Part shown: positions 1 through 64,000 of the stretch, one piece after another | Numbering within the stretch: the first letter of the stretch is position 1 | Layout: each line of letters begins with the position of its first letter | Assembly: GCA_018830105.1 (NCBI GenBank) | Contig: JAHJTC010000014.1 | Span: 1-64,000, forward strand | Length of the DNA stretch: 64,000 nucleotides | Direction of reading: 5' to 3' | Source of the DNA: Bacteroidota bacterium | GTDB taxonomy: Bacteria; Bacteroidota; Bacteroidia; Bacteroidales; F082 | Translations under genes and position numbers: made by a program | The notes under the pieces: generated by a model | Seen by the model: only the letters and a program-made list of their open reading frames with translations | What the model was told of the DNA's origin: nothing | The model's database searches: none

Positions 1-45
1 GAGCTACCCAACAAAACGATGGCAAAGCTTTATACCATTGTTAAT

Positions 46-77
46 AAAACGGTCGGGGCATCGAGCCCCTCCGTTTT
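46..77 (+). terminator. Terminator-like hairpin at window start
   Basis: The arms AAAACGG-TC-GGGGC and GCCCC-TC-CGTTTT pair around the loop ATCGA, with one bulge, and the 3' arm ends in a T run. This looks like the terminator of a plus-strand gene outside the window. The T run is part of the stem, so the call is moderate. Confidence 0.5.
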
Positions 78-299
78 AACCCAACAAAACTCAAACGCAG
101 CATTACCCATTATTAATAACAGATGAATCAAACAATGAATTATTAACCCAAAAACTGTAAACAAATTTCAGGACGAGTCATACGGTGAAATAGTTTTCAT
201 TGTTTCAATTTGGGTTAATCAGGCTTAAACATAGATTTTGTAAACAGCTAAAATCAAGGATCACTTGCATTTTCTAAAAAAAGATTAACAATGCCATAT

Positions 300-612
300 C
301 GGGCAGTCCTCTCCCAGGGGATCAGGGGGGTGCGCGGGAAAACGACTGTTGTTGTCATAGCGTTTATCTGGAAACAATCCTTAATCATTAATTTAAGGTA
401 AAACGAACCAAAGCCAAAGCCAACGCCAAAAGCTAGCAATACCAATGCAGGCTGACCCCTCCCAGGGGATTAGGGGTGTGCGTAGGGGAGAAGGTTATCG
501 AAGTTGTTATTGTTCTCATTCTTTTCGTCGTTACGTTTAAGGAAAAACTAACGAAAACATTGATTTATAAGTTAAAACAAGCCAACGCTAACGCCAACAG
601 CCAATGCCAAAT
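300..612. repeat. Two diverged copies of an intergenic repeat
   Basis: Positions 1-728 hold no convincing gene. Within them, about 305-430 and 452-610 are diverged direct copies of one unit. Both begin with CTCCCAGGGGATYAGGGG, continue with a TTGTTRTTGTTNTCAT-like stretch, and end in AAAACNANCC followed by iterated AGCCAACGC motifs. The copies differ at many positions, so this is an old duplication or two insertions of a dispersed element. The short minus-strand reading frame across the first copy (254-445) looks like translated repeat, not a gene. Confidence 0.5.
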
Positions 613-703
613 ATTAAAAACTTCACTTTAATGCTCTTTCCATTAAACAGCCCAAAAATGGCACTAAATAGTGTGTTTGCCTGAGTAATATACGATGATT
701 ACC

Positions 704-736
704 TTAGCTCGTTTTTTTTTGGCCGATCTAACTTTG
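704..736 (+). promoter_or_regulatory. Bacteroidota promoter for the LamG protein
   Basis: A perfect -7 box TAACTTTG lies at 729-736, 24 bases before the ATG. A weak -33 match, TTAG at 704-707, is 21 bases upstream. The box fits the Bacteroidota sigma-ABfr consensus TTTG-N19-TAnnTTTG. Confidence 0.6.
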
Positions 737-760
737 TGCTAAACTTTAAACCTCAAAGCT

Positions 761-1714
761 ATGAAGAAAATTTTTACTTTTATTATTGTCATCCTTTTGG
801 CTATCAATAGCAAAGCGCAGGATATTGAATCTGGTCTTGTTTTACGACTTTCTTTCTGTGGTAATACCAACGACCTGAGTTTCTTTGAAAATAATGGTGA
901 ATATATGGGGAACAATGTTGTTTATACAACAGACCATTTAGGCAACGAAAACAGTGCGATGTATTTCAATGGATTTTCTGATTGGGTGCGTGTTCCAGCC
1001 AGCGCTACCATCAACGAACCAGTGGATGCTATTACTATTTCCTGTTGGGCTAAATATGAATCTCTGGCTTTTGGACAATGGGCACCCATCATGGCAAAAA
1101 CCAATACTAACGAGGTGCTCGATAGGCAATATTCACTTGGATTGAATGGTCTGGAAGGAAAGATCTATATGATGGATACCTATGTAGGTGAGGCCGAACT
1201 GCTTGCCGACACCTGGTATCATTATGCCATAACTTACACGCCTGAATTGTATCAATGCTATTTAAACGGAGAATTGATAGGCGAAGTTGTTCCAAACAGC
1301 CCTGTTACAGGCAACGATAAAGACCTTGAAATTGGGCGCGATACACCACAATCCACTGATTACTTTCATGGTTCACTCGATGAAATTAATGTTTACAATC
1401 GTGTGTTGTCGGCTGCCGATATCATGGCGCTTAAAAACTACGATGGCTGCAATTTTTCCAGTATTAACGAGCAGAAACTTCAGGAGAGTTTTCAAATTGC
1501 ACCTAATCCTGCTAGCGGGCAAATTACCCTCCAGCTTCCTGATGATGCTATATATCAGGTGAGTATTATGGACATCCAAGGCCGAATGATTCATCAAATT
1601 CACAATCAGCAGCATCAGGTTAAAGCAGATCTTAGTGGTTTCCAAAGTGGCATGTATTTAATTAAGATTGTCGGTGATAAGGGCTATGCAGTGGAAAAGT
1701 TGCTGGTAGAATAG
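761..1714 (+). CDS. Secreted LamG-domain protein with T9SS sorting domain
   Basis: This 317-residue protein begins with a signal peptide ending near AQ at residue 20. Residues about 25-225 form a LamG/concanavalin-like jelly roll: an alternating strand pattern, SAMYFNGFSDWVRVP, ITISCWAKYE, and the diagnostic end GSLDEINVYNRVLSAADI. Residues 243-317 are a T9SS type A sorting domain, with the start NPASG, then VSIMDIQGRMI and a GMYLIKI strand near the end. It is probably exported across the outer membrane and may bind carbohydrate or another surface ligand; the ligand cannot be read. The gene stands alone, behind its own promoter. Confidence 0.85.
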   Translation: MKKIFTFIIVILLAINSKAQDIESGLVLRLSFCGNTNDLSFFENNGEYMGNNVVYTTDHLGNENSAMYFNGFSDWVRVPASATINEPVDAITISCWAKYESLAFGQWAPIMAKTNTNEVLDRQYSLGLNGLEGKIYMMDTYVGEAELLADTWYHYAITYTPELYQCYLNGELIGEVVPNSPVTGNDKDLEIGRDTPQSTDYFHGSLDEINVYNRVLSAADIMALKNYDGCNFSSINEQKLQESFQIAPNPASGQITLQLPDDAIYQVSIMDIQGRMIHQIHNQQHQVKADLSGFQSGMYLIKIVGDKGYAVEKLLVE

Positions 1715-1781
1715 TCTTTGTTAAATGTTTCGATTGTAGTATAATTTTTGTCTGCAGTATAAAAATTTCAACCAAATGCTT

Positions 1782-1789
1782 TAATTTTG
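1782..1789 (+). promoter_or_regulatory. -7 box for the CoA-binding protein
   Basis: TAATTTTG matches TAnnTTTG 25 bases before the ATG at 1815. I see no good -33 box at the usual distance. Confidence 0.45.
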
Positions 1790-1814
1790 GGTTGCAAATC
1801 AAAACCTCCATTTC

Positions 1815-2267
1815 ATGAAAGCAAATCTGCAACAAATCAACGCCTTTTTGAAGCACCATCAGCTGGCGCTCATTGGCGTTTCGCGTGATCCCAAGAAATT
1901 CGGCTCACAAATGATGAAACACCTGCTGGAACGCGATTTTGATGTAATTCCCCTGCATCCGGAAGTTACTGAATTGCAGGGCAAAGCTTGCGTGGCAAAT
2001 ATTGCTGACCTGCCCGATACCGTGAAGGCCTTATGCCTGGCCCTGCCCAAAGACAAAACCGATGCCGCATTGAAACAGGCCCTCGACAAAGGCATCGAAC
2101 AGATCTGGATCCAGCAGTTCTCCGATGGACCGGAAACCCCGAACCTGATCAAGGCCTCAAAGGCCAATGTGGTAACCGGCCGCTGCATCTTTATGTACAC
2201 CGATCCGGAGGGCTTCCACAAGTTCCACGAAAGACTGAATAAAATGTTCGGGGGGTATGCTTCGTAA
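1815..2267 (+). CDS. CoA-binding domain protein (CoA_binding_2, YccU type)
   Basis: The protein is 150 residues, the usual length for the stand-alone CoA-binding Rossmann family (YccU-like, resembling the N-terminal domain of succinyl-CoA synthetase alpha). Evidence is the start LALIGVSRDPKKFGSQMMKHL (strand, glycine turn, helix), VIPLHPEV, ALCLALPKDKTDAALKQAL, and the end VVTGRCIFMYTDPEG. It is cytoplasmic with no signal peptide. The family binds CoA, but the biological role is not established, and the neighbours do not help. It is a single gene with its own promoter box. Confidence 0.85.
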   Translation: MKANLQQINAFLKHHQLALIGVSRDPKKFGSQMMKHLLERDFDVIPLHPEVTELQGKACVANIADLPDTVKALCLALPKDKTDAALKQALDKGIEQIWIQQFSDGPETPNLIKASKANVVTGRCIFMYTDPEGFHKFHERLNKMFGGYAS

Positions 2268-2372
2268 GGGCATAAACAGCGCTGATAAGTATGAGGGTTT
2301 GTGGCTTAACTTGTAATTCTTAAGACATATTCATCACTAAATTCTCGAATTGAACACAGTATAGTATTAAGT

Positions 2373-2674
2373 GGGGCTTGCTGAAAAACTCAAAATTGAC
2401 AATTCCGGTCAATATTACCGGTGCGCTGCACCTACGGAATATTGATACATTCTTTTTTATAAAGATTATCGCCATGCTGTGGCTCATATCAAGGTGCGTA
2501 GCACCGATAATATTTATTAGAAATCTATTACATCTAGGTGTTTAGGTGCAGCGCACCGGTAATATCTGGTGCAAGGATTTTTATTGCAAACTTGCAAATA
2601 CCTTGCAGAAACCTGCGATAAGAATTCTATTAATCGTTTTAAATCCAACTAGTTATAAGTTTTTCAGCAGACCC
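2373..2674. mobile_element. MITE-like element 1 with TSD
   Basis: The element starts GGGGCTTGCTGAAAAACT and ends AGTTTTTCAGCAGACCC, forming terminal inverted repeats. It is flanked by a perfect 5-base direct repeat TAAGT (2368-2372 and 2675-2679), the mark of transposition. It has no coding capacity. Its last ~85 bases are nearly identical to the end of the element at 5159-5336. The interior carries three GC-rich palindromes built on GGTGCGCTGCACC / GGTGCGTAGCACC, absent from the shorter relative. It is probably mobilised in trans by an IS transposase not present here. Confidence 0.75.
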
Positions 2675-2709
2675 TAAGTATTAGTGGGTAGTCACAATTT
2701 AACAAAAAA

Positions 2710-3930
2710 TTAAAACCTGATGCCAATGGCAAAATCCAGGAAAGACTTTTGGTTATTGATCATTGTATTTGTCCATACATTATATTTGCTCTTTTTCTTG
2801 ACAGCATAATACCTGAAATCGGTATGGTTCCAGGAATAGGCATAAGAGAAGGAAAAAGCCAGACTAAGTCGTTTGCTGAGGGGTTGGAGGTACTCGACGC
2901 CTGCACTAGCACCAAAGCCAAAGGGTTTGTCCGGAATCTCAATCAGTTTTTCATCGGTAAGTATCAGCTCCTGTATGGGGTTCGAAAGATAGGCTCCGCT
3001 TTGTTTGACTGACAGCACATTTTCCATATAGGGCCCAATTATTAGTCCGAGATTTCTGAGCGTTGGCAGGGGTTTGAAAATTAGTAGAAAAGGGATGCGT
3101 AAGGTGTTCATCCCAATTTGTACATCCTCATTTTGGTATTCGTGCGTCTGGTAATTGATTTCTAATCGCAGGGCGAACTTTTCTGCCGGACTATGAAATG
3201 CCACCTCTAGATATGGAGCAATAAATGGAGTAGTGGAGATTTCATATTTAACTCCCAAATTGTGACTATTTGATGCAACGTAGGACAATGTAGAAAGTCC
3301 ATAACCTGCCTTAAGGCCAAAATGATATGTCGTTTGTTTCTTGGTGCTGCTCAGTCGAACACCCTTGTCATCTTGCATAGATGTATTGAAATACTCAATA
3401 TGTCCAATGAGGTTTTCTTCGATAAATGGCTGGTTGTAAATTTGTTTTCTTAAAAGCTCATCATCTCCTAACAAGTAGATCAACCGACCTTTAGCTTTGG
3501 ATTCATCTCCGGGAGCTTTGGGATCAGTAATTTCATGACAAGCTTCACCCGGTAAACAGAGCAAATAACGATAGAATCCCCGCTGGTCGGTGTAGCGCAA
3601 TAAATCGCTGTAACCTGCCAGGATGACTTGTGCAAATTGCAGGTCAGCTGTTCCTTCCTGTGAGGTGTTGACCGAGCGGAAATGCATCAATTGATCTATC
3701 CCCCATCCTGAAATCTGATCGGGAGTATATGCTTTTTCAATTCCTGAATCCGTGATAAAAATACATTTGTGGTGACTTTGTTGGTCACTTGTCTGAACGA
3801 TTTTACCATTTATGGTATCGTGTTGCAGCAAGATGTAACCGGCAGCTTGGTATTGTTGCGCCTGAAGCAGATTTATTCCTGTGAAAATCATTAGGGTAAA
3901 GAAGAGAATGAGGCCTTGGTTTGGTTTCAT
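2710..3930 (-). CDS. Outer-membrane beta-barrel protein, unknown function
   Basis: The 406-residue protein has a signal peptide (hydrophobic segment FFTLMIFTGINLLQAQ). Residues 27-200 form a soluble N-terminal part rich in short strands. Residues about 200-406 look like a small outer-membrane barrel of the PorT/OmpA-like type: alternating amphipathic strands such as YHFGLKAGYGLSTL, FALRLEINYQT, FGFGASAGVEY, LSLAFSFSYAYSW, and the terminal FAIGIRF ending in aromatic Phe. I do not recognise the N-terminal domain. No partner gene is adjacent, and the preceding interval holds the MITE. Confidence 0.7.
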   Translation of the reverse strand: MKPNQGLILFFTLMIFTGINLLQAQQYQAAGYILLQHDTINGKIVQTSDQQSHHKCIFITDSGIEKAYTPDQISGWGIDQLMHFRSVNTSQEGTADLQFAQVILAGYSDLLRYTDQRGFYRYLLCLPGEACHEITDPKAPGDESKAKGRLIYLLGDDELLRKQIYNQPFIEENLIGHIEYFNTSMQDDKGVRLSSTKKQTTYHFGLKAGYGLSTLSYVASNSHNLGVKYEISTTPFIAPYLEVAFHSPAEKFALRLEINYQTHEYQNEDVQIGMNTLRIPFLLIFKPLPTLRNLGLIIGPYMENVLSVKQSGAYLSNPIQELILTDEKLIEIPDKPFGFGASAGVEYLQPLSKRLSLAFSFSYAYSWNHTDFRYYAVKKKSKYNVWTNTMINNQKSFLDFAIGIRF

Positions 3931-4213
3931 TTCAAAAAAAATTGGACGGATAAACCCGATTATAATGGATATACATGTTTCCCGGCAAAAATACTTATTC
4001 GGGTTGATTTATCACAAGATTTCTTTTTTATAAGAGGTGTTTGGTGGATTACTATATAAAAATCTTCAGATTACTAAAGCAGTACTGGAGCAGCTTCGGG
4101 CAGCATCCACTGTCAAACAACTGTTGTTCTGTCTTGATTTGTAATCAGTTGAATGGTACTGCAGCGACATTATAAATAATTTTAACCGGACAGGCTGTAA
4201 CTTTTTTTCTGGC
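3931..4213. other. Intergenic region without recognisable features
   Basis: This AT-rich spacer lies between two divergent genes. I see no convincing gene, RNA or repeat in it. The promoter for the downstream plus-strand gene follows at 4214-4245. Confidence 0.5.
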
Positions 4214-4245
4214 TTGCCGTCTAATGGGCGTGTGCTTTAAATTTG
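4214..4245 (+). promoter_or_regulatory. Promoter for the head-GIN protein
   Basis: TAAATTTG at 4238-4245 is a perfect -7 box. TTG at 4214-4216 is a partial -33 box 21 bases upstream. It implies a leader of about 135 bases before the ATG at 4388. Confidence 0.5.
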
Positions 4246-4387
4246 TATAACAGCAGCGCATCTCATTTGCAGGCAATGCAAATCGCAGTTGAATGGTTTT
4301 ATTCAATCGCATGCTGTGAAGTCCTGCAAGCATTTATTGAGAAATAGTAATAGTGTAATTTTATTTTATTCATTAAATTTTATCATC

Positions 4388-5110
4388 ATGAAGATCAAAT
4401 CTTTCACTCAATGCTTTGGAATCAGCCTGATGCTGTTGTTCCTGAGTTTAGTTTCGTCACAGCTTTTTGCAGCAACGCCTGCATCCGCAGTTGAAAAAGA
4501 AACCAGAGAGGTGTCAGGATTTAACGAACTCGAAGTCAGTGGAGGCTTTGAAGTGATTCTTACACAAGGTAGCAGCGAATCGCTCACCCTGGAAGCGGAT
4601 GAGGATATACTTGGCAATATCAAGACGAAAGTTGTTGGAAAAACCCTCGAAATTTATGTGCAGGGCCGAATCCGGAATTACAAGACGATGCGTATTTACC
4701 TCACTTTTGTTGAGCTCAATTCGATCGACTTAAGTGGAGCGGTAAGTGTTACTGCCGACAATAATTTGCAGTTCGATGAGCTCGATCTGGATATTTCCGG
4801 AGCCTGCGATCTTGAATTTAATATGGAAGCCAACAGGCTGATTCTCGACCTCAGCGGAGCCAGCAAGATGAACCTGAGCGGCATTGCTGATCAGCTTCTT
4901 GCAGATTGTTCCGGTTCATCAAAGCTGCTGTTGGCCAACTTGAAAGCCAAAACTGTTTCCTTTGAGAGCAGCGGTGCATCAACGGCAGAGTTTTGGGTAA
5001 CCGAATCGCTGGATGTAGAAAGCAGCGGCGCATCAAAAGTGCGGTACAAAGGCGATCCGAAACAAGTGAATGTCGAAAATTCGGGAGCTTCTTCGGTGAG
5101 GAAATTATAG
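4388..5110 (+). CDS. Exported head-GIN (DUF2807) domain protein
   Basis: The frame is open from 4289, but the ATG at 4388 starts directly with a signal peptide (MKIKSFTQ..LLFLSLVSSQLFA), so I chose it; this gives 240 residues. The mature protein is the DUF2807 'putative auto-transporter adhesin, head GIN domain' fold. It opens with REVSGFNELEVSGGFEVILTQG and then runs as a right-handed beta-helix of repeated SGA/SGAS turns (LSGAVSV, ISGACDL, LSGASKM, SSGASTA, SSGASKV, NSGASSV). It is exported to the periplasm or surface. The adhesin label is only a family name; its role is unknown. A MITE lies just downstream. Confidence 0.8.
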   Translation: MKIKSFTQCFGISLMLLFLSLVSSQLFAATPASAVEKETREVSGFNELEVSGGFEVILTQGSSESLTLEADEDILGNIKTKVVGKTLEIYVQGRIRNYKTMRIYLTFVELNSIDLSGAVSVTADNNLQFDELDLDISGACDLEFNMEANRLILDLSGASKMNLSGIADQLLADCSGSSKLLLANLKAKTVSFESSGASTAEFWVTESLDVESSGASKVRYKGDPKQVNVENSGASSVRKL

Positions 5111-5158
5111 TCGGGTCAGGTCTTTTTCTTTTGAGCTGATAAATAAATCCTTTACTTA

Positions 5159-5336
5159 GGGTCTGCTGAAAAACTCAAAATAGACAATCACGGTCAATAT
5201 TATCCCCGCACTATGCGGGGGTAATATCTGGTGCAAGGAATTTTATTGCAGACTTACAAATACCTTGCAGAAACCTGCGTTGATAATTCTATTAATTGTT
5301 TTAAATCCAACTAGTTATAAGTTTTTCAGCAGACCC
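5159..5336. mobile_element. MITE-like element 2
   Basis: This shorter relative of the element at 2373-2674 has the same ends (GGGTCTGCTGAAAAACT and AGTTTTTCAGCAGACCC) and near-identical terminal ~85 bases. The centre is replaced by a short hairpin, CCCCGCACTATGCGGGGG. No exact target duplication is visible; the flanks ACTTA and TTCTTA are only similar. It has no coding capacity. Confidence 0.7.
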
Positions 5337-5447
5337 TTCTTAGCTTAGTTTATAGGTAGTATTTCAGTTTTGGTTTAAGAAAAATATGCTGTGACTAAGC
5401 CGAAACAAGAACATTGAATCTACAGTTGTTGATTGAATAGTATATTT

Positions 5448-5489
5448 AAGCGCCTGATCAGTAGTTGAGTAGCTGATCAGGCGCTTTTT
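5448..5489 (+). terminator. Strong rho-independent terminator
   Basis: A perfect 14-base stem pairs 5448-5461 (AAGCGCCTGATCAG) with 5473-5486. It has an 11-base loop and is followed by TTTTTGTTT. It points along the plus strand and probably ends the transcript of the head-GIN gene, reading through the MITE. Confidence 0.8.
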
Positions 5490-5503
5490 GTTTCAACATT
5501 AAC

Positions 5504-5572
5504 CTCGGACTTTAGGCCGTGGTTATAGCACCCACTACGGCCTTGGGCTTTAGCCCTGCCTTTTGGCTGCCT
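5504..5572. repeat. REP-like palindromic sequence
   Basis: The sequence contains GGCCGTGG..CTACGGCC, an imperfect 8-base stem with one mismatch, and then GGGCTTTAGCCC, a self-complementary motif. Short intergenic palindromes of this 'GGACTTTAGGCCGTGG' type are typical REP-like elements. I found no second close copy in the window. Confidence 0.4.
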
Positions 5573-5593
5573 GAAGCAAGTTCAATCACTTTA

Positions 5594-6385
5594 TTATTTT
5601 CCGGAAGTCACAGCAGATTTGAGGTAGATTTTAATACTCCCAACAGCGATCTTAGCTTCCATCATAACGGGGATTTTCTGTTCATCGTCGCTCACCCACA
5701 CCAGCAGTTCTTCGCCGGCCCTAAACATGGTTCCCCGGTCGAGCACTGCCGAAAAAAGGATACAATCCCACCACTTACCGTCCCTGTTTTTAATTTTTTC
5801 ATAGCCTCGGAGCACTACCGGGAGTTCAAACGTTTTACCATCCAATAGAATTTGCAGGCCGATGGTGTCGCCGGACTGATGCTTGTCAAAATTTATTGAC
5901 CTGGCCACATAGGTGGCGGTGAGCACATCGAAAGTGCAATCCGAAACCTGGATCGTATCCCTGTGAAAGGCTGTTCTTGATTCTTCCATTGCTGCATAGG
6001 CAAGCTTTTTTGCAGGATCGAACCGGTATTGGTTTTGGATGCGGAAGCCCCCTTCAAGGGTATGCCGGCGATAAAACAGCGGATGAAGATCAGCGGCTCT
6101 GCTATATACCTCAAAAGTGTCTCTTACCTTAAAAAGCCAGTCGAGCTTTGGGTAGGAGCGGCCTGTGCTGAAAAAATGAAACGCCTGAACACCTTCGATC
6201 GAATGCGCACGCACCTGAAAGTGAACCTCTCCGGCATTGACCCAGATAAATCCCCAGTTGTATGAAATCTCATAACGCAGCTGCTCCCCCACGCTAAAAC
6301 TATAGGGTGTGTTGACACATGCTGTTTGACTTTTGAGCTGAAATGTAAAAGCAAGCAGAGCTAATAGTAGGTAAACCAGCTTCAT
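5594..6385 (-). CDS. Exported DUF3108 protein
   Basis: The 263-residue protein has a signal peptide ending near LKSQ at residue 20. The rest matches the DUF3108 family of periplasmic beta-rich proteins: FSVGEQLRYEISYNWGFIWVNAGEV at the start, then YPKLDWLFKVRDTFEVY, LHPLFYRRHTLEGG, a DVLTATYVAR strand, and AEELLVWVSDDEQKIPVMMEAKIAVGSIK-like text at the end (here GEELLVWVSDD..). The family often sits with cell-envelope genes, but its function is not established. It is probably a single gene, with the -7 box at 6406-6413. Confidence 0.8.
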   Translation of the reverse strand: MKLVYLLLALLAFTFQLKSQTACVNTPYSFSVGEQLRYEISYNWGFIWVNAGEVHFQVRAHSIEGVQAFHFFSTGRSYPKLDWLFKVRDTFEVYSRAADLHPLFYRRHTLEGGFRIQNQYRFDPAKKLAYAAMEESRTAFHRDTIQVSDCTFDVLTATYVARSINFDKHQSGDTIGLQILLDGKTFELPVVLRGYEKIKNRDGKWWDCILFSAVLDRGTMFRAGEELLVWVSDDEQKIPVMMEAKIAVGSIKIYLKSAVTSGK

Positions 6386-6405
6386 TATCGGGTTTTAATT
6401 TGGCT

Positions 6406-6413
6406 CAAAACTA
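6406..6413 (-). promoter_or_regulatory. -7 box for the DUF3108 gene
   Basis: On the minus strand TAGTTTTG matches TAnnTTTG, 20 bases upstream of the start codon. No -33 box is clear. Confidence 0.4.
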
Positions 6414-6522
6414 ACTCATTTTTCACTTACAGATGGTTTCTTTATTCTTAATTATAGTTGAAATGACAGCTGCCTGATTTTCAATTTAACATTTATTTAG
6501 AATGAATATAAATAGAATTTTT

Positions 6523-6530
6523 TATGTTTG
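6523..6530 (+). promoter_or_regulatory. -7 box for the AbgT-family transporter
   Basis: TATGTTTG is a perfect TAnnTTTG box, 29 bases before the ATG at 6560. TTAG at 6497-6500 may be a weak -33 box at 22-base spacing. Confidence 0.55.
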
Positions 6531-6559
6531 CCGCTCAATTACACAAAAAATAACCCAGG

Positions 6560-8095
6560 ATGCCGGCAGCCCAGCAGAGACCAAAAGGATTTGTAGATAA
6601 GTTTTTATATTATGTTGAGAAGGTAGGAAATGCGTTGCCCCATCCGGCAACGCTTTTTGCCATATTTGCCGCACTGGCTTTGGTGTTGTCCTGGGTGGCA
6701 TCCCAATTTGATTTGGAGGTAATACATCCCGGAACCGGTGAATTGATACAGCCCGTGAACCTGCTTTCCGTTCATGGCTTGCATATGATTCTGACCAATA
6801 TGGTTACAAACTTCACCGGATTTGCGCCGCTTGGTGTTGTTTTGGTGGCCATGCTTGGAATTGGCATTGCTGAAGGATCAGGGCTTATTGGTACCGCTTT
6901 GAGGCTGATGGTCTTGTCGTCGCCCAGGCGAATCCTTACCTTTGTTGTTGTGTTTGCAGGCATCTTATCCAATACGGCCAGTGAGGTGGGTTATGTGTTG
7001 CTGATTCCATTGAGCGCCATCATTTTTCTGGCCGTCGGGCGCCATCCCATTGCGGGTATGGCAGCAGCTTTTGCCGGTGTTTCGGGTGGATACAGCGCGA
7101 ATTTGTTGCTGGGAACCATCGACCCGCTTTTGGCGGGATTGTCGCAGGAGGCAGCGCAAATCATCGATCCCGGGTATGTGGTAAATCCGGCTGCCAACTA
7201 CTATTTTATGTTTGTCTCAACCTTTTTTATTGCCGCAGCAGGCACCTGGGTCACTGATAAAATTGTGGAGCCAAGGCTCGGAAAATATGAGGGCACCGAA
7301 GAGGCGGAGGAGATAAAACGGCTGAATGCCGCTGAAAAAAAAGGATTGCGATATGCTGTCGTGGCGGCCTTCTTTTTAATTGCCCTTATGCTTTGGGGCA
7401 CACTTCCGGCATCGGGTTTTCTGCGTGATGCCGAAACGGGAAGCTTGCTGCACTCCCCATTTATGGAGGGTATCGTGGCCATTATTTTTATTACGGCAGC
7501 AATCATGGGTATTGCCTATGGTGTTGGCGCCGGTACTTTCAAAAATGATTCTGACGTCATGAAGGGTATGGGAAAGTCAATGGAAACCCTTGGTGTTTAT
7601 ATCGTTTTGGTATTTTTTGCAGCACAGTTCGTGGCCTATTTCAAATGGACAAACCTCGGCTTAATCTTTGCGATAGAAGGTGCCGGTATTCTGCAATCTT
7701 CAGGGCTTGGGAGCATTCCGCTTATGATAGGTTTTATCATTATCACCGCCATAATCAATATGGTAATGGGGAGCGCTTCAGCGAAATGGACCATTATGGC
7801 GCCGGTTTTTATTCCTATGTTTATGTTGATCGGATACAGTCCCGAACTCACGCAGGTGGTTTATCGTATTGGTGATTCGGTTACAAATATTATTTCACCC
7901 ATGATGTCGTATTTTGCACTGATTGTTGCTTTTATGCAGAAATATGACAAAAACGCGGGTATCGGCACGATCATCTCAACCATGCTGCCCTACACCTTTG
8001 TGTTTTCAATTATTTGGATAATCCTCTTGGTGATTTGGATGATTTTTGGATTACCGATTGGCCCTGATGCGCCATTGACCTATCAGATGAATTAG
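6560..8095 (+). CDS. abgT: AbgT-family transporter
   Basis: The protein is 511 residues; E. coli AbgT is about the same length. The family takes up p-aminobenzoyl-glutamate (folate breakdown product) or, in YdaH/MtrF members, exports sulfonamides and p-aminobenzoate, so substrate and direction are open. Family signs are the start [51 protein letters not shown] in two segments, [19 protein letters not shown], the hairpin region [23 protein letters not shown], and [14 protein letters not shown]. About 11-13 hydrophobic segments are evident. It is an inner-membrane protein and stands alone. Confidence 0.9.
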
Positions 8096-8160
8096 TGTCA
8101 AAGCATCGGGTGGCTTTTTTGCAGCCCTGAAAACTCTTGGAAGGGAAGTGGTATTAAAGG

Positions 8161-9627
8161 CTACTGCTTGATCTGGTTTTCAAAAATCCAGCTAGCATCC
8201 CGGCGGATCATTTCGTTGAGGGGAACGTTTTGGCTAATGGCTTTTTCCTTAACACGCGCCAGCCATTCAGGTGTTTGCCTGATACTCATCATCAGTATGG
8301 GAATCATGGCAGAGGCATTTTGCCGATATTTTTCAGGATTTTTTTGGTAATCTTCATACAACAAAAACTCTGCTTCTTTTTCTATACGTTCTGGCAGTGG
8401 CATTTTTATTGCTTCGGCATCTTTGGCGATGCGCATAAAATGCGTGTTGTTGATCCTAACCTGATTCGCGAAATACGCAATGGGATTTTGCGGTTGATCA
8501 AAAAAATGGGCATAAAGCTGCTCATCGAAGTTCCAGGCAAAATTCTGGTGAAAACGTTCTGTAATCATGATGGCAATCACATCCGCTTCGGCTATCTCCT
8601 GACTGAAATTTCTGTCATCCACCTCGCCAGCTTCTACTCCCAGCCGGTTCCACACCTTTTTGTTGTAATACCAGAAATTGCAGTCGGCGAAGGCGTCGTG
8701 CATGATGCCTTCGCTTTGCCAGTTGAAATAGAAGCTGTCGCCAACAAATAAGGCTTTCAGTTTGGGTTTTTGACCTTCTTGAAAGTGAATTTGAGGATAG
8801 GCCAGATTTTTCATTGGTGCGGATGTCAACACATTCATCGCCAGCCAGATGTCATCATCCGGATGACGGATGGCAGCCTTTTTTTCGACCTTGGTAATTT
8901 GCATTTCGGGGAGGCCCGATCCATGTAATTCGCGCAGATAGCTGATCATGGTATCTGCTGCAAGCGCTGCCCCATAGTAGGACCAATGTGTTCCGGCACG
9001 CGGAAACAGCCGATAAGAGCTGGTGTCGCGCCAGTTGATAAAACAGGCATTCAGGTCTAAAGTGTTTACCTGATAATAGGTCAGGGATTTGCTTAGGACA
9101 TCATAATTGGATACTTTTTTGTTTTTGGGATTGTATTTTCCCGGAAATCTATCAGGGTAAAGACTGCCTTTGCCGGGTTCAAGAATGATAAAAAAGCTTT
9201 TGCCCAGCTTGCTCAGGGTGTCCTGTATCGCGCTAAGTTTTTGTGCTTTGTTGCGCCAAACGCTATCACCGATATAATAATTTCCCATATAGGCCTTGAT
9301 ATAGTCCTCTTCGAACAGCTCGCCCTGCTTGCCGGCAACAACACCTTCGGCATGGGCTTCGCGGAACAGGCTGTATTCGAGCTGATGATACAAGCGCAGC
9401 AAACTTTTGTGAAAACCGATATGGGCTTCCAGCTTATCCGAGAAATCCTGCTGAAAAGTGCCGCTTTTCCAGCTTTCCCAGCTTAGGCTGTCGCAGGATG
9501 GTTCGGCCGTTTCATTGTAGGCACCTTGCAAGGGCTTTTCGTGCACAAGCTGTATTTCGCGCTGAACAGCAGGCAATACCATCATCAAAATCAGGAGAAC
9601 AAAAAGTAGCTTTTTAACCGTTTTCAT
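8161..9627 (-). CDS. AlgX/AlgJ-like SGNH-fold protein
   Basis: The 488-residue protein has an N-terminal membrane anchor or signal segment (LLFVLLILMMVLPAV). It resembles the AlgJ/AlgX/DHHW family of periplasmic SGNH proteins that O-acetylate exopolysaccharides. Visible motifs are GWTxxx-like VVAGKQGELFEEDYI, RAGTHWSYYGAALAAD (His214) and ALFVGDSFY (Asp297, Ser298). In AlgX the position two before the His is a catalytic Asp; here it is Gly212. No MBOAT/AlgI-type acyl donor gene is adjacent. The function is therefore uncertain. It lies 18 bases downstream of the large peptidase gene, possibly co-transcribed. Confidence 0.65.
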   Translation of the reverse strand: MKTVKKLLFVLLILMMVLPAVQREIQLVHEKPLQGAYNETAEPSCDSLSWESWKSGTFQQDFSDKLEAHIGFHKSLLRLYHQLEYSLFREAHAEGVVAGKQGELFEEDYIKAYMGNYYIGDSVWRNKAQKLSAIQDTLSKLGKSFFIILEPGKGSLYPDRFPGKYNPKNKKVSNYDVLSKSLTYYQVNTLDLNACFINWRDTSSYRLFPRAGTHWSYYGAALAADTMISYLRELHGSGLPEMQITKVEKKAAIRHPDDDIWLAMNVLTSAPMKNLAYPQIHFQEGQKPKLKALFVGDSFYFNWQSEGIMHDAFADCNFWYYNKKVWNRLGVEAGEVDDRNFSQEIAEADVIAIMITERFHQNFAWNFDEQLYAHFFDQPQNPIAYFANQVRINNTHFMRIAKDAEAIKMPLPERIEKEAEFLLYEDYQKNPEKYRQNASAMIPILMMSIRQTPEWLARVKEKAISQNVPLNEMIRRDASWIFENQIKQ

Positions 9628-9645
9628 AAAGCTGACAGCCGGATA

Positions 9646-12600
9646 TTATAGTTTTATCAACTGTTTGACAATGGATTGATTTTTACTGGTAAGGCGCACC
9701 GTATAAATTCCTGCCGCAGCAATTTCATCAGTTATCACTATCCTTTTGGAACCGCTGAAAACATTGAAGCTTTGCTGATACACCTGATGCCCGTGCTGGT
9801 TAAAGATGATCAGCTGCAAGGGCTCGCTCAATGGAGATTCAATTTGGATACTCAGCTTGCCTGCAACAGGGTTTGGATTGATATTCATCACAATCGACTT
9901 TTCGGTCGAAGTGGGCGTGCCGGTAACAACAGTTCTGGCGGGGAAAATTATATAATCCAGCCAGGCACAGTCGGAGCCGTTCGAGATGCTATAATCCTTT
10001 TCATAGCTCCAGCTAAACACTTTATCGCCCTGTGAAACAGGGAAACTTGCCTTTGTCCAGTCCTGCTCGCCCGATATATTCAGCAGGGTTTGACCATTGA
10101 TATTAAATTTGAGAAAATCATAACTTGCCTCCGACGAAACCTTATAATAAAAGCTGATGCTGTCGTCGTAAGCCACAGCATAATCAAGGGTTAATGCAGA
10201 GAAAAAATCATCACCAATCACACCCGAACGGGCCGCATAATTGCCTTCAAAAACTACTTCGTCAGTAATAAACCAATCTTCCTGTCCTTCCATTTCCCAG
10301 TTGAACAACATGAAATTTGCTGTTTCGAAATTTTCAGCAAGAAGCGAAGTCATCAGCGGCAAACTAATCTCAAACACAAAGTCCCGATCCGCACTAAGGT
10401 AAAGCTCCAGCTCAAGAATTTCCATAGGGGAGGCGTCTTCATCCAGTTCAACCACGAAAAGGGCTTCCCAGTCTCCATTTCCAGGCAGTATTTCTGTATT
10501 ACTTACAGCTTCGGTTATCGTAAGATCCGGATGGCTGCAGCTCAGCACGGCTTCCGGATTATAAAGGCTTGAACCGCCATTATTGTGTATATTGACAGCG
10601 AGTTGCGCTGTTTCTCCCGGATCGAGAATTCCATTATCCTCATCGTCCACCAACAACGAAACCACTTGCAATTCTGCCTGATAGGCCCGCAGCTTTAATG
10701 GACGTGTCCACTGTCCTTCCGCTGTGGAAAGTTCGAGCGAGAACTCAGCCTCATAATTATTGGGGACATCATGACTTACAACAACCTCGAAAAGCTGTGA
10801 TAGCTCTGATATTTCGTTGATATTGAGGGCAGGACTTGGGGCGTCGGCTACTTCAACAGTAAAGTGGGGGTCGGAGGTTTGCAACAATAAACTGCCTTCA
10901 GAAAGCTGGAAGTCATTGAGGTTTTCGAGCATGATATCCAGCGCAAAAGTTTCTCCGAAGTCAATCTGCTGATCGAGCCCTGACTGGGGTGTAAACTCCA
11001 TGCGAACGCCTTCAACAGGGCTGCTGATCATCAGCTGTGAACGGATATTATTCTGATCGCGGGCCTGCACCATGAATGCTAATTCCTCAACATAATCTTC
11101 AATAACTGCAGTAAGCAGGCCATCCTCTGTGATTTTGATGCCTTCTTGTGCATGCGTCAATTGAAAAGTGGTCTTTTGGCCGGCAACAGGTTTGTAAGTT
11201 CCCACAGGATTCAAATCTGTAAAGTTTTCGCCATCTCCAGCAGAAATACCTCCATAGCGCTGTATATAACTGGCTGCATTGTGTTCGCCATAGTAAAACT
11301 CAATCTCGCCCCCGGCATATAGTCTCACGATCATATTTACATCGCTATTTCCCGATTGACCGCTTACGGAAAGTTTCCAGCGAAAACTTACATAGTCTTC
11401 ATTTTCAGCATACCACAGTCCGTGTTCATCAGAATTGACGACATAAAACGGCTTGGAGAAACAAGCAGCAATGAGCTTATTTTGTTTGAGATAGCTTCGG
11501 CCATCGATATAATAGGGCCAGGGAGAAAGCCCGGCTTCAAAACGCAGGAAGCCATCCACGCTCATAAATACTTCTTCGTAGGTTTCTCCATAAAATGTAA
11601 ACGGAAAGGGTAGCGAAACAGCTACAGTTCCATCATTATTATTGGAAGGCGTGAGCCGTTGCTCGTTTTCCTCCGGGAAGTCGGCAGAACTCGTTTCGTT
11701 GGCATAGTTATACACCATCGACCAGAAGTAAGGAGGTGTCCCGCCGCTGGCATTCAGCTGTGCTTCATAGGGCTGATAGAGTTGCAGTGCAGGTATGTTT
11801 TCTTCTTCAATAACCACCTCATCGAAAGTGATGGGCGCATCAACCGTAAGTGTTGTGGTGCTATTATTTTCGATTGGGACTTCTGTTTGGGTGCTGCTAA
11901 TTTCCGCCGGGATTCCATTGTAATCCATTAATGAAAAGGAATGCACGGTTCCGCTGCTTTGACTCATCGGGTCGTCCTCATGCACAATCAGGAAAAAACG
12001 GGCCTCTTGTCCCGACTCCAGATGCATGAGCAATAAGTTGAGATCAAGTCCAAATTCAATCTCTTCAATGCCCGAGTTGCCCTGCATGGCTTTGCAACCG
12101 CCCTGAAAATCGAAAACAGGATAGTCGAGTATAAATTCTGCCTCATCAGCCTGCATATCAGTTGACATGCCTACGCTAACTTTTAGCTTGTTGCGGCAAT
12201 TATGGCTTAAATGAACTTTTGCGGTGAGCTTCGGTTCGTGGTTTTCTTTGGCATCCACAATTACTACACGGTTGTCCCAGATGCCGCCTTGCTGAAAGCG
12301 GTCAGCAACGGTTTTATACATCATATAGGCAAATCCATCGTCGCCCCAGCCACTGATAGATCCGTAGGTGTTAGCCATTTTAAAACCGCCAATTTCCCAG
12401 TCGCTGATATCAACAACACCATCGGCATTAATGTCGATATCATTGGTGTACTGCCCGTCGTTGTTATAATCATAACGGATGGAATCGTTATATCCCACGA
12501 TAGTCATGGCGTGGTTTGCCGAATTGCCCCATTGTATAATCACATGTTTTCCGGCTTCCGGGGTGCCTTCATCCAAAGTAGTTGGCGGATAGTTGAATTC

Positions 12601-13233
12601 AGCGTAAAAGCTTGCCAAACCACCTGCATTGCTGCCATCAGCATGGTCATAGATCCAGTTTTTTAGGGTATTCAGCCCCTCAACAGTATTTGTTTTGATA
12701 GAATAAACCTGATGGATGCGGTTGTGCATCCCGCTGAGATAATTGTCGTAGCCGCTGATCCAGCGCGAAGGACCGCCTTGCGACATGCCGCCGTAGTCGG
12801 CAACAGTTGGCGAACCGGCATGCCTGATGATTTCGAAAGTCTCGTAATAGTTTACCCCGGCATCGCTGCCGTTGTTAAGGAAATTATAGGCAAAATGCGT
12901 TGGAATCTGATTTTCGGGTAAGCTGCCGTTTGCATTGCGTAAGCAGTTGAGTTCGTAGGTGAACATGATTCCGATACTGGAAGCTTGTCCGCATTCCAGG
13001 CCCACCTGGGCTATCAGTGGGCGAAAATAATTCAGGCTCGAATTATCGATCATATAGGGTAGGGTGCGGTTTCGGTTTGCTTCAGGCATCGAAAACTCGG
13101 GAAGCTTTGAAAGCTTTTGCTGGTCAGCTTTCGACAGGGGAGGCAGCTCGTTCAACTGGCTCTGGCTCAATAAGCTAAAGCTTGAAAGCAAGCTTAAAAT
13201 CAGGATTGCAGGTGTGAATATTTTTCTCATCAT
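9646..13233 (-). CDS. T9SS-exported papain-fold cysteine peptidase, multidomain
   Basis: The 1195-residue protein has a signal peptide (about 1-24). Residues 60-340 form a papain/C39-like peptidase domain: LIAQVGLECGQASSIG with Cys81, NHAMTIVGYND with His241, and ANTYGSISGWGDDGFAYM with Asn288. An acidic DxNxDG-type calcium-binding insertion lies at about 255-280. Middle residues 340-1080 are beta-sandwich domains, including a CARDB-like module (DEDNGILDPGETAQLAVNIHNNGG). The last ~80 residues are a T9SS sorting domain (NINPNPVAGKLSI, IYTVRL, IVKQLIKL). It is expected at the cell surface or secreted. Its own promoter lies at 13261-13291. Confidence 0.8.
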   Translation of the reverse strand: MMRKIFTPAILILSLLSSFSLLSQSQLNELPPLSKADQQKLSKLPEFSMPEANRNRTLPYMIDNSSLNYFRPLIAQVGLECGQASSIGIMFTYELNCLRNANGSLPENQIPTHFAYNFLNNGSDAGVNYYETFEIIRHAGSPTVADYGGMSQGGPSRWISGYDNYLSGMHNRIHQVYSIKTNTVEGLNTLKNWIYDHADGSNAGGLASFYAEFNYPPTTLDEGTPEAGKHVIIQWGNSANHAMTIVGYNDSIRYDYNNDGQYTNDIDINADGVVDISDWEIGGFKMANTYGSISGWGDDGFAYMMYKTVADRFQQGGIWDNRVVIVDAKENHEPKLTAKVHLSHNCRNKLKVSVGMSTDMQADEAEFILDYPVFDFQGGCKAMQGNSGIEEIEFGLDLNLLLMHLESGQEARFFLIVHEDDPMSQSSGTVHSFSLMDYNGIPAEISSTQTEVPIENNSTTTLTVDAPITFDEVVIEEENIPALQLYQPYEAQLNASGGTPPYFWSMVYNYANETSSADFPEENEQRLTPSNNNDGTVAVSLPFPFTFYGETYEEVFMSVDGFLRFEAGLSPWPYYIDGRSYLKQNKLIAACFSKPFYVVNSDEHGLWYAENEDYVSFRWKLSVSGQSGNSDVNMIVRLYAGGEIEFYYGEHNAASYIQRYGGISAGDGENFTDLNPVGTYKPVAGQKTTFQLTHAQEGIKITEDGLLTAVIEDYVEELAFMVQARDQNNIRSQLMISSPVEGVRMEFTPQSGLDQQIDFGETFALDIMLENLNDFQLSEGSLLLQTSDPHFTVEVADAPSPALNINEISELSQLFEVVVSHDVPNNYEAEFSLELSTAEGQWTRPLKLRAYQAELQVVSLLVDDEDNGILDPGETAQLAVNIHNNGGSSLYNPEAVLSCSHPDLTITEAVSNTEILPGNGDWEALFVVELDEDASPMEILELELYLSADRDFVFEISLPLMTSLLAENFETANFMLFNWEMEGQEDWFITDEVVFEGNYAARSGVIGDDFFSALTLDYAVAYDDSISFYYKVSSEASYDFLKFNINGQTLLNISGEQDWTKASFPVSQGDKVFSWSYEKDYSISNGSDCAWLDYIIFPARTVVTGTPTSTEKSIVMNINPNPVAGKLSIQIESPLSEPLQLIIFNQHGHQVYQQSFNVFSGSKRIVITDEIAAAGIYTVRLTSKNQSIVKQLIKL

Positions 13234-13260
13234 GTAGGCTTTACGGTTGAAAACAGTTTC

Positions 13261-13291
13261 CGAAAGTACAACGTATTAAGGATTTGACAAA
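13261..13291 (-). promoter_or_regulatory. Promoter for the papain-fold peptidase gene
   Basis: On the minus strand TTTG (13288-13291) and TACTTTCG (13261-13268) are separated by exactly 19 bases. That is the Bacteroidota architecture, with one mismatch in the -7 box. Confidence 0.6.
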
Positions 13292-13355
13292 GCATAGACG
13301 TAAAAAAAACTTTTAAATCACTGTCGCACAACTGCCTGTAAAAATTTTTATCGGC

Positions 13356-14024
13356 TTAGATTTCCGGGTCGGTTGGTGCAAAAATATACTGTAAAATATT
13401 GGCGCCCATGCGCAATGCTTTCAAACGGGTGGCTTCTGAGTCGTTATGCACCCGCTGATCTTCCCAGCCATCGCCTAAATCTGATTCGTAGGTGTAAAGA
13501 CAAACAAGCCGTCCTTCGTAAAACAAGCCAAAGGCCTGAGCGGCCTGCTTATCATGCTCATGAATTTTTGGAAGTCCTCCCGGGAAATCAAAGGCCTGAT
13601 GAAAGATGGGGTGGCTGGCCGGTAAAGCAATAAATTCGAGCTCAGGGAAAACTTTTTTCATTTGCGGGCGCACATAGGGATCAAGGCCATAGTTATCGTC
13701 GATATGAAGAAAGCCTCCAGATATCAGGTAGTTGCGTATGTTTGCGGCTTCTTCGTTGTCAAAAATTACATTTCCATGGCCAGTCATGTGGACAAAAGGA
13801 TAATTAAAAATGCCGGTATCGTCTGGCTCTATCGTGGCAATCTCGGTCGAAAGGTTGGTGTTGAGTTGTTCATTGCTAAATTTTACAAGATTTGGCAGGG
13901 AGGTGGGATTGGCATACCAGTCGCCACCGCCACGGTATTTCAACAAGGCAATCTGTATGTCTTGTCCGGTCAGCAAAAAGGGCTGCCATAAAAATAGTAA
14001 GAAGAGAAAAATACTGGTTTTCAT
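13356..14024 (-). CDS. Exported DUF4159 protein
   Basis: The 222-residue protein has a signal peptide (FLFLLFLWQPFLLTGQ). The remainder is the DUF4159 domain: ALLKYRGGGDWYANPTSLPNL, then FVHMTGHGNVIF, LISGGFLHIDDNYG, HPIFHQAFDFPGGLP, VCLYTYESDLGDGWED, and ALRMGANILQYIF. The family has a glutamine amidotransferase/ThuA-like alpha/beta fold and unknown function. It overlaps rsmE by 4 bases, so the two are translationally coupled. Confidence 0.85.
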   Translation of the reverse strand: MKTSIFLFLLFLWQPFLLTGQDIQIALLKYRGGGDWYANPTSLPNLVKFSNEQLNTNLSTEIATIEPDDTGIFNYPFVHMTGHGNVIFDNEEAANIRNYLISGGFLHIDDNYGLDPYVRPQMKKVFPELEFIALPASHPIFHQAFDFPGGLPKIHEHDKQAAQAFGLFYEGRLVCLYTYESDLGDGWEDQRVHNDSEATRLKALRMGANILQYIFAPTDPEI

Positions 14025-14728
14025 TGGATTAGATTTAGCAGTTGAATACTATGGCAGGCGACCAAAGCAGCAGTTTCTGTGCGTAGGCGTGCTTGGCCCA
14101 GACTCACAGCCTCAAAGCCATTTGATTGCGCAAGTTTTACTTCTTCGGCGCTGAAATCGCCTTCGGGGCCGATTAGAATCAGGCAGTTTTGTGCGGGCTG
14201 GTACGATTTTACAAGCAGCGTATTTGCGGAGGGATCAATCCAGGCGATATATTTTCTACCGCTGTAGGTTTGGGTCACCAATTTGCTGAAAGGCTGCAAC
14301 TCATGAAGCAAGGGCAGACGCGATTTCATTGATTGTTTCATGGCTGCCACCAGCACTTTTTGCAGGCGCTCAGTTTTCACCTGCCGGCGCTCGGAATGAA
14401 AGGAATGAAAAAGAAAAATCTCATCAATACCAATTTCTGTGGCTTTTTCTAAAAACCATTCCAGCCTGTCGTTGTTTTTTGTGGGTGCAATGGCGATACT
14501 GAGTCTGAAAGGCCAGTGATCATAGCCTTTCTGGGGCTCGGCCAGGGCAATGACCGCTTTTTTAGGGTGCGGATCCAAAATTTCGCCTTCAAACAAATCG
14601 CCCAAGCCATTTGTCACCCTCAACTGATCTCCGGCTGCCATGCGCAGCACCCGCACACAATGCTTGGATTCCTCTTCCGGAAGTGTTATCGTTCCCGCTT
14701 TTGCATCGGGCAGATAGGCTATGTGCAT
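14021..14728 (-). CDS. rsmE: 16S rRNA m3U1498 methyltransferase RsmE
   Basis: RsmE methylates N3 of U1498 in 16S rRNA using SAM. At 235 residues the length is normal. Evidence is the N-terminal PUA-like part (LPEEESKHCVRVLRMAAGDQLRVTNG) and the SPOUT knot motifs LILIGPEGDFSAEEV and SLGQARLRTETAALVACHSIQ, which bind SAM. The linker SERRQVKTERLQKVLVAAMKQS matches the family's helix (usually ERSVVK..R). It is cytoplasmic. It is the first gene of a two-gene unit with the DUF4159 gene. Confidence 0.93.
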   Translation of the reverse strand: MHIAYLPDAKAGTITLPEEESKHCVRVLRMAAGDQLRVTNGLGDLFEGEILDPHPKKAVIALAEPQKGYDHWPFRLSIAIAPTKNNDRLEWFLEKATEIGIDEIFLFHSFHSERRQVKTERLQKVLVAAMKQSMKSRLPLLHELQPFSKLVTQTYSGRKYIAWIDPSANTLLVKSYQPAQNCLILIGPEGDFSAEEVKLAQSNGFEAVSLGQARLRTETAALVACHSIQLLNLIQ

Positions 14729-14818
14729 AATCTGATTATTTTGTACAAAGTAAACGAAAAAACATCAACCAGCTGCACCAATAGCAAGTGTTCAACGGCT
14801 CAAAGTCGCCAACAGCCA

Positions 14819-16684
14819 TCAGTACCCCAAAAACTCCTCAAACCATACCTGTAGATACGCTTTGCCTTGCTTGATGATTTGTTCTTCTTTTTCGGGAGGC
14901 AGGTTTTTTTGATAAAAGACATCCAGTTTTTTATTCCACACAAAATGGCCTTCAGGAGTTTTAAAGCCAAGCCCTTCGTTGGTTTCAAAGTAGGCGAAGG
15001 GTTGGTAACAGCTGTTGAAAACATTCTTGCTCCAGAAAAATGCTTCACGGGGCAGGCTAAGCTGAGCCAGTATTGTTGCCGGAATATCCGTGTTTCCGCA
15101 AATGAGGTCGAACTGTTTTCCGCGCAATGAGTCTTTCAGAGCCGGCCCGCTAATCAAAAGCGGGATTTTTCGGTAGTCGAAAGTCTCTATCGGATGATTG
15201 CGGTAGGTATTGTGGCTGTGATCTGCCATGATCAAAAAGAGGGTATTCTCGTACCAGCTCTGCTTGCGGGCAGTCTCAAAAAACAAAGCCAAAGCTTTAT
15301 CGGTATAATGCGCGGAGTTGATGAAATCTTTTTCCAGCTTAGGCCACTGAATGGGGTGATCCATCGGGAAATCGTAAGGTGAATGTGAGCTTAACGTAAA
15401 GACAGTACTAAAAAATGGTTGCGGCAAATTGCTGAGTTCATGGGCAAACCAGGGCAGCATAAACGAGTCGTGCACTCCCAGCTTTCCCCGGGGGAAGTCT
15501 TCCTGTATATCGTCGCCTTCAACAATTTTATCAAACTCATTATAAATGAGATAGGAGAGTATATTACCATAAATCAGCTGGCCGCCAAAATAAAAGCTGC
15601 TATGGTAGTTTTCCTTGTTTAGCAGTTTGATCAGGCTGGGGAGTGCATTGTATTTTTCGGGATGGTTGGTAATCGTGGTGAGCGGAAGTCCGGGCATGCC
15701 GGCAAATAATGAGCCGATGGCCTGCTGCGATCGGTTGGCGCTGGCGTAGAAATTGGTAAATAATAGCCCTTCCTTTTCCAGTTCGGCAAAATGTGGCGTA
15801 ATACCTTCCTCTCCTCCCAATGACGCAATCAAATCTGCTGACCAGCTTTCGAGCAGCACAACGACAATATTAGGCTGTTTCGTTTTGAGGATGGAAACCG
15901 TGCTGTCGCATTTTGTTTGATGCAGCTCATCGACCAACAGGCGTGCTTCGTCATCCGGCATGCTTTTAAACAGGTTTTCCTTGTTGAAACGCCTGGAATC
16001 CATCGCGCTGACTAAGAGGTTATAGGCTGGGTTAACGGCAGTGATATTGAGTATATTATAGGAGCTGAAATAGGCTGCACTTGTTGTGATCGGGATTTCT
16101 TTGAGCCCGCCACGAATGCCCAGAAAAAGCAGAATCAGCCAGACCGGAAAAAACAAAAATGTTTGTTTACGGGAAGGGAGCGCGCTGCTTCTTTTGAAAT
16201 TAAACCATTTGAAATACAAAAGGATAGCTGCAAACGAAACAAAGCACCAGATCACGATCAATACAAAAAATTTCGATGTTTCTACAGAGTTGAAAACTTC
16301 TGAAGGCTGTTTTAAATAACTGAGGGCTTTATAGGAAAGTTTTGTTTTCCATTCGGCATACAGGCCTGTTTCTCCCAGTGCCATAAGCACATAGAGCGCT
16401 GTCATTAGCAGTATATAAAAGGTGATAAGATGCAAAGGAAATCGCTTTTGCAGCGTGCCGGCAATAGAGAAAAGCAAAAACGGCAGCGCCAGCAGGTAGC
16501 CAATTGTGGAAATATCCAGCCAAAAAGCAGCTGAAAAAGTCATAAGGATAGCCTCAGCCGGGATGTTTTCAGCTTGCAGCAGCTGGTTGTAATACAGCAA
16601 GAACAGCACCCTGAGGGCTGTGAACAGCAATAGCCAGAACAAGGCCAGTTTGGGCAAAAACAGCTGTGCGTGTAATTTTTTCAT
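14819..16684 (-). CDS. LTA-synthase-like membrane phosphotransferase/sulfatase-fold enzyme
   Basis: I start at the ATG at 16684 (621 residues). An upstream ATG at 16714 would lie before the -7 box at 16693-16700 and so outside the transcript. Residues about 10-200 contain five hydrophobic segments. Residues about 270-600 form an extracytoplasmic alkaline-phosphatase-fold domain: NIVVVLLESWSADL with the metal-binding Glu, FYASANRSQQAIGSL at the nucleophile site, TLSSHSPYDFP, and LIMADHSHN (metal Asp/His). In LTA synthases the nucleophile is Thr; here Ser appears to take its place. The family transfers phosphoglycerol or phosphoethanolamine to lipids or glycans; substrate unknown. It is a single gene. 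Confidence 0.8.
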   Translation of the reverse strand: MKKLHAQLFLPKLALFWLLLFTALRVLFLLYYNQLLQAENIPAEAILMTFSAAFWLDISTIGYLLALPFLLFSIAGTLQKRFPLHLITFYILLMTALYVLMALGETGLYAEWKTKLSYKALSYLKQPSEVFNSVETSKFFVLIVIWCFVSFAAILLYFKWFNFKRSSALPSRKQTFLFFPVWLILLFLGIRGGLKEIPITTSAAYFSSYNILNITAVNPAYNLLVSAMDSRRFNKENLFKSMPDDEARLLVDELHQTKCDSTVSILKTKQPNIVVVLLESWSADLIASLGGEEGITPHFAELEKEGLLFTNFYASANRSQQAIGSLFAGMPGLPLTTITNHPEKYNALPSLIKLLNKENYHSSFYFGGQLIYGNILSYLIYNEFDKIVEGDDIQEDFPRGKLGVHDSFMLPWFAHELSNLPQPFFSTVFTLSSHSPYDFPMDHPIQWPKLEKDFINSAHYTDKALALFFETARKQSWYENTLFLIMADHSHNTYRNHPIETFDYRKIPLLISGPALKDSLRGKQFDLICGNTDIPATILAQLSLPREAFFWSKNVFNSCYQPFAYFETNEGLGFKTPEGHFVWNKKLDVFYQKNLPPEKEEQIIKQGKAYLQVWFEEFLGY

Positions 16685-16692
16685 CAGGGGAG

Positions 16693-16700
16693 CAAAAGTA
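16693..16700 (-). promoter_or_regulatory. -7 box deciding the start of the LTA-synthase-like gene
   Basis: The minus strand reads TACTTTTG, a perfect TAnnTTTG box, 8 bases before the ATG at 16684. It implies a very short or leaderless transcript and excludes the upstream ATG. Confidence 0.45.
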
Positions 16701-16790
16701 CGATTATTGTACAATAGAATGAAAAGTGCCGGTTTGTTAAAGCACGAAAACCCTTAGGATTTGGCCAATGCAATATTCGCTGCCTCACCT

Positions 16791-16821
16791 TTAGCAATCA
16801 CATGCGAAATGGTTATCTTTG
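16791..16821 (+). promoter_or_regulatory. Promoter of the YggS gene
   Basis: TTAG (16791-16794), 19 bases, then TATCTTTG (16814-16821) is a near-perfect Bacteroidota promoter. It shows that the TTG at 16819 cannot be the start codon. Confidence 0.7.
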
Positions 16822-16851
16822 CAAGCTTTAAAAGCACCAAACAAACGCGTG

Positions 16852-17529
16852 ATGACAAAAACAGTTACAGAACGTCTAAAATCCGTTAAAGAGACTATAC
16901 CTGAGGGAGTTAAGCTGATTGCCGTTTCAAAGACCAAGCCAAATTCCGATATTTTGGAGGCCTATCAGGAAGGGCAGATATACTTTGGCGAGAACAAAGC
17001 GCAGGAGCTTGAACGAAAAGCGGGGGAGCTACCCGGCGACATCCACTGGCATTTTATTGGTCATCTGCAAACGAATAAAGTAAAATACATCGCTCCTTTT
17101 GTGTCTATGATAGAAGCTGTTGACAGTCTGAAACTGCTCAAAGAGATCAACAAGCAGGCAGCTAAATCAGAACGGGTGATTCCTTGTCTGTTGCAGTTTC
17201 ATATTGCTGAAGAGGACACCAAATTTGGCCTTGACAGAGAAGAGGCACAAGCGCTGCTGGATTCAGAGCCTTTTAAAAAGATGCAGAATATACGCATTGC
17301 CGGTGTGATGGGGATGGCAACCTATACCGAAAACAGCGATCAGCTAAGACGTGAGTTTAAGTTTCTGAAAGCTGTCTTTGATTGGCTGAAGCAGGAATAC
17401 TTTTCTGAAACTCCTGATTTTAAAGAGATTTCTATGGGAATGTCGGGCGATTATCCTGTAGCCATTCAGGAAGGAGCAACCATGGTGCGTGTGGGCAGTC
17501 TGATCTTTGGCGAAAGAAACTACAACTAA
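16852..17529 (+). CDS. yggS: YggS/PLPBP-family PLP homeostasis protein
   Basis: The start is the ATG at 16852; the in-frame TTG at 16819 lies inside the promoter. The 225-residue product is the single-domain fold-type III PLP-binding protein that buffers pyridoxal phosphate and has no known enzyme activity. Signs are KLIAVSKTKPN with PLP-binding Lys27, FGENKAQELERK, IHWHFIGHLQTNKVKYI, FGLDREEAQALL, IAGVMGMATYTEN, SMGMSGDYPVAIQEGATMVRVGSLIFG. It is cytoplasmic. The next gene starts 13 bases downstream, likely in the same transcript. Confidence 0.93.
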   Translation: MTKTVTERLKSVKETIPEGVKLIAVSKTKPNSDILEAYQEGQIYFGENKAQELERKAGELPGDIHWHFIGHLQTNKVKYIAPFVSMIEAVDSLKLLKEINKQAAKSERVIPCLLQFHIAEEDTKFGLDREEAQALLDSEPFKKMQNIRIAGVMGMATYTENSDQLRREFKFLKAVFDWLKQEYFSETPDFKEISMGMSGDYPVAIQEGATMVRVGSLIFGERNYN

Positions 17530-17542
17530 AACAGCTGATGAT

Positions 17543-18499
17543 ATGACTGTTACTTATGTGCTTTTTGTGATTGGCTTTGTGATTTTGATTTTGGGAGCCA
17601 ATTGGCTGGTAAACGGGTCGATATCTTTAGGGTTAAGGGCCAATCTTTCCCCCTTAGTAATCGGGTTGACGGTTGTGGCATTCGGCACCTCTCTTCCGGA
17701 ATTGGTTATTAACGTATTTGCTTCGTTGAAAGGTAGTTCTGATCTGGCAATCGGTAATGTTATGGGCAGTAATATCATGAATATCTTTCTGATTCTGGGA
17801 ATCAGTTCGCTGATAATGCCCCTTTATGTAGAACGTATTTCAATTTACAGAGATATTCCTGTCGGCTTATTTGCGACACTTTTTTTCGGACTGATTGCCA
17901 ATGGCTACTTTATGGGATATAGTCTGACTATCAACCGTTTTGATGGCATTATGCTCTTGGCATTGTTTGGGATTTATCTGTGGTTTACGCTCAAAAAAGG
18001 CAAGCCATTGGAGATAGACATGGACCTCGAAAAGCAGGAGCCGGCTTCGTGGGGCAAGACGCTCTTGCTCATTTTTGCCGGATTGGCTGGTTTGTATTTT
18101 GGAGGCGAGTGGGTTTCGGAGGGCGCGTTGGAAGTTGCTAAAGTATTAGGTATCAGCGAAACCGCTGTCGGCCTCACGATTGTGGCTGCGGCAACATCCC
18201 TGCCCGAGCTGGTAACAGCCATCGTTGCTGCTATGAAGAACAAGATTGAAATTGTGATGGGCAATGTGCTGGGTTCTAATATCATCAATATTCTCGTTGT
18301 ACTTGGAATCAGCGCTGTTATCAATCCCTTGATATATCAGCCCAGTCTTAATGTAGAACTGGGTATGGTAATAGCAGCTAATCTAGCGTTGGTAGCTTTG
18401 ATTTACCTGGGCAAAGGCCTGCGGTTAACCCGTTTCGAAGGCGCTTTACTCATTGTGATTTATATTGTTTTTATTGGCTTCTCGCTCCAGTATAATTAG
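17543..18499 (+). CDS. CaCA-family Na+/Ca2+ exchanger (YrbG type)
   Basis: I use the ATG at 17543 (318 residues); longer starts overlap the yggS end and add only a hydrophilic tail. The protein has the two inverted repeats of the cation/calcium exchanger family. Each carries an alpha motif, AFGTSLPELVINVFA with GNVMGSNIMNIFLILG, and AAATSLPELVTAIVAA with GNVLGSNIINILVVLG. About ten transmembrane segments are visible. It is an inner-membrane antiporter, exchanging Ca2+ for Na+ or H+ in the family; the ion here is not proven. Confidence 0.9.
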   Translation: MTVTYVLFVIGFVILILGANWLVNGSISLGLRANLSPLVIGLTVVAFGTSLPELVINVFASLKGSSDLAIGNVMGSNIMNIFLILGISSLIMPLYVERISIYRDIPVGLFATLFFGLIANGYFMGYSLTINRFDGIMLLALFGIYLWFTLKKGKPLEIDMDLEKQEPASWGKTLLLIFAGLAGLYFGGEWVSEGALEVAKVLGISETAVGLTIVAAATSLPELVTAIVAAMKNKIEIVMGNVLGSNIINILVVLGISAVINPLIYQPSLNVELGMVIAANLALVALIYLGKGLRLTRFEGALLIVIYIVFIGFSLQYN

Positions 18500-18593
18500 T
18501 GGTTGATTCATAATTGTCGAGATCAAGGCGTTATAGCAACGCAGATATCGGACTTTAAAGACAAGCACTAATTAGTTTACCGGGCAGGAAACC

Positions 18594-19394
18594 TCATAGC
18601 TTCAGCTTCATCTGTATGGCCTGCACCTCTTTTTGAAGCTGTTTTACCGTCTCGGCCAGTGGCTCGCGTTCGCGGTTTTTTTCGGGCATTTCGGAACTGA
18701 TGTAATGCACAAACTTCCACACTTCCCGTACCTCGCTTACCGGCATGTCAAAAGTTTCATACAGCGGATTCAATGAGCTCATCCTGAGTAATCCATCTTC
18801 TTTTAGCCTGTTTTCAACAAGCTTAAAAACCACCCCTTCTTCTCTGGTGAGCACGATATAGGGCTGATGGCTTCGGATAAACTGCCAGTCGATCACGTAC
18901 TCGCCTGTAACATAAGATTTATCAGGAATGGGCAGCATGGAGTCGCCGCTGATCTGAAAGGTGCGGTATTTTTTGCTGCGCGACAAAAACGGCAGGTGAA
19001 AAGCCGGCAGCACCTTAATGTATTCCGGGTCAGCAAAACCGGTGCCATAGCCTGCTTTGGCTTTCTCGTTTACGAGCTCTATATTTTCATTGTTCTGGCT
19101 GTCGATGGTGGTTGTGAGCACACGGAGATTACTGCCTTTGATAAAGACATCGAAGCCGCGTTCAAGCTGACTCAGCTGGAATTCGCTCAGCGAAGCCATA
19201 TCTACCTTGATGAGGGTGTCGACAGCTACATTGAAATAGTCCGAAAAAGCCAGCAGGGTTTCGATGCCCGGCTGTGCCACTTTATTTTCGTAGCCGCTCA
19301 GGGTAGAGCGTTTCATGCCTAGCGCAAAAGCTACTTCATCCTGAGTGCGGCCGCGCCTTTTGCGCAAAAATTTAATATTGGAATTGAATTTCAT
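18594..19394 (-). CDS. LexA-like XRE-S24 repressor
   Basis: The 266-residue protein has an N-terminal XRE helix-turn-helix (residues 5-60: LRKRRGRTQDEVAFALGMKRSTLSGYENK in parts) and a C-terminal S24 peptidase domain. The LexA features are all present: a cleavage-site-like AGYG (Ala114-Gly115), the nucleophile ISGDSM (Ser152), and VVFKLVE (Lys191), 39 residues apart, close to the LexA spacing. A coiled-coil tail (ETVKQLQKEVQAIQMKLKL) ends the protein. It is divergent from dinB across 185 bases with repeated motifs. This suggests it represses itself and dinB and self-cleaves on DNA damage. Confidence 0.85.
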   Translation of the reverse strand: MKFNSNIKFLRKRRGRTQDEVAFALGMKRSTLSGYENKVAQPGIETLLAFSDYFNVAVDTLIKVDMASLSEFQLSQLERGFDVFIKGSNLRVLTTTIDSQNNENIELVNEKAKAGYGTGFADPEYIKVLPAFHLPFLSRSKKYRTFQISGDSMLPIPDKSYVTGEYVIDWQFIRSHQPYIVLTREEGVVFKLVENRLKEDGLLRMSSLNPLYETFDMPVSEVREVWKFVHYISSEMPEKNREREPLAETVKQLQKEVQAIQMKLKL

Positions 19395-19433
19395 GGAAAA
19401 AGAGGGTGTTAAATGCTGAAATTATTTTTTTTG

Positions 19434-19485
19434 TTGTCGTTGAATTAAATTAAAATGATTAAATTGTCGTCGTAAAAATGATTAA
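19434..19485. promoter_or_regulatory. Direct-repeat operator candidate between repressor and dinB
   Basis: TTGTCGT occurs at 19434-19440 and 19464-19470. AAAATGATTAA occurs at 19452-19462 and 19475-19485. Together they make two imperfect tandem units in the shared upstream region. They are good candidates for binding sites of the XRE-S24 repressor. Confidence 0.5.
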
Positions 19486-19579
19486 TAACACGTCAAAAAT
19501 ACAATAATTCTACAGTATGTCAAGTAATTAAGCATAAATTTTTTGATTATTTAGTTAAATTACTAACATTCAACATGAT

Positions 19580-20740
19580 ATGATTTCAAAAACCATTGCG
19601 CATCTTGATTTGGATACGTTTTTTGTATCGGTAGAACGGCTGGTAAATCCCACGCTGGCAGCTAAGCCTGTGATTATTGGTGGTGTTTCGGATCGGGGAG
19701 TGGTGGCCAGTTGCAGCTATGAGGCCCGGCGTTTTGGGGTACACGCTGCCATGCCGATGCGGATGGCACGTCAGCTTTGCAGCCAGGCGGTGTATATCCG
19801 TGGCGATATGGAGTTATACAGCCGCTATTCGCGTTTGGTTACCGATGTGATTGCCGACAGTGCCCCGCTTTACGAAAAGGCTTCGGTGGATGAGCATTAC
19901 CTTGACCTGAGCGGGATGGACCGTTTTTTTGGCACTTACAAATGGATGCATGAGTTGCGCGAGCGCATCATTCGCGAGACCGGCCTTCCGATCTCTTTTG
20001 GCTTGTCGCAAAACAAAACCGTTTCCAAGATTGCCACCGGGCAAGCCAAGCCTAATGGCGAGCTGCAGGTACTTCCTGAGCAGGTGCATCCTTTTCTGGA
20101 TCCGCTCTCGATTCGTAAAATTCCTATGGTAGGCGATGTCGGTTTCCGGCTGTTGCGATCAATGGGTGTGGCAAAGATTGGCACGCTGCGGCTGATGCCG
20201 CCCGATATGGTGCAGCAGGTGCTGGGCAAAAACGGACTGGTCGTCTGGAAAAAGGCCAATGGTATTGATCCTACACCGGTGAAGCCTTACAGCGAACGAA
20301 AATCGATCAGCAGCGAGCATACTTTTGAGCAGGATACGACCGATATGGTTTTGCTCAAACAAACCCTCGCGCATATGGTCGAGAAGCTGGCATTTGAGTT
20401 GCGCAACAAGCAAAAGCTAACGGCTTGCGTAACGGTAAAGATCCGTTATGCCAATTTTGATACACACAGCCGACAGAAGCAAATTTCCTATACCGCTTTC
20501 GATCATATATTACTTAATACCATCATGGATTTATTTGCCCAGCTCTATAGCCGGCGCATGCTGATCAGGCTGGTGGGTGTGCGTTTTAGTCATTTGGTGG
20601 GCGGCGCTCAGCAGCTGAATATGTTTGAAGACACTCCTGAGCTTACAGGCCTGTATCAGGCGATGGATCATATCCGCCGACGCTATGGCAAAACGGCTAT
20701 TGGCAGGGCAGGAGGCCTGGCAATAGCCGGCGCTGATTGA
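19580..20740 (+). CDS. dinB: DNA polymerase IV, Y family
   Basis: This 386-residue translesion polymerase is error-prone and copies past damaged bases. Motifs: HLDLDTFFVSVE (metal-binding Asp10), SYEARRFGVHAAMP, and SVDEHYLDLSG (catalytic Asp104, Glu105). Most relatives have Ala or Val after the DE; His is less usual. Also present are FGLSQNKTVSKIATGQAKPNG in parts, the HhH region IRKIPMVGDVGFRLLRSMGV, the little-finger domain (about 240-345), and a C-terminal beta-clamp-binding peptide, QQLNMFED. Divergent from the LexA-like gene, it is probably its regulon target. Confidence 0.93.
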   Translation: MISKTIAHLDLDTFFVSVERLVNPTLAAKPVIIGGVSDRGVVASCSYEARRFGVHAAMPMRMARQLCSQAVYIRGDMELYSRYSRLVTDVIADSAPLYEKASVDEHYLDLSGMDRFFGTYKWMHELRERIIRETGLPISFGLSQNKTVSKIATGQAKPNGELQVLPEQVHPFLDPLSIRKIPMVGDVGFRLLRSMGVAKIGTLRLMPPDMVQQVLGKNGLVVWKKANGIDPTPVKPYSERKSISSEHTFEQDTTDMVLLKQTLAHMVEKLAFELRNKQKLTACVTVKIRYANFDTHSRQKQISYTAFDHILLNTIMDLFAQLYSRRMLIRLVGVRFSHLVGGAQQLNMFEDTPELTGLYQAMDHIRRRYGKTAIGRAGGLAIAGAD

Positions 20741-20837
20741 AGGCAGTAGTAAAAAGTGATGCTGTAGCCGGCAGGGCCGGTGATTGACTGATCGATGCTT
20801 GCTTTGGTAAGCTTGTCACGGTTTCGGTTGAGGTTTT

Positions 20838-20871
20838 GGGAATTACTGATTGTTACGAATCAGTAATTCCC
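20838..20871. terminator. Perfect hairpin between convergent genes
   Basis: A perfect 14-base stem (20838-20851 with 20858-20871) has loop GTTACG. It lies between convergent dinB and a secreted-protein gene. It has only a weak T tract on either side, so it may terminate both genes or block read-through. Confidence 0.5.
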
Positions 20872-20906
20872 CGTTTGAAATCAACAATATCAGCTATAAG
20901 GCTGAC

Positions 20907-22451
20907 TTACCGTACAATAACCAGCCGTTTCTGCCAAAAACCTGTTTCCGTTTGCACCACCACTTCATAGCTTCCGGGGCGCAGCTTGCTTGTGTTTAAG
21001 GTAACAGTATGCCCACCACTCCGACTTGTTTCCTTGCTTTGCATCAACAAGCAACCATCCATCCCGTAAACAGTAACAATCACCTTAGCGGGCTGTGCTA
21101 TTTCTATGCGGATAAAAACTTCGTCAGTTGCCGGATTGGGATGCATGGCAAATCCTGCATCGGCCTGCTGTTCACCAACACTTACCAGGTAATCACAACT
21201 TTGGGCAATACCCGTCTCAAAAAGCCCGAAATCGTCATCCTCATAGCAGCGCAAGGGGCCGCCTTCAAACGCGTCTGCCATGCATATTGGAGATGGCAGC
21301 AGATAGTCGTCAGCAGGGCCCAACCGTTCTATTATCTTGCCGTAGTAATTCCATTGGCCATTTTCATCACCAAAATAGTCCAACACGAACCAACGCAGCA
21401 TCTGACCATTGATCAAGGTGTCGCCGGTTTCTTCGACCGTGACCAAAGCCGTACTGTCGCAAAACATATCATTCGACCCCGGGATGATCCAGCTATCGCC
21501 CACCGCAGCCGAAAAATCCCAAAGCGTATAGAACTGTTCGTGGCGGTAAACATACACCCGATCACCATCAGTGGAGAAGTACTCTTTACCCAGATCCTGC
21601 TGGTAATAGCTGAGGAGATCCTGGTTATAATAATGCCCCTCCTTTTTCACAATCCCGGCCGGCATGCCCTGGATAAGGGTATCGCCGGTATGCCAAATAT
21701 GGATATAACCACTTACATAAAAATTCAGGTAGTCGTAATGCCAGCTTGCTCCGGCCACAGGATATGGCTTGATAAGTGAAAGCTGATACCGGATAAAAGC
21801 ATCACATATTTCAAACGATGGACCGGTACCTTCGGAATAAACCGGAGTAAATTCATAACAAACGCCCGGATAATAAGGCTCTAAGGGTAGGAGTAGGGGT
21901 TCATCAAATTCCCAGTTCACATCACCAACGAAACTCCCATCGACAAATACTTTGATGTGCATTAAGTTTTTACCAGATGGCATTTGCCAGGGACGCACAA
22001 GCATCTCCATCGACTCCGCGCTTCCGGCTTTGAAATCCAGCAGCCAATTGGCCTGAATCTGAGTGAGCGCAAGCGTGTCGGAACTGGTAATCACTTGTAT
22101 GTCGTAATATGGCGCTGATGCCGGATCGGATGTTGTTTGGTCGGTAAAGCTGTAATGTTCATTTAATGAAGTGATTAACGCTTCGTTAATCTGAATCGGT
22201 GCCTCATTGAAAGTACTGCGTTTGAATACATTGCAACCCAAAACATCGCCCTTTTCTGTCAGGGGAATCACATCCCAGATCAATGTCACCATTTCATTGG
22301 AACCCGTAGTGAAGCAATAGCTATGCTCAGCAGAGTTGTCTTCATTGTTGGTCGTGCATGGGGTATCAAAAGCATTTTGTTGTGCCAATAGCGCAAAAGG
22401 AATTACAAAAAGGCTCAGAACCATAATGTAATAATTGATTGTTGTCTTCAT
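20907..22451 (-). CDS. T9SS-exported protein of unknown function
   Basis: The 514-residue protein has a signal peptide (ending near LLAQ, residue 24). Residues 45-130 resemble a fibronectin-III-like module (VTLIWDVIPLTEKGDVLGCNVFKRS, YSFTDQTT). Residues 130-430 are a beta-rich region I cannot assign; it contains paired Cys residues. The C-terminal ~80 residues form a T9SS sorting domain (FAMHPNPATDEVFI, VTVYGMDGCLL, GSYEVVVQTE, WQKRLVIVR). It is probably on the cell surface or secreted, with no informative neighbours. Confidence 0.75.
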   Translation of the reverse strand: MKTTINYYIMVLSLFVIPFALLAQQNAFDTPCTTNNEDNSAEHSYCFTTGSNEMVTLIWDVIPLTEKGDVLGCNVFKRSTFNEAPIQINEALITSLNEHYSFTDQTTSDPASAPYYDIQVITSSDTLALTQIQANWLLDFKAGSAESMEMLVRPWQMPSGKNLMHIKVFVDGSFVGDVNWEFDEPLLLPLEPYYPGVCYEFTPVYSEGTGPSFEICDAFIRYQLSLIKPYPVAGASWHYDYLNFYVSGYIHIWHTGDTLIQGMPAGIVKKEGHYYNQDLLSYYQQDLGKEYFSTDGDRVYVYRHEQFYTLWDFSAAVGDSWIIPGSNDMFCDSTALVTVEETGDTLINGQMLRWFVLDYFGDENGQWNYYGKIIERLGPADDYLLPSPICMADAFEGGPLRCYEDDDFGLFETGIAQSCDYLVSVGEQQADAGFAMHPNPATDEVFIRIEIAQPAKVIVTVYGMDGCLLMQSKETSRSGGHTVTLNTSKLRPGSYEVVVQTETGFWQKRLVIVR

Positions 22452-22902
22452 GATAGTGGGTTGTTGGATGCATCAATAATTCTCAATTTTATTGGCTTTG
22501 CTACATTGGCTGTGAAGGAGTGCGCTTAGCTTTAAAAAGAGTCTGTGCTGCTTTAATGACAATTAAGTTGGGATTAACCCCCACTTGCGCAGTGTTTTGC
22601 ATGGAAATTGAATACAAGGGTTGTTGGTGAAGGAGTCATTTTGCTGGCCAGCGCGCTCTTCCGAAAGCATTTTTTAGTTAGGTTATTAGATTTCCCTCGC
22701 TTATTGGTGAAGGTGGAATTTGGAAGTAAGTTGCTTGAGTAATCTCTGCAAAGGCACAAGACTGATTTTTTTTACCTTCATGCCTTATTAACCATCCCTC
22801 CGCGCTATGCTAACTTTCTTACCGAAGGCAATCCCTTTGCGTGTTAATAAGTTAAAATATTTTAGTCTGTTACATGTCCCGATTTTCAAAAAAAACTAAA
22901 TA
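22452..22902. other. Intergenic region with a REP-B-like palindrome
   Basis: I see no gene here. At 22784-22851 a 9-base inverted repeat (CTTATTAAC..GTTAATAAG) encloses a degenerate copy of the repeat found at 46.44, 48.81 and 51.56 kb. The shared part is CTTACCGAAGGCAATCCC, then TTTGCGTG. Confidence 0.5.
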
Positions 22903-25602
22903 TCAGAAACGATTCAAAAAGTCGTAGAGGTTTTCTTCTGGGCTTAATTCAAGCTTTTTGCGCAGACGCGACCTGCTGATATAAGAGCTGGAGGGTTGGA
23001 TGTTCATCAAATCAGCAATCTCTTTGGAGTTCATCCCGATTTTCAGGTAAGCGCATAAACGCAGGTCGTTGTTTGAAAGGAAGGGAAATGCCTGCTTTAG
23101 GTTTTTGAAAAATTCCTGGTGCAGCTCATTCATTTGAATATCGAAGGTGTTATCATCAATTTTCATATTGCTCTCGATCATGCGGTGCATCTCCTTCCAC
23201 AGAACAGAAGCTTTTGAAGGGTTGGTTTGTGCATTCGTGCATTTTTCTTTCAGGCTGAGCAATAACCTGTTCTTTTCTTCATTTTCCCGGGCTTTTGCAG
23301 CCAGGTCGATGGTCTTATTTTTGAGTTGCTTTTTCAGCGCATCGTTTTCTGCTTGCAGACGCTCCTGTTCAAGATCGGCTAATTCCTGACGGTGTTTTTC
23401 GGCAAGTTCGCGCAAGGCTTCTTTTTCACGCAGCAAATGCTGCTTCTTTTGTTTTCTTAATTTGAGGCGATATCCATAATAAAGTGAAATGATCAGTACT
23501 GCCAGCGCTATGATGTAAGCGAGGTAAGCGTACCAGCTTAAATACCAGGGTGGGCTAATAATTAGATCTATTTGCTTGATTGGAAGAATTGTCTCACCAA
23601 TAGCTGCCCGTATGGCAATATGGTGTTTGCCATAAGGCATATTGAGCAAGAGTACGCTGTTTTCGTGCGACCATGCACTCCAATCGCCTTTTGCGTCCAG
23701 CCGGTGCTGATAACGCACATTCGCTGAATTGGGAACAATGTATTTCAGCCGGAGGTTGTTGAGCCTCCAGGGGATTTTTTGTCCGCTCTGCATGTTTCTT
23801 GATTCCATGTTGTTCATGGCTTCAATTTGCAGTAAAACTAACGACAATGCATCCGATTCAACAACCAAATTTTTGCGCGTCAGATGCTCAAGAGCAAAGC
23901 CATTGTGAATCGGATAAAAGATAAAGTCATCGTTGATCCGCGAAGGTTCAAATACAGGCGAAAGTGCATTGATTAGGGGTTTGCTATGTTTTATTTCCTC
24001 GCCGGCATCAAATGAAAGCAGTTGATTGTTAAAGCGGTAAACCAGGCGATCTGTTGCAATGCTAATCCCTGAGGAATCATTTTTGAGGAAGATATCATTG
24101 CCCGAAAAGTTACTTTCGGGAAAAATAGTGCGTTTTTCGGCAGTGAATTGTTCGTCAATAGCGGTACGAATCAGTCCGAAAGTTGGAATATTTACCCAAA
24201 GCATGCTTTCGTTTTCGATAAAGAGTTGATTGCATGAGCCGGCAATATAAGCTACTTTTTTATGGAATGTCCACTTGCCATTGATTTTTTGAAAAACCGA
24301 AATCCCATTGTAGGTTCCTGCCAGCAAATAATCTTTATAAGGCAAAATGGTCCAAACGCCGGGTTCAAATCCAATTTGAACGGCTTCGCCTTGATGAAGC
24401 ATAAACAGCCCTTTATCGTGTCCGATTATCACCTGATCTGCTATTTGTTTCACCGTCCAAGCCTGTCCCTCGGTGCCCGGGATAAGCTGAAAGTCGAATT
24501 TTTCGGCCTTATTATCCAGTTTCTGCCAGGCTGTTTTATAAAGTCCCTGATTGGTTGCCACATAAAAAATATCATCCTTCAGGCAAGCACTATAGGCTGT
24601 GCCATAATCTCCGTTGTAGTCTAAAATATAAGTGTAAGGATGACTAAAATCCAGCATGGCAAGGCCGTAATCGAGGCCCATCCACAATTGGTTTTGAGCA
24701 GAAAAATGCAAGCTGAGAATCGTGTTGTTCAATAATCCTTTTGACCTGTTGATGTGATGAATGATATTTCCTTCAAGATCAGCGATATAAAGCCCGTTGA
24801 GAATGGTTCCAAAGGCGAGATAGCCATTTTTAAGGTCAGCAAAACTGAAAACCATGGCTTTTTGCAAAACTTTTGATAAGGTGCTTTGAACCGGAATGAG
24901 TTGTTGCTTTTTTATCTTAAATAGGCCTGCATCCTTGGATACAGCAATGGTTTGATCAGCCTGTTCGTATATACCTACAACATCAAAATTGAGCCTGGGC
25001 GGATATTTTGCAACTGCTTGTAATTGTACATTCTCAAACTTATACAAGCCATCACGACTATCATTGAGAAAAAGCTTCCCATCACTTTCAAAACTACGGC
25101 TGAATTTATTCGGCGCACTGATTCTTGTAAGTTGATCGTTTTTGTAGAAGTAAATATTTTGAGAGGAGACAAAAACGACACTTTCGTTAAGGATAAAAGT
25201 GCCCCAGAATTCTTCATTTTCATCCTGAACTTCTTCTTTGAAAGGATAAAGTGAGGTATAAGTAAAATCCTGGTTTCGATCAGATTTCCACACACCAAAG
25301 TCCATATCCGAACCGCTGTAAATCAGGCTGTCGTTGGCAATATGCAGTGATCGGGTAAAGCCATTACTTCCCCGAAAGCTACGCCAGTTTTTGCCATCAA
25401 AACGCATCAGTCCTTTGTCGGTTGCAAAAAATGCCATGCCATTATTCGACACCTGAATATCCCAAATTTTTCCACTGTTTCCGGATGTGGTCGGGCTATA
25501 TGTATATAACATTGGAACGCCCTTTTCGGGTAAACTCTGCGCTAAAGCGGCTGGCAGGCCAACATAAAAAAGAAGGATAAGGAAAATGTTATTTAACCTC
25601 AA
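22903..25602 (-). CDS. Membrane-tethered propeller-YYY-LuxR transcriptional regulator
   Basis: The 899-residue protein has a signal peptide (1-22) and a periplasmic beta-propeller of two-component-regulator type over about 30-620 (repeats such as DKGLMRFDGKNWRSF, NTILSLHFSAQNQLWMGLDYGLAMLD). A Y_Y_Y module follows (~625-705, YQHRLDAKGDWSAWSHE), then one membrane helix (~712-735) and a long coiled coil (740-815). The C-terminal LuxR-type HTH (~835-895) includes LSNNDLRLCAYLKIGMNSKEIADLM. There is no kinase or receiver domain, so it is a one-component sensor coupling a periplasmic glycan signal directly to DNA. It is the likely regulator of the adjacent glucan operon. Confidence 0.85.
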   Translation of the reverse strand: MRLNNIFLILLFYVGLPAALAQSLPEKGVPMLYTYSPTTSGNSGKIWDIQVSNNGMAFFATDKGLMRFDGKNWRSFRGSNGFTRSLHIANDSLIYSGSDMDFGVWKSDRNQDFTYTSLYPFKEEVQDENEEFWGTFILNESVVFVSSQNIYFYKNDQLTRISAPNKFSRSFESDGKLFLNDSRDGLYKFENVQLQAVAKYPPRLNFDVVGIYEQADQTIAVSKDAGLFKIKKQQLIPVQSTLSKVLQKAMVFSFADLKNGYLAFGTILNGLYIADLEGNIIHHINRSKGLLNNTILSLHFSAQNQLWMGLDYGLAMLDFSHPYTYILDYNGDYGTAYSACLKDDIFYVATNQGLYKTAWQKLDNKAEKFDFQLIPGTEGQAWTVKQIADQVIIGHDKGLFMLHQGEAVQIGFEPGVWTILPYKDYLLAGTYNGISVFQKINGKWTFHKKVAYIAGSCNQLFIENESMLWVNIPTFGLIRTAIDEQFTAEKRTIFPESNFSGNDIFLKNDSSGISIATDRLVYRFNNQLLSFDAGEEIKHSKPLINALSPVFEPSRINDDFIFYPIHNGFALEHLTRKNLVVESDALSLVLLQIEAMNNMESRNMQSGQKIPWRLNNLRLKYIVPNSANVRYQHRLDAKGDWSAWSHENSVLLLNMPYGKHHIAIRAAIGETILPIKQIDLIISPPWYLSWYAYLAYIIALAVLIISLYYGYRLKLRKQKKQHLLREKEALRELAEKHRQELADLEQERLQAENDALKKQLKNKTIDLAAKARENEEKNRLLLSLKEKCTNAQTNPSKASVLWKEMHRMIESNMKIDDNTFDIQMNELHQEFFKNLKQAFPFLSNNDLRLCAYLKIGMNSKEIADLMNIQPSSSYISRSRLRKKLELSPEENLYDFLNRF

Positions 25603-25630
25603 TTTGAGTGTTGTTTAATTCTTAGCCAGA

Positions 25631-25660
25631 CAAATATAAAATAAAAAGAGCCGTCCAAAA
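25631..25660 (-). promoter_or_regulatory. Promoter of the regulator gene
   Basis: On the minus strand TATATTTG (25631-25638) is a perfect -7 box 28 bases from the ATG. TTTTG (25656-25660) is a -33 candidate at about 17-18 bases. The -33 lies inside the loop of the operon terminator, so the terminator and promoter overlap. Confidence 0.5.
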
Positions 25661-25672
25661 CAGAACGGCTCT
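25636..25672 (-). terminator. Terminator of the beta-glucan operon
   Basis: On the minus strand the stem AGAGCCGT/ACGGCTCT (25665-25672 with 25647-25654) is followed by CTTTTTATTTTAT. It closes the twelve-gene operon just after its last gene. Confidence 0.85.
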
Positions 25673-25684
25673 AATTTAACTAAC

Positions 25685-27010
25685 TTATTTTATCATAAGT
25701 TTCTGCATGTGCAATTGATTAGCGGCATCAACGATTCGTAAAGTATACATACCCTGTTTTAGCAGCTCAGTATTGAGTGTCTGCTGCGTAGAACTAACAA
25801 TCAACTTTCCGGACAGATCATATACTTCAACAAGTGTTACCTCTTTGTCAAAGTTTACTGCATTGCCGGCTGCTATTGGGTTCGGGTAAACTTTCAGCTG
25901 CTTGCGTGTGCTTTGTTCGGAAAGATCCGTTATATCGCCTGCAAAAAAGTAGAAATTATCTACAAAAACAGTTGATGTACCCGAAGGTTGGCCAACCAAA
26001 ATGTATTGTGCAATGTTTTGACGGGTCGTTAAGCCGGTAAATTCTGACAAGGGGATATCCAAGGCAATCCATTCATTTTGGGCAGGAGACTCAAAGTTTA
26101 CCTGATGCTCTACATCATCGCCACCACCAAAAGCACCATCAGCACCATAGTCAACAAGCTTTAACCCGAAGAAAGTAAAGTTTGGTGACCAGATATTCAG
26201 ATGAACATACTCCATCTCAGTGATATCAAGCTGACTTGATACGGTTTCGATACCTACGTAATCAAGCAGGCTGTATTTTTTTGTAGGATTGCCATCAATC
26301 ATCACTTCTTCGTAGTTTGCTACTGACCAGTCTGTTCTCCAGGTATCAACCACAACATTAGCATAAGCATCGCTGAAAAGCGAGATCACATCATCAGGAT
26401 TGCGGCCGGGAGGTGTTGGTGCAGCAACTGTAGGTTCTGTGGGTGTGGTGCCTCCTCCGCTGAAAGTGATATTGTCGAAGTAAACAACATTGTCCTGCGT
26501 TCTTCCGGCAAGGTCAAAATCCGGGAAAACAACAATCTGATCGTATTGACCTTCAGCTGCCGGTGGGTTAGGAAAAGCAGAAAAATCAAATGTGAGCTCT
26601 TCCCATTGGTTCACGACTGTGTTAGGCACTTTTATTTCCGGTTGTGCCCAACCTGAAGCGGCTACCAATTTGATGCCTACATCGCTGATAACCGGTTTCC
26701 ATACCATGATTTTAATGGTAGAATTGGTTTCGTCCAACACGAAAGCGCCCAAGTCAGCACCATGCAATGATTCGGTGCCTGCCCAGGGTTGTCCTGCCTG
26801 CAGCGCAGTAAATTTGGCTACTGTTGCCGAAGTGTTGCTGCCTGAGGCATCGGGATTGGCAATAATCTCAACCGGAGGGTTGATGTCGTTCTCAAAAACT
26901 GTCCAGGTCCAGTCGGCACCTTGGCCGCCCTCTTCAAAATTAATAGGGGCATTCTGGGCAAAACTAAATGTTGCCATGAATACGAGTGCAATAATTGTAA
27001 AATGTTTCAT
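25685..27010 (-). CDS. T9SS-exported glycan-binding protein, two modules
   Basis: The 441-residue protein has a signal peptide (MKHFTIIALVFMATFSFAQ). Residues ~20-190 form a jelly-roll module (NFEEGGQGADWTWTVFEN.., VVYFDNITFSGGG). Residues ~205-355 form a second module (DVISLFSDAYANVVVDTW.., LDITEMEYVHLNIWSPN, WIALDIPLSEFTGL, VFVDNFYFF). This second module is homologous to two modules of the lipoprotein at 40060-41925. Residues ~365-441 are a T9SS sorting domain (VYPNPIAAGNAV, MYTLRIVD, MQKLMIK). It has no catalytic signature. As the last gene of the beta-glucan operon, it most likely binds beta-1,3-glucan outside the cell. Confidence 0.8.
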   Translation of the reverse strand: MKHFTIIALVFMATFSFAQNAPINFEEGGQGADWTWTVFENDINPPVEIIANPDASGSNTSATVAKFTALQAGQPWAGTESLHGADLGAFVLDETNSTIKIMVWKPVISDVGIKLVAASGWAQPEIKVPNTVVNQWEELTFDFSAFPNPPAAEGQYDQIVVFPDFDLAGRTQDNVVYFDNITFSGGGTTPTEPTVAAPTPPGRNPDDVISLFSDAYANVVVDTWRTDWSVANYEEVMIDGNPTKKYSLLDYVGIETVSSQLDITEMEYVHLNIWSPNFTFFGLKLVDYGADGAFGGGDDVEHQVNFESPAQNEWIALDIPLSEFTGLTTRQNIAQYILVGQPSGTSTVFVDNFYFFAGDITDLSEQSTRKQLKVYPNPIAAGNAVNFDKEVTLVEVYDLSGKLIVSSTQQTLNTELLKQGMYTLRIVDAANQLHMQKLMIK

Positions 27011-27069
27011 AATAATTAGAATTAGTGGTTAATAAATATGCTTGTAAGCAGTGAATTTTGATAAGAGAT

Positions 27070-28011
27070 TCATTTTTTTTGATTTAAGCTTTTTATCGCC
27101 CTCTTCGGGCTTCTGTCAATCTTGTATAAACCCCAGTGTTTTTCGGGCTCAAGGGGTTCGGGCGAGCCTTTCCAGTATTCGTCAAAGGCTTCGAAGAAAA
27201 AGCAGAGGATGTTATTTTCATCAGCCCATTCCATGAGCCTTTCAAAATAAATTTTCTGAAACTCTTCGTTCACGTTTTCCGGATTGATACCCCTGCCGTT
27301 CGAATTTGTTGCCCATCCGGCTTCGGTAATTACGACCGCTTTATCAGGAAATTTTTTTGCAACGGCAGCATAATTTGCTATGGTATAATCCAGTGATTCA
27401 GAGATATGTTTGTATTCCCAAACGGGATAGGTGTGTATGGAAATAAAATCCACAGCAGCAGCCAGGTTTTCCAGCTTGAAGAGCCAAGGCAGGTAATTTT
27501 CGCAGAAACTGACCGGCTGCTTTACCTTGTCTTTAACCAGCTGAACATAATGCTGCACTTTCGATTCGGGCACATAATGGTCCGTCCATTCCACACAGGC
27601 CTCGTTACCAACAGATAAAGCAAATATGATTTGCTCATTTTTCTGTGCCATGCCAATCAGCTGCTGAACTTTACGCAGGTTTTCTGCTTTATTATTCTCA
27701 AGCTGCTCTTCAGTATAAACTCCTCCGTTCCAGGGACAGTTAAAATTATTCATCTCGGCATTGATGTATGCTCCCAGCATGATTTTTAGATCCAGCTTCT
27801 CTTTTTGAATCACATCAAGTACGGTTGAAGCATGCTGATCGCAATCAAAAAGCCGCAGGTATTTCCAGTGTTTGCTGAGCAATAGCAGATCCTCCTTCAC
27901 TTCCTCATACGAAGGATAAATCCCGCCCGGTTGTTGACCTTCGCGGAAACCCGAATAACAAATTGCGCGTCCTTTCGGGAGGTTCAGTTCTTTATAGATG
28001 TTTATTGCCAT
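27070..28011 (-). CDS. GH17 glucan hydrolase without signal peptide
   Basis: The 313-residue protein is a GH17 (clan GH-A) beta-1,3-glucanase-type barrel. Acid/base Glu137 is in LSVGNEACVEW and nucleophile Glu230 in VVITEAGWATN; further family text is FISIHTYPVWEYK, FFFEAFDEYWKG and HWGLYKIDR. There is no signal peptide or lipobox, so it should be cytoplasmic, unlike classical secreted laminarinases. It overlaps the upstream GH17 gene by 20 bases. With the symporter and phosphorylase of the same operon it probably acts on imported beta-1,3-oligoglucans. Hydrolysis versus transglycosylation cannot be decided. Confidence 0.85.
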   Translation of the reverse strand: MAINIYKELNLPKGRAICYSGFREGQQPGGIYPSYEEVKEDLLLLSKHWKYLRLFDCDQHASTVLDVIQKEKLDLKIMLGAYINAEMNNFNCPWNGGVYTEEQLENNKAENLRKVQQLIGMAQKNEQIIFALSVGNEACVEWTDHYVPESKVQHYVQLVKDKVKQPVSFCENYLPWLFKLENLAAAVDFISIHTYPVWEYKHISESLDYTIANYAAVAKKFPDKAVVITEAGWATNSNGRGINPENVNEEFQKIYFERLMEWADENNILCFFFEAFDEYWKGSPEPLEPEKHWGLYKIDRSPKRAIKSLNQKK

Positions 28012-28912
28012 ATTTCAATTTTTCTTTAGCATCCCACAATCCCCAATACGCCCCTACTTCGCCTTCTGCGCCAACTTTCCAGGCCTCATCAAAGGATGAA
28101 AAATAGAAAACAGGCACTTCTTCGTCCATTGACCACAATTGGGTGTTGATGAAGTATTTTAAAGCATTGATGTAGGAGGGGTGCGAATTTCCCAGACTTT
28201 CGCCTTTCGATGGCCAGCCGGTTTCGGTGATAATAACAGGCTTGCCCTTAGCGGCGGCAGTAGCCTGTGCAAACATGCTTTGCATATGCGACAAGGCGTA
28301 TTCATGGGAAGTGCCTTCCCAGAAAGGATAACAATTGGTCAAAATCACATCACAGGCGTCAGCGATTGCCGGGCGCTCCGTAAATTCGTAATAAGCATCA
28401 ACGTAGCCGACAGGAACATCAGGAATGGCTTTTTTAACCCGCTGTATTTGCGCAATCAATTCCTCTTCTGTAAGGTCATTTCTATAAAGCACTTCATTAC
28501 CCACTACGGCAATGTCAACCAGTCCTTCTTTTGCTAATTGGATCAAACCCTGTATTTCGGCCTCATTTTTATCCGCTTCCTTGCCCAGCCAGGCACCAGC
28601 CAGTGTTTTGATGCCCAATTCTTTGGCAACTCTTGGCACCAGTTCATTACCTTCGATACACGAAAACGAACGAATCCATTTGATGTAGGGTTTCAAAATA
28701 GTTAACCTTCTTCTGATTTGTGTTTCGGTGATGATGTCGCCTGGCTTTTGTTGTTCGGCATACATGCTGAAACAAAGGCCATGAATGCCACCTTGCAAAA
28801 TCTCAAGAAACAGCAGCTCCAAATCTTCTTTGGATTCAACATCAGGGTATTTATCCCTGAGCTGACTTGCCACCTCCTTATAGCTTAAAAATTTTTCCGA
28901 TCTGAATGACAT
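27992..28912 (-). CDS. GH17-like glucan hydrolase, second cytoplasmic copy
   Basis: The 306-residue protein is a second GH17 barrel, with acid/base Glu140 in IAVVGNEVLYRND and nucleophile Glu230 in VIITETGWPSKGES. The latter is closer to the plant/proteobacterial GH17 signature than its neighbour's. An N-terminal extension (SEKFLSYKEVASQLRDKYPD) precedes the barrel, and no signal peptide is visible. It is strongly diverged from the adjacent GH17, which points to a different chain-length preference or linkage rather than recent duplication. The 20-base overlap with the next gene implies co-translation. Confidence 0.83.
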   Translation of the reverse strand: MSFRSEKFLSYKEVASQLRDKYPDVESKEDLELLFLEILQGGIHGLCFSMYAEQQKPGDIITETQIRRRLTILKPYIKWIRSFSCIEGNELVPRVAKELGIKTLAGAWLGKEADKNEAEIQGLIQLAKEGLVDIAVVGNEVLYRNDLTEEELIAQIQRVKKAIPDVPVGYVDAYYEFTERPAIADACDVILTNCYPFWEGTSHEYALSHMQSMFAQATAAAKGKPVIITETGWPSKGESLGNSHPSYINALKYFINTQLWSMDEEVPVFYFSSFDEAWKVGAEGEVGAYWGLWDAKEKLKYGNKHL

Positions 28913-28965
28913 AATGTTTTAGGTTATAATGTTTTAAATAATTTATTTATGCTACTCTGATGGCC

Positions 28966-30396
28966 TTAAAGTTCGCCTCTGCGCTTAACGAGTTCATCTT
29001 TTATATTGCGGGCTTTTTCTTCGGTGAGGTCATATTTCCACATTACCACAATGGCCAGTCCGGCTGTAATTGCTGGGACAAAAATATCTGCCAGACGCAG
29101 GTTGGTGATGGTGTCTGCCGTCTGAATGGTTTCATTTTGGTCAAAACCAACCAGTTTGAGCACTAATCCGCCCAATACGAGGGCAAGACCTTGTCCGAGT
29201 TTTACCATCCACCAATAAATGGCACCAAAAGTGCCCTCTTTGCGTGGCATGCCATTGGCCAGCTCATCAAGGTCGCACACATCGGCTGTCATACTCATCA
29301 TGAGTGTAAAAAGGCCTCCAATACCAAATACCATCAAAGGCAGTGGCATGAACATCAACCAGGGATTATCCGGATTGAACCCCCACCACTTCAGGCCGTA
29401 TCCTACGATAGAAAGAAAAGTAGCAACGATAAAAGCATCGCGTTTGCCCCACTTATTTGCCATCCAGGTAATTACAGGAATAATCAGAAAGGCTGTTGCC
29501 ACTGCACTGATCGTCGAAAACCAGGCCGGCCAGGTGCCAGCTAATCCATAATCGCCTCTGAACATATAAAATACGATGATGAAATAACTGAAAGAGGCTA
29601 CCATTTGAAAACCATTGAACACCAAAAAAGTTGCCCCACACAGTCTGACAAAGGCAGCGTGTTTAAAAACCTGCGCCATACCTTTGAGCAGGCCTTTGAA
29701 GTTTTTGGCGATATTTTTAAAGGTCAGGTCATCCCTGTTAGAAAGGTTGGCCTGATCAATTTCCTTGCAAACGAGGGCGGGCATAATTCCCAGAAGCATA
29801 CAAACTCCACCAACAATAATCGATAACTGGCGCACGCCAATAGCCTGTGTCTCGAATAAATCAGGATTGGCAATAATCACCCAAAACCAAGGCACAATCA
29901 TCCAGGCTATCTGGCCGATCGTCTGCGAAAAACCCATCAGCCGCGTTCTTTCGTTGTAATCCGAGGTCATTTCGTAGCCCAATCCAATCAGTGGTGTCGA
30001 GAACATGGTATTTCCGATGAGGTAAACCATCGAAAGGATCAAAAAATACCAGAAATTATACATTTGAGTATTGTCCGGATTCAGTTGCCAGAGCACCGCA
30101 AAAAGAACGCCACTCAGGATGGCTCCTATGAAAATATAGGGCTTTCTTCGGCCATATTTTGATTTTGTGTTATCCGAGATATAACCCATAATGGGATCGG
30201 TGATGGCATCAAAAAAGCGTGGCAAGCCCCCTAAAAGCCCGGCCAGAAATGGATCCATGCCAAAAGCTGTGAGCAGAAAAAAGGCGAAAACACCCAGTGA
30301 GCCGGGTAAGAGGTTGTTGACAAGATGACCAGCTCCAAATGCTGCTTTCTCCAGCAAAGGCACTTTGTCTTTCGTTAATGTTCTTTTTTCAGACAT
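28966..30396 (-). CDS. GPH-family sugar symporter 1
   Basis: The 476-residue inner-membrane protein belongs to the glycoside-pentoside-hexuronide:cation symporters (MelB superfamily of MFS). It has about 12 transmembrane segments. Family motifs: AITDPIMGYISDNTKSKYGRRKPYIF split over loop 2-3 (DPxxGxxxDxT..GRRRP), GYEMTSDYNERTRLMGF, and TADVCDLDELANGMPRKEGTFGA in the late loop. It lies directly before the two cytoplasmic GH17 genes, so beta-1,3-oligoglucans or laminaribiose are plausible substrates; that is inference from context. Confidence 0.85.
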   Translation of the reverse strand: MSEKRTLTKDKVPLLEKAAFGAGHLVNNLLPGSLGVFAFFLLTAFGMDPFLAGLLGGLPRFFDAITDPIMGYISDNTKSKYGRRKPYIFIGAILSGVLFAVLWQLNPDNTQMYNFWYFLILSMVYLIGNTMFSTPLIGLGYEMTSDYNERTRLMGFSQTIGQIAWMIVPWFWVIIANPDLFETQAIGVRQLSIIVGGVCMLLGIMPALVCKEIDQANLSNRDDLTFKNIAKNFKGLLKGMAQVFKHAAFVRLCGATFLVFNGFQMVASFSYFIIVFYMFRGDYGLAGTWPAWFSTISAVATAFLIIPVITWMANKWGKRDAFIVATFLSIVGYGLKWWGFNPDNPWLMFMPLPLMVFGIGGLFTLMMSMTADVCDLDELANGMPRKEGTFGAIYWWMVKLGQGLALVLGGLVLKLVGFDQNETIQTADTITNLRLADIFVPAITAGLAIVVMWKYDLTEEKARNIKDELVKRRGEL

Positions 30397-30407
30397 TGTG
30401 TAAATGT

Positions 30408-31925
30408 TTATTGATTCGTTTTGGATAAATTGGCAGCTGGAATAATTACTGTTTGAATCGCTTTGGCACTTATGCTAAAAGCCACAGTCTTACTATCCAA
30501 AGTGAGTTGAATAGCCTTTTCTGTTTCTTCCGGATTGAAAATTACTACGGCAATATTCCCGTCAGGGTTTTGAGCAGCAGTAGCCATAATACTTTCATCT
30601 TTCAGCTCAAATCCAATGCGGACGGCTCCGGGACGGATAAACCTGCTGAAATGTGCCAGGGTATGATAAAGTGGTGTGAGATAAACTTCATCCTTATCCG
30701 GATCAACAATTACGGGCGCCACACACCAGTTGTTAGCCCAGTTGGGGCCACCTTGCCTGTCGAGTACCATGTTCCAGTCGACCCAACCATCCACCTGATT
30801 ATTCAAACAACCGATGATATCGCGTGCATAGCGAAACACGGGTACATATTTGGGATGCAGATGCTTTTGATCTTCCGGCGCCCAATCCCAACCCCAATCT
30901 GTAGCTTCCTTCGACCAGTACCAGGCATCATCCTGCCAATGTGGAACTTCTGCATCCACGCAGGCCTCCGTATTAATCAAATGCTTTCCGGGCGCTTTAT
31001 TATGGGCATATTGCAGTGACTCAGGAAAGTAATCATAGGTGCTTGCATACCAGTGCACGGCAGTGCCATCATAAAACTGTGCTGCCTCGGGATCTCCATA
31101 CATCACATCCACCCAATGTTTGAGCTCTTCGCCGCGGTTTTGGTCAAAACCCAACAGCATTACTGCATGACCATCATCACGCAGGCGCGGGCCGAGATGG
31201 TTTTTTACAAATTCGTTCATCTCTTCGGGCGTATAATGCATGCTCTCCCAGTTACTATCATTGCCAAGCGGCTCATTCTCAACTGTAAAGCCCCAGATAT
31301 CAATTCCTTCAGCTTTGTAAGCATCCACATATTTTGAGAAAAACAAAGCCCAGGAGTCGTAATATTCGGGCAAGAGTTTGCCCCCGCGCCAGTCTTTGTT
31401 GTCTTTCATCCAAATGGGTGCTGTCCAGGGAGATGCGATAATCTTAAACCCATCTTTGGAAATAGCCATGGCCTCTTTGATCATCGGGATAATATCATCG
31501 CGATCTTCGTCAATCGAAAAATGCTCGAGTTCGAGGTCTCCTTCAACTGGGGCGTAGGAGTAATTTCCAAGCGAAAAATCGCTCGAGTTCATGTGCGTGC
31601 GTGTGAGGGAATAACGGGCGCCCGTTTCACCAAAATACGCTTCAAGCACTTTTGCCCGGTTTTCATTGCTAAGCTGATTGAGCAGGTATGCCGAGGCTTC
31701 GGTAAATGAGCCGCCAAAACCGGTAATGTTTTGAAACTTTTCTGCCGGTTTCAGATTTAGGGCAATTTTGTCACCGGAGACTTTGGAAATCTCTTTTTTT
31801 GTCAGCTTGTTGCCACTTGCTGAGGTTTCAATAACCTCCACTTGAAGTGTGTTTTCTTCAGAACATGCAGTTGAAATCAACATGGCCATTACAATTAGTA
31901 ATTTGAATACTTTATTTATCATCAT
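30408..31925 (-). CDS. GH30 lipoprotein glycosidase
   Basis: The 505-residue protein has a lipobox (MLISTAC, Cys21). Residues 45-430 form the GH30 barrel: FQNITGFGGSFTEASAYLL, LTRTHMNSSDFSLGNY, IIASPWTAPIWMK, acid/base Glu218 in FTVENEPLGND, HWYASTYDY, nucleophile Glu320 in LINTEACVD. Residues 430-500 form the C-terminal beta-sandwich typical of GH30 (RPGAVRIGFELKD, NIAVVIFNPE). The family includes beta-1,6-glucanases and beta-glucosidases. In laminarin loci GH30 removes beta-1,6 branches, the likely job here. Anchored in the periplasm or at the surface. Confidence 0.88.
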   Translation of the reverse strand: MMINKVFKLLIVMAMLISTACSEENTLQVEVIETSASGNKLTKKEISKVSGDKIALNLKPAEKFQNITGFGGSFTEASAYLLNQLSNENRAKVLEAYFGETGARYSLTRTHMNSSDFSLGNYSYAPVEGDLELEHFSIDEDRDDIIPMIKEAMAISKDGFKIIASPWTAPIWMKDNKDWRGGKLLPEYYDSWALFFSKYVDAYKAEGIDIWGFTVENEPLGNDSNWESMHYTPEEMNEFVKNHLGPRLRDDGHAVMLLGFDQNRGEELKHWVDVMYGDPEAAQFYDGTAVHWYASTYDYFPESLQYAHNKAPGKHLINTEACVDAEVPHWQDDAWYWSKEATDWGWDWAPEDQKHLHPKYVPVFRYARDIIGCLNNQVDGWVDWNMVLDRQGGPNWANNWCVAPVIVDPDKDEVYLTPLYHTLAHFSRFIRPGAVRIGFELKDESIMATAAQNPDGNIAVVIFNPEETEKAIQLTLDSKTVAFSISAKAIQTVIIPAANLSKTNQ

Positions 31926-31936
31926 GACTGTATGGT

Positions 31937-33235
31937 TTATTGGTTTTTTATTGATTCAGACAAAATAAGCGAAGGCGGTACATGAACATTTTGCATCAGT
32001 TTAAGCTTGTCGCCTCCAAAACTTTTAACAATCGGTTTCCCATCGCGGCTAAGCCCTTCAAATACGCCCTTGTCCACCAGATCCCAGATGCCAAACTTTG
32101 CTTCCGCATTGAGGTTGATCAAACCAAAATGATTTTCGGAACCCATGGGGTTGCCGGCATCTTTCCATTTTTCGTCAAAGGCTTCAAAGTAAAAACAAGT
32201 GATTCCGGCTTCATTCGTCCATTCGCGCATGAGATTGTAGTAAAGTCCGGCCTTGTATTCGTCCACGGCGCGGCTGCCTTCGATGCCATATTGACCATCG
32301 GAAAGACTAGCCCAGCCCGTTTCGCCGATATGCACAGGTTTTTCTGCACCAATGCTTTGCATATAATCCACCACACTTTGATATTGTGCTTTGGCATAGT
32401 CTCTTGAACGAACCATCGCCTTCCTAATTTGCGCTTTCTCCGGCAAATCCTGTTCCGCTTCCGGAACAAACCAGAAATCCGGATTGTAGTGGGTGTCGTG
32501 CATCGGATAGGTATGCATTGATATAAAATCCACGGCATGAATCAGCTTATGGAGGTCTTCCACATGGTAGGAACTGTCTCCTCCGCCCCAGCTGGCAAAA
32601 TTATCGGAGCTGGTGATCCAGAGCGTTGCAGGTAATGCGCCGTCCAGTTTAAGTTCCTGTAAATAATCTACCCATGTCAGGATGATGGCGGGTTCTACGT
32701 AATAATTCCATGCCCAATGCACCATAGCTTCGTTACCGACTGCAATAATTTTCACGATATCGGGATATTTTTGGGTCAATTCAACCGCGCGTGCTATTTC
32801 GGTTGCATTGGCTTCGCTTTCCTTATTCCGGATTCGGTTTGGCAATTCGGTCCATGCATTTTTGCAGTCGATCCAGGCGCCCAGCATGACATACATTTCA
32901 AAATCAGGCGTTTCTTTCTTAAGTTGGCTGATGGCTTCCAACAAATTCGCAGCTTCGTCGTAATGCACATTATAGGTGCGCAACAATTTGATGCCCATGG
33001 CTTCCAGTATGCGTAAATCCTCTTTAAGCTGCCCGATCGTTGGCTGAACGTCGCGGCTGTTTTCGCGGTAGCCGCCATAGCTTATGGCTTGATAAGCAGG
33101 GTTTCCTAAGATTTCTGCTGCTGTTCTGTCTTTATTTATTGACCCATCGCTGCAGGAAGAAATAAGCAATACGAGCAAGAAAAGCACGAACGATAGGCTT
33201 ACTTTGTGAAAAATATGGTGTTTCTTGCGCTTCAT
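31937..33235 (-). CDS. GH17 lipoprotein
   Basis: The 432-residue protein has a lipobox (LLISSC, Cys28), so it is a periplasmic or surface lipoprotein. The GH17 barrel spans about 45-400, with acid/base Glu169 in IIAVGNEAMVHW, nucleophile Glu305 in VHIGETGWASLSD, VDFISMHTYPMHDTHY, and CFYFEAFDEKWKDAG. It has an insertion around residues 240-300 (WFVPEAEQDLPEKAQIRK) that the other GH17 copies lack. It is expected to cleave beta-1,3-glucan outside the cytoplasm. It starts 3 bases downstream of the second symporter gene. Confidence 0.86.
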   Translation of the reverse strand: MKRKKHHIFHKVSLSFVLFLLVLLISSCSDGSINKDRTAAEILGNPAYQAISYGGYRENSRDVQPTIGQLKEDLRILEAMGIKLLRTYNVHYDEAANLLEAISQLKKETPDFEMYVMLGAWIDCKNAWTELPNRIRNKESEANATEIARAVELTQKYPDIVKIIAVGNEAMVHWAWNYYVEPAIILTWVDYLQELKLDGALPATLWITSSDNFASWGGGDSSYHVEDLHKLIHAVDFISMHTYPMHDTHYNPDFWFVPEAEQDLPEKAQIRKAMVRSRDYAKAQYQSVVDYMQSIGAEKPVHIGETGWASLSDGQYGIEGSRAVDEYKAGLYYNLMREWTNEAGITCFYFEAFDEKWKDAGNPMGSENHFGLINLNAEAKFGIWDLVDKGVFEGLSRDGKPIVKSFGGDKLKLMQNVHVPPSLILSESIKNQ

Positions 33236-33238
33236 GAT

Positions 33239-34615
33239 CTATTTGTTTTCTGTTGACGTTATGGAATCGTTTGCCCTACGATTCTCAAGATCAGTTTCCA
33301 TTTGCAGACAGGTTTTTTGGTCGATGGCATAATAGAACAACAAAATGGCACACGACATATACAAAATACCCGGAATGACAGAAATCATCAGTTTGATGCC
33401 ATTGATTGAAGTGTCTGATTGTATTTCGTTGGGCACAAAATGAAAGAGTGCCAGCAACCATCCTGCAAGTGCTCCGCCGATTCCCCATCCGGCCTTTTGG
33501 GCAAAGGTGGCAGCAGAAAAAACCAATCCGGTAGCCCTGCGGCCAAATTTCCATTCGCTGTAATCTGCTGTATCGGCAAGCATGGTCCAAAGTAAGGGCA
33601 CAGCCGGCGCATAGGTGAATTTTGCTAGGATATTCAGGCCATGCAACAGAAAAACATCATCTTTTCCGGGCAGGTAAATCAGAATAAAAAACAGACCCGA
33701 AAGCAAGGAACTTCCCATATAAACATTTCGCTTGCCAAATTTTTTCGCCAGGGGTTTTGACAATGGTATGCCGGCAATTAATGCTACCGTTCCGATCACA
33801 TTAAAAAGCTGCACACTTTGCTCGTCGCCTGTAAAATATTTGAAATAATATGCGATTGACAGGTTCTGCAACGCAAACATGATAAAGGAAACGATTCCAA
33901 CAAAAAAGAGGATAACCCAGGGCTTGTTACTGAACAGGTTTTTGAAGTCGGCCCGGAGATCTTGTCTCTGCGCTGCAGGAGGCTTAACGCGTTCACGGGT
34001 TGTTTTAAAAGTGATGAGAAACAAGACCAAACTGATTATCGCAAAGAGTGTTACGGTGTATTGATAGCCTTTGGCCGTATCGTCGCCACCAAAAAATCCG
34101 GCAAGGTAGAGGGCAGTTCCCGTTACGATAAATTGGCCGGCAAATGCAAAAATAAAACGGTACGAATTGAGTCCTGCACGTTCATAAGAATTAGCTGTCA
34201 TAACAGCACCCAGCGAAGAATAGGGCAGGTTGATGGCCGTAAAAACAGTCATCAAAAGGAAATAGGTGACTCCGGCATAAATCACTTTGCCGGTTTCGCT
34301 GAAGTCAGGAGTTGTGAAAGTTAGCACAGCCAAAACGCTGTAGGGCAGCGCCATCCAAAGCAGATATGGTCGAAACTTACCCCAGCGCGTATTGGTGCGG
34401 TCGGCTATCACACCCATCAAAGGATCACTTACCATATCCCAAACACGTGCAATCAACATGATGGTACCCGCCGCTGCCGCACTAATACCAAAGGTATCGG
34501 TGTAAAATATCAAAATCCAGAATCCTACCATGTCCCACACAAAGTGCGAAGCGGTATCGCCCAGGCCATACCCAATTTTTTCTTTGATGGAGAGCTTGCC
34601 GGTTGCTTTACTCAT
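33239..34615 (-). CDS. GPH-family sugar symporter 2
   Basis: I choose the ATG at 34615 (458 residues), which overlaps the upstream stop as ATGAGTAA; an in-frame ATG at 34642 would overlap by 35 bases. It is a MelB-superfamily cation:sugar symporter with about 12 membrane segments. Motifs: KIGYGLGDTASHFVWDM, RVWDMVSDPLMGVIADRTNTRWGKFRPY in parts, ANSYERAGLNSYRF, and MLADTADYSEWKFGRRATGLVFS. Of XynP/YicJ type, it is clearly different from symporter 1. The two may take up different glucan fragments. Confidence 0.85.
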   Translation of the reverse strand: MSKATGKLSIKEKIGYGLGDTASHFVWDMVGFWILIFYTDTFGISAAAAGTIMLIARVWDMVSDPLMGVIADRTNTRWGKFRPYLLWMALPYSVLAVLTFTTPDFSETGKVIYAGVTYFLLMTVFTAINLPYSSLGAVMTANSYERAGLNSYRFIFAFAGQFIVTGTALYLAGFFGGDDTAKGYQYTVTLFAIISLVLFLITFKTTRERVKPPAAQRQDLRADFKNLFSNKPWVILFFVGIVSFIMFALQNLSIAYYFKYFTGDEQSVQLFNVIGTVALIAGIPLSKPLAKKFGKRNVYMGSSLLSGLFFILIYLPGKDDVFLLHGLNILAKFTYAPAVPLLWTMLADTADYSEWKFGRRATGLVFSAATFAQKAGWGIGGALAGWLLALFHFVPNEIQSDTSINGIKLMISVIPGILYMSCAILLFYYAIDQKTCLQMETDLENRRANDSITSTENK

Positions 34616-35714
34616 TTGAGTTTGTATTCTTGGGTTTTTCAATCAAACTTTCCAAAAGGCTTACTACTTGTTTGGGTGTTCTGTCCACTTTAAAAACTCC
34701 CCAGTGCTTTTCGGCACCCAGTGGGTCAGCAGGATTGCCTTTCCAGTCTTCGTCAAAGGCTTCAAAAATGAAGGTTGTTATATTGTTTCGGTTTGCCCAT
34801 TGCAACAATGCTTCCGTATAGGTTGTTTGTTTTGCTTCGCTTGCCCTTTCTCCAAACTCGGAAGCTGTGGTTGCCCAACCGGCTTCTGAAATCACAATGG
34901 GTGCTTCGGGCAGCGCCTGCATCACTTCCAGCACATTTTCGATGCTGTAAGCCATCGCTTCATCAATGTCTTTGTTTTCCCAAATAGGATACACATGAAT
35001 AGAAACGAAGTCAACAGCTTCAGCCAGTTCCTTGCCATGATCAGCCCACCATTTGTAATTATCAGCCACAGTAACAGGCTGTTCGATACTTTCCTGCACC
35101 CGTTTCACATAAGTGATGATAGTGTCAGTGTCAACCATGTGGTCGTTCCATTCCACAAGGGCTTCATTGCCAACATTCACTGCCACGATGATGTCTTTAT
35201 AAATGTTGGCAAGTTCAATGCCTTTAGCTATTTCAGCCGTATTTTTCACTTTATTTTCATCAAGCACCTGCTGAGGAATAGGCTCGGTGAGCCATTCGCA
35301 GGTTTCGTGCGCACTCAGTTCGGCCCTGAGCCAAATACCTTGCATCACTTTAATATCCAAACCATATTGCCGTATCACTTCCAGCACCATTTGGCTATTT
35401 TCTTCGCAATCATAAAGCCTGATCAACCTGAAAGGTGTTTTCTTAATGAGCAGTTGCAGGTCTTCATAAATTTCTTCATACGAGGGATTTACTGCTCCGG
35501 CTCCCCGGTCGGGGTGCTGGCCGGTCCTGAAACCGGAATAACATACTGCTGCTGAATATCCTTCAAGGAGCTGTTCGGCTGTTTGCAAGCTGCTTTCTTT
35601 TTTGTTTTCGGTATTTTGTTGCTCCATTTTCTGTGATTGATCGCAGGCAGATAAACCCAATAAAGTGGCTACCATAAACAGCAAGATGAATTTAAGTTTG
35701 TAGTCCGTTTTCAT
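34608..35714 (-). CDS. GH17 lipoprotein, second extracytoplasmic copy
   Basis: The 368-residue protein has a lipobox (LGLSAC, Cys24). The GH17 barrel spans ~50-360, with acid/base Glu184 in VNVGNEALVEWND, nucleophile Glu277 in IVISEAGWATTAS, FVSIHVYPIWENKD, and FIFEAFDEDWKGNP. It is closest in text to the signal-less GH17 at 27070-28011 (shared YSGFR.GQ.P start, PSYEE, GNEA.VEW.DH, HWGV/LYKVDR end). The pair may therefore be an exported and a cytoplasmic version of one enzyme. It overlaps the phosphorylase gene by 4 bases and the symporter gene by 8. Confidence 0.86.
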   Translation of the reverse strand: MKTDYKLKFILLFMVATLLGLSACDQSQKMEQQNTENKKESSLQTAEQLLEGYSAAVCYSGFRTGQHPDRGAGAVNPSYEEIYEDLQLLIKKTPFRLIRLYDCEENSQMVLEVIRQYGLDIKVMQGIWLRAELSAHETCEWLTEPIPQQVLDENKVKNTAEIAKGIELANIYKDIIVAVNVGNEALVEWNDHMVDTDTIITYVKRVQESIEQPVTVADNYKWWADHGKELAEAVDFVSIHVYPIWENKDIDEAMAYSIENVLEVMQALPEAPIVISEAGWATTASEFGERASEAKQTTYTEALLQWANRNNITTFIFEAFDEDWKGNPADPLGAEKHWGVFKVDRTPKQVVSLLESLIEKPKNTNSNE

Positions 35715-38700
35715 TTTAACAGTTTGGTGTTGATATTGACTTCAATGCGATCAACAGTTCCTTTGCGGCCAAACACTGCCTCGCTCACAACGGAATCCGT
35801 CTGCAGATGATCAAAGCTTTTATGGTTGCCATCCATAAAGTAAACCGTCATATCGCTGCGATCCGCCAAAGTGTAAACAACAGGTGTTTGACAATAGGTA
35901 AATGCCAGTTGGCCGGCTTTTAAAGTGATTTGTTTTGTGTTACCCTCAACATTATGATAGCTGAACATTTTGGTTTCATTCAGGAAAGCCTGTTTGCGCA
36001 ACAAACGCGGGTTAAAGAACAGCAGGCCATCGCGGGCAAAAAGTCCCATCTCGCCATGATGAACGAGGATATCCTCTTTTACCTGGCCTGTCATCCCCGG
36101 TTGCTGTGCACCGCGATGGGAGGGCGTGTGTGAATAGGGATCGGTGGGGAAAGCACCATAAAGTTCGGGAGATTTGTGCACCCCGATTCCGGCATCAATT
36201 TCGTAATAATGGGCGAGCAATTCACCTGCAACAACTTCGTCTGTTTGCTCATTGACGGCCTTCAGACAACACTCCTGAACAGCTAGCTGCAATTTTGAAA
36301 CCATGTGCCAGTAAATAGAGCCCAATCCTTCAAAAGCATAAAAAGTGCCTGACCGGCCGGTAAATGACTTATGATTGAATACTTGCTCGAAAATATCAAG
36401 CAAGCGTTTTTCTTCCTGCTCAATGAGTGTGGCATATTTTCCGGGCAAGCGATCGATTGCAGTTTTCAGATCACCGGCATTTCGGAAATTGCCGTTAAAA
36501 TGATAGCCACCTGCTACGTCTTCCTCGATAAGCGTACGATTGCCATCTGAAAGCAGTTGTTTTAACAGTTTCGATGAGGCAACAGCCTCCTTTGGAATGT
36601 TATTTTTTTGCAAAAATCCGGGGAGTTCCTTGTTGGGATAAAGAATGTAGGAATATTGATCGGGTCGGAACAGGGAGCTTGCTTTGAGCGCATTCAGCAC
36701 TTCCAATGCTTCCTTGCTATTTAAATAGCCACTGCTTAAAACGGCTACCTGGCCTTCGAGCATTTCGCTGAGGCGATGAACTTCTGCCTTATTTTCGTTG
36801 ATAGTGAGTAGGTTATAAGCATGATAAAGCTTGTCCGGCCTTTGGTTAGCCTGAATGGAATGTGCGATAAAGGCCAAACTAATGGAAGTAAAACTTTTGA
36901 GACCATCGCGCGAAATGCTGCGTTTTTTACCCCAAAATCCATTCTCATAAATTTGATGCCTGTATGCTGATGCAGCTTCTCCAAAACTGTCGAGCATGCT
37001 TTTGCGATCTGCATCATTAATTTTTCCTTTTAGCAGGTGCTTGTTTTCAAGCATATTATCGCGCAGACTGTGATAGAATTCAGTGAGCTCGGCCGAGACT
37101 TTGAATTGTTCTTCTTTTGTTTTTTCAAGTAACTGATCGAAGAACTTCAGGAAACGATACAAATAATAGAGCGTGACCATTGATACGCCATTCCCTACCA
37201 ATGCATTGTTGGCATCGTTCCATTCGGGACGCTGTGTATTCATCCAAATACCGGCTTCAGGCACAAAATTCGATAGTTTGGCCAAGACGGTCACCAGTAT
37301 TTTTTCGATGAAATTTACATGGTAAATATCTTTGTCACCTATCGATAGCAAGGTACCGTCTGCACCCATATTTTCGCGCATTTTACGAATCTGCGTATCC
37401 CATTCTTCGCTGAAAGTGATGGTATCTTTCGGGTTTTTAAGTATCTCTTCGTAAGGTTTGATGATGTAAGGAACAGCAGCATAAACAAAGCATTCTTGTT
37501 CAAACAATTCGTTCAAACTGCCCGGGTAATAACTTTCGGCGATTTCGAGAAACTTTTGCAGGTAGATAATCTGGTGATCTCCCCAGTATCCGATGTACGA
37601 CCAGGGATTATCCGGTTCAATAGTTTCCCAGTCAAAACCATCTTTGGTAACGCGATAGGGATTGTATCCATCGAAAGTTGAGGCATTGAGGAATTTAAAA
37701 ATCATTCCCTTGATAAATTCCGGGTAGGCATGAGCCAGGGCTTCCCAGTTTTGGAAAAGATCGCGCCAATTTCCTTCGTAATCCAGGATTTTACTTCCAT
37801 CGATTTCACTTTGGGTGTTGATGGAGAAATAGTTCCAGGGGCGGCTTGGATCGCCATGGCGCCGGCTGAACCTCAACGGCAGGTATTCTATTGCAAGGCG
37901 CACTAGATCAACATCATCATTATTTATTAAAACTTCCTTGAGCTTGCTCAGCGCAAAATTATCGGTCAACTGATTGATGAGGGTTTCATTACGCTTCGCT
38001 ACAGCATGGTTGGCCTGTGACAGATAAGCTTTAAAGTCTTTCTTGTCAATCTGGTAGTTCTTATCAAAAATTCCACCGCGCATGATATTGAACAATACAT
38101 TTGAAAAATAACGCGTATCATTCAGCTGGTCTGCAGTGCGTTGCAGGCCATCGGCAGCAGCAACCAATTTGATCAATTGTTCTGTGCCATCTGCTATATC
38201 ATCAAGTAACTCTTTTTCAAGTTGTTCGTTATTGAGGATTTCTTCGCGCAAACGAATGATGTCAGTTTGCGTTTGATTGACATTGGCGATTATTTTCCAG
38301 CTTTTTGTATCCCCCGCATCCAGTTTAAGATCGTCATGAACAAAATAAGCGCCTTTTTCGCCTTTGATATCGGTTTCGGGCCGGAGGGGCTGCAGGTTTC
38401 TGAAAGCTTCCAGCTGGAGCGAAGACAGCAAAAATCGGGGTTCTTTAAGCCCTAAAGACCAGGCGATATTGGCTTTGAGCGCTTCGCTGGGCTCAGCCCG
38501 GTCAACAATAATTGCGCTAAGCGCAAAAATGCCAATGCCGGCTTGCTGATCAATCTCATTGCGTTTGTAAGCATCCACAAGGTTGCTCGTTGAACGCTGC
38601 AAATCGCTCGGAACACCGTAAGGCATAATGTTTTGAATGCCATCAAGTATTTCAATCTCCGCAGGTTTGTCGCTCTTGTTAATCAGACTTGCATTGCGGA

Positions 38701-39169
38701 TGAATCCAAACTTTTTTGAATTGTTCCATTGATAGTGAAAAGTAAGCTTCAGGCTATGGTTCACCTCTTCAAAAATAATTTTATTGCCGTACACACTTTT
38801 GTAGAGGTTGCGGCTGATCGCATACTGATTGGTATAGCGATTCGAAAAAGGCTCCCAAATCAACTGTTTGTCATCAGCTTTTATGCTGAAGATACTTTTA
38901 CTTCCGGTTAAGTCAGCCGATTCAATAATTTTATCGTCTGTGTAATAAGGAAACAAAGCATATTCAGGATTTTTGCGTCCGGCACTGATACCGCCGTTAC
39001 TCGCAACAAACATCCAGTGGTTGGCATCGCTCACAATGCTCATAAAAAATGGCCGTAACTGATTATGGTTCGGTATTTTAAAATATTTATCATTTCCGAA
39101 TTCAATCACTTCCATTGAAATTTTATTAGTGGTTTGATTCATTGTGTCTCCTGAATTTGCTTTGTTCAT
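35711..39169 (-). CDS. GH94/GH149-type beta-glucan phosphorylase
   Basis: The 1152-residue protein is cytoplasmic, with no signal peptide. It shows the architecture of inverting glycoside phosphorylases: an N-terminal beta-sandwich (WMFVASNGGISAGRKNPEYALFPYYTDDKI in parts, NRYTNQYAISRNLYK), a helical (alpha/alpha)6 barrel over about 500-1000, and a late sandwich. QRPEWNDANNALVGNGVSM resembles the DWND motif of GH94 and makes Asp652 the likely general acid. Length and context (GH16, four GH17, GH30) fit GH149 beta-1,3-oligoglucan phosphorylases, which release glucose 1-phosphate from imported chains. GH94 proper or GH161 are alternatives I cannot exclude without alignment. Confidence 0.72.
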   Translation of the reverse strand: MNKANSGDTMNQTTNKISMEVIEFGNDKYFKIPNHNQLRPFFMSIVSDANHWMFVASNGGISAGRKNPEYALFPYYTDDKIIESADLTGSKSIFSIKADDKQLIWEPFSNRYTNQYAISRNLYKSVYGNKIIFEEVNHSLKLTFHYQWNNSKKFGFIRNASLINKSDKPAEIEILDGIQNIMPYGVPSDLQRSTSNLVDAYKRNEIDQQAGIGIFALSAIIVDRAEPSEALKANIAWSLGLKEPRFLLSSLQLEAFRNLQPLRPETDIKGEKGAYFVHDDLKLDAGDTKSWKIIANVNQTQTDIIRLREEILNNEQLEKELLDDIADGTEQLIKLVAAADGLQRTADQLNDTRYFSNVLFNIMRGGIFDKNYQIDKKDFKAYLSQANHAVAKRNETLINQLTDNFALSKLKEVLINNDDVDLVRLAIEYLPLRFSRRHGDPSRPWNYFSINTQSEIDGSKILDYEGNWRDLFQNWEALAHAYPEFIKGMIFKFLNASTFDGYNPYRVTKDGFDWETIEPDNPWSYIGYWGDHQIIYLQKFLEIAESYYPGSLNELFEQECFVYAAVPYIIKPYEEILKNPKDTITFSEEWDTQIRKMRENMGADGTLLSIGDKDIYHVNFIEKILVTVLAKLSNFVPEAGIWMNTQRPEWNDANNALVGNGVSMVTLYYLYRFLKFFDQLLEKTKEEQFKVSAELTEFYHSLRDNMLENKHLLKGKINDADRKSMLDSFGEAASAYRHQIYENGFWGKKRSISRDGLKSFTSISLAFIAHSIQANQRPDKLYHAYNLLTINENKAEVHRLSEMLEGQVAVLSSGYLNSKEALEVLNALKASSLFRPDQYSYILYPNKELPGFLQKNNIPKEAVASSKLLKQLLSDGNRTLIEEDVAGGYHFNGNFRNAGDLKTAIDRLPGKYATLIEQEEKRLLDIFEQVFNHKSFTGRSGTFYAFEGLGSIYWHMVSKLQLAVQECCLKAVNEQTDEVVAGELLAHYYEIDAGIGVHKSPELYGAFPTDPYSHTPSHRGAQQPGMTGQVKEDILVHHGEMGLFARDGLLFFNPRLLRKQAFLNETKMFSYHNVEGNTKQITLKAGQLAFTYCQTPVVYTLADRSDMTVYFMDGNHKSFDHLQTDSVVSEAVFGRKGTVDRIEVNINTKLLK

Positions 39170-39217
39170 AAATTAGATAGCGCGTTTATTTTAAATACTT
39201 AAGATCAATAAATAAAT

Positions 39218-40048
39218 TTAATTCGTCTCGCGATAAACACGCACATAATCGACAATCATCTGCTGAGGGAAAGGTGTTTCCGGCGTAGGGAAACCCACAT
39301 AATTGCCCCCGACAGCAACATTTAACAGCATGAAGAATGATGCATCGTAAACCCATTCTCCAGACACATCCTCACGTTTCACGCGATGATAGAGGAAGTC
39401 GTCTACAAAAAAGTCAATTTTATCCGTATCCCATTCAATGGCAAAAATGTGGTAATCGTTGTCGAAGCGATCATTGGGCAAGCCATATTGTTTCGTAACC
39501 GGATTTCCACCGGAATAGCCAGGTCCGTGCAGGGTGCCATTGATGATATCGGGCTCCTGTCCTCGAAGTTCCATGATATCAATTTCGCCACATTGCGGCC
39601 AGCCCAATGTTTCGATGTTATTGCCCAGCATCCAGAAGGCAGGCCAGATTCCTGGCCCGTAAGGTGTGATCAGTCGGGCTTCGAAGCGGCCATATTGCTG
39701 CGAAAACTTGCCCTGGGTTTTTATCCTTGCCGAAGTGAAGCTATTATCACTGCGCAGTGCGGTAATTAACAGGTTCCCCTTGCCGTCCATCGACACGTTT
39801 TGAGGGTCTTTAGTATAGCTCTGCAATTCTGCATTGCCCCAGCCACCATCGCCTATTCCAAGATCAAAATTCCATTTGGTTGCATCCGGAAGCTCGCCTT
39901 CCTGGCCATTAAATTCGTCACTCCAAACCAACTCCCAGTTGCGTTCGTCGAGTTTTTGAAAATCATCGGTCTTGCAGCCGGAAAGTTGCAATAGAACCAG
40001 CACTGCGGCAACAAGGCTTAAATGCATTTTTGTATTTTTTGCTTTCAT
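39218..40048 (-). CDS. GH16 laminarinase lipoprotein
   Basis: The 276-residue protein has a lipobox (LLQLSGC, Cys25). A single GH16 jelly-roll domain (residues 38-276) follows: LVWSDEFNG, WGNAELQSYT, ARIKTQGKFSQQYGRFEARL, GIWPAFWMLG, and the catalytic CGEIDIMELRG with nucleophile Glu155, Asp157 and acid/base Glu160. Then HIFAIEWDTDKIDFFVDD and FPQQMIVDYVRVY. This is the GH16_3 endo-beta-1,3-glucanase (laminarinase) form. As a surface or periplasmic lipoprotein it would make the first cuts in laminarin-like glucan. Confidence 0.92.
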   Translation of the reverse strand: MKAKNTKMHLSLVAAVLVLLQLSGCKTDDFQKLDERNWELVWSDEFNGQEGELPDATKWNFDLGIGDGGWGNAELQSYTKDPQNVSMDGKGNLLITALRSDNSFTSARIKTQGKFSQQYGRFEARLITPYGPGIWPAFWMLGNNIETLGWPQCGEIDIMELRGQEPDIINGTLHGPGYSGGNPVTKQYGLPNDRFDNDYHIFAIEWDTDKIDFFVDDFLYHRVKREDVSGEWVYDASFFMLLNVAVGGNYVGFPTPETPFPQQMIVDYVRVYRETN

Positions 40049-40059
40049 TTTCTTAGGGT

Positions 40060-41925
40060 TTATTTACGGAAATAAATATTATCAAGGTAAATATCACCAT
40101 TACCTTCAAATTTCAATTGAATGACATCGCCCATATCAACAGGGGCAAATTCCGATAAAGGAATATCGATCGACGACCATCCTGTTGTTGGCACGGTGAG
40201 TGTGTAGGGTGTTTCTATCGGCCCCGGGCTGATTAAAAACACCATTACAGAAGTGGAGTTAGCGCTCCAGAAATCCAGGTGCAGATGCGTCATAGCTGAT
40301 AAATTCTGACTGCTGCCCAGCTCGATACCCTGATAGTTCAATCCGGCATATTTGAGCGTATTGTTTCCTTCAATTTGTATTTCGGAGACTACTGTTGCCT
40401 GACCCCAGGCAGGATTTAGATTAGTGCCTGCAATAACGGTATAGGAATCACTGAAAACAGCGCTTACATCCGATGCATTCACTGTTGGCACCGGGGCAGC
40501 TGTTTCGGGTTCGGATGGAGGCGGTGGAGGTGTTCCATCATTATAGAAGAAGATATTGTCTGCATAGAAACTTGACATATTGCCATTCTCATTCACAAAA
40601 ATAAGTTGCATCAGCTTTGATCGGTCGTTGAGCCCGCTAAAATCAGCAAAAGCAATATCCAGGCTGATCCATTGTTGCGCCTGTTCCATAGGAATAGTTC
40701 TGCTGTACAAAGCCGAGCCTTCAGTACCTTCGTTTACCAGCTCAAATTGCAGTTGTGCATCGCCGGGAAGTGCATTGGGGAGATAGATATCCAAATGTAT
40801 GTGCGACATTTGGCTTGCATCGATGGTTGGTGAACTGAATTCAATTCCTACAAAATTGAAATCAGTATAATGCAAAATGTGATCCCCATTTACTTCAAAA
40901 TCAGCAGATAATGTTGTTTGATAGGGTTCCCAGTAGCCATTGTAGTAGTTTACAGGAACATTGTCGTAGGCATCACTAAATAGTGAAATAACATCAGCAG
41001 GATCTTTATCAGGAATAGGAGCAAGCACAAAATCACCAATCGATTCAATGGTAAGTTTGCCCTCGGCAGCTACACCACTCACAGTGGCAGTGATCTCGGC
41101 CTCGCCGGGTCCGCCCACTACAGTAACCACTCCCTCATCGCTAACCGTGGCGATATTTACATCACTCGATTGAAAGCTGTAGTAGGAGGTCGCTAGCATT
41201 ATTTCCTGGTTCACACCTGTTGGGAGGTTATAGTATGCCCTCAGGTCGCTGATATTTTTTGTAACACCAATAAAAGAGATATCAGTTTGGCTTTCTCCAT
41301 TGAGAATGGTAAACTGAGGATGGGCAATCGTGCCTAAGTTTTCAAATTTTACTTCATCGATCCAAAAAGTATAGCCTTTCTCGTTTTCCGGTCCTTCGGA
41401 ATAAAAAAACATGCCTCTTTCAGCAGTGAGGCGTGATGGATCGGGAACGGGAATGATGTATTTCTTCCAGTTGGTATTCACGGCCAAACCTTCTACAGTT
41501 ACCTGAAATCTGGATTCACCCATATCATTACCAAAACCAATTACATCGATATTGGCCGCCTGGCTTGCTTTAGCCCAAAAGGTGAGTGCATTATAGCCAG
41601 ATAAATCTCTGGGAGTGTCAGTATAATAAGCCCCACCGGCATAAGCCCCTCGGGGATCGCCTGCATCGGGCACTTCAAACCTCATGGAAGCTGCTGTACC
41701 ATCGAAAGTTACTTCCTGATCTACATCAAAGGCCGTGGGCACAGCCCCGCCAAAAGAAGCGTAGTTGAGGCCGGCACTAAAGCCGTCAATAAAAATATCC
41801 GGATTTGCCGGGTAGCTCGCCGGCGAGAGGTCGTCCAAATTACGTTCGCAACCTACAACTAGCAACGTAAGCAGTATGAGGGCGAAATATTTTGTAAGCT
41901 TTTTATTTATTGTTTTCATTTTCAA
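40060..41925 (-). CDS. Multi-module glycan-binding lipoprotein
   Basis: The 621-residue protein has a lipobox (LLVVGC, Cys26). Modules: a jelly roll ~40-200 (FIDGFSAGLNYASFGGAV, GYNALTFWAKAS, FWIDEVKFENLG), a BIG2-like Ig domain ~205-300 (VTKNISDLRAYYNLP, VSDEGVVTVVGGPGEAEITATV), then two homologous modules ~310-465 and ~480-621. Each of the last two begins DVISLFSDAY/DVSAVFSDSY and ends YADNIFFYND/YLDNIYFRK. No catalytic motif is visible. It is probably the surface glycan-binding protein of the locus, standing where a SusD-like protein would be expected. Only 6 bases separate it from the preceding gene. Confidence 0.8.
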   Translation of the reverse strand: MKMKTINKKLTKYFALILLTLLVVGCERNLDDLSPASYPANPDIFIDGFSAGLNYASFGGAVPTAFDVDQEVTFDGTAASMRFEVPDAGDPRGAYAGGAYYTDTPRDLSGYNALTFWAKASQAANIDVIGFGNDMGESRFQVTVEGLAVNTNWKKYIIPVPDPSRLTAERGMFFYSEGPENEKGYTFWIDEVKFENLGTIAHPQFTILNGESQTDISFIGVTKNISDLRAYYNLPTGVNQEIMLATSYYSFQSSDVNIATVSDEGVVTVVGGPGEAEITATVSGVAAEGKLTIESIGDFVLAPIPDKDPADVISLFSDAYDNVPVNYYNGYWEPYQTTLSADFEVNGDHILHYTDFNFVGIEFSSPTIDASQMSHIHLDIYLPNALPGDAQLQFELVNEGTEGSALYSRTIPMEQAQQWISLDIAFADFSGLNDRSKLMQLIFVNENGNMSSFYADNIFFYNDGTPPPPPSEPETAAPVPTVNASDVSAVFSDSYTVIAGTNLNPAWGQATVVSEIQIEGNNTLKYAGLNYQGIELGSSQNLSAMTHLHLDFWSANSTSVMVFLISPGPIETPYTLTVPTTGWSSIDIPLSEFAPVDMGDVIQLKFEGNGDIYLDNIYFRK

Positions 41926-41931
41926 AGATTT

Positions 41932-44900
41932 TTAATTGCCGATATTGATTTGAATGTATGTCCTGAATTCCCACTCGTTGCCGTTGTCAAAACCGATTGC
42001 TGTTGGATCGGGCATCAAATCTCCGCCGGGTCCAACGACATAAATGGGCGCGTAGCGTGGCGAATACTGATCCAGCGTACGATAAGTACCTCTTAGACCA
42101 ATGCGTGTTGCAGGTAAATCAATCCACAAAGGCTTGCCCAGACTTGTTGATATATCGGCCATCAGCTGCAGGGGATAGGTAAGGTTAAAGTCGCGGTGAT
42201 AATCGTAAGTACCCCAATCGTTTACACGTACAAAGCTGGTAAGTTTGGCTTTTTTCCAAATCATTTGCAAATCCATTCCCATACGCGTGATGAGGCGGGC
42301 ATCGCTTCCGTTAGCTTGCGCATCACCGGCATACAGGCTGGCAATAAACCCGAAATATTTTGATGTTTTGGAGACAATGCGTGCGTGTACTTCCCATAAA
42401 TCCTGAGCTGGCGGCGCTCCCGGAAAAGCAAATGTGGAGCGTCCATCAGGAAGGATACCGATAGCAGCATCCTGTGTAGTTGGCAGATGGCGAAACACCA
42501 ATCCTGCACTAATAGCAAATTCGGCATCTTCGGCTTCGTTGCTGTCCCAATCATACATCCAGGTGCCTGGCGTTGGGTCGTAGGTAAGTAAAATTTCAGC
42601 TGCGACTTGTTCGCGGTTCGAGCGCACAACGAAAGGGTCTTCAAGTATGTTTCGTGGTCGTGCCGGGGCGGCAACAGTGCCAGGAATAGGCCCCTCGATT
42701 GGTTGTTGCCACAAGAAATTTGGAGCAATTTGAAGGTCACCAATCAAATAGGTAGCACCCGTCAGGAAATTGTATTGATTGCCGCTTCCACTGTCTTTCA
42801 GCCTCCAGCCAGTAAAGGTCTTGGTATAATCAGCCCCTCCCTGAGCCACAAGACCCATTGCTGCTGATTGGGCATACCAGTTAAATTTTCCACCGGTATA
42901 GGTGAGTTTGATTTTTCCTCCGAAATTATCTTCCGATCGAATTTCATCCTGATACACCGTATAATTTCCTTCTTCGCCGCGCAAAACCTGAAAGGCTCTG
43001 CCTTCTAAGGGTTGTCCAGCCCAGATACCACCCAGATCGACATCAATCTTGCCAAAACTTCTGTTTACATGCAAAGTAACGCGGCGTGTTTTGGGCTGAG
43101 GAATAGCAAAAGAACTTTCTGTTCCCTCCAATTGCTCGATATCTTCATGGTAAATAACCGTAGTGTTGATTTTACCGAGCGATCTGCTGTATTTTAATAA
43201 AAAGGCCGGGTTGGCGCCCCACCAAAGCTGCGGCCCGAAAGCTAATTTGAGGCCTTCGAGCTCCTTTTTCCCTTCCATCTCGAAACCAAATGGCGCAATA
43301 CCATTGTAGATATCTATGTTTGGACCATAATTGGCCTCAGGATACAGGCCAAAAAAGTCGCCTTCGTAGCCCCAATGGTAATGACCGGTGCGGTAAAAAC
43401 CAGTCATATTAAAGTATTCATGCTCCCATTGATAGCTGGCCCGATAAACCTGAATACGATTGTTGGATTCAATTTTTATTTCTTCGTTCCCGCTTTGTAC
43501 AAATATAGGCCGACCTCTGTTTTCATAAAAAATCTCATCGATAGGGTTCAAAGCCACATTACCCAATACGTTGAACTCAACATTGGCCCTGAAATTAGAG
43601 CTTGGGTTGGCCTCCACACCAATATAAAAGGATTCCATATGGTCGAACCCCAGCTGATCAGGATAGTTGTTACTGCCTTTTACCGGTTTGTCGGGGGTTG
43701 TAATCAGATCACCACCGGTATAAAATGTAGATATCTCAGTAGTAAATCTGCTCAGGCGGATTTTGCTGTTACGCTCTCCATCCAGTGCGGCTTCATCACC
43801 TCTGGCTTGTAGTACTGCCTCGGCAAGTAAGAGGTCATCAAAGTGCTGTTGTATGGCCGTGAGATTCACCCCTTTATTATAGGGATTTAGTTGGTGGACC
43901 TCCTTCAATGCATAGTAAGAAGCACGCGGATACAATTGATAATAGCCCATCTCATCGGTTGGTCCTTTGGCACAAATACCAAACCATTCCTCGTTCATAT
44001 TGTTAACGCCCGGGGTATAATCAAATGCATAACCGCCATTAGACCATGAAGCGTGGCTGTCGTGTACATCCAGGTTTTTCGTCTGGCCATATTTCCACCA
44101 GCCATCACTGAATTGAAAAGTAAATCCACCGATTGAATTTCCAACTTTACCCATTCCGGCTGCATTTTCGTAGATTTCCTTCCAATTGGCAACATTGTAC
44201 AAGGCCTGCGACTTTTGATCTTCCTGATTAGTCTTAACATTGAAAGCGTCTGAACCAAATTCTGTCAACAAAACAGGCTTACCAAATTCATTTTTTGCAC
44301 GTTCGAATAAATCAGTAAATGAAATGCCGCGATAAACATTGATGCCAAGTATATCTACATCCTGACACTCTTCGGCAATGATATCCATAAACAACAGGTC
44401 GCCATTGCAGATAGAAACCGGGTGGTTAGGATCGATATTTTTCATGGCGACAGCGGCCTGATTAAATAACTTGTACATATGCCTGGCACGCTGCGTTGAG
44501 GCACGATCTTCGATAGGGATATCTTCTGTTTCAGCACCGTCCCAAAACAGGCCGTAGTTGTTTTCGTTACCCAAAAGGTATAACAAAAGCCCTGGTGTTC
44601 CTTTGTAGATAGTTGCCAGTTCAGTTACTTCCTGCATTAATAACTCTACTGTAAGCGGATCATCATACTCCGTATTGGCTACCCAGGCGCCGTCGAGGGT
44701 GAGGCCATACCGTCCAAAGGAATGATTGAGCATGGTGTAGATTCCGTAGTTCTCGTAAATATAGGTGATCCATTTGGGCTGGATACCTGTGTACACCCTG
44801 ATAGCGTTGACGCCCATATTTTTGAGTAATGACATCTCCGAATCCAGTGCATTTTTAATAAAGTCGTCGGGTTGGCTCCATAAACTGTAGGCGTAATTTG

Positions 44901-45066
44901 TTCCAATGGGGAAATAATCCCAGTTCATTCCGTTTACCATTAATGCCTTGTCATTGACAATAAGGCGGTGACCTGTTTCATCTTTGGTAACATATACCTG
45001 GTGGGATTGTGCCAGCACCATGGCTGACAGGAAGATGAAACTAAGTAATAAGGTGATTTTTCTCAT
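41932..45066 (-). CDS. Clan GH-A glycosidase fused to an outer-membrane beta-barrel
   Basis: The 1044-residue protein has a signal peptide (1-19, LSAMVLAQ). Residues ~25-410 are a clan GH-A (alpha/beta)8 barrel: LMVNGMNWDYFPIG, NMGVNAIRVYTGIQPKW, acid/base Glu168 in YLLGNENNYGLFW, ILGINVYRG, nucleophile Glu269 in VLLTEFGSDAF, GFTFQFSDGWWKYG, NEEWFGI. It most resembles GH2 catalytic domains and GH72 glucanosyltransferases. Residues ~430-1044 are alternating amphipathic strands (YRASYQWEHEYFNMTGFY, FLLKYSRSLGKINTTVIYHE, FRTYIQINIGN) ending at the C-terminus, as in an outer-membrane beta-barrel. First gene of the operon. Hydrolase or transglycosylase cannot be decided. Confidence 0.75.
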   Translation of the reverse strand: MRKITLLLSFIFLSAMVLAQSHQVYVTKDETGHRLIVNDKALMVNGMNWDYFPIGTNYAYSLWSQPDDFIKNALDSEMSLLKNMGVNAIRVYTGIQPKWITYIYENYGIYTMLNHSFGRYGLTLDGAWVANTEYDDPLTVELLMQEVTELATIYKGTPGLLLYLLGNENNYGLFWDGAETEDIPIEDRASTQRARHMYKLFNQAAVAMKNIDPNHPVSICNGDLLFMDIIAEECQDVDILGINVYRGISFTDLFERAKNEFGKPVLLTEFGSDAFNVKTNQEDQKSQALYNVANWKEIYENAAGMGKVGNSIGGFTFQFSDGWWKYGQTKNLDVHDSHASWSNGGYAFDYTPGVNNMNEEWFGICAKGPTDEMGYYQLYPRASYYALKEVHQLNPYNKGVNLTAIQQHFDDLLLAEAVLQARGDEAALDGERNSKIRLSRFTTEISTFYTGGDLITTPDKPVKGSNNYPDQLGFDHMESFYIGVEANPSSNFRANVEFNVLGNVALNPIDEIFYENRGRPIFVQSGNEEIKIESNNRIQVYRASYQWEHEYFNMTGFYRTGHYHWGYEGDFFGLYPEANYGPNIDIYNGIAPFGFEMEGKKELEGLKLAFGPQLWWGANPAFLLKYSRSLGKINTTVIYHEDIEQLEGTESSFAIPQPKTRRVTLHVNRSFGKIDVDLGGIWAGQPLEGRAFQVLRGEEGNYTVYQDEIRSEDNFGGKIKLTYTGGKFNWYAQSAAMGLVAQGGADYTKTFTGWRLKDSGSGNQYNFLTGATYLIGDLQIAPNFLWQQPIEGPIPGTVAAPARPRNILEDPFVVRSNREQVAAEILLTYDPTPGTWMYDWDSNEAEDAEFAISAGLVFRHLPTTQDAAIGILPDGRSTFAFPGAPPAQDLWEVHARIVSKTSKYFGFIASLYAGDAQANGSDARLITRMGMDLQMIWKKAKLTSFVRVNDWGTYDYHRDFNLTYPLQLMADISTSLGKPLWIDLPATRIGLRGTYRTLDQYSPRYAPIYVVGPGGDLMPDPTAIGFDNGNEWEFRTYIQINIGN

Positions 45067-45127
45067 ACTAATGTAGTTTTTGATTATTACGACACATGAT
45101 AGGCTAGAGGTTGATTTTTAGCAGCGT

Positions 45128-45135
45128 TAAAGATA
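45128..45135 (-). promoter_or_regulatory. Weak -7 box for the beta-glucan operon
   Basis: On the minus strand TATCTTTA matches TAnnTTTG at 7 of the 8 positions, 62 bases before the first gene. No -33 box stands out, as expected for an activator-dependent promoter. Confidence 0.3.
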
Positions 45136-45177
45136 GTGCAGTTTCAACCGAGAACGATTGAAATCTCTTAGAAAAAG

Positions 45178-45196
45178 GTATATACATTTTATATAC
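45178..45196. promoter_or_regulatory. GTATATAC palindromes upstream of the beta-glucan operon
   Basis: GTATATA-N5-TATATAC (45178-45196) is a perfect inverted repeat. The self-complementary octamer GTATATAC recurs at 45309-45316 and 45646-45653, the last two both followed by TAT. The first site would lie about 50-75 bases upstream of the transcript start if the -7 box at 45128-45135 is right, a normal activator position. I infer binding by the operon's LuxR-type regulator; nothing in the sequence proves the pairing. Confidence 0.45.
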
Positions 45197-45612
45197 TTAG
45201 GGCTATTTTAAATTTTTTGTAATGAAAGCTGATGTCCCTAAACATCATTAAATAAGCTATTTAACTTGAAGTTAAAGAATTGTTAAATTTACCGGAAAAC
45301 AGGTTGATGTATATACTATGTAAAGTGTGATGAAAATTAATAATACTATGTTTAGGGGAGATTTAGATCAAAGGGATAAAAATCAGGAGGCCTGATAGCG
45401 GTAAAAGGGGATCATTTTCTCGATAAATGTCCCAAAAAATGCAATTTGAACTAATATCAGTGAAAGTGAAAAAAAGTTGCTGCAATACTTTTGCAATGCA
45501 ATTGAAATGGCATTGAAATATTTACCTGCCAACTAAAAGAGGGTGGGTTTTGGTTCTTTGGCCAGTCAAAGGAAAAGAAAAGAAGCTTATGCCGCTGGGT
45601 TTCGTTTATCCT

Positions 45613-45646
45613 GATACGGATTATAAATCCGCACCAGCCGGGGGGG
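45613..45646. repeat. REP-A-like palindrome
   Basis: ACGGATTATAAATCCG followed by CACCAGCCGGGG is a variant of the GCACGGATTGCAAATCCG..GCCAGCGGGG element seen near the RAYT gene. A short plus-strand reading frame across it (45550-45768) has no protein-like character. Confidence 0.5.
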
Positions 45647-45719
45647 TATATACTATTCGAATAACTTACAAAAATGTAACTTACAATTTTGTAAGGTGGT
45701 TTCGGCTTAGCGGGTTTCT

Positions 45720-45853
45720 TCAGGGTGCAGCCAGCTTGCCGTTTTGCATCAGCAGTTCGTCAAAGTAGCGCTCGTTTAATGTAAGATTGCCGCGGTAGTC
45801 GTACACTTTCTTGCCAAGCTTTTGTCCGTCAAAGGTATAATGATTTTCTATTG
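45720..45853 (-). pseudogene. Displaced RHS fragment
   Basis: The frame reads ..IENHYTFDGQKLGKKVYDY then RGNLTLNERYFDELLMQNGKLAAP and stops at 45720. It aligns with MNYYTLQGRKMAKKVYND..LTLNESYYDELML in the larger RHS core at 49.8-51.4 kb. There is no start codon or core continuation. It is a remnant of a second, clearly diverged RHS protein. Confidence 0.65.
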
Positions 45854-45887
45854 TTCTCCGTCGCCAGCTTTGCCAGGCCTTTTTATT

Positions 45888-46388
45888 TTAAGGAAAATTC
45901 GAGTCGATATATGCACTCCAATGCTCGTTTACTGGTTTGTAGTATATCGTATTCGTTTCCAATGGAGTACCAGATTCACAATACTCATAAAGATAATAAA
46001 CAACTGGATAGTAAAAGATTTTGTGTTCTTGGAAGTAAACTTCTGTAAAAACTTTATTTGTTTCACAATTGACTTTTACTTTCTCAAAACGCACTTCACT
46101 TATATCAATATCTTTCATCTTTTTTAATACATCTTCACATTCACAGAGATAATCATCTGAGATATTTCCAGCCTTATCACAATCAACAAAAACCACCCTT
46201 TCTCTGTGGACTCTTTTATTTAATATATCACTGTAATTCGTTTCAATATAATTTAACAATTCACTTAAAGCTTGCTGTTTTTTATTAAGTGACTTTACAT
46301 ACTTCTCTTTGTCTTTGCAACACGCTGTCAGTAATATTATTACACTTAAAACAATAATGGTAATTCTTAATAACCTAGCCATTTGCAT
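45888..46388 (-). CDS. Small lipoprotein, candidate immunity protein
   Basis: The 166-residue protein has a lipobox (VIILLTACC, Cys at ~22-23). The mature part is charged and Cys-containing (LLNYIETNYSDILNK, VVFVDCDKAGNISDDYLCECEDVLKKM) with no family I recognise. It lies ~100 bases downstream of an RHS fragment and just upstream of another, the arrangement of immunity genes in polymorphic toxin arrays. An outer-membrane or periplasmic lipoprotein would suit immunity to an envelope-acting toxin, but this role is inferred only from position. Confidence 0.55.
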   Translation of the reverse strand: MQMARLLRITIIVLSVIILLTACCKDKEKYVKSLNKKQQALSELLNYIETNYSDILNKRVHRERVVFVDCDKAGNISDDYLCECEDVLKKMKDIDISEVRFEKVKVNCETNKVFTEVYFQEHKIFYYPVVYYLYEYCESGTPLETNTIYYKPVNEHWSAYIDSNFP

Positions 46389-46436
46389 TACCTCCTAAAG
46401 TCTATTCGATTTTCTAAAATACCTTGTTTTAAATCC

Positions 46437-46757
46437 CTGCGCTGACGCGCGAACTTTCTCACCGAAGGTAATCCCTTCGCGTGGCTTTAATAACAACAGT
46501 AACCCTGCACGGAGCGAAGCCGAAGTGTAATCCGTGAGTGTGTAATAAAGCTGGCCTCCCCATTTTCATCCAAACTCACATAGCCATCTGCATGGCTGAT
46601 GCGGCTGGGCTGGCGGTGGCTGAGCATAAGCTCGTCGTAGTAGCTTTCGTTGAGGGGTTTGACCATGAGCCAAATTTAGGGATTTTTTAGCTGAGTGTGG
46701 GTTAGTGGAGATTAAAAATATAGGTGGATGGTGTTGGTTTTTGGTTTTTTGGATAGA
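46437..46757. repeat. Duplicated block, copy 1 (REP-B + RHS fragment + upstream box)
   Basis: This block is a direct duplicate of 48810-49131. It contains the REP-B sequence (CGCGAACTTTCTCACCGAAGG..CCCTTCGCGTGG), an RHS fragment, a TAAATTTG box and the following TTAGCTGAGTGTGGGTTAG stretch. It differs from copy 2 by scattered changes and a one-base deletion. Confidence 0.75.
46487..46666 (-). pseudogene. Frameshifted RHS fragment (59 codons)
   Basis: The ATG at 46666 starts MVKPLNESYYDELMLSHRQP then SRISHADGYVSLDENGEASF, the same RHS segment as at 48.9 kb and in the main core. After EASF one A is missing compared with the other copy, so the frame shifts and ends RSVQGYCCY at 46487. A perfect -7 box TAAATTTG sits at 46671-46678, four bases before the ATG. 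Confidence 0.7.
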
Positions 46758-46780
46758 GATTATAATTCATACGACCATGT

Positions 46781-46850
46781 AGGCACACATTACAAATGTG
46801 CGCCAGCGTTGGGCGAACTGTTAGGCACACATTATAAATGTGCGCCAGGG
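46781..46850. repeat. Two tandem REP-A-like palindromes
   Basis: AGGCACACATTACAAATGTGCGCCAG (46781-46806) and AGGCACACATTATAAATGTG..GCCAG (46823-46848) are two near-identical inverted-repeat units in direct orientation, about 42 bases apart. The stem is CACAT/ATGTG instead of CGGAT/ATCCG, so they are a sister class of the REP-A element. They lie at the 3' end of the membrane-protein gene at 46854-47360. Confidence 0.65.
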
Positions 46851-46853
46851 AGA

Positions 46854-47360
46854 TTACTGCTCAACAAGAACGAACGCTCCATGAAAATATTTAATATAAT
46901 GAAATGGCCACCTATCATCCTCATAAATATCTAATGAAAGATCAACACCCAAAGTTTGATATTTATCAGATGCACGAAATAACTTTGAACATTCAGTCAT
47001 AAGTATAAAATAGTGACCTTTATATTTGAAAAAACCTTCTAAATTACCGCTTTGCATGAGCATATTAAGATTGTCTGTTCCTGATATTGTTACTAGTAAA
47101 AACTCTTTACTTGGAGACTCTTCTACCCAGACACCGAAGATAGTCGAATCGGAAAAATGAGTATTGTTTTTTTTCTCTTCATAAAGTATCCTTTGAAGTA
47201 TAGAATAAATATTTGTATCACTAATAACTAGTTCTCTTACAATAACTGATTGACAACTATCATTAATCTTATTGCTACTATAAGAGATGAAAATATTCCC
47301 CAAAATTAGTCCTAAAACAACTACATGAAAAATAATAATAAAATTAGCTTTAAGTTTCAT
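46854..47360 (-). CDS. Membrane-anchored hypothetical protein, candidate immunity
   Basis: The 168-residue protein has one N-terminal membrane helix (residues 6-27, IIIFHVVVLGLILGNIFISY) and a soluble periplasmic domain of unknown fold (ELVISDTNIYSILQRILYEE, FGVWVEESPSKEFLLVTIS, YHFILMTECSKLF, DIYEDDRWPFHYIKYF). It starts 8 bases after the small gene at 47369-47584. It sits among RHS fragments. By position it could be an immunity protein; no motif supports any particular function. Confidence 0.5.
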   Translation of the reverse strand: MKLKANFIIIFHVVVLGLILGNIFISYSSNKINDSCQSVIVRELVISDTNIYSILQRILYEEKKNNTHFSDSTIFGVWVEESPSKEFLLVTISGTDNLNMLMQSGNLEGFFKYKGHYFILMTECSKLFRASDKYQTLGVDLSLDIYEDDRWPFHYIKYFHGAFVLVEQ

Positions 47361-47368
47361 TTGTTTGA

Positions 47369-47584
47369 TTATTTAATTTCAACCTCCTCCAACATAATTA
47401 CTGCACCAGGAATCGTATTTTGATCATACGGAGTAAATCCAAATGTTTTAGTGTAATTATTAAAGGAAGCCTTGGGGAACTTATCATGAATTTTTTTTGC
47501 AACAGCTATGTCCCCGCGCTGGCGCGGATTTGCAATCCGTGCCCTTGCCAAACATATTGCTAGTGAATTGATTGTAAATTTCAT
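47369..47584 (-). CDS. Small hypothetical protein, possible truncated toxin tip
   Basis: The frame has 71 codons. Residues 14-27 (ARARIANPRQRGDI) are simply a translated REP-A element, so the N-terminal part is not ancestral. The remainder (AVAKKIHDKFPKASFNNYTK, TFGFTPYDQNTIPGAVIMLEEVEIK) looks like real protein and ends 8 bases before the membrane-protein gene. The best reading is the C-terminal end of a displaced RHS tip, cut by a REP, next to its immunity gene. Confidence 0.35.
   Translation of the reverse strand: MKFTINSLAICLARARIANPRQRGDIAVAKKIHDKFPKASFNNYTKTFGFTPYDQNTIPGAVIMLEEVEIK
47511..47544. repeat. REP-A palindrome
   Basis: CCCCGCGCTGGCGCGGATT then TGCAATCCGTGCCC is the inverted orientation of the element at 48188-48222. 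It lies about 50 bases past the 3' end of the RAYT gene. Confidence 0.7.
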
Positions 47585-47596
47585 GCATTTACCATT

Positions 47597-48127
47597 TCAA
47601 TTTAATAATGTAACTTCTAATAAGCCTTTGCCTCCAGCATAATCAACAGCACTGCTGTAAACGTAATCCTCAGGATTGAAAACCAAACCTTCCTCAACTG
47701 GATTGTAATGAATGTATTTCAGTTTTTCCTGTATCACTTTGTTTGACCACAATTCCACCGGCTTGTTGTCAGCTCTCCAAAACCTATTTCCGGATTCAGT
47801 TGTGAACTGCTTTAACAGCCATTCCCTTCGGCTTTCACGATCATTGTTTTCAATTGCCTGAAACACCGCTTTACTCGTAAACTTTTTAAAATCCCTCAAA
47901 ATATCTGGCAATTGATCAGCTTTGGTTGCTCTGGCGATCAGGTGTACATGATTCGTCATGATGCACCAGGCGAAAATCTCAAGCCCTTTATTCAGCTGAC
48001 AGAAGCCAAGACTATCAAGTAATATGTCCTTGTATTGGTTTCGGGTAAAAACATCTACCCATCCTTGGACTGCAAAGCTTATAAAGTAAACACCTTCAGG
48101 GTTATGAAACTTATATTTGCGGCTCAT
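47597..48127 (-). CDS. REP-associated tyrosine transposase (RAYT, Y1_Tnp)
   Basis: The ATG at 48127 gives 176 residues (MSRKYKFHNPEGVYFISFAV). The longer open frame to 48403 runs through a REP and an RHS remnant, so I reject it. The IS200-like HUH/Y1 domain is recognisable: ISFAVQGWVDVFTRNQYKDI, the HxH-type MTNHVHLIARA (HUH-like His pair), a FKKFTSKAVFQAI helix carrying the catalytic-Tyr-equivalent region, and EKLKYIHYNPVEEGLV. Such single-domain transposases maintain and move REP sequences. REP-A copies flank this gene on both sides. Confidence 0.88.
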   Translation of the reverse strand: MSRKYKFHNPEGVYFISFAVQGWVDVFTRNQYKDILLDSLGFCQLNKGLEIFAWCIMTNHVHLIARATKADQLPDILRDFKKFTSKAVFQAIENNDRESRREWLLKQFTTESGNRFWRADNKPVELWSNKVIQEKLKYIHYNPVEEGLVFNPEDYVYSSAVDYAGGKGLLEVTLLN

Positions 48128-48187
48128 ACAGCAAAAATAAAAAAATCTTGCATAGCAGTAGCAGTCAAAGCCATTACATGAATGCTG

Positions 48188-48222
48188 TGGGCACGGATTG
48201 CAAATCCGCGCCAGCGGGGGGT
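48188..48222. repeat. REP-A palindrome
   Basis: GGGCACGGATTGCAAATCCG then CGCCAGCGGGGGG forms a GCACGGATT/AATCCGCGC hairpin. It is ~60 bases upstream of the RAYT start and inserted in an RHS remnant. Confidence 0.75.
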
Positions 48223-48224
48223 TT

Positions 48225-48380
48225 TGCCTGAAGAGCCTGCTCACAGATAGGATATTGCCGTTTTTGTCGTATTGCATGTTGCGCACACTGCCAATGCCGG
48301 TAACAAGGCCCTCGTTGTGCTTAAGCGGCATTTGTCCGTTTTGCGAAATGCTTACCTGCCGGTTGAGGTCAGACAAAGAA
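48225..48380 (-). pseudogene. RHS YD-repeat remnant cut by a REP
   Basis: The minus strand reads SLSDLNRQVSISQNGQMPLK, then GLVTGIGSVRNMQYDKNGNI LSVSRL, and runs into the REP-A palindrome. YDKNGNI is the RHS/YD repeat signature. There is no continuation to a core domain. Confidence 0.6.
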
Positions 48381-48704
48381 TTATTGATTATTACATAAAT
48401 CAAATGTGTGTTCCATGTTGTTTTTTATAATCGTGATTTTGGTTGAGCCCTTTTCTTTTGACAAATAATAGCCTTTCTCAACAAAATTCCAAAAAATGTT
48501 CTTCTTATCGTCTATAACCAAAATATGTATTCCATTTTCATTTGTTATTTCAAGCTTTTTTAAGTTATGACTTTTCCAATCTTTGTATTTTGATGTTACA
48601 ATACCGCTCACTTCTTGATCTTCTAAATAATCTTCACAATAATTACCACAAGATGTTAGTATTAAAAGAATAATAAACAAAATACTTAATTTCACTTTGG
48701 TCAT
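48381..48704 (-). CDS. Small lipoprotein, candidate immunity protein
   Basis: The 107-residue protein has a lipobox (LLILTSCG, Cys19). The mature ~88 residues are beta-rich (VSGIVTSKYKDWKSHNLKK, LEITNENGIHILVIDDKKN, GSTKITIIKNN). It begins 16 bases after the orphan RHS fragment at 48721-49038. Its position suggests an immunity lipoprotein. I recognise no family. Confidence 0.55.
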   Translation of the reverse strand: MTKVKLSILFIILLILTSCGNYCEDYLEDQEVSGIVTSKYKDWKSHNLKKLEITNENGIHILVIDDKKNIFWNFVEKGYYLSKEKGSTKITIIKNNMEHTFDLCNNQ

Positions 48705-48720
48705 TTTATCAAATTTTATA

Positions 48721-49038
48721 TTATTTGATTAGAATTGTGGAAGAAATTGCAACTGAAGAACCTGTACTTCCAATTGGGTTGATTGTAATAGTACTAGACC
48801 CTACAGATACCCGCGCTGCGCGAACTTTCTCACCGAAGGTAATCCCTTCGCGTGGCTTTAATATCAACAGTAACCCTGCACGGAGCGAAGCCGAAGTGTG
48901 ATCCTTGAGTGTGTAATAAAAGCTGGCCTCCCCATTCTCATCCAAACTCACATAGCCATCTGCATGACTGATGCGGGCTGGCTGGCGGTGGCTGAGCATA
49001 AGCTCGTCGTAATAGCTTTCGTTGAGGGTATTGACCAT
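48721..49038 (-). CDS. Orphan RHS C-terminal fragment
   Basis: The frame has 105 codons. Residues 4-48 repeat the RHS-core segment TLNESYYDELMLSHRQPAR..HADGYVSLDENGEASFYY. Residues 49-80 are translated REP-B. Residues 81-105 (VGSSTITINPIGSTGSSVAI) are a short new tail. The DHLGN core motif and the polymorphic-toxin junction are absent, so it is a displaced fragment, not a working toxin. It is preceded by TAAATTTG (49043-49050), four bases before the ATG. Confidence 0.55.
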   Translation of the reverse strand: MVNTLNESYYDELMLSHRQPARISHADGYVSLDENGEASFYYTLKDHTSASLRAGLLLILKPREGITFGEKVRAARVSVGSSTITINPIGSTGSSVAISSTILIK

Positions 49039-49131
49039 GAGCCAAATTTAGGGATTTTTTAGCTGAGTGTGGGTTAGTGGATAATAATAATTAGGCGTGT
49101 GGTGGTGTTGGTTTTCGTTTTTCCGGATAGG
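48810..49131. repeat. Duplicated block, copy 2
   Basis: Direct duplicate of 46437-46757, about 2.37 kb away. It includes REP-B, the in-frame RHS fragment and the box plus downstream stretch. Recombination between the two blocks could delete or amplify the genes between them. Confidence 0.75.
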
Positions 49132-49200
49132 GGTTGAAATTCGTACCAGCAGGGGGAACTCAATAAAAGCAATATCCAATCCTAAAAAAGCTGCATATGA

Positions 49201-49782
49201 TCATTCTATTGTATGCAATAGATTTATTCGCTTCCACACCGTACTATCATGCGTGATGTATTTAATAATCCCATAATCATCATGCCATAAAAGAAACTTA
49301 ATATCTTTTGGATTGGATTTCGGATGGTTATTTGAAAACATGTTAATGCGATCCTTTTCTATCCGTTCAAAATCAAAAAGATCTTTGTATAGTTTCATCC
49401 TTTCGGAATTATCAATTGTAAATCCAGTATTTAAATAAGATATATGTATATATGTAAAATCCTCATACTTAACTACATTAATCAGCTCTACACCTCCTGA
49501 TTGGTAGTTTATTTTACTGTTTTGATAAAAAATTCGGCCAGTTTGAAACTTGTATTTCGCATGATGAGCAATTGGATTGCATGCTGGATAGTAAATCACT
49601 TTTTGTACAATCCATGAGGTATCCATTTCACCTTTCGATGATCGAAAAATTAATGTGTCCCCCTCATTATAAACATCTAGCCATCGTAAATCATCCTCAG
49701 TAAATTCTGTTTCAAACAAACAACAACCATTCAAAACCGTCATTATTGCGATAATGAATATTATTTTATATAAATGTTTCAT
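49201..49782 (-). CDS. Lipoprotein, likely immunity partner of the lipase-tipped RHS
   Basis: I use the ATG at 49782 (193 residues), which starts directly with a lipoprotein signal (MKHLYKIIFIIAIMTVLNGCC). A longer frame to 49821 would run into the RHS gene. The mature protein has no family I recognise (DDLRWLDVYNEGDTLIFRSS, SWIVQKVIYYPACNPIAHH, FLLWHDDYGIIKYITHDST). It follows the RHS stop by 10 bases, the standard place for an immunity gene. A periplasmic lipoprotein fits immunity against an envelope phospholipase. Confidence 0.65.
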   Translation of the reverse strand: MKHLYKIIFIIAIMTVLNGCCLFETEFTEDDLRWLDVYNEGDTLIFRSSKGEMDTSWIVQKVIYYPACNPIAHHAKYKFQTGRIFYQNSKINYQSGGVELINVVKYEDFTYIHISYLNTGFTIDNSERMKLYKDLFDFERIEKDRINMFSNNHPKSNPKDIKFLLWHDDYGIIKYITHDSTVWKRINLLHTIE

Positions 49783-49792
49783 AACATCATTT

Positions 49793-51355
49793 TCATTCGT
49801 GAACTGTAATTGGAATTCCATAACTCATTGCCCATTGAATTATGTCATTTACCCAAGAGTCGGTTCCATGTCCACCACGTGATCCTTTATAATCACCTCT
49901 TTCTTGCATCCAAGTAGCACCATCTATCTGACTAAAACTTGAATTTCGCAACCATGCTAATATTCCTGTTGAGGAAACCCAATCACTATGTGTAGAAAAT
50001 TGGTATCCGGGGACACCAAAAGGATGCCTGAATTGATTGGGTTGATCTGGAGCCAGATATACTACAAATTCAACCAAATGTTTATACGTAGAATGCTCTA
50101 ACAAGGCTGTTGCTATACCTGCTGCATAGGCTGCTCCCTGACTGTGACCAACTATTTTTATTGTTTCACCTTCCTCTAATTTAATGTCGCCATTTTTAAG
50201 TTTTTCAATCAATTTCTGAGCATTTGCATATCCCATTCCAAAACGTTCCTGACCGCTTGAAGCAGGCGTAAACGATCCATTAGTAAATATTTTATGGGGA
50301 TCTTTAAAAATATCACCAAAACGTTCTGGAATACCATTCCAATAATCATTGTTAAAAACTTCTCCATTGTTTCTTGGGCCATCTGTATAAAAGTTCCTGT
50401 CTGGAGCATATTTACTATAATTTGGATTAGAAATAGAACCCTGTGTCGAGAATACTTTCTCCGATTGCATTCCTGCCCACCAATGATCAAGCATAAAACC
50501 ATTTACGTATACAAAGAGCTTGCCGCCAATATCAATGGTATTTATAGGTGAATTTCCGCCATACTGAAATGGGCTCAATGAAAAGTACAATGCTGCTGCC
50601 GGATCCACCCCATGCCACCTCCCTAACTGCGCATCATAAAACCTTGCCCCGTAATCCAACCACTTACCCGGCATTTCCTGTTCTTCCTTGCCATTATATT
50701 TCAACTTGTTATTCCCACTACCACTTTTAGTGAGCAAAGGCAGCTTACTTTCAAAGCTCATCCCAAAGGGAAAATAATCATTGGCCTGCTCCACCTGTGG
50801 CTTGCCGTCGGCATCGGGAGTGATAACGGAACGGATGTTACCCAAATGGTCTGTAAGGTAATAATAGAAAGTAGCCTCCCCATTCTCATCCAAACTCACA
50901 TAGCCATCTGCATGGCTGATGCGGGCTGGCTGGCGGTGGCTGAGCATTAGCTCGTCGTAGTAGCTTTCGTTGAGGGTGAGCGTGTGCTGGTCGTTGTAAA
51001 CCTTTTTGGCCATCTTGCGCCCCTGCAGCGTATAGTAGTTCATCATGCTGCCGCTGTAGCTGGTGCTGGCTGCCCGGTCAGATAAATCTACCGTGGATGA
51101 TGACACATCCAGCGTGGCAATGCTGCCGCCGCCGCCCGTTTGCCGGTAGGCGATATAGATGGGCAGGTTGTGCAATATGCCGTATTTGATGCCTATATTG
51201 CGGTTCATGTCCTGCTCCAGGTTGCCGTTGTCGTCGTAGGCAAACTCGGCCGTCTGATGCTGGCTGTAGTACAAGCCATTGTCGTGATAGTCGCCCAGGT
51301 CGTTCTGGCCTGCTACCTGATCATCAACGGCTTTGAGACGGTTTGCTGCTTTCAT
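49793..51355 (-). CDS. RHS core fragment with lipase-like toxin tip
   Basis: The 520-residue frame starts inside the RHS repeat region (ANRLKAVDDQVAGQNDLGDY). The RHS-associated core is at ~165-275: YLTDHLGNIRSVITPDADGK, YFPFGMSFE, KYNGKEEQEMPGKWLDYGAR, YDAQLGRWHGVDP. Residues ~280-520 form the variable tip, an alpha/beta-hydrolase (lipase 3-like) domain with GHSQGAA (Ser405), THSDWVSS (Asp458) and GGHGTDSW (His496), a complete candidate triad. The large N-terminal RHS shell and any signal are missing, so this is an orphan or truncated RHS. The next gene is the probable immunity lipoprotein. Confidence 0.75.
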   Translation of the reverse strand: MKAANRLKAVDDQVAGQNDLGDYHDNGLYYSQHQTAEFAYDDNGNLEQDMNRNIGIKYGILHNLPIYIAYRQTGGGGSIATLDVSSSTVDLSDRAASTSYSGSMMNYYTLQGRKMAKKVYNDQHTLTLNESYYDELMLSHRQPARISHADGYVSLDENGEATFYYYLTDHLGNIRSVITPDADGKPQVEQANDYFPFGMSFESKLPLLTKSGSGNNKLKYNGKEEQEMPGKWLDYGARFYDAQLGRWHGVDPAAALYFSLSPFQYGGNSPINTIDIGGKLFVYVNGFMLDHWWAGMQSEKVFSTQGSISNPNYSKYAPDRNFYTDGPRNNGEVFNNDYWNGIPERFGDIFKDPHKIFTNGSFTPASSGQERFGMGYANAQKLIEKLKNGDIKLEEGETIKIVGHSQGAAYAAGIATALLEHSTYKHLVEFVVYLAPDQPNQFRHPFGVPGYQFSTHSDWVSSTGILAWLRNSSFSQIDGATWMQERGDYKGSRGGHGTDSWVNDIIQWAMSYGIPITVHE

Positions 51356-51359
51356 TGGA

Positions 51360-51367
51360 CAAATTTA
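51360..51367 (-). promoter_or_regulatory. -7 box TAAATTTG four bases before the RHS start
   Basis: The same TAAATTTG-N4-ATG arrangement occurs before the RHS fragments at 46666 and 49038. It implies a leaderless transcript if used. The flanking bases differ from the other two copies. Confidence 0.35.
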
Positions 51368-51554
51368 GTAATAAATAGTGCTGCAATCCTTCCTGCCCGA
51401 CTGCGCCAGCAGAGTTTACCTGCTGAAGGCAGGCAGATCCGTAAAGTTTACCTCCCGACTAAAAAGAGGGAGGGCTTAGGTCCTTTGCCTAGTCAAAGGA
51501 CAAGAATACCAGCTAAGTCGTCGGTTTTTTGCATCTAAAGACATAAGCTTATTA

Positions 51555-51620
51555 CCACGCGAAGGGATTCGCGCGGTAGCGAAATGAATCCAGCGCTGCC
51601 GCGCGAATCCCTTCGCGTGG
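51555..51620. repeat. Perfect 22-base palindrome of the REP-B family
   Basis: 51555-51576 and 51599-51620 are perfectly complementary over 22 bases (outer end CCACGCGAAGGGATTC), with a 22-base loop that itself pairs AGCG/CGCT. The motif CGAATCCCTTCGCGTGG is shared with the REP-B copies at 46.44 and 48.81 kb. It lies in the 409-base spacer between the RHS fragment and the plus-strand amidotransferase gene, which otherwise holds no gene. Confidence 0.8.
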
Positions 51621-51764
51621 CTCTATTTAACAACAATAGCATCCCAAAATGATTTTTAAGAAGAATCACCCCGGGACAGTATAATTTGCGTTTCAAACAG
51701 TTTGATACGGAATAAAAGCAAATAAAATGTACCTTTATCCCTGTCAAAAAATAAAGACCATCCC

Positions 51765-52556
51765 ATGCCAACATGCGCCTCCACCCGTCCTTTTGTGTTA
51801 TTTGTTTTTATGCTGATGAGCAGTCTGACGCTCTCAGCGCAGCAGGCTCCCCTCAATATTGCCATTTCGTGGGAGCGTTCGCCTCAAAGTCATCAGTATG
51901 GGCGTTGGCTGCAGCAGGCGGGCCAGCAAATCCGAATTGTCGTGCTTTATGAGCTTGGCTTGGACAGGTTGGCAGCAACCTTAGACAGCTGCGATGCCTT
52001 GCTGCTCACAGGCGGTCACGACATCTATCCCGCCTGGTACGGACAGGAGGCCGACACTGCCCGTTGCGGCACTTTTAATCTTTACCGTGATTCGCTGGAG
52101 ATGCAGGCCCTTGATCTGGCTTTGGAACGCCATATTCCGGTGATGGGCATTTGTCGCGGCATGCAGCTGATCAATGTGCATCAGGGTGGCACGCTTTATA
52201 TTGATTTGCCTGAAGATACGGGTTCGGGAAGCCTGCACCGGGTAGGGGAGGAAGGCTGGACGCAGCACCTGATCTACCCCGGGATACCGTTGTTGGCGCA
52301 GGAGGATTTTTCGCGCAAGGCGCAGCTTGTTGCCAGCAATCACCATCAGGGGATAAACAAGCTGGCGGAGCCTTTGCTGGTGATGGCGCGCACCGCCGAC
52401 AGCTTACCGGAGGCAATTAGCTGGAAAAACCCGGATCAGGGATTCTTGCTGGCTGTGCAATGGCATCCCGAGTGGACGCCACTGGCGGGCGAAATGGCCG
52501 TGCCGTTAGCCTCAGCATTTCTGAAAGCAGCAGCAACTTATCAGCAAAGGCGCTGA
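51765..52556 (+). CDS. Exported class-I amidotransferase-like hydrolase (peptidase C26)
   Basis: The 263-residue protein resembles PuuD-type gamma-glutamyl-GABA hydrolases: LLLTGGHDIYPAWYG, nucleophile Cys130 in VMGICRGMQLINVHQGG, SNHHQGINKL, and His234/Glu236 in AVQWHPEWTP. The triad is complete, so it should be active on gamma-glutamyl bonds. It has an apparent signal peptide (PFVLFVFMLMSSLTLSAQQ), whereas the classical enzymes are cytoplasmic. It would therefore act in the periplasm, on an unknown substrate. It converges with the cupin gene with no gap. Confidence 0.85.
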   Translation: MPTCASTRPFVLFVFMLMSSLTLSAQQAPLNIAISWERSPQSHQYGRWLQQAGQQIRIVVLYELGLDRLAATLDSCDALLLTGGHDIYPAWYGQEADTARCGTFNLYRDSLEMQALDLALERHIPVMGICRGMQLINVHQGGTLYIDLPEDTGSGSLHRVGEEGWTQHLIYPGIPLLAQEDFSRKAQLVASNHHQGINKLAEPLLVMARTADSLPEAISWKNPDQGFLLAVQWHPEWTPLAGEMAVPLASAFLKAAATYQQRR

Positions 52557-53045
52557 TTAGCTGCGTGTAAATGATTCAATGATACTACGGTGCTGCGGAA
52601 ATTCTTTGCTCAGTGATTCTGCTGCTGCCATTTCAAAGTCGGCGAAATCAAAACCGGGAGCTACTGTGCAGCCGCAGAGCGAAAAGGTTTCGCTGCTTTT
52701 TGCCGCAAACCAAAGACCGGATTTTACGGTAAACATGGGGCGGCAATTCTCCCCAACTCCCAGCATTACTTCTTCCAGCCTTCCATCCGGGTGAAGCAGC
52801 CGCAGTAGCAAGGGTTCTCCATCATAAAAATGCCAGGTTTCATCGGCATGGATGCGGTGAAAGGCAGAGAAATCGTGCCGGCCAAGCAAATAGTAGATCG
52901 CCGTGCTGAAGCTGCGGTTGCCTTTGAAGCGGTTTGGCAGGGCAACAGCCGGAATTTCTTCTTCCGAACGATACATTTCCTTATAAAAACCACCTTCGGG
53001 ATGGGGGAGAAGGGCAAGTTTTTCTATCCAAAAATCAATAGTCAT
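52557..53045 (-). CDS. Cupin DUF985 protein
   Basis: The 162-residue cytoplasmic protein is of the DUF985/cupin_5 family: IEKLALLPHPEGGFYKEMYR, STAIYYLLGRHDFSAFHRIHADETWHFYDGEPL in parts, RPMFTVKSGLWFAAK, and GCTVAPGFDFADFEMA. The cupin metal-binding His/Glu set (FHRIHADE..H) is present. The function of the family is not defined; some members are sugar-epimerase-like. Confidence 0.9.
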   Translation of the reverse strand: MTIDFWIEKLALLPHPEGGFYKEMYRSEEEIPAVALPNRFKGNRSFSTAIYYLLGRHDFSAFHRIHADETWHFYDGEPLLLRLLHPDGRLEEVMLGVGENCRPMFTVKSGLWFAAKSSETFSLCGCTVAPGFDFADFEMAAAESLSKEFPQHRSIIESFTRS

Positions 53046-53056
53046 ATGGCAGTGTG

Positions 53057-53734
53057 TTAGGGGTTTCGCAGGTTTTGCTGGCTTCGTTCTTCATTGAACA
53101 CATATACCAGCCTAAGCGTAAGCATGTTATTATACTGTTTCCTTGACCAAATATTCCCTTGCGAGGTAATGAATTCGCGCTCTCTTATTTTTGAAATGGA
53201 ATATTGATACCTGAAGTTAATTTTGAATTGTTTATGTAAGCGCATGCGCAGATCCAGCAAAACATTGAAATCATTAAGGTTATACACCCCATTTTGGGCA
53301 GTGGTATTGGTTTGTTTTCCGTGTTCAAACTCTTCTGCTTTGATCAGTCGTCCCCACGAAAATCCGGTTCCTACCGTGATAAACTCTTTATCCGTAAAAT
53401 GCAGTAAAAGAGGTACATCCAGGTAGTTTAGTTTCACGCGGTAAGCGCCGGTTGTTGAATCGGCCTGCATGGGATACTGCGCTTTTTCGTTGGCTCCTTT
53501 TTCGTTATAGAGGGTTTCGAGCGAGATGTCCCATTTTTCTGAAATAGGAATCATAGCTCCCAGTCCCAGCTGTAGCCCGGCTTTTTTGTAGCCATACACC
53601 TCGTCGCCGTCCAGCTGACTCAGGTTAAAGCCCGCAATGATTTCACCTTTAATTATTTGCGCATTGGCGGATGCCGCTGCCAGATAGAGGATTCCCGTAA
53701 AAAGAAGGAGGCGATAGATCTGCTTTCGATTCAT
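53057..53734 (-). CDS. PorT-like outer-membrane beta-barrel protein
   Basis: The 225-residue protein has a signal peptide (LLLFTGILYLAAASANAQ). The rest fits the PorT/'outer membrane beta-barrel' family: GEIIAGFNLSQLDGDEVYGY, KAGLQLGLGAMIPIS, LNYLDVPLLLHF, FITVGTGFSWGRL, and a final YNNMLTLRLVYVF strand. In Porphyromonas PorT is a T9SS component, but many paralogues are unrelated to secretion, so I keep to the family name. It is 11 bases upstream of the cupin gene. Confidence 0.75.
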   Translation of the reverse strand: MNRKQIYRLLLFTGILYLAAASANAQIIKGEIIAGFNLSQLDGDEVYGYKKAGLQLGLGAMIPISEKWDISLETLYNEKGANEKAQYPMQADSTTGAYRVKLNYLDVPLLLHFTDKEFITVGTGFSWGRLIKAEEFEHGKQTNTTAQNGVYNLNDFNVLLDLRMRLHKQFKINFRYQYSISKIREREFITSQGNIWSRKQYNNMLTLRLVYVFNEERSQQNLRNP

Positions 53735-53759
53735 GGTTTGATAACGCTTTAGTGTAGTT

Positions 53760-55910
53760 TTAAGTATGTTGAAGCACGGCTTTCATGCTGAGGGTAATCC
53801 TTTTTCGCTCCTCGTCCACGGCTAAGATACGCACCATCACTTTTTGATTGAGCTGTACCACCTCGTTGGGGTCTTTCACAAAACGGTCGGCCAGTTCGCT
53901 GATATGTACCAGCCCGTCCTGGTGCACGCCAATATCGACAAAAGCACCAAATGCAGTGATGTTGGTGACAATTCCGGTGAGTTGCATGCCTTCTTTCAGG
54001 TCGCTGATTTTGCGAATGTCTTTTGAGAAACTCACCGTTTCGAAACTTGCGCGCGGATCGCGGCCCGGCTTCTCGAGTTCGGCCAAAATATCTGTAAGGG
54101 TTTCAATCCCGGCTTGTTTGTCTGTGAAAGATTTCGGATCAACGGTTTTTATTAGGCTGCTGTTTCCTATTAATTCAGCGATTGGCCGTTTCAGGCTTTT
54201 GGCAATATTTTCGACGATATAGTAACTTTCGGGGTGCACGCCACTGGCATCCAGTGGGTTTTTGGACTGCCGGATACGCAAAAAGCCGGCACTTTGCTCA
54301 AAGGCTTTTTGTCCGAGACGTGGCACCCTGAGCAGTTCTTTACGTTCCTTGAAAGCGCCGTTTTCGTTGCGGTAGCGAATGATCGTAGCGGCAAGCTGTG
54401 GGCCGAGGCCGCTCACATACGAAAGCAATTGTTCGCTGGCAGTGTTAAGCTCAACACCAACGCTGTTCACGCAGCTCTCGACCGTCAGGCTCAGGCTATC
54501 CTGAAGGGCTTTCTGATTTACATCGTGCTGGTATTGGCCTACGCCAATCGACTTGGGGTCAATCTTTACCAACTCGGCCAGCGGATCCATCAAGCGGCGG
54601 CCAATACTCACGGCGCCCCTTACCGTAATATCGTAATCGGGGAATTCGTCGCGTGCCACCTTCGAGGCCGAATACACAGAGGCACCGCTTTCGTTCACCA
54701 TCACAGCCATCAGGTCCCTGTCGAAACGGATGGAGCGCACCAAATCTTCCGTTTCCCTGCCGGCAGTGCCATTGCCAATAGCAATCACTTCAACCTGATG
54801 GGCATTCACGAGGTTATTAATTTTTTGAATGGCTTGTTTGCTCTCGCGCTGCGGCGGATGCGGATAAATGGTGTCGTTGTGCATCAGCTGGCCCTGCCGA
54901 TCGAGGATTACAACTTTGCAGCCTGTACGGAATCCCGGGTCTATCGCCAGCACTTTCTTGCCACCCAATGGCGGTGTTAGCAGCAGCTGCCGGAGGTTTT
55001 CCGCAAAAACCTCTATGGCTTTCGCATCGGCTTTTTCCTTATAGAAAGCCCGTACTTCATTTTCTATCGAAGGCGCAATCAGGCGCTTGTAGGAATCTTT
55101 CAGGGCCTGATCGCAAAGTTCGGCGGTGGTGGATTGTCTTTTTACAAACAGGGAGCTCAGGCGTGCCAAAGCCTCTTCGCCCTCAACCGTAACTTTTACC
55201 TTGAGCAGCCCTTCCTGCTCCGCCCTGAATAAAGCCAGAAGCCGGTGTGAAGGAGCTTTTGGGAGTTGCTCGTTCCAGTCGAAATAGTTGGAATAGGTTT
55301 TGGCTTCTTCCAGCTTATCTTTTACAACAGTGGCACTGATTTGCGCCTGTTGATGATAAAGTTTACGGATGCGTTCTCTTGCTGTTGGATTTTCGGCCAT
55401 CCATTCTGCCATAATATCAAGGGCTCCCGCCAGGGCTTCGCTGCTGTTGTTTACGGCCTTTTCGGTCTTCACAAATGTGGGAAGCAGCTTATCCAGATCC
55501 GTAATTTCCTGCTTCATAATAACGGCAGCCAGTGGCTCAAGCCCTTTTTCGCGGGCGATGGTGGCGCGTGTCCTTCTTTTGGGTTTATAGGGAAGATAAA
55601 GATCCTCCAGCCTCTGCATTGTTGTCGCCTGCATGATGCTTAATTTCAGCTGATCATCAAGCTTTCCTTCTGCGGCAATAGACTCCAGTATAAACGCACG
55701 GCGCTTCTCCAAAGCCTCCAGCTGTTCGAGCAGTTTCTGTATTGTCGCGATCTGAACCTCGTCAAGCGATCCGGTCATTTCTTTACGGTAGCGGGCGATA
55801 AATGGAATGGTAGCGCCTTCGCCCAGAAGTTTGATTACCTGGCGAACAGCCTGATGTTCAATCAGTAACTGCTTTGATATCTGTGTAGAAAAGTGTGTTG
55901 TTTCTGTCAT
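53760..55910 (-). CDS. tex: Tex RNA-binding transcription accessory protein
   Basis: The protein is 716 residues, typical for Tex. Domains in order: helical N-terminus (~1-320: IPFIARYRKEMTGSLDE, PYKPKRRTRATIAREKGLEPLA in parts); YqgF-like RNase H fold (~325-460: VLAIDPGFRTGCKVVIL, VIAIGNGTAGRETE); HhH pair (~490-570: VSGLGPQLAATIIRYRNENG, ELLRVPRLGQKAFEQSAGFL); S1 domain (~640-712: LTGIVTNITAFGAFVDIGVH, QDGLVHISELADRFV). It binds nucleic acid and influences transcription; it is cytoplasmic. Confidence 0.95.
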   Translation of the reverse strand: MTETTHFSTQISKQLLIEHQAVRQVIKLLGEGATIPFIARYRKEMTGSLDEVQIATIQKLLEQLEALEKRRAFILESIAAEGKLDDQLKLSIMQATTMQRLEDLYLPYKPKRRTRATIAREKGLEPLAAVIMKQEITDLDKLLPTFVKTEKAVNNSSEALAGALDIMAEWMAENPTARERIRKLYHQQAQISATVVKDKLEEAKTYSNYFDWNEQLPKAPSHRLLALFRAEQEGLLKVKVTVEGEEALARLSSLFVKRQSTTAELCDQALKDSYKRLIAPSIENEVRAFYKEKADAKAIEVFAENLRQLLLTPPLGGKKVLAIDPGFRTGCKVVILDRQGQLMHNDTIYPHPPQRESKQAIQKINNLVNAHQVEVIAIGNGTAGRETEDLVRSIRFDRDLMAVMVNESGASVYSASKVARDEFPDYDITVRGAVSIGRRLMDPLAELVKIDPKSIGVGQYQHDVNQKALQDSLSLTVESCVNSVGVELNTASEQLLSYVSGLGPQLAATIIRYRNENGAFKERKELLRVPRLGQKAFEQSAGFLRIRQSKNPLDASGVHPESYYIVENIAKSLKRPIAELIGNSSLIKTVDPKSFTDKQAGIETLTDILAELEKPGRDPRASFETVSFSKDIRKISDLKEGMQLTGIVTNITAFGAFVDIGVHQDGLVHISELADRFVKDPNEVVQLNQKVMVRILAVDEERKRITLSMKAVLQHT

Positions 55911-55981
55911 TTTCCTTGAACCTAAAAGACGGCTAAGTTAAGCAGAAATACGCAAAAACAGGGTGCTAAACAGCTGTAATT

Positions 55982-57958
55982 CTATCGCACCAGATTAACA
56001 ACGCCGCGCTGCACCACTTCTTGTGCAGCCTGAAAGCTGCTCTCCAGGCTCTCATAACGCATCAGCCATACATAAGCAGCAACGGGAGCAGCTGCACCGT
56101 TAATGGTGCCATCCCAACCGTCATCAGGGGAGTTGCTTTCAAAAACGAGCTGCCCCCAGCGGTTGTAGATCAACAGCTGAAAATTATTCAGAGCCGAAAC
56201 AGCCCCCAGTGGCTTGAATGTCTGATTCCGCGCGATATTACTTTTGGGTCTGAAAGCATTGGGCAGGTAAATGTTGGCAAACCAGATCACTACCTCATCG
56301 GTATTTACACAGCAATTGGTATCGGTTACAGTAACCGCGTAAAGCCCTTTTTCTTCAACATCCAGGGTGCGTTCGTTGCCGACTATTTCATCCTCAAACA
56401 TCCAAATGTATTCGTCATATACGCCGGCATCCAGCGTAATGGATGAATTAGGCAGGATGAAAATGGTGTCGGCATAATTTCCGATTTCAACAGGGGGTAA
56501 GGGGTAAATTTCCAACTCCCTTTCGTGTTGAAAGGATTGCCCGTTCTCGGTTTCAGTAACGGAAACGGTATAAAGCCCCGGTTCAGAGAAGATATGCTGG
56601 CCACGCGAGCTATTGGCTGTTGCGCCTGCATCACCAAACTCCCAAAGCACTTGATCATGATTGACTTCATTTTGCAGCCTGAAAATCGTAGGCTGTCGGT
56701 GGCAATGATTTTCCCACCAGAAATGGGGGATATCGAAATAACTGCTGATGAAATTGGGCAGGCCTTCTTTGCTTCCTGAGGCGTTTAAGGCCAGACCTTC
56801 GGTGGTGTTGCCATCTAGAGTATTATAATTACAGGCTGTTCCGGCACGTTTTGGATTGTAAATAACACCGAGATGATCGTAAGCCGACAGCGCCTGACCA
56901 AAGCTACCCAGGTAAATTCTTCCGTCCACAGCGAGTTGCAAGGCTCCCATTTGCCTGCCATCATTGAAGGTATAGGCATGTATTTCCTCCGGATTATTGA
57001 TATCTGTTAAGGCTAAGTTAAACTGATACAGGTAGTTGTTGCTGTTATCGAGTGGATTGGTAGTCAGGTATAAAAGCTTGCTGTCGGGCGAAAACTCCAG
57101 GCTCAGCGGATAATTAAACTGCCCGGCATTGCTTGTGATAGGGTTGCTTACCTGACCGGTAGCCGTGTTAAAGGCAGCCAGCTCAACGATACCTGCATCG
57201 GGAATGGCCAAGGCAATTTTTGACCCATCGGGACTTATTTTCATATAACCCCCATTGTTATTAAAATCTCCATCATGAATGGCACCAACTGTGCTTTCCA
57301 CTGGCTCAACGGAAATGCTGTCGTTCATCACACGAAAACTGAAATAGCTTCCCCCTTTTGTGGCTCCAAAACCATGGGTTACCAGCCAAAAATCTTCGCC
57401 GTTTTGGTGTTGAACAGCAGCAAGCTTCTGTGCATTCTGTTCGAGCAATAAGATGTTTTTTTCTGTTACCTCCCAGCTGTATCCAACTTTTTCAATCACT
57501 GAATAGCGTACGCCATTTGTATAAACAGGCGGTATATAAAGATCGGCGGTTATCAGAAAGTACCTATTGGGATTGCCCGGTGATGGAATAAAAAGTGCAG
57601 ATTGATTTGCCAGCAAATTTCCCATTAATGCTGTACCGTTGGTTAATTCAAAATAGCCACTGCCCGAAACCTTCATACCATCGGAGAAGAAAAGCAGATT
57701 GCCATCGGCATCGCTTATCGCGCTCACTCCTTTAGGAATATCAATGCCGCCCGGCATAGATGTTGAAACAGGAAATGTTTCTTCTTCAGAAAATGTAAGC
57801 TGCGCTTTTTCTCCGAAATTCCAGTTAAGTACCTGTCCGGGCAAGCTGTAATCGCAGGCTGTCTTTTCCTGTGCATACAGGCTGTTTAACGAAAATATAA
57901 CAAGCAATAGTACAAAGCCGGTTCCTGCTTTTTTGAGTTTGAAAAGGATTGCCAACAT
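55982..57958 (-). CDS. Secreted PKD protein with type B (gliding-type) C-terminal domain
   Basis: The 658-residue protein has a signal peptide (FVLLLVIFSLNSLYAQ, ~residue 30). Residues 45-400 look like a beta-propeller (SDADGNLLFFSDGMKV, YMKISPDGSKIALAIPDAGI, SLEFSPDSKLLYLTTN, LQLAVDGRIYLGSFGQ). Residues 420-495 are a PKD domain (VLWEFGDAGATANSSRGQ, HIFSEPGLYTVSVTE), followed by an Ig-like unit. The last ~90 residues are a CHU_C/type B T9SS sorting domain (IYLPNAFRPKSN, FQLLIYNRWGQLVFES, WDGTINGAAAPVAAYVWLM). It is separated by 14 bases from the next large secreted-protein gene. Confidence 0.85.
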   Translation of the reverse strand: MLAILFKLKKAGTGFVLLLVIFSLNSLYAQEKTACDYSLPGQVLNWNFGEKAQLTFSEEETFPVSTSMPGGIDIPKGVSAISDADGNLLFFSDGMKVSGSGYFELTNGTALMGNLLANQSALFIPSPGNPNRYFLITADLYIPPVYTNGVRYSVIEKVGYSWEVTEKNILLLEQNAQKLAAVQHQNGEDFWLVTHGFGATKGGSYFSFRVMNDSISVEPVESTVGAIHDGDFNNNGGYMKISPDGSKIALAIPDAGIVELAAFNTATGQVSNPITSNAGQFNYPLSLEFSPDSKLLYLTTNPLDNSNNYLYQFNLALTDINNPEEIHAYTFNDGRQMGALQLAVDGRIYLGSFGQALSAYDHLGVIYNPKRAGTACNYNTLDGNTTEGLALNASGSKEGLPNFISSYFDIPHFWWENHCHRQPTIFRLQNEVNHDQVLWEFGDAGATANSSRGQHIFSEPGLYTVSVTETENGQSFQHERELEIYPLPPVEIGNYADTIFILPNSSITLDAGVYDEYIWMFEDEIVGNERTLDVEEKGLYAVTVTDTNCCVNTDEVVIWFANIYLPNAFRPKSNIARNQTFKPLGAVSALNNFQLLIYNRWGQLVFESNSPDDGWDGTINGAAAPVAAYVWLMRYESLESSFQAAQEVVQRGVVNLVR

Positions 57959-57972
57959 GATTTACGGTCTCT

Positions 57973-60846
57973 TTATTTGTTAATAATCAAAGTTTTGCTG
58001 GCAAAGCTGGTGGCTGTTGTTAGCATGATATGATACGATCCGGGAAGTAAATCTCCGGTAGGAATTATAAGATCAATACCTGCATGTTTGTTGGCAGCAA
58101 TTGTTTTTTCGAGAATGAGCCTGCCATCGTTGGCAAAAATATAGAGCTGGGCTTTTTCCTTTATCTGGTCGGCAGTAAGTTTAACCTTATCACTGGCCGG
58201 GTTAGGGTTTATTGTCACCAAACCGGAAACATTGTTTAGCTCGTTCAGCCCAATATTGCAGGCGTTGAAGTCGAAGAAAATCGTCAGCTCATCTGTATTT
58301 TGGCAGCCGGTAACGGGATTTGTCACGACAACATCCCACGACTGGAAATCTATCCAGTTGCCATTGGTTGTGGCCCGCACTTTGCGACTGGTGCTTCCGT
58401 TGGTCCAGAGGTAATTCATATTGGGGCCTCCATCGAGCCAGACAGAATCACGCACACACACATTGATGGTATCCGTTGAATACCAAGGAATTGAGCTTGG
58501 TTTAATGTCAACTTCAGGTAAGCTGTTTACGGTTACTTCAACAGTTGCTGTTACGATTTTAAAGCCATCATTGGCCTGCACGGTGTACACCGTATTGCTC
58601 GTGGGGCTTACCACCGGATTTTGTTCGTTTGATGTCCAGCTGCTGTTGTTTGCCGTCCATGAATAGCTGTATTCGCCACTACCGCCCAGCGCAGTAGCCG
58701 AAAGTTCGGTATTCTCGTACAGACAGATTACGGCTTCGCTTACCTGCGCATAAACAGCCAGATAATCACCTGCCGTAAATACAGTGGTAGCATCGGCAGG
58801 GCTTGAGCAGCCATTGTTGTCGAGGATATACAACTGATAGGTCGTTGGAACATTCAACAGTTTTGTCATTGGATTCTGGACGTTGAACGCGGCAGGATCT
58901 TCAAGCGAATCGGCCGGAGACCAATTGTAGTTGTATGAACCCGAACCGCCGCTAGCCGAGCCATTCAATTGGATAGCCGTACCAACATTGATGTTCTGAT
59001 CGGGGCCGGCATTGGCCGCCGGAACAGGTTTAACTTCTACTTCCACGGTGCTTGTTACTGTAAGCTGTCCGTCGAAAACTGCGACTGTATAGCTTGTTGT
59101 TGTGCCAGGAGAAACCTGTGGGTTTCTGATATCCGAGCTGAAGCCTGCAGGTGATGAGGACCAGCTGTAGGTGTAATCGCCGGCACCGCCGCTCGGCGTG
59201 GCATTTAGCTGTGTTGATTCACCCAGACAAATCACAGCGGGAGCAGCGGTTGCCTGTACAAAAAGCGCACCCCCCGTTACTGTAATGACCACCTCATCTG
59301 TTTCAACGCAACCGCTGATGTTGTCTGTGGCGGTAAGTGTAAAAACTGTTGTCTGTGAAAGATTTACAGTACTTGTAATCAAGCTGGTAGGATTATTCAC
59401 CAGGTTTTGTGGTTCCCATAAATAGCTGATATCGCCTGTGCCTCCGGTTACATCACCAGTTAAATCAACGGACCAACCATTTGGTATTTGCTGATCTTCA
59501 CCGGCATCAACATAAGGATATTCAGGTACTACAACTGTTTTGGTAATGGATCGGGCGCAATAATCCATCCCGGTTTTTGTTGTAAGCGTCACTTCATAAC
59601 TCCCCGGACTGTTGTAGGTATGTGCCGGATTTGATTGTGTGGAAGTGCCACCATCGCCAAACTCCCAGCTGTACGAAGTGATGGCTGAACCGGCGGGTTC
59701 TACACTACTCAGGTCAGTAAACTGATTGGGGCTGCCGTAGCAGACTTCTTCAAAATCAAAATCAGGGTTTGAAAGCGGCGCAATCACTGCTTCAAGGGTG
59801 ATTGGTTCACTGGTGATGTTGTCAACAGTAATTTCAAGGCTGTAAGTGCCTGAATAGGCTAAATCGGGGTTGTTAATCACCGGATTTTGTTGATTGCTGG
59901 TAAATCCATTGGGGCCTGTCCAGCTGTAGGTAGCATCAGGATACGACTCTGCAGTCAAAAACAAATCGTCGCCATAGCAAACAGGGCTGTTGCTTCCGAT
60001 AGGCGGAGGCAGGATGGTGCAATCAGTTTCGCCGCTGCCGCCAGTTTTGGAGAAGGTTATTTCGCAGGGGCTATTAGAAAAGTTTGTAATAAGCAAAATG
60101 TAGTATTCGCCAGTTTGTCCGTTAGGGATATATGCAGTTTCAGTGGGATTTCCTGAATAACTGCATGAAACAATTTTATTACCTGTTAAAGCGCCTTGGC
60201 AAGGCATCACCGGATCGGTAAATGGTCCCCAAACGATGTAATCAATGTCTCGTAATGGAGAACTTTCCATGAAGATACTGATGTTACCAGGTGTTAGTAT
60301 TTTCATATGATACCAGGCAGGATTGGGCGTAGAATTCAAACAACCATAATTAGGCCCACTCTGACCGGTGCCAGAGTTTACGCCGGCAGGAAAAGTATAA
60401 ACATTTGTGGTGCAGAAAGGAAACGACTTATGACAGGAATCGTTTACCGCATCCCTGCCCATGATATTATTCATCAGATTATCGCCATATACAGCACTCA
60501 AATCCAGCATAATATCGGATGAGGTAAGCTTATCGCGCCTTTTTTCGAGCAGTTTGATAGAATCAAGGGCAGCAAAATATTGTTGCCTGATTGCGTTGCT
60601 GTTTTCATTGTCGGTCTCAATAGTTATGAATCCCGGCTGAGGTTCGGTCAGGTTGGATGCATTGCGTTGCAGGTAGTCGTAAAATTGCATACGCGTGCTT
60701 AAGCCCGGGATGTCAGTAAGGTCGATACTGATTTTTTCAGCTGTCGTATTTGTAGTTTGACTTTTTAAGTCAGATGTACTAATTAACAAGAATATTAATG
60801 AGGCAACCAGCATGCTGCAACTCAGACGAAATGTATTGATGTTCAT
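57973..60846 (-). CDS. Large PKD/Ig-repeat T9SS-exported protein
   Basis: The 957-residue protein has a signal peptide (MLVASLIFLLISTSDLKSQ). Residues ~110-270 carry a domain with CHKSFPFCTTNVYTFPAG and YYILLITNFSNSPCEITFSK, a pre-peptidase-C-like jelly roll. Then Ig-like (SNSPVCYGDDLFLTAESYP), PKD (SYSWEFGDGGTSTQSNPAHTYN in parts) and repeated SprB/Ig-type units (AVICLGESTQLNATPSGGAG, YTYSWSSSPAGFSSD, DAGEDQQIPNGWSVDL). The end is a T9SS type A sorting domain (VTINPNPASDKVKL, GSYHIMLTTATSF). It is a paralogue of the next gene; the final ~250 residues are strongly similar. Confidence 0.85.
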   Translation of the reverse strand: MNINTFRLSCSMLVASLIFLLISTSDLKSQTTNTTAEKISIDLTDIPGLSTRMQFYDYLQRNASNLTEPQPGFITIETDNENSNAIRQQYFAALDSIKLLEKRRDKLTSSDIMLDLSAVYGDNLMNNIMGRDAVNDSCHKSFPFCTTNVYTFPAGVNSGTGQSGPNYGCLNSTPNPAWYHMKILTPGNISIFMESSPLRDIDYIVWGPFTDPVMPCQGALTGNKIVSCSYSGNPTETAYIPNGQTGEYYILLITNFSNSPCEITFSKTGGSGETDCTILPPPIGSNSPVCYGDDLFLTAESYPDATYSWTGPNGFTSNQQNPVINNPDLAYSGTYSLEITVDNITSEPITLEAVIAPLSNPDFDFEEVCYGSPNQFTDLSSVEPAGSAITSYSWEFGDGGTSTQSNPAHTYNSPGSYEVTLTTKTGMDYCARSITKTVVVPEYPYVDAGEDQQIPNGWSVDLTGDVTGGTGDISYLWEPQNLVNNPTSLITSTVNLSQTTVFTLTATDNISGCVETDEVVITVTGGALFVQATAAPAVICLGESTQLNATPSGGAGDYTYSWSSSPAGFSSDIRNPQVSPGTTTSYTVAVFDGQLTVTSTVEVEVKPVPAANAGPDQNINVGTAIQLNGSASGGSGSYNYNWSPADSLEDPAAFNVQNPMTKLLNVPTTYQLYILDNNGCSSPADATTVFTAGDYLAVYAQVSEAVICLYENTELSATALGGSGEYSYSWTANNSSWTSNEQNPVVSPTSNTVYTVQANDGFKIVTATVEVTVNSLPEVDIKPSSIPWYSTDTINVCVRDSVWLDGGPNMNYLWTNGSTSRKVRATTNGNWIDFQSWDVVVTNPVTGCQNTDELTIFFDFNACNIGLNELNNVSGLVTINPNPASDKVKLTADQIKEKAQLYIFANDGRLILEKTIAANKHAGIDLIIPTGDLLPGSYHIMLTTATSFASKTLIINK

Positions 60847-61129
60847 ATATTTATCCCCGATTGTAAATAATTTTTGTCATAAACCGGGCTTTCGCCTCGT
60901 TTAATCTATGCCAAAAATGAATGTAAATTAATAAATGGGTTTTCCTTTTTCGGGGCGAAAATTACAAATATTGTTGCAATTACAAGTGTAATATCGAAAT
61001 TTGATGCCTTAGATCATGGCTGTTTGACAAACTGTTGCGTTAATGATTAGGGTAATATTTCCCTGTAAATCAACTCTATAGTGTTTATATTAAGCTGCTT
61101 ATAAAAAATTTTTAGGCAGCAGCCAGGCT
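60847..61129. other. Short intergenic region, nothing recognised
   Basis: This AT-rich spacer lies between two large paralogous genes. I see no promoter box, hairpin or small gene. Confidence 0.4.
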
Positions 61130-64000
61130 TCAATCTGATTTTATGAGTTTGCGGGATATCGTATGATGGCCATCAGTGATCGTCAAAAAATAGATGCCAT
61201 TTGGTTGGATCATTAAATCGAGCTGAATTGTTGTAACGGGTTTGCTCAGTTTTAGCTGATCCCGGTGGATTAGGTTTCTTCCATCGGCTGCCCTAACAAG
61301 CAGACTTACGGTAGCCTCCATATTTTTAACAATAAGTTGGAATTGACCGTTTCCTGGATTTGGAAATATCCTGAGCTGATCCGTATTTGCCAGTTCTTCC
61401 AGACCAATGTTACAGCTGTTAAAGTCGAAGAACACAATCAGGCTGTCGTTGTTTACACAGCCCGTTAATGGATCGGTGACCCTAACCGACCAATCCTGCA
61501 CATCAATCCAATTGCCGTTGGTGAGGGCTTTCTGTCGTTGTGCTGTTGCACCGTTCATCCACAAGTAGCTGAATCCGGGGCCTGCATCAAGCCAGACAGA
61601 ATCGCGCACACAAACAAAAATGGTGTTATCAGTGGGCGTATAAGCTGATGGCGTGATATCAACCTGAGGCAACGGTTTGACGGTGATACTTAGTGTTTCT
61701 TCTACGGTTAAGAAACCATCACTGACTGCCACGGTGTACAGGGTTGTTGCTTCAGGGCTTATTTCCGGATTTGCTGCTGTGGATTGCCAGCCCGAATTGT
61801 TGGTACTCCAGAGGTAGGTATAGTTTTGGCTGCCGCCACCAAAAGCTGTGGCATGCAAATGTGTGGTTTCTCCCAGGCAAATCGCCTGCTGGTCTGCTTC
61901 AACAAATACCCCCAGCTGATCTCCTCCAGTGATAACAGCCGTTTCAGAAATTGCTGAGCAACCGTTTAAGTCGGTGACAAGGAGTGTGAAATTTGTTGTA
62001 GCATACAATATTTTTGTTTGTGGCTGAGGCTGGTACTGCCCGGTTTGCGGGTTGTCAAGCGAGTCGGCCGGTGTCCACAGATAAACAAAATTGCCAGTGC
62101 CCCCGCTTGCACTTCCTTCGAGTGTTGTAAATGTTCCAATATTGATGACTTTATTGGGGCCGGCGTCGGCAACAGGCGAAAGATTTACCGTTATGGTATG
62201 CTGATCCTGTGCTGTATTCATCCCATCGGAAACAACAACACTGTAGGTTGTTGATTGGATTGGTTCCACAACAGGATTCGGTAGGGTAGAGGTGAAGCCG
62301 GAATTAGACGAACTCCAGGAGTACGTGTAATTACCGGAACCGCCAAAGGTGTTTGCATTTAGCTGCACCTGCGTTCCTGAACATATTACAGCGGCATCAG
62401 CAGTAATTTCAACGCCCAGCGGCCCGCCTGTTACAGTAACCTGAACGGCATCATCTGTAATACAGCCCGAGGCTGTGTTGGTAACTTGCAAGTTGAAGCT
62501 GCGCGATTGTTCCAGCGGAACTGTTGTTGGGCTTAATGCTTCCGGATTGTCAAGAAAATTAGCCGGAGTCCAGCCGAATGTGTAATTCTGGTCACCCGAA
62601 ACAGAACCTTCCAAAATAGCTGTAAAGCCATAAACAATTTCCTTGTCATTGCCGGCATCAGCAACCGAGAGCTGCCCTACTTCAACGGCCACACTGCCAT
62701 CCACTTGGTTTTCACCATCCGAAACACTCAAGATATAGGTTGTAGTCACTTCCGGATAAACCATGGGGTTGGCTTCGTTGCTTGTAAATCCTGAAGGATT
62801 GGAAGTCCACGAATAGGTGTAGCTACCGCTTCCGCCGCTGGCATTGGCATGCAGTTGTGAGCCATGTGCGGGGCAAACAAAATCAGGCGTTGCAGTCGGG
62901 TTTATGGATAAAACAGTTCCGGAAACAATTACTGTCATCTCATCTTCACTTGGGCAGCCTGAGGCAGCATCTGTTATGTTGAGTTCAAAAATCTGGGTAT
63001 TTTCCAATGCCAGTGTTGTGGGTTGCAGCAGGCTTGGGTCATTCAGCATGGAAGCAGGTGTCCATTGCACGCTATAACCGCCTGAACCACCACTTACACT
63101 GCCCTGTAAAACCGCAGTAGTGCCTGCCGGAATGGTGATATCTGGTCCTGCATTGGCAGTTGTAACAGCGCCAACTAATACTGTAATCTGCTCAAAAACG
63201 CTGTTTTGGCCGTCGTTCAATTCAATTTGATAGGTGGTCGTTTCATCTGGCACTACAGTTGTTTGGGCAGTTGTGGCTTGCCAGGAGGAAGGCGGCACCG
63301 TTGTCCATAAATAGGTATAGCTGCCCGAACCGCCCGAAGCAGTTGCCTGAAGCGTGCTGCTTTCGCCTGCACAGATCTCGGCAGGATTTGCTGATGCGGT
63401 TACATTCAACAGGCCTCCTGTAGTGAAAATGGTTACCTGATCATCTGTAGTACAACCACTTATATCGTCTGTGATGGTGAGCGTAAAAACAGTGGAATTG
63501 TCAAGGGCTACTGTAAAAGGATTTAGAATAGCACTATTTTCTAACATTTCAGCGGGCTGCCAAGCAACAGTATAATTGCCTGATCCACCTGATACAGACC
63601 CTTCCAGTTGTGTTGTCCAGCCTGTAGTAATCGTTTGATCATCTCCTGCATGGGCAACTGAAACAGGACCGACTTCCACAAAGACTTCATCATCCAGGCT
63701 GTTTTGCCCGTCGAAGACATTCAGTAGGTAAGTTGTGCTTATTCCGGGGCTCACAACAGGATTGGCAAGGGTTGAATTAAAACCTGCGGGGTCACTTGTC
63801 CAGGAATAGGTATAGCTGCCGGAGCCTCCACTGGCGTTGGCATGTAGCTGGGTGGATTCGCCCGGACAAATATTGCTGTCATCAACTGTCGGCGCAATAG
63901 CGAATTCGTCTCCAATTACTGTAATAACAACATCGTCTTCGCTGACACATCCGCCCGAATTGTCGGTAACGAAAAGCGTAAATACTGTTGTTTCTGTGAG
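61130..64000 (-). CDS. Giant Ig/PKD-repeat T9SS-exported protein (5' end outside window)
   Basis: The frame stays open to the window edge at 64000 (956 residues visible), so the gene's start is missing; the internal ATG at 63754 is not a start. The product is built of ~165-residue repeats, each with a C-G-S/T-type Ig unit (CAGESSTLQATASGGSGS, YTYLWTTVPP) and a second unit (DAGPNKVINIGTFTTLEGSA, SGGTGNFVYLWTPADSLDN). At least four and part of a fifth are visible. The end carries CVRDSVWLDAGPGFSYLW and a T9SS type A domain (LRIFPNPGNGQFQL, GIYFLTITDGHHTISRKLIK). Probably a surface adhesin or filament. Confidence 0.85.
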   Translation of the reverse strand, partial: LTETTVFTLFVTDNSGGCVSEDDVVITVIGDEFAIAPTVDDSNICPGESTQLHANASGGSGSYTYSWTSDPAGFNSTLANPVVSPGISTTYLLNVFDGQNSLDDEVFVEVGPVSVAHAGDDQTITTGWTTQLEGSVSGGSGNYTVAWQPAEMLENSAILNPFTVALDNSTVFTLTITDDISGCTTDDQVTIFTTGGLLNVTASANPAEICAGESSTLQATASGGSGSYTYLWTTVPPSSWQATTAQTTVVPDETTTYQIELNDGQNSVFEQITVLVGAVTTANAGPDITIPAGTTAVLQGSVSGGSGGYSVQWTPASMLNDPSLLQPTTLALENTQIFELNITDAASGCPSEDEMTVIVSGTVLSINPTATPDFVCPAHGSQLHANASGGSGSYTYSWTSNPSGFTSNEANPMVYPEVTTTYILSVSDGENQVDGSVAVEVGQLSVADAGNDKEIVYGFTAILEGSVSGDQNYTFGWTPANFLDNPEALSPTTVPLEQSRSFNLQVTNTASGCITDDAVQVTVTGGPLGVEITADAAVICSGTQVQLNANTFGGSGNYTYSWSSSNSGFTSTLPNPVVEPIQSTTYSVVVSDGMNTAQDQHTITVNLSPVADAGPNKVINIGTFTTLEGSASGGTGNFVYLWTPADSLDNPQTGQYQPQPQTKILYATTNFTLLVTDLNGCSAISETAVITGGDQLGVFVEADQQAICLGETTHLHATAFGGGSQNYTYLWSTNNSGWQSTAANPEISPEATTLYTVAVSDGFLTVEETLSITVKPLPQVDITPSAYTPTDNTIFVCVRDSVWLDAGPGFSYLWMNGATAQRQKALTNGNWIDVQDWSVRVTDPLTGCVNNDSLIVFFDFNSCNIGLEELANTDQLRIFPNPGNGQFQLIVKNMEATVSLLVRAADGRNLIHRDQLKLSKPVTTIQLDLMIQPNGIYFLTITDGHHTISRKLIKSD

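Follow-up and report, generated by a model that had tools for sequence, protein, structure and literature searches.

We describe here a single gene of a Bacteroidota bacterium that joins a clan GH-A glycosidase domain to a predicted 24-strand outer-membrane beta-barrel, and this one polypeptide is probably a pore for glucan uptake that carries its own enzyme and would likely take the place of SusC/SusD. The SusC/SusD pair is the taught route of glycan uptake in Bacteroidota, and it is by this pair that loci are identified and counted. The gene lies at 41932..45066 on the minus strand of the window (the whole stretch of DNA that was analysed, 64,000 nucleotides), exactly where the initial annotation had placed it, and it is one uninterrupted reading frame of 1044 residues that runs from 45066 to 41932. 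The expected signal peptide is present by eye (residues 1-20, MRKITLLLSFIFLSAMVLAQ, ending VLAQ; 45007..45066, boundary also by eye) and has no lipobox Cys; a home-made lipobox test finds a lipobox in none of 81 members of the fusion family. It is followed by a GH-A TIM-barrel domain (residues 22-400; 43867..45003), by linker helices (residues 402-432; 43771..43863) that mark the end point of barrel-less homologues, and by the predicted outer-membrane barrel (residues 436-1043; 41938..43761). An AlphaFold2 model of the whole protein, built with 73 aligned homologues (mean pLDDT 77.8, pTM 0.67), shows a TIM barrel that ends near residue 400, two helices (402-410 and 414-432) and, from there on, nearly all strands.

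The catalytic residues named from the sequence, Glu168 and Glu269, stand where clan GH-A has them. N167, E168 and E269 are each invariant in 73/73 aligned homologues; in the model E168 directly follows strand 160-165 and E269 lies within strand 265-271, that is, an Asn-Glu after strand 4 and a Glu after strand 7, and the fold matches agree with this clan. The same placement is described for BuGH158 (PMC7157763), and by analogy to its E137 and E220 we propose E168 (codon 44563..44565) as acid/base and E269 (codon 44260..44262) as nucleophile. Structure search places the fold closest to the endo-beta-1,3-glucanase families GH158 and GH157, although identity over aligned residues is low, 19-20% to GH158 and 16% to GH157 (BuGH158, LaGH157), and the model has no Ig-like domain between TIM barrel and linker and continues into a membrane barrel. 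By sequence, the best solved structure is likewise a GH158 enzyme, with a weak match of 19.7 bits. In Pfam the N-terminal part matches clan GH-A families weakly, best of all the GH2-type TIM barrel (residues 70-277, 28.2 bits), and no match lies beyond residue 298. Among GH2 domains it is the TIM-barrel model alone that matches, and the enzyme domain begins immediately after the signal peptide.

Residues 436-1043 are predicted to form an outer-membrane beta-barrel of about 610 residues, in which we read 24 wall strands from the models. The amphipathic C-terminal strands of the initial annotation are borne out by a two-residue periodicity of the predicted strands, with a family average of 2.66 compared to 1.43 +/- 0.22 in shuffles, a value that 0/2000 within-strand shuffles reach; the strands of the GH domain score 1.52. 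Modelled separately, residues 400-1044 (59 sequences, pLDDT 74.4, pTM 0.70) give an outer-membrane barrel and not a soluble beta-sandwich or beta-helix, with wall strands that agree with the whole-protein model. Enzyme and outer-membrane barrel in one polypeptide, the core of the original proposal, is thus supported by prediction and comparison, whereas two of its details gave way: the strand number exceeds the 14-20 expected, and the C-terminus, YIQINIGN, lacks the terminal aromatic residue of a porin-like end. Foldseek with the barrel alone returned outer-membrane barrels for all 50 of the 50 best structure matches, and a second structure search (VIA) for 49 of 50, the exception being mitochondrial VDAC. 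Turns are short on one side of the modelled barrel and loops long on the other, and these long loops are nearly invariant. The prediction combines a signal peptide, amphipathic strands, turn/loop asymmetry and a fold match to outer-membrane barrels. The closest whole-length match is to the pilus ushers PapC/FimD, with which the barrel aligns end to end and shares the (here predicted) number of 24 strands; the ushers, however, secrete pilins and carry a plug domain inside a loop, and sequence similarity to them was not detected. The barrel matches 0 PDB sequences at E 10, and a Pfam search with 59 barrel sequences found DUF6882 in 2/59 (best E 5e-4) and no other family at E 0.01. No barrel family was ruled out by its absence from the fold-search lists alone. 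A free-standing barrel family was also considered and rejected. A search with residues 440-1000, in a length window that excludes full-length members, gave 820 matches, of which 120 were listed at 512-974 aa; the five of these that were inspected, P0148, P0156, P0158, P0204 and P0208, all start inside the GH domain, and we take them as broken or partial genes.

A large barrel with a domain N-terminal to it resembles TonB-dependent transporters, and BtuB and OprC are the top Foldseek matches of the barrel. The protein might accordingly be a disguised TonB-driven transporter in which TonB pulls on the enzyme in place of a plug, and residues 24-27, VYVT, bear what we take to be a faint likeness to a TonB box. 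We consider this very unlikely. The model places these four residues in an ordered hairpin that is part of the GH domain, and the Thr varies, so that the TonB box was rejected; searches for Plug and TonB-dependent barrel domains came back empty for the fusion protein (E 0.1) and for the 59 barrel sequences (E 0.01), and 24 strands were counted as opposed to 22.

The fusion gene is the first of 13 genes that run in the same direction, all on the minus strand, separated by -35 to 82 bases. Next to it, gene 2 (40060..41925) encodes a lipoprotein with CBM11-like and Big_2-like regions (below the Pfam cut-off), predicted to be surface-exposed and proposed here as partner of the barrel. It is followed by a GH16 lipoprotein (39218..40048, lipobox by eye), a predicted surface beta-glucanase, and by a GH149 beta-1,3-glucan phosphorylase in which no signal was seen (35711..39169; 1755 bits against a cut-off of 1150). 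Further along are a GH17 lipoprotein (34608..35714), a GPH-family inner-membrane sugar symporter (33239..34642), another GH17 lipoprotein, predicted periplasmic (31937..33235), a GH30 lipoprotein whose nearest NCBIfam model, below cut-off, is an endo-1,6-beta-glucanase (30408..31925), another symporter, MFS_2/GPH-like but short of the NCBIfam gph cut-off (28966..30396), a GH17 (27992..28912) and a GH17-like protein below the Pfam cut-off (27070..28011), both with no signal seen, a protein with a type IX secretion tail (Por_Secre_tail; 25685..27010), and a large putative regulator with no Pfam match at E 0.001 (22903..25602). In 33/82 related loci a homologue of this regulator, on one strand or the other, is the immediate upstream neighbour of the fusion gene. 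The operon led by the fusion gene appears to serve beta-1,3/1,6-glucan degradation. Its description as a glucan operon, with this gene first, in a locus without SusC holds: 0/4 SusD hits and 0/34 CarboxypepD_reg_2 hits of the bacterium's own genome fall in the window, which therefore lacks the SusC/SusD pair that strictly defines a polysaccharide utilisation locus. The barrel's structure matches include the alginate exporter AlgE, and transport in the opposite direction would make the protein an export device for cell-made glucan whose enzyme part would trim the polymer, in the manner of exopolysaccharide secretion. Such a role is extremely improbable, since the identifiable operon genes encode degradative enzymes, sugar importers and secreted or binding proteins, none of them a glucan synthase.

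The fusion is not peculiar to a single genome. At E 0.001 the full-length query matches 5875/7998 scored proteins, and the 120 matches listed, the window's own protein included, are 1009-1079 aa long and 71-99% identical. With one genome scanned per species, at least 580 relatives appeared among 589 stretches; the match spans both domains in 80/80 of the best 80, a selection biased towards full length. Among 395 genomes drawn from across the phylum, 50 match the GH domain: 33 are fused (frame >1000 aa), 10 barrel-less or broken and 7 distant (identity of 33% or less). Nine of the ten barrel-less or broken genomes have frames of 364-480 aa (that of G332 at a contig end), and G235 has stops. A separate draw of 296 genomes contained 45 with any match, distant ones included. 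Named carriers include a Bacteroides finegoldii strain (60.5%) and Persicobacter (63.2%). The neighbours were compared in 82 related loci, namely the 80 best relatives and two from plasmid records, skipping small unassigned ORFs (<130 aa or <150 aa, by survey). Of the 80 loci with a next gene, 79 have gene 2 in that place, with 37% identity for the copy of Bacteroides finegoldii, and GH16 is the second gene along in 70/72. Profiles of SusC and SusD, made from four such pairs found in the bacterium's genome, match in 2/82 of these loci (L039, L061), 45/82 of which have at least 9 kb on both sides. We also looked for a hidden SusC among unassigned ORFs of at least 600 aa (10 + 36 ORFs from the 82 loci; the 1706-aa ORF of L002 excluded) and found no TonB/Plug family among the Pfam families listed for 46/47 ORFs, these being 25 of 100 families for the 36; CarboxypepD_reg was matched by 3 of the 36.

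The enzyme also occurs on its own. A search with the GH domain only recovers proteins that stop right at the linker, on contigs of up to about 1.56 Mb; 88 of the 120 matches listed are at most 450 aa long with a Met start, partial genes possibly included, and of ten that were inspected P0266 and P0310 continue into the barrel. When 53 GH domains were placed in a tree (18 from barrel-less proteins, 34 from fused ones and 1 distant), the barrel-less forms came out scattered among the fused ones. Parsimony on this tree, made by a quick method, counts 11 changes, at least 6 of them forced by starred branches, compared to an average of 15.2 for shuffled labels, and the tree gives no direction of change. 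The pattern in genome G119 looks like barrel loss, because similarity to the query extends to residue 493, inside the barrel, and the match holds two stop codons. By eye, 8 of 11 barrel-less genes have a lipobox Cys, followed by 0-2 acidic residues (mean 0.88); a regular expression detects a lipobox in 15 of the 88 listed short homologues, and the idea that barrel-less enzymes are lipoproteins throughout was rejected on this comparison. SusC/SusD or SusD precedes the barrel-less gene in 4/11 loci (L129, L138, L140, L141), and SusC/SusD lies within the examined stretch of 4/33 fused loci (L159, L163, L165, L168); the excess beside barrel-less genes is in the expected direction but not significant (p 0.09). 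The barrel-less counts exclude L132 (27% identity), and the neighbour counts and the tree also L139 (3 kb contig).

The barrel might be an anchor only, on which the enzyme, the gene-2 protein and GH16 dock while a SusC/SusD encoded elsewhere transports; the own genome has its 4 SusD genes and 34 CarboxypepD_reg_2 hits outside the window, and the few related and fused loci with SusC/SusD nearby would fit as well. We regard this as rather unlikely. A barrel of 24 strands in which the inferred lumen face is better conserved than the lipid face (80% vs 68% identity) exceeds the needs of an anchor, and some barrel-less forms have a lipid anchor instead, in some loci behind SusC/SusD. Gene 2 is tied to the barrel and would be its dedicated partner. 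A search with its residues 20-300 in the 395 genomes finds it in 35, that is in 33/33 fused genomes, in 0/10 barrel-less or broken ones and in 2 others, with kinship ignored in these counts; of the two others, the protein in G126 is longer, shares 38% identity at 134 bits and shows no lipobox by eye, and the match in G393 scores 28 bits. It adjoins the fused gene in 32/33 neighbourhoods, lies about 10 kb off in G144, and stands beside the barrel-less gene in 0/11. Gene 2 is not a SusD by the profile used. We read barrel and gene 2 lipoprotein together as a substitute for SusC/SusD, because the barrel travels with this lipoprotein and some barrel-less genes follow SusC/SusD.

In Bacteroidota a negatively charged N-terminal signal directs lipoproteins to the surface (PMC5080379). 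In a home-made lipobox test on related loci, the mean number of D/E in the six residues after the Cys is 2.52 for gene 2 (lipobox in 66/80) and 2.24 for GH16 (51/69), and 0.67 for GH17 (33/42) and 0.91 for GH30 (22/39); the surface-signal rule predicts an outside location for gene 2 and GH16 and an inside one for GH17 and GH30. The enzyme domain of the fusion should be on the periplasmic side because of the barrel topology, and the signals of the barrel-less enzymes, whose acidic count resembles the inside group, agree. The initial annotation had let the enzyme cut first and then feed the barrel; with a periplasmic enzyme this order would be reversed and chains would pass the barrel first.

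The arrangement of signal peptide, passenger and C-terminal barrel is also that of classical autotransporters, which display a passenger by a C-terminal barrel of 12 or 16 strands, and in the model a helix stands ahead of barrel strand 1. The barrel could then move the enzyme to the surface for glucan degradation, with another protein importing the products. However, the 24 predicted strands exceed these numbers, the operon already has a surface GH16, and the lipoboxes with few acidic residues that were seen by eye in barrel-less enzymes (fewer by regular expression) suggest periplasmic work; display also leaves the tie between barrel and gene 2 unexplained, and we judge it unlikely.

For the uptake pore, we propose that the surface GH16 lipoprotein would nick beta-1,3(1,6)-glucan and that the gene-2 lipoprotein, in a SusD-like role, would keep the chain over the barrel mouth. 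The chain would pass in between the long loops, and the GH-A domain, tethered by the linker at the periplasmic mouth, would cut it as it emerges. Cut products would be unable to slide back, which would make entry one-way; this is proposed because no plug or TonB part is seen in the protein, and it is the boldest and least supported step. Periplasmic GH17 and GH30 would shorten and debranch the products, GPH symporters would bring the sugars in, and cytosolic GH149 and GH17 would complete breakdown. The fusion would likely let its carriers take up beta-glucans, for example algal laminarin, where SusC/SusD genes are absent. Tentatively, and with some doubt, we put forward that this may be a third outer-membrane route for polysaccharides in Bacteroidota: a TonB-independent 24-strand pore, fitted with an endo-glucanase at the periplasmic mouth and lidded on the surface by a lipoprotein of its own, taking up glucan one-way by cutting, as a cassette swapped in evolution against SusC/SusD around the same enzyme. 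If so, a new energetic question arises, whether hydrolysis at the exit stands in place of TonB, and the natural swaps between barrel and SusC/SusD make it directly testable.

The system shares with SusC/SusD importers a large outer-membrane barrel whose gene adjoins that of a surface lipoprotein, within a glycan operon that also supplies enzymes for the surface and the periplasm; it differs in the missing plug/TonB match, the predicted strand number, the enzyme held covalently on the barrel and a lipoprotein that is no SusD by profile. The statement that no such system is described stands in part. We found no description of a fusion of glycosidase and outer-membrane barrel in the open-licence papers searched (preprints not covered), but related designs are published. 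The MFS-GH17 inner-membrane fusion of Formosa (PMC6246565) also unites a transporter and a laminarin enzyme in one polypeptide, in a similar locus, but its transporter is a helical MFS protein, of the inner membrane by kind, with the enzyme C-terminal. SpmT (PMC4827864; TC 1.B.79) likewise joins a pore domain, said to pass glucose and phosphocholine, to a hydrolase, a sphingomyelinase; it comes from Actinobacteria, has the reversed domain order and a lipid substrate, and carries the number 8 in a listing that gives strand counts for other families. The locus type, too, is already published and its parts are of known kinds; it is the combination and the barrel family that we did not find in the literature searched.

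The literature already records GH149 clusters that lack susCD (PMC5827456), 'PUL-like loci (no susCD)' were expressed in spring (PMC10811738), and Muricauda clusters consist of a LuxR regulator, 'GH2', GH16, GH149, GH17, GH30_1 and MFS, with the 'GH2' gene interpreted as a beta-glycosidase (PMC13188888). The window's operon shares this gene set with the published SusC/D-less GH149 clusters, and the text examined from these three papers makes no mention of a barrel. From the gene order we infer that this 'GH2' is the fusion gene. Were this true, the fusion, present in 33/395 sampled species and in the Bacteroides finegoldii strain, would explain how substrate enters in SusC/D-less laminarin clusters, and genome surveys would be missing an importer class labelled 'GH2' or 'hypothetical'. 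The 'GH0' gene beside GH149 in other laminarin loci would presumably be the fusion gene as well; in one bloom genome its expression ranks in the top 10% (PMC10108472).

The predicted outer-membrane barrel of the fusion protein contains, at residues 830-849, a predicted periplasmic turn that with 20 aa is the longest of the short-side turns and is also the best conserved among them (82% identity to the mode). This turn is a candidate site for docking of the enzyme domain.

At L136 in genome G119 (G119:C314:2181-3641), the match to the fusion protein extends beyond the enzyme into the barrel and includes two stop codons. Judged from this sequence, the barrel half at L136 appears to have decayed. 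The same locus encodes an MFS ORF of 783 aa, which is long enough to be a candidate MFS-GH17 fusion, comparable to the inner-membrane transporter-enzyme fusion published for the Formosa laminarin locus. The record of another locus, L002 (NZ_OY725931.1), is labelled as a Bacteroides finegoldii plasmid; it carries valS and rpsA and has the look of a chromosome piece. At L033 the fused locus is adjoined by a GH81 protein with a type IX secretion tail (L033:7036-9615), a further pointer to beta-1,3-glucan.

The 899-aa regulator-like protein (window 22903-25602) matched no Pfam family at E 0.001. In the neighbour survey, 33 of the 82 related loci had a homologue of this protein immediately upstream of the fusion gene, on the same strand in 19 and on the opposite strand in 14. 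The stretch upstream of the operon (window 46000-51500) holds, on the minus strand, fragments that we take, from motifs, to be RHS-repeat core protein-like (48721-49038 and 49793-51355), and a small ORF that presumably resembles a transposase (47597-48403).
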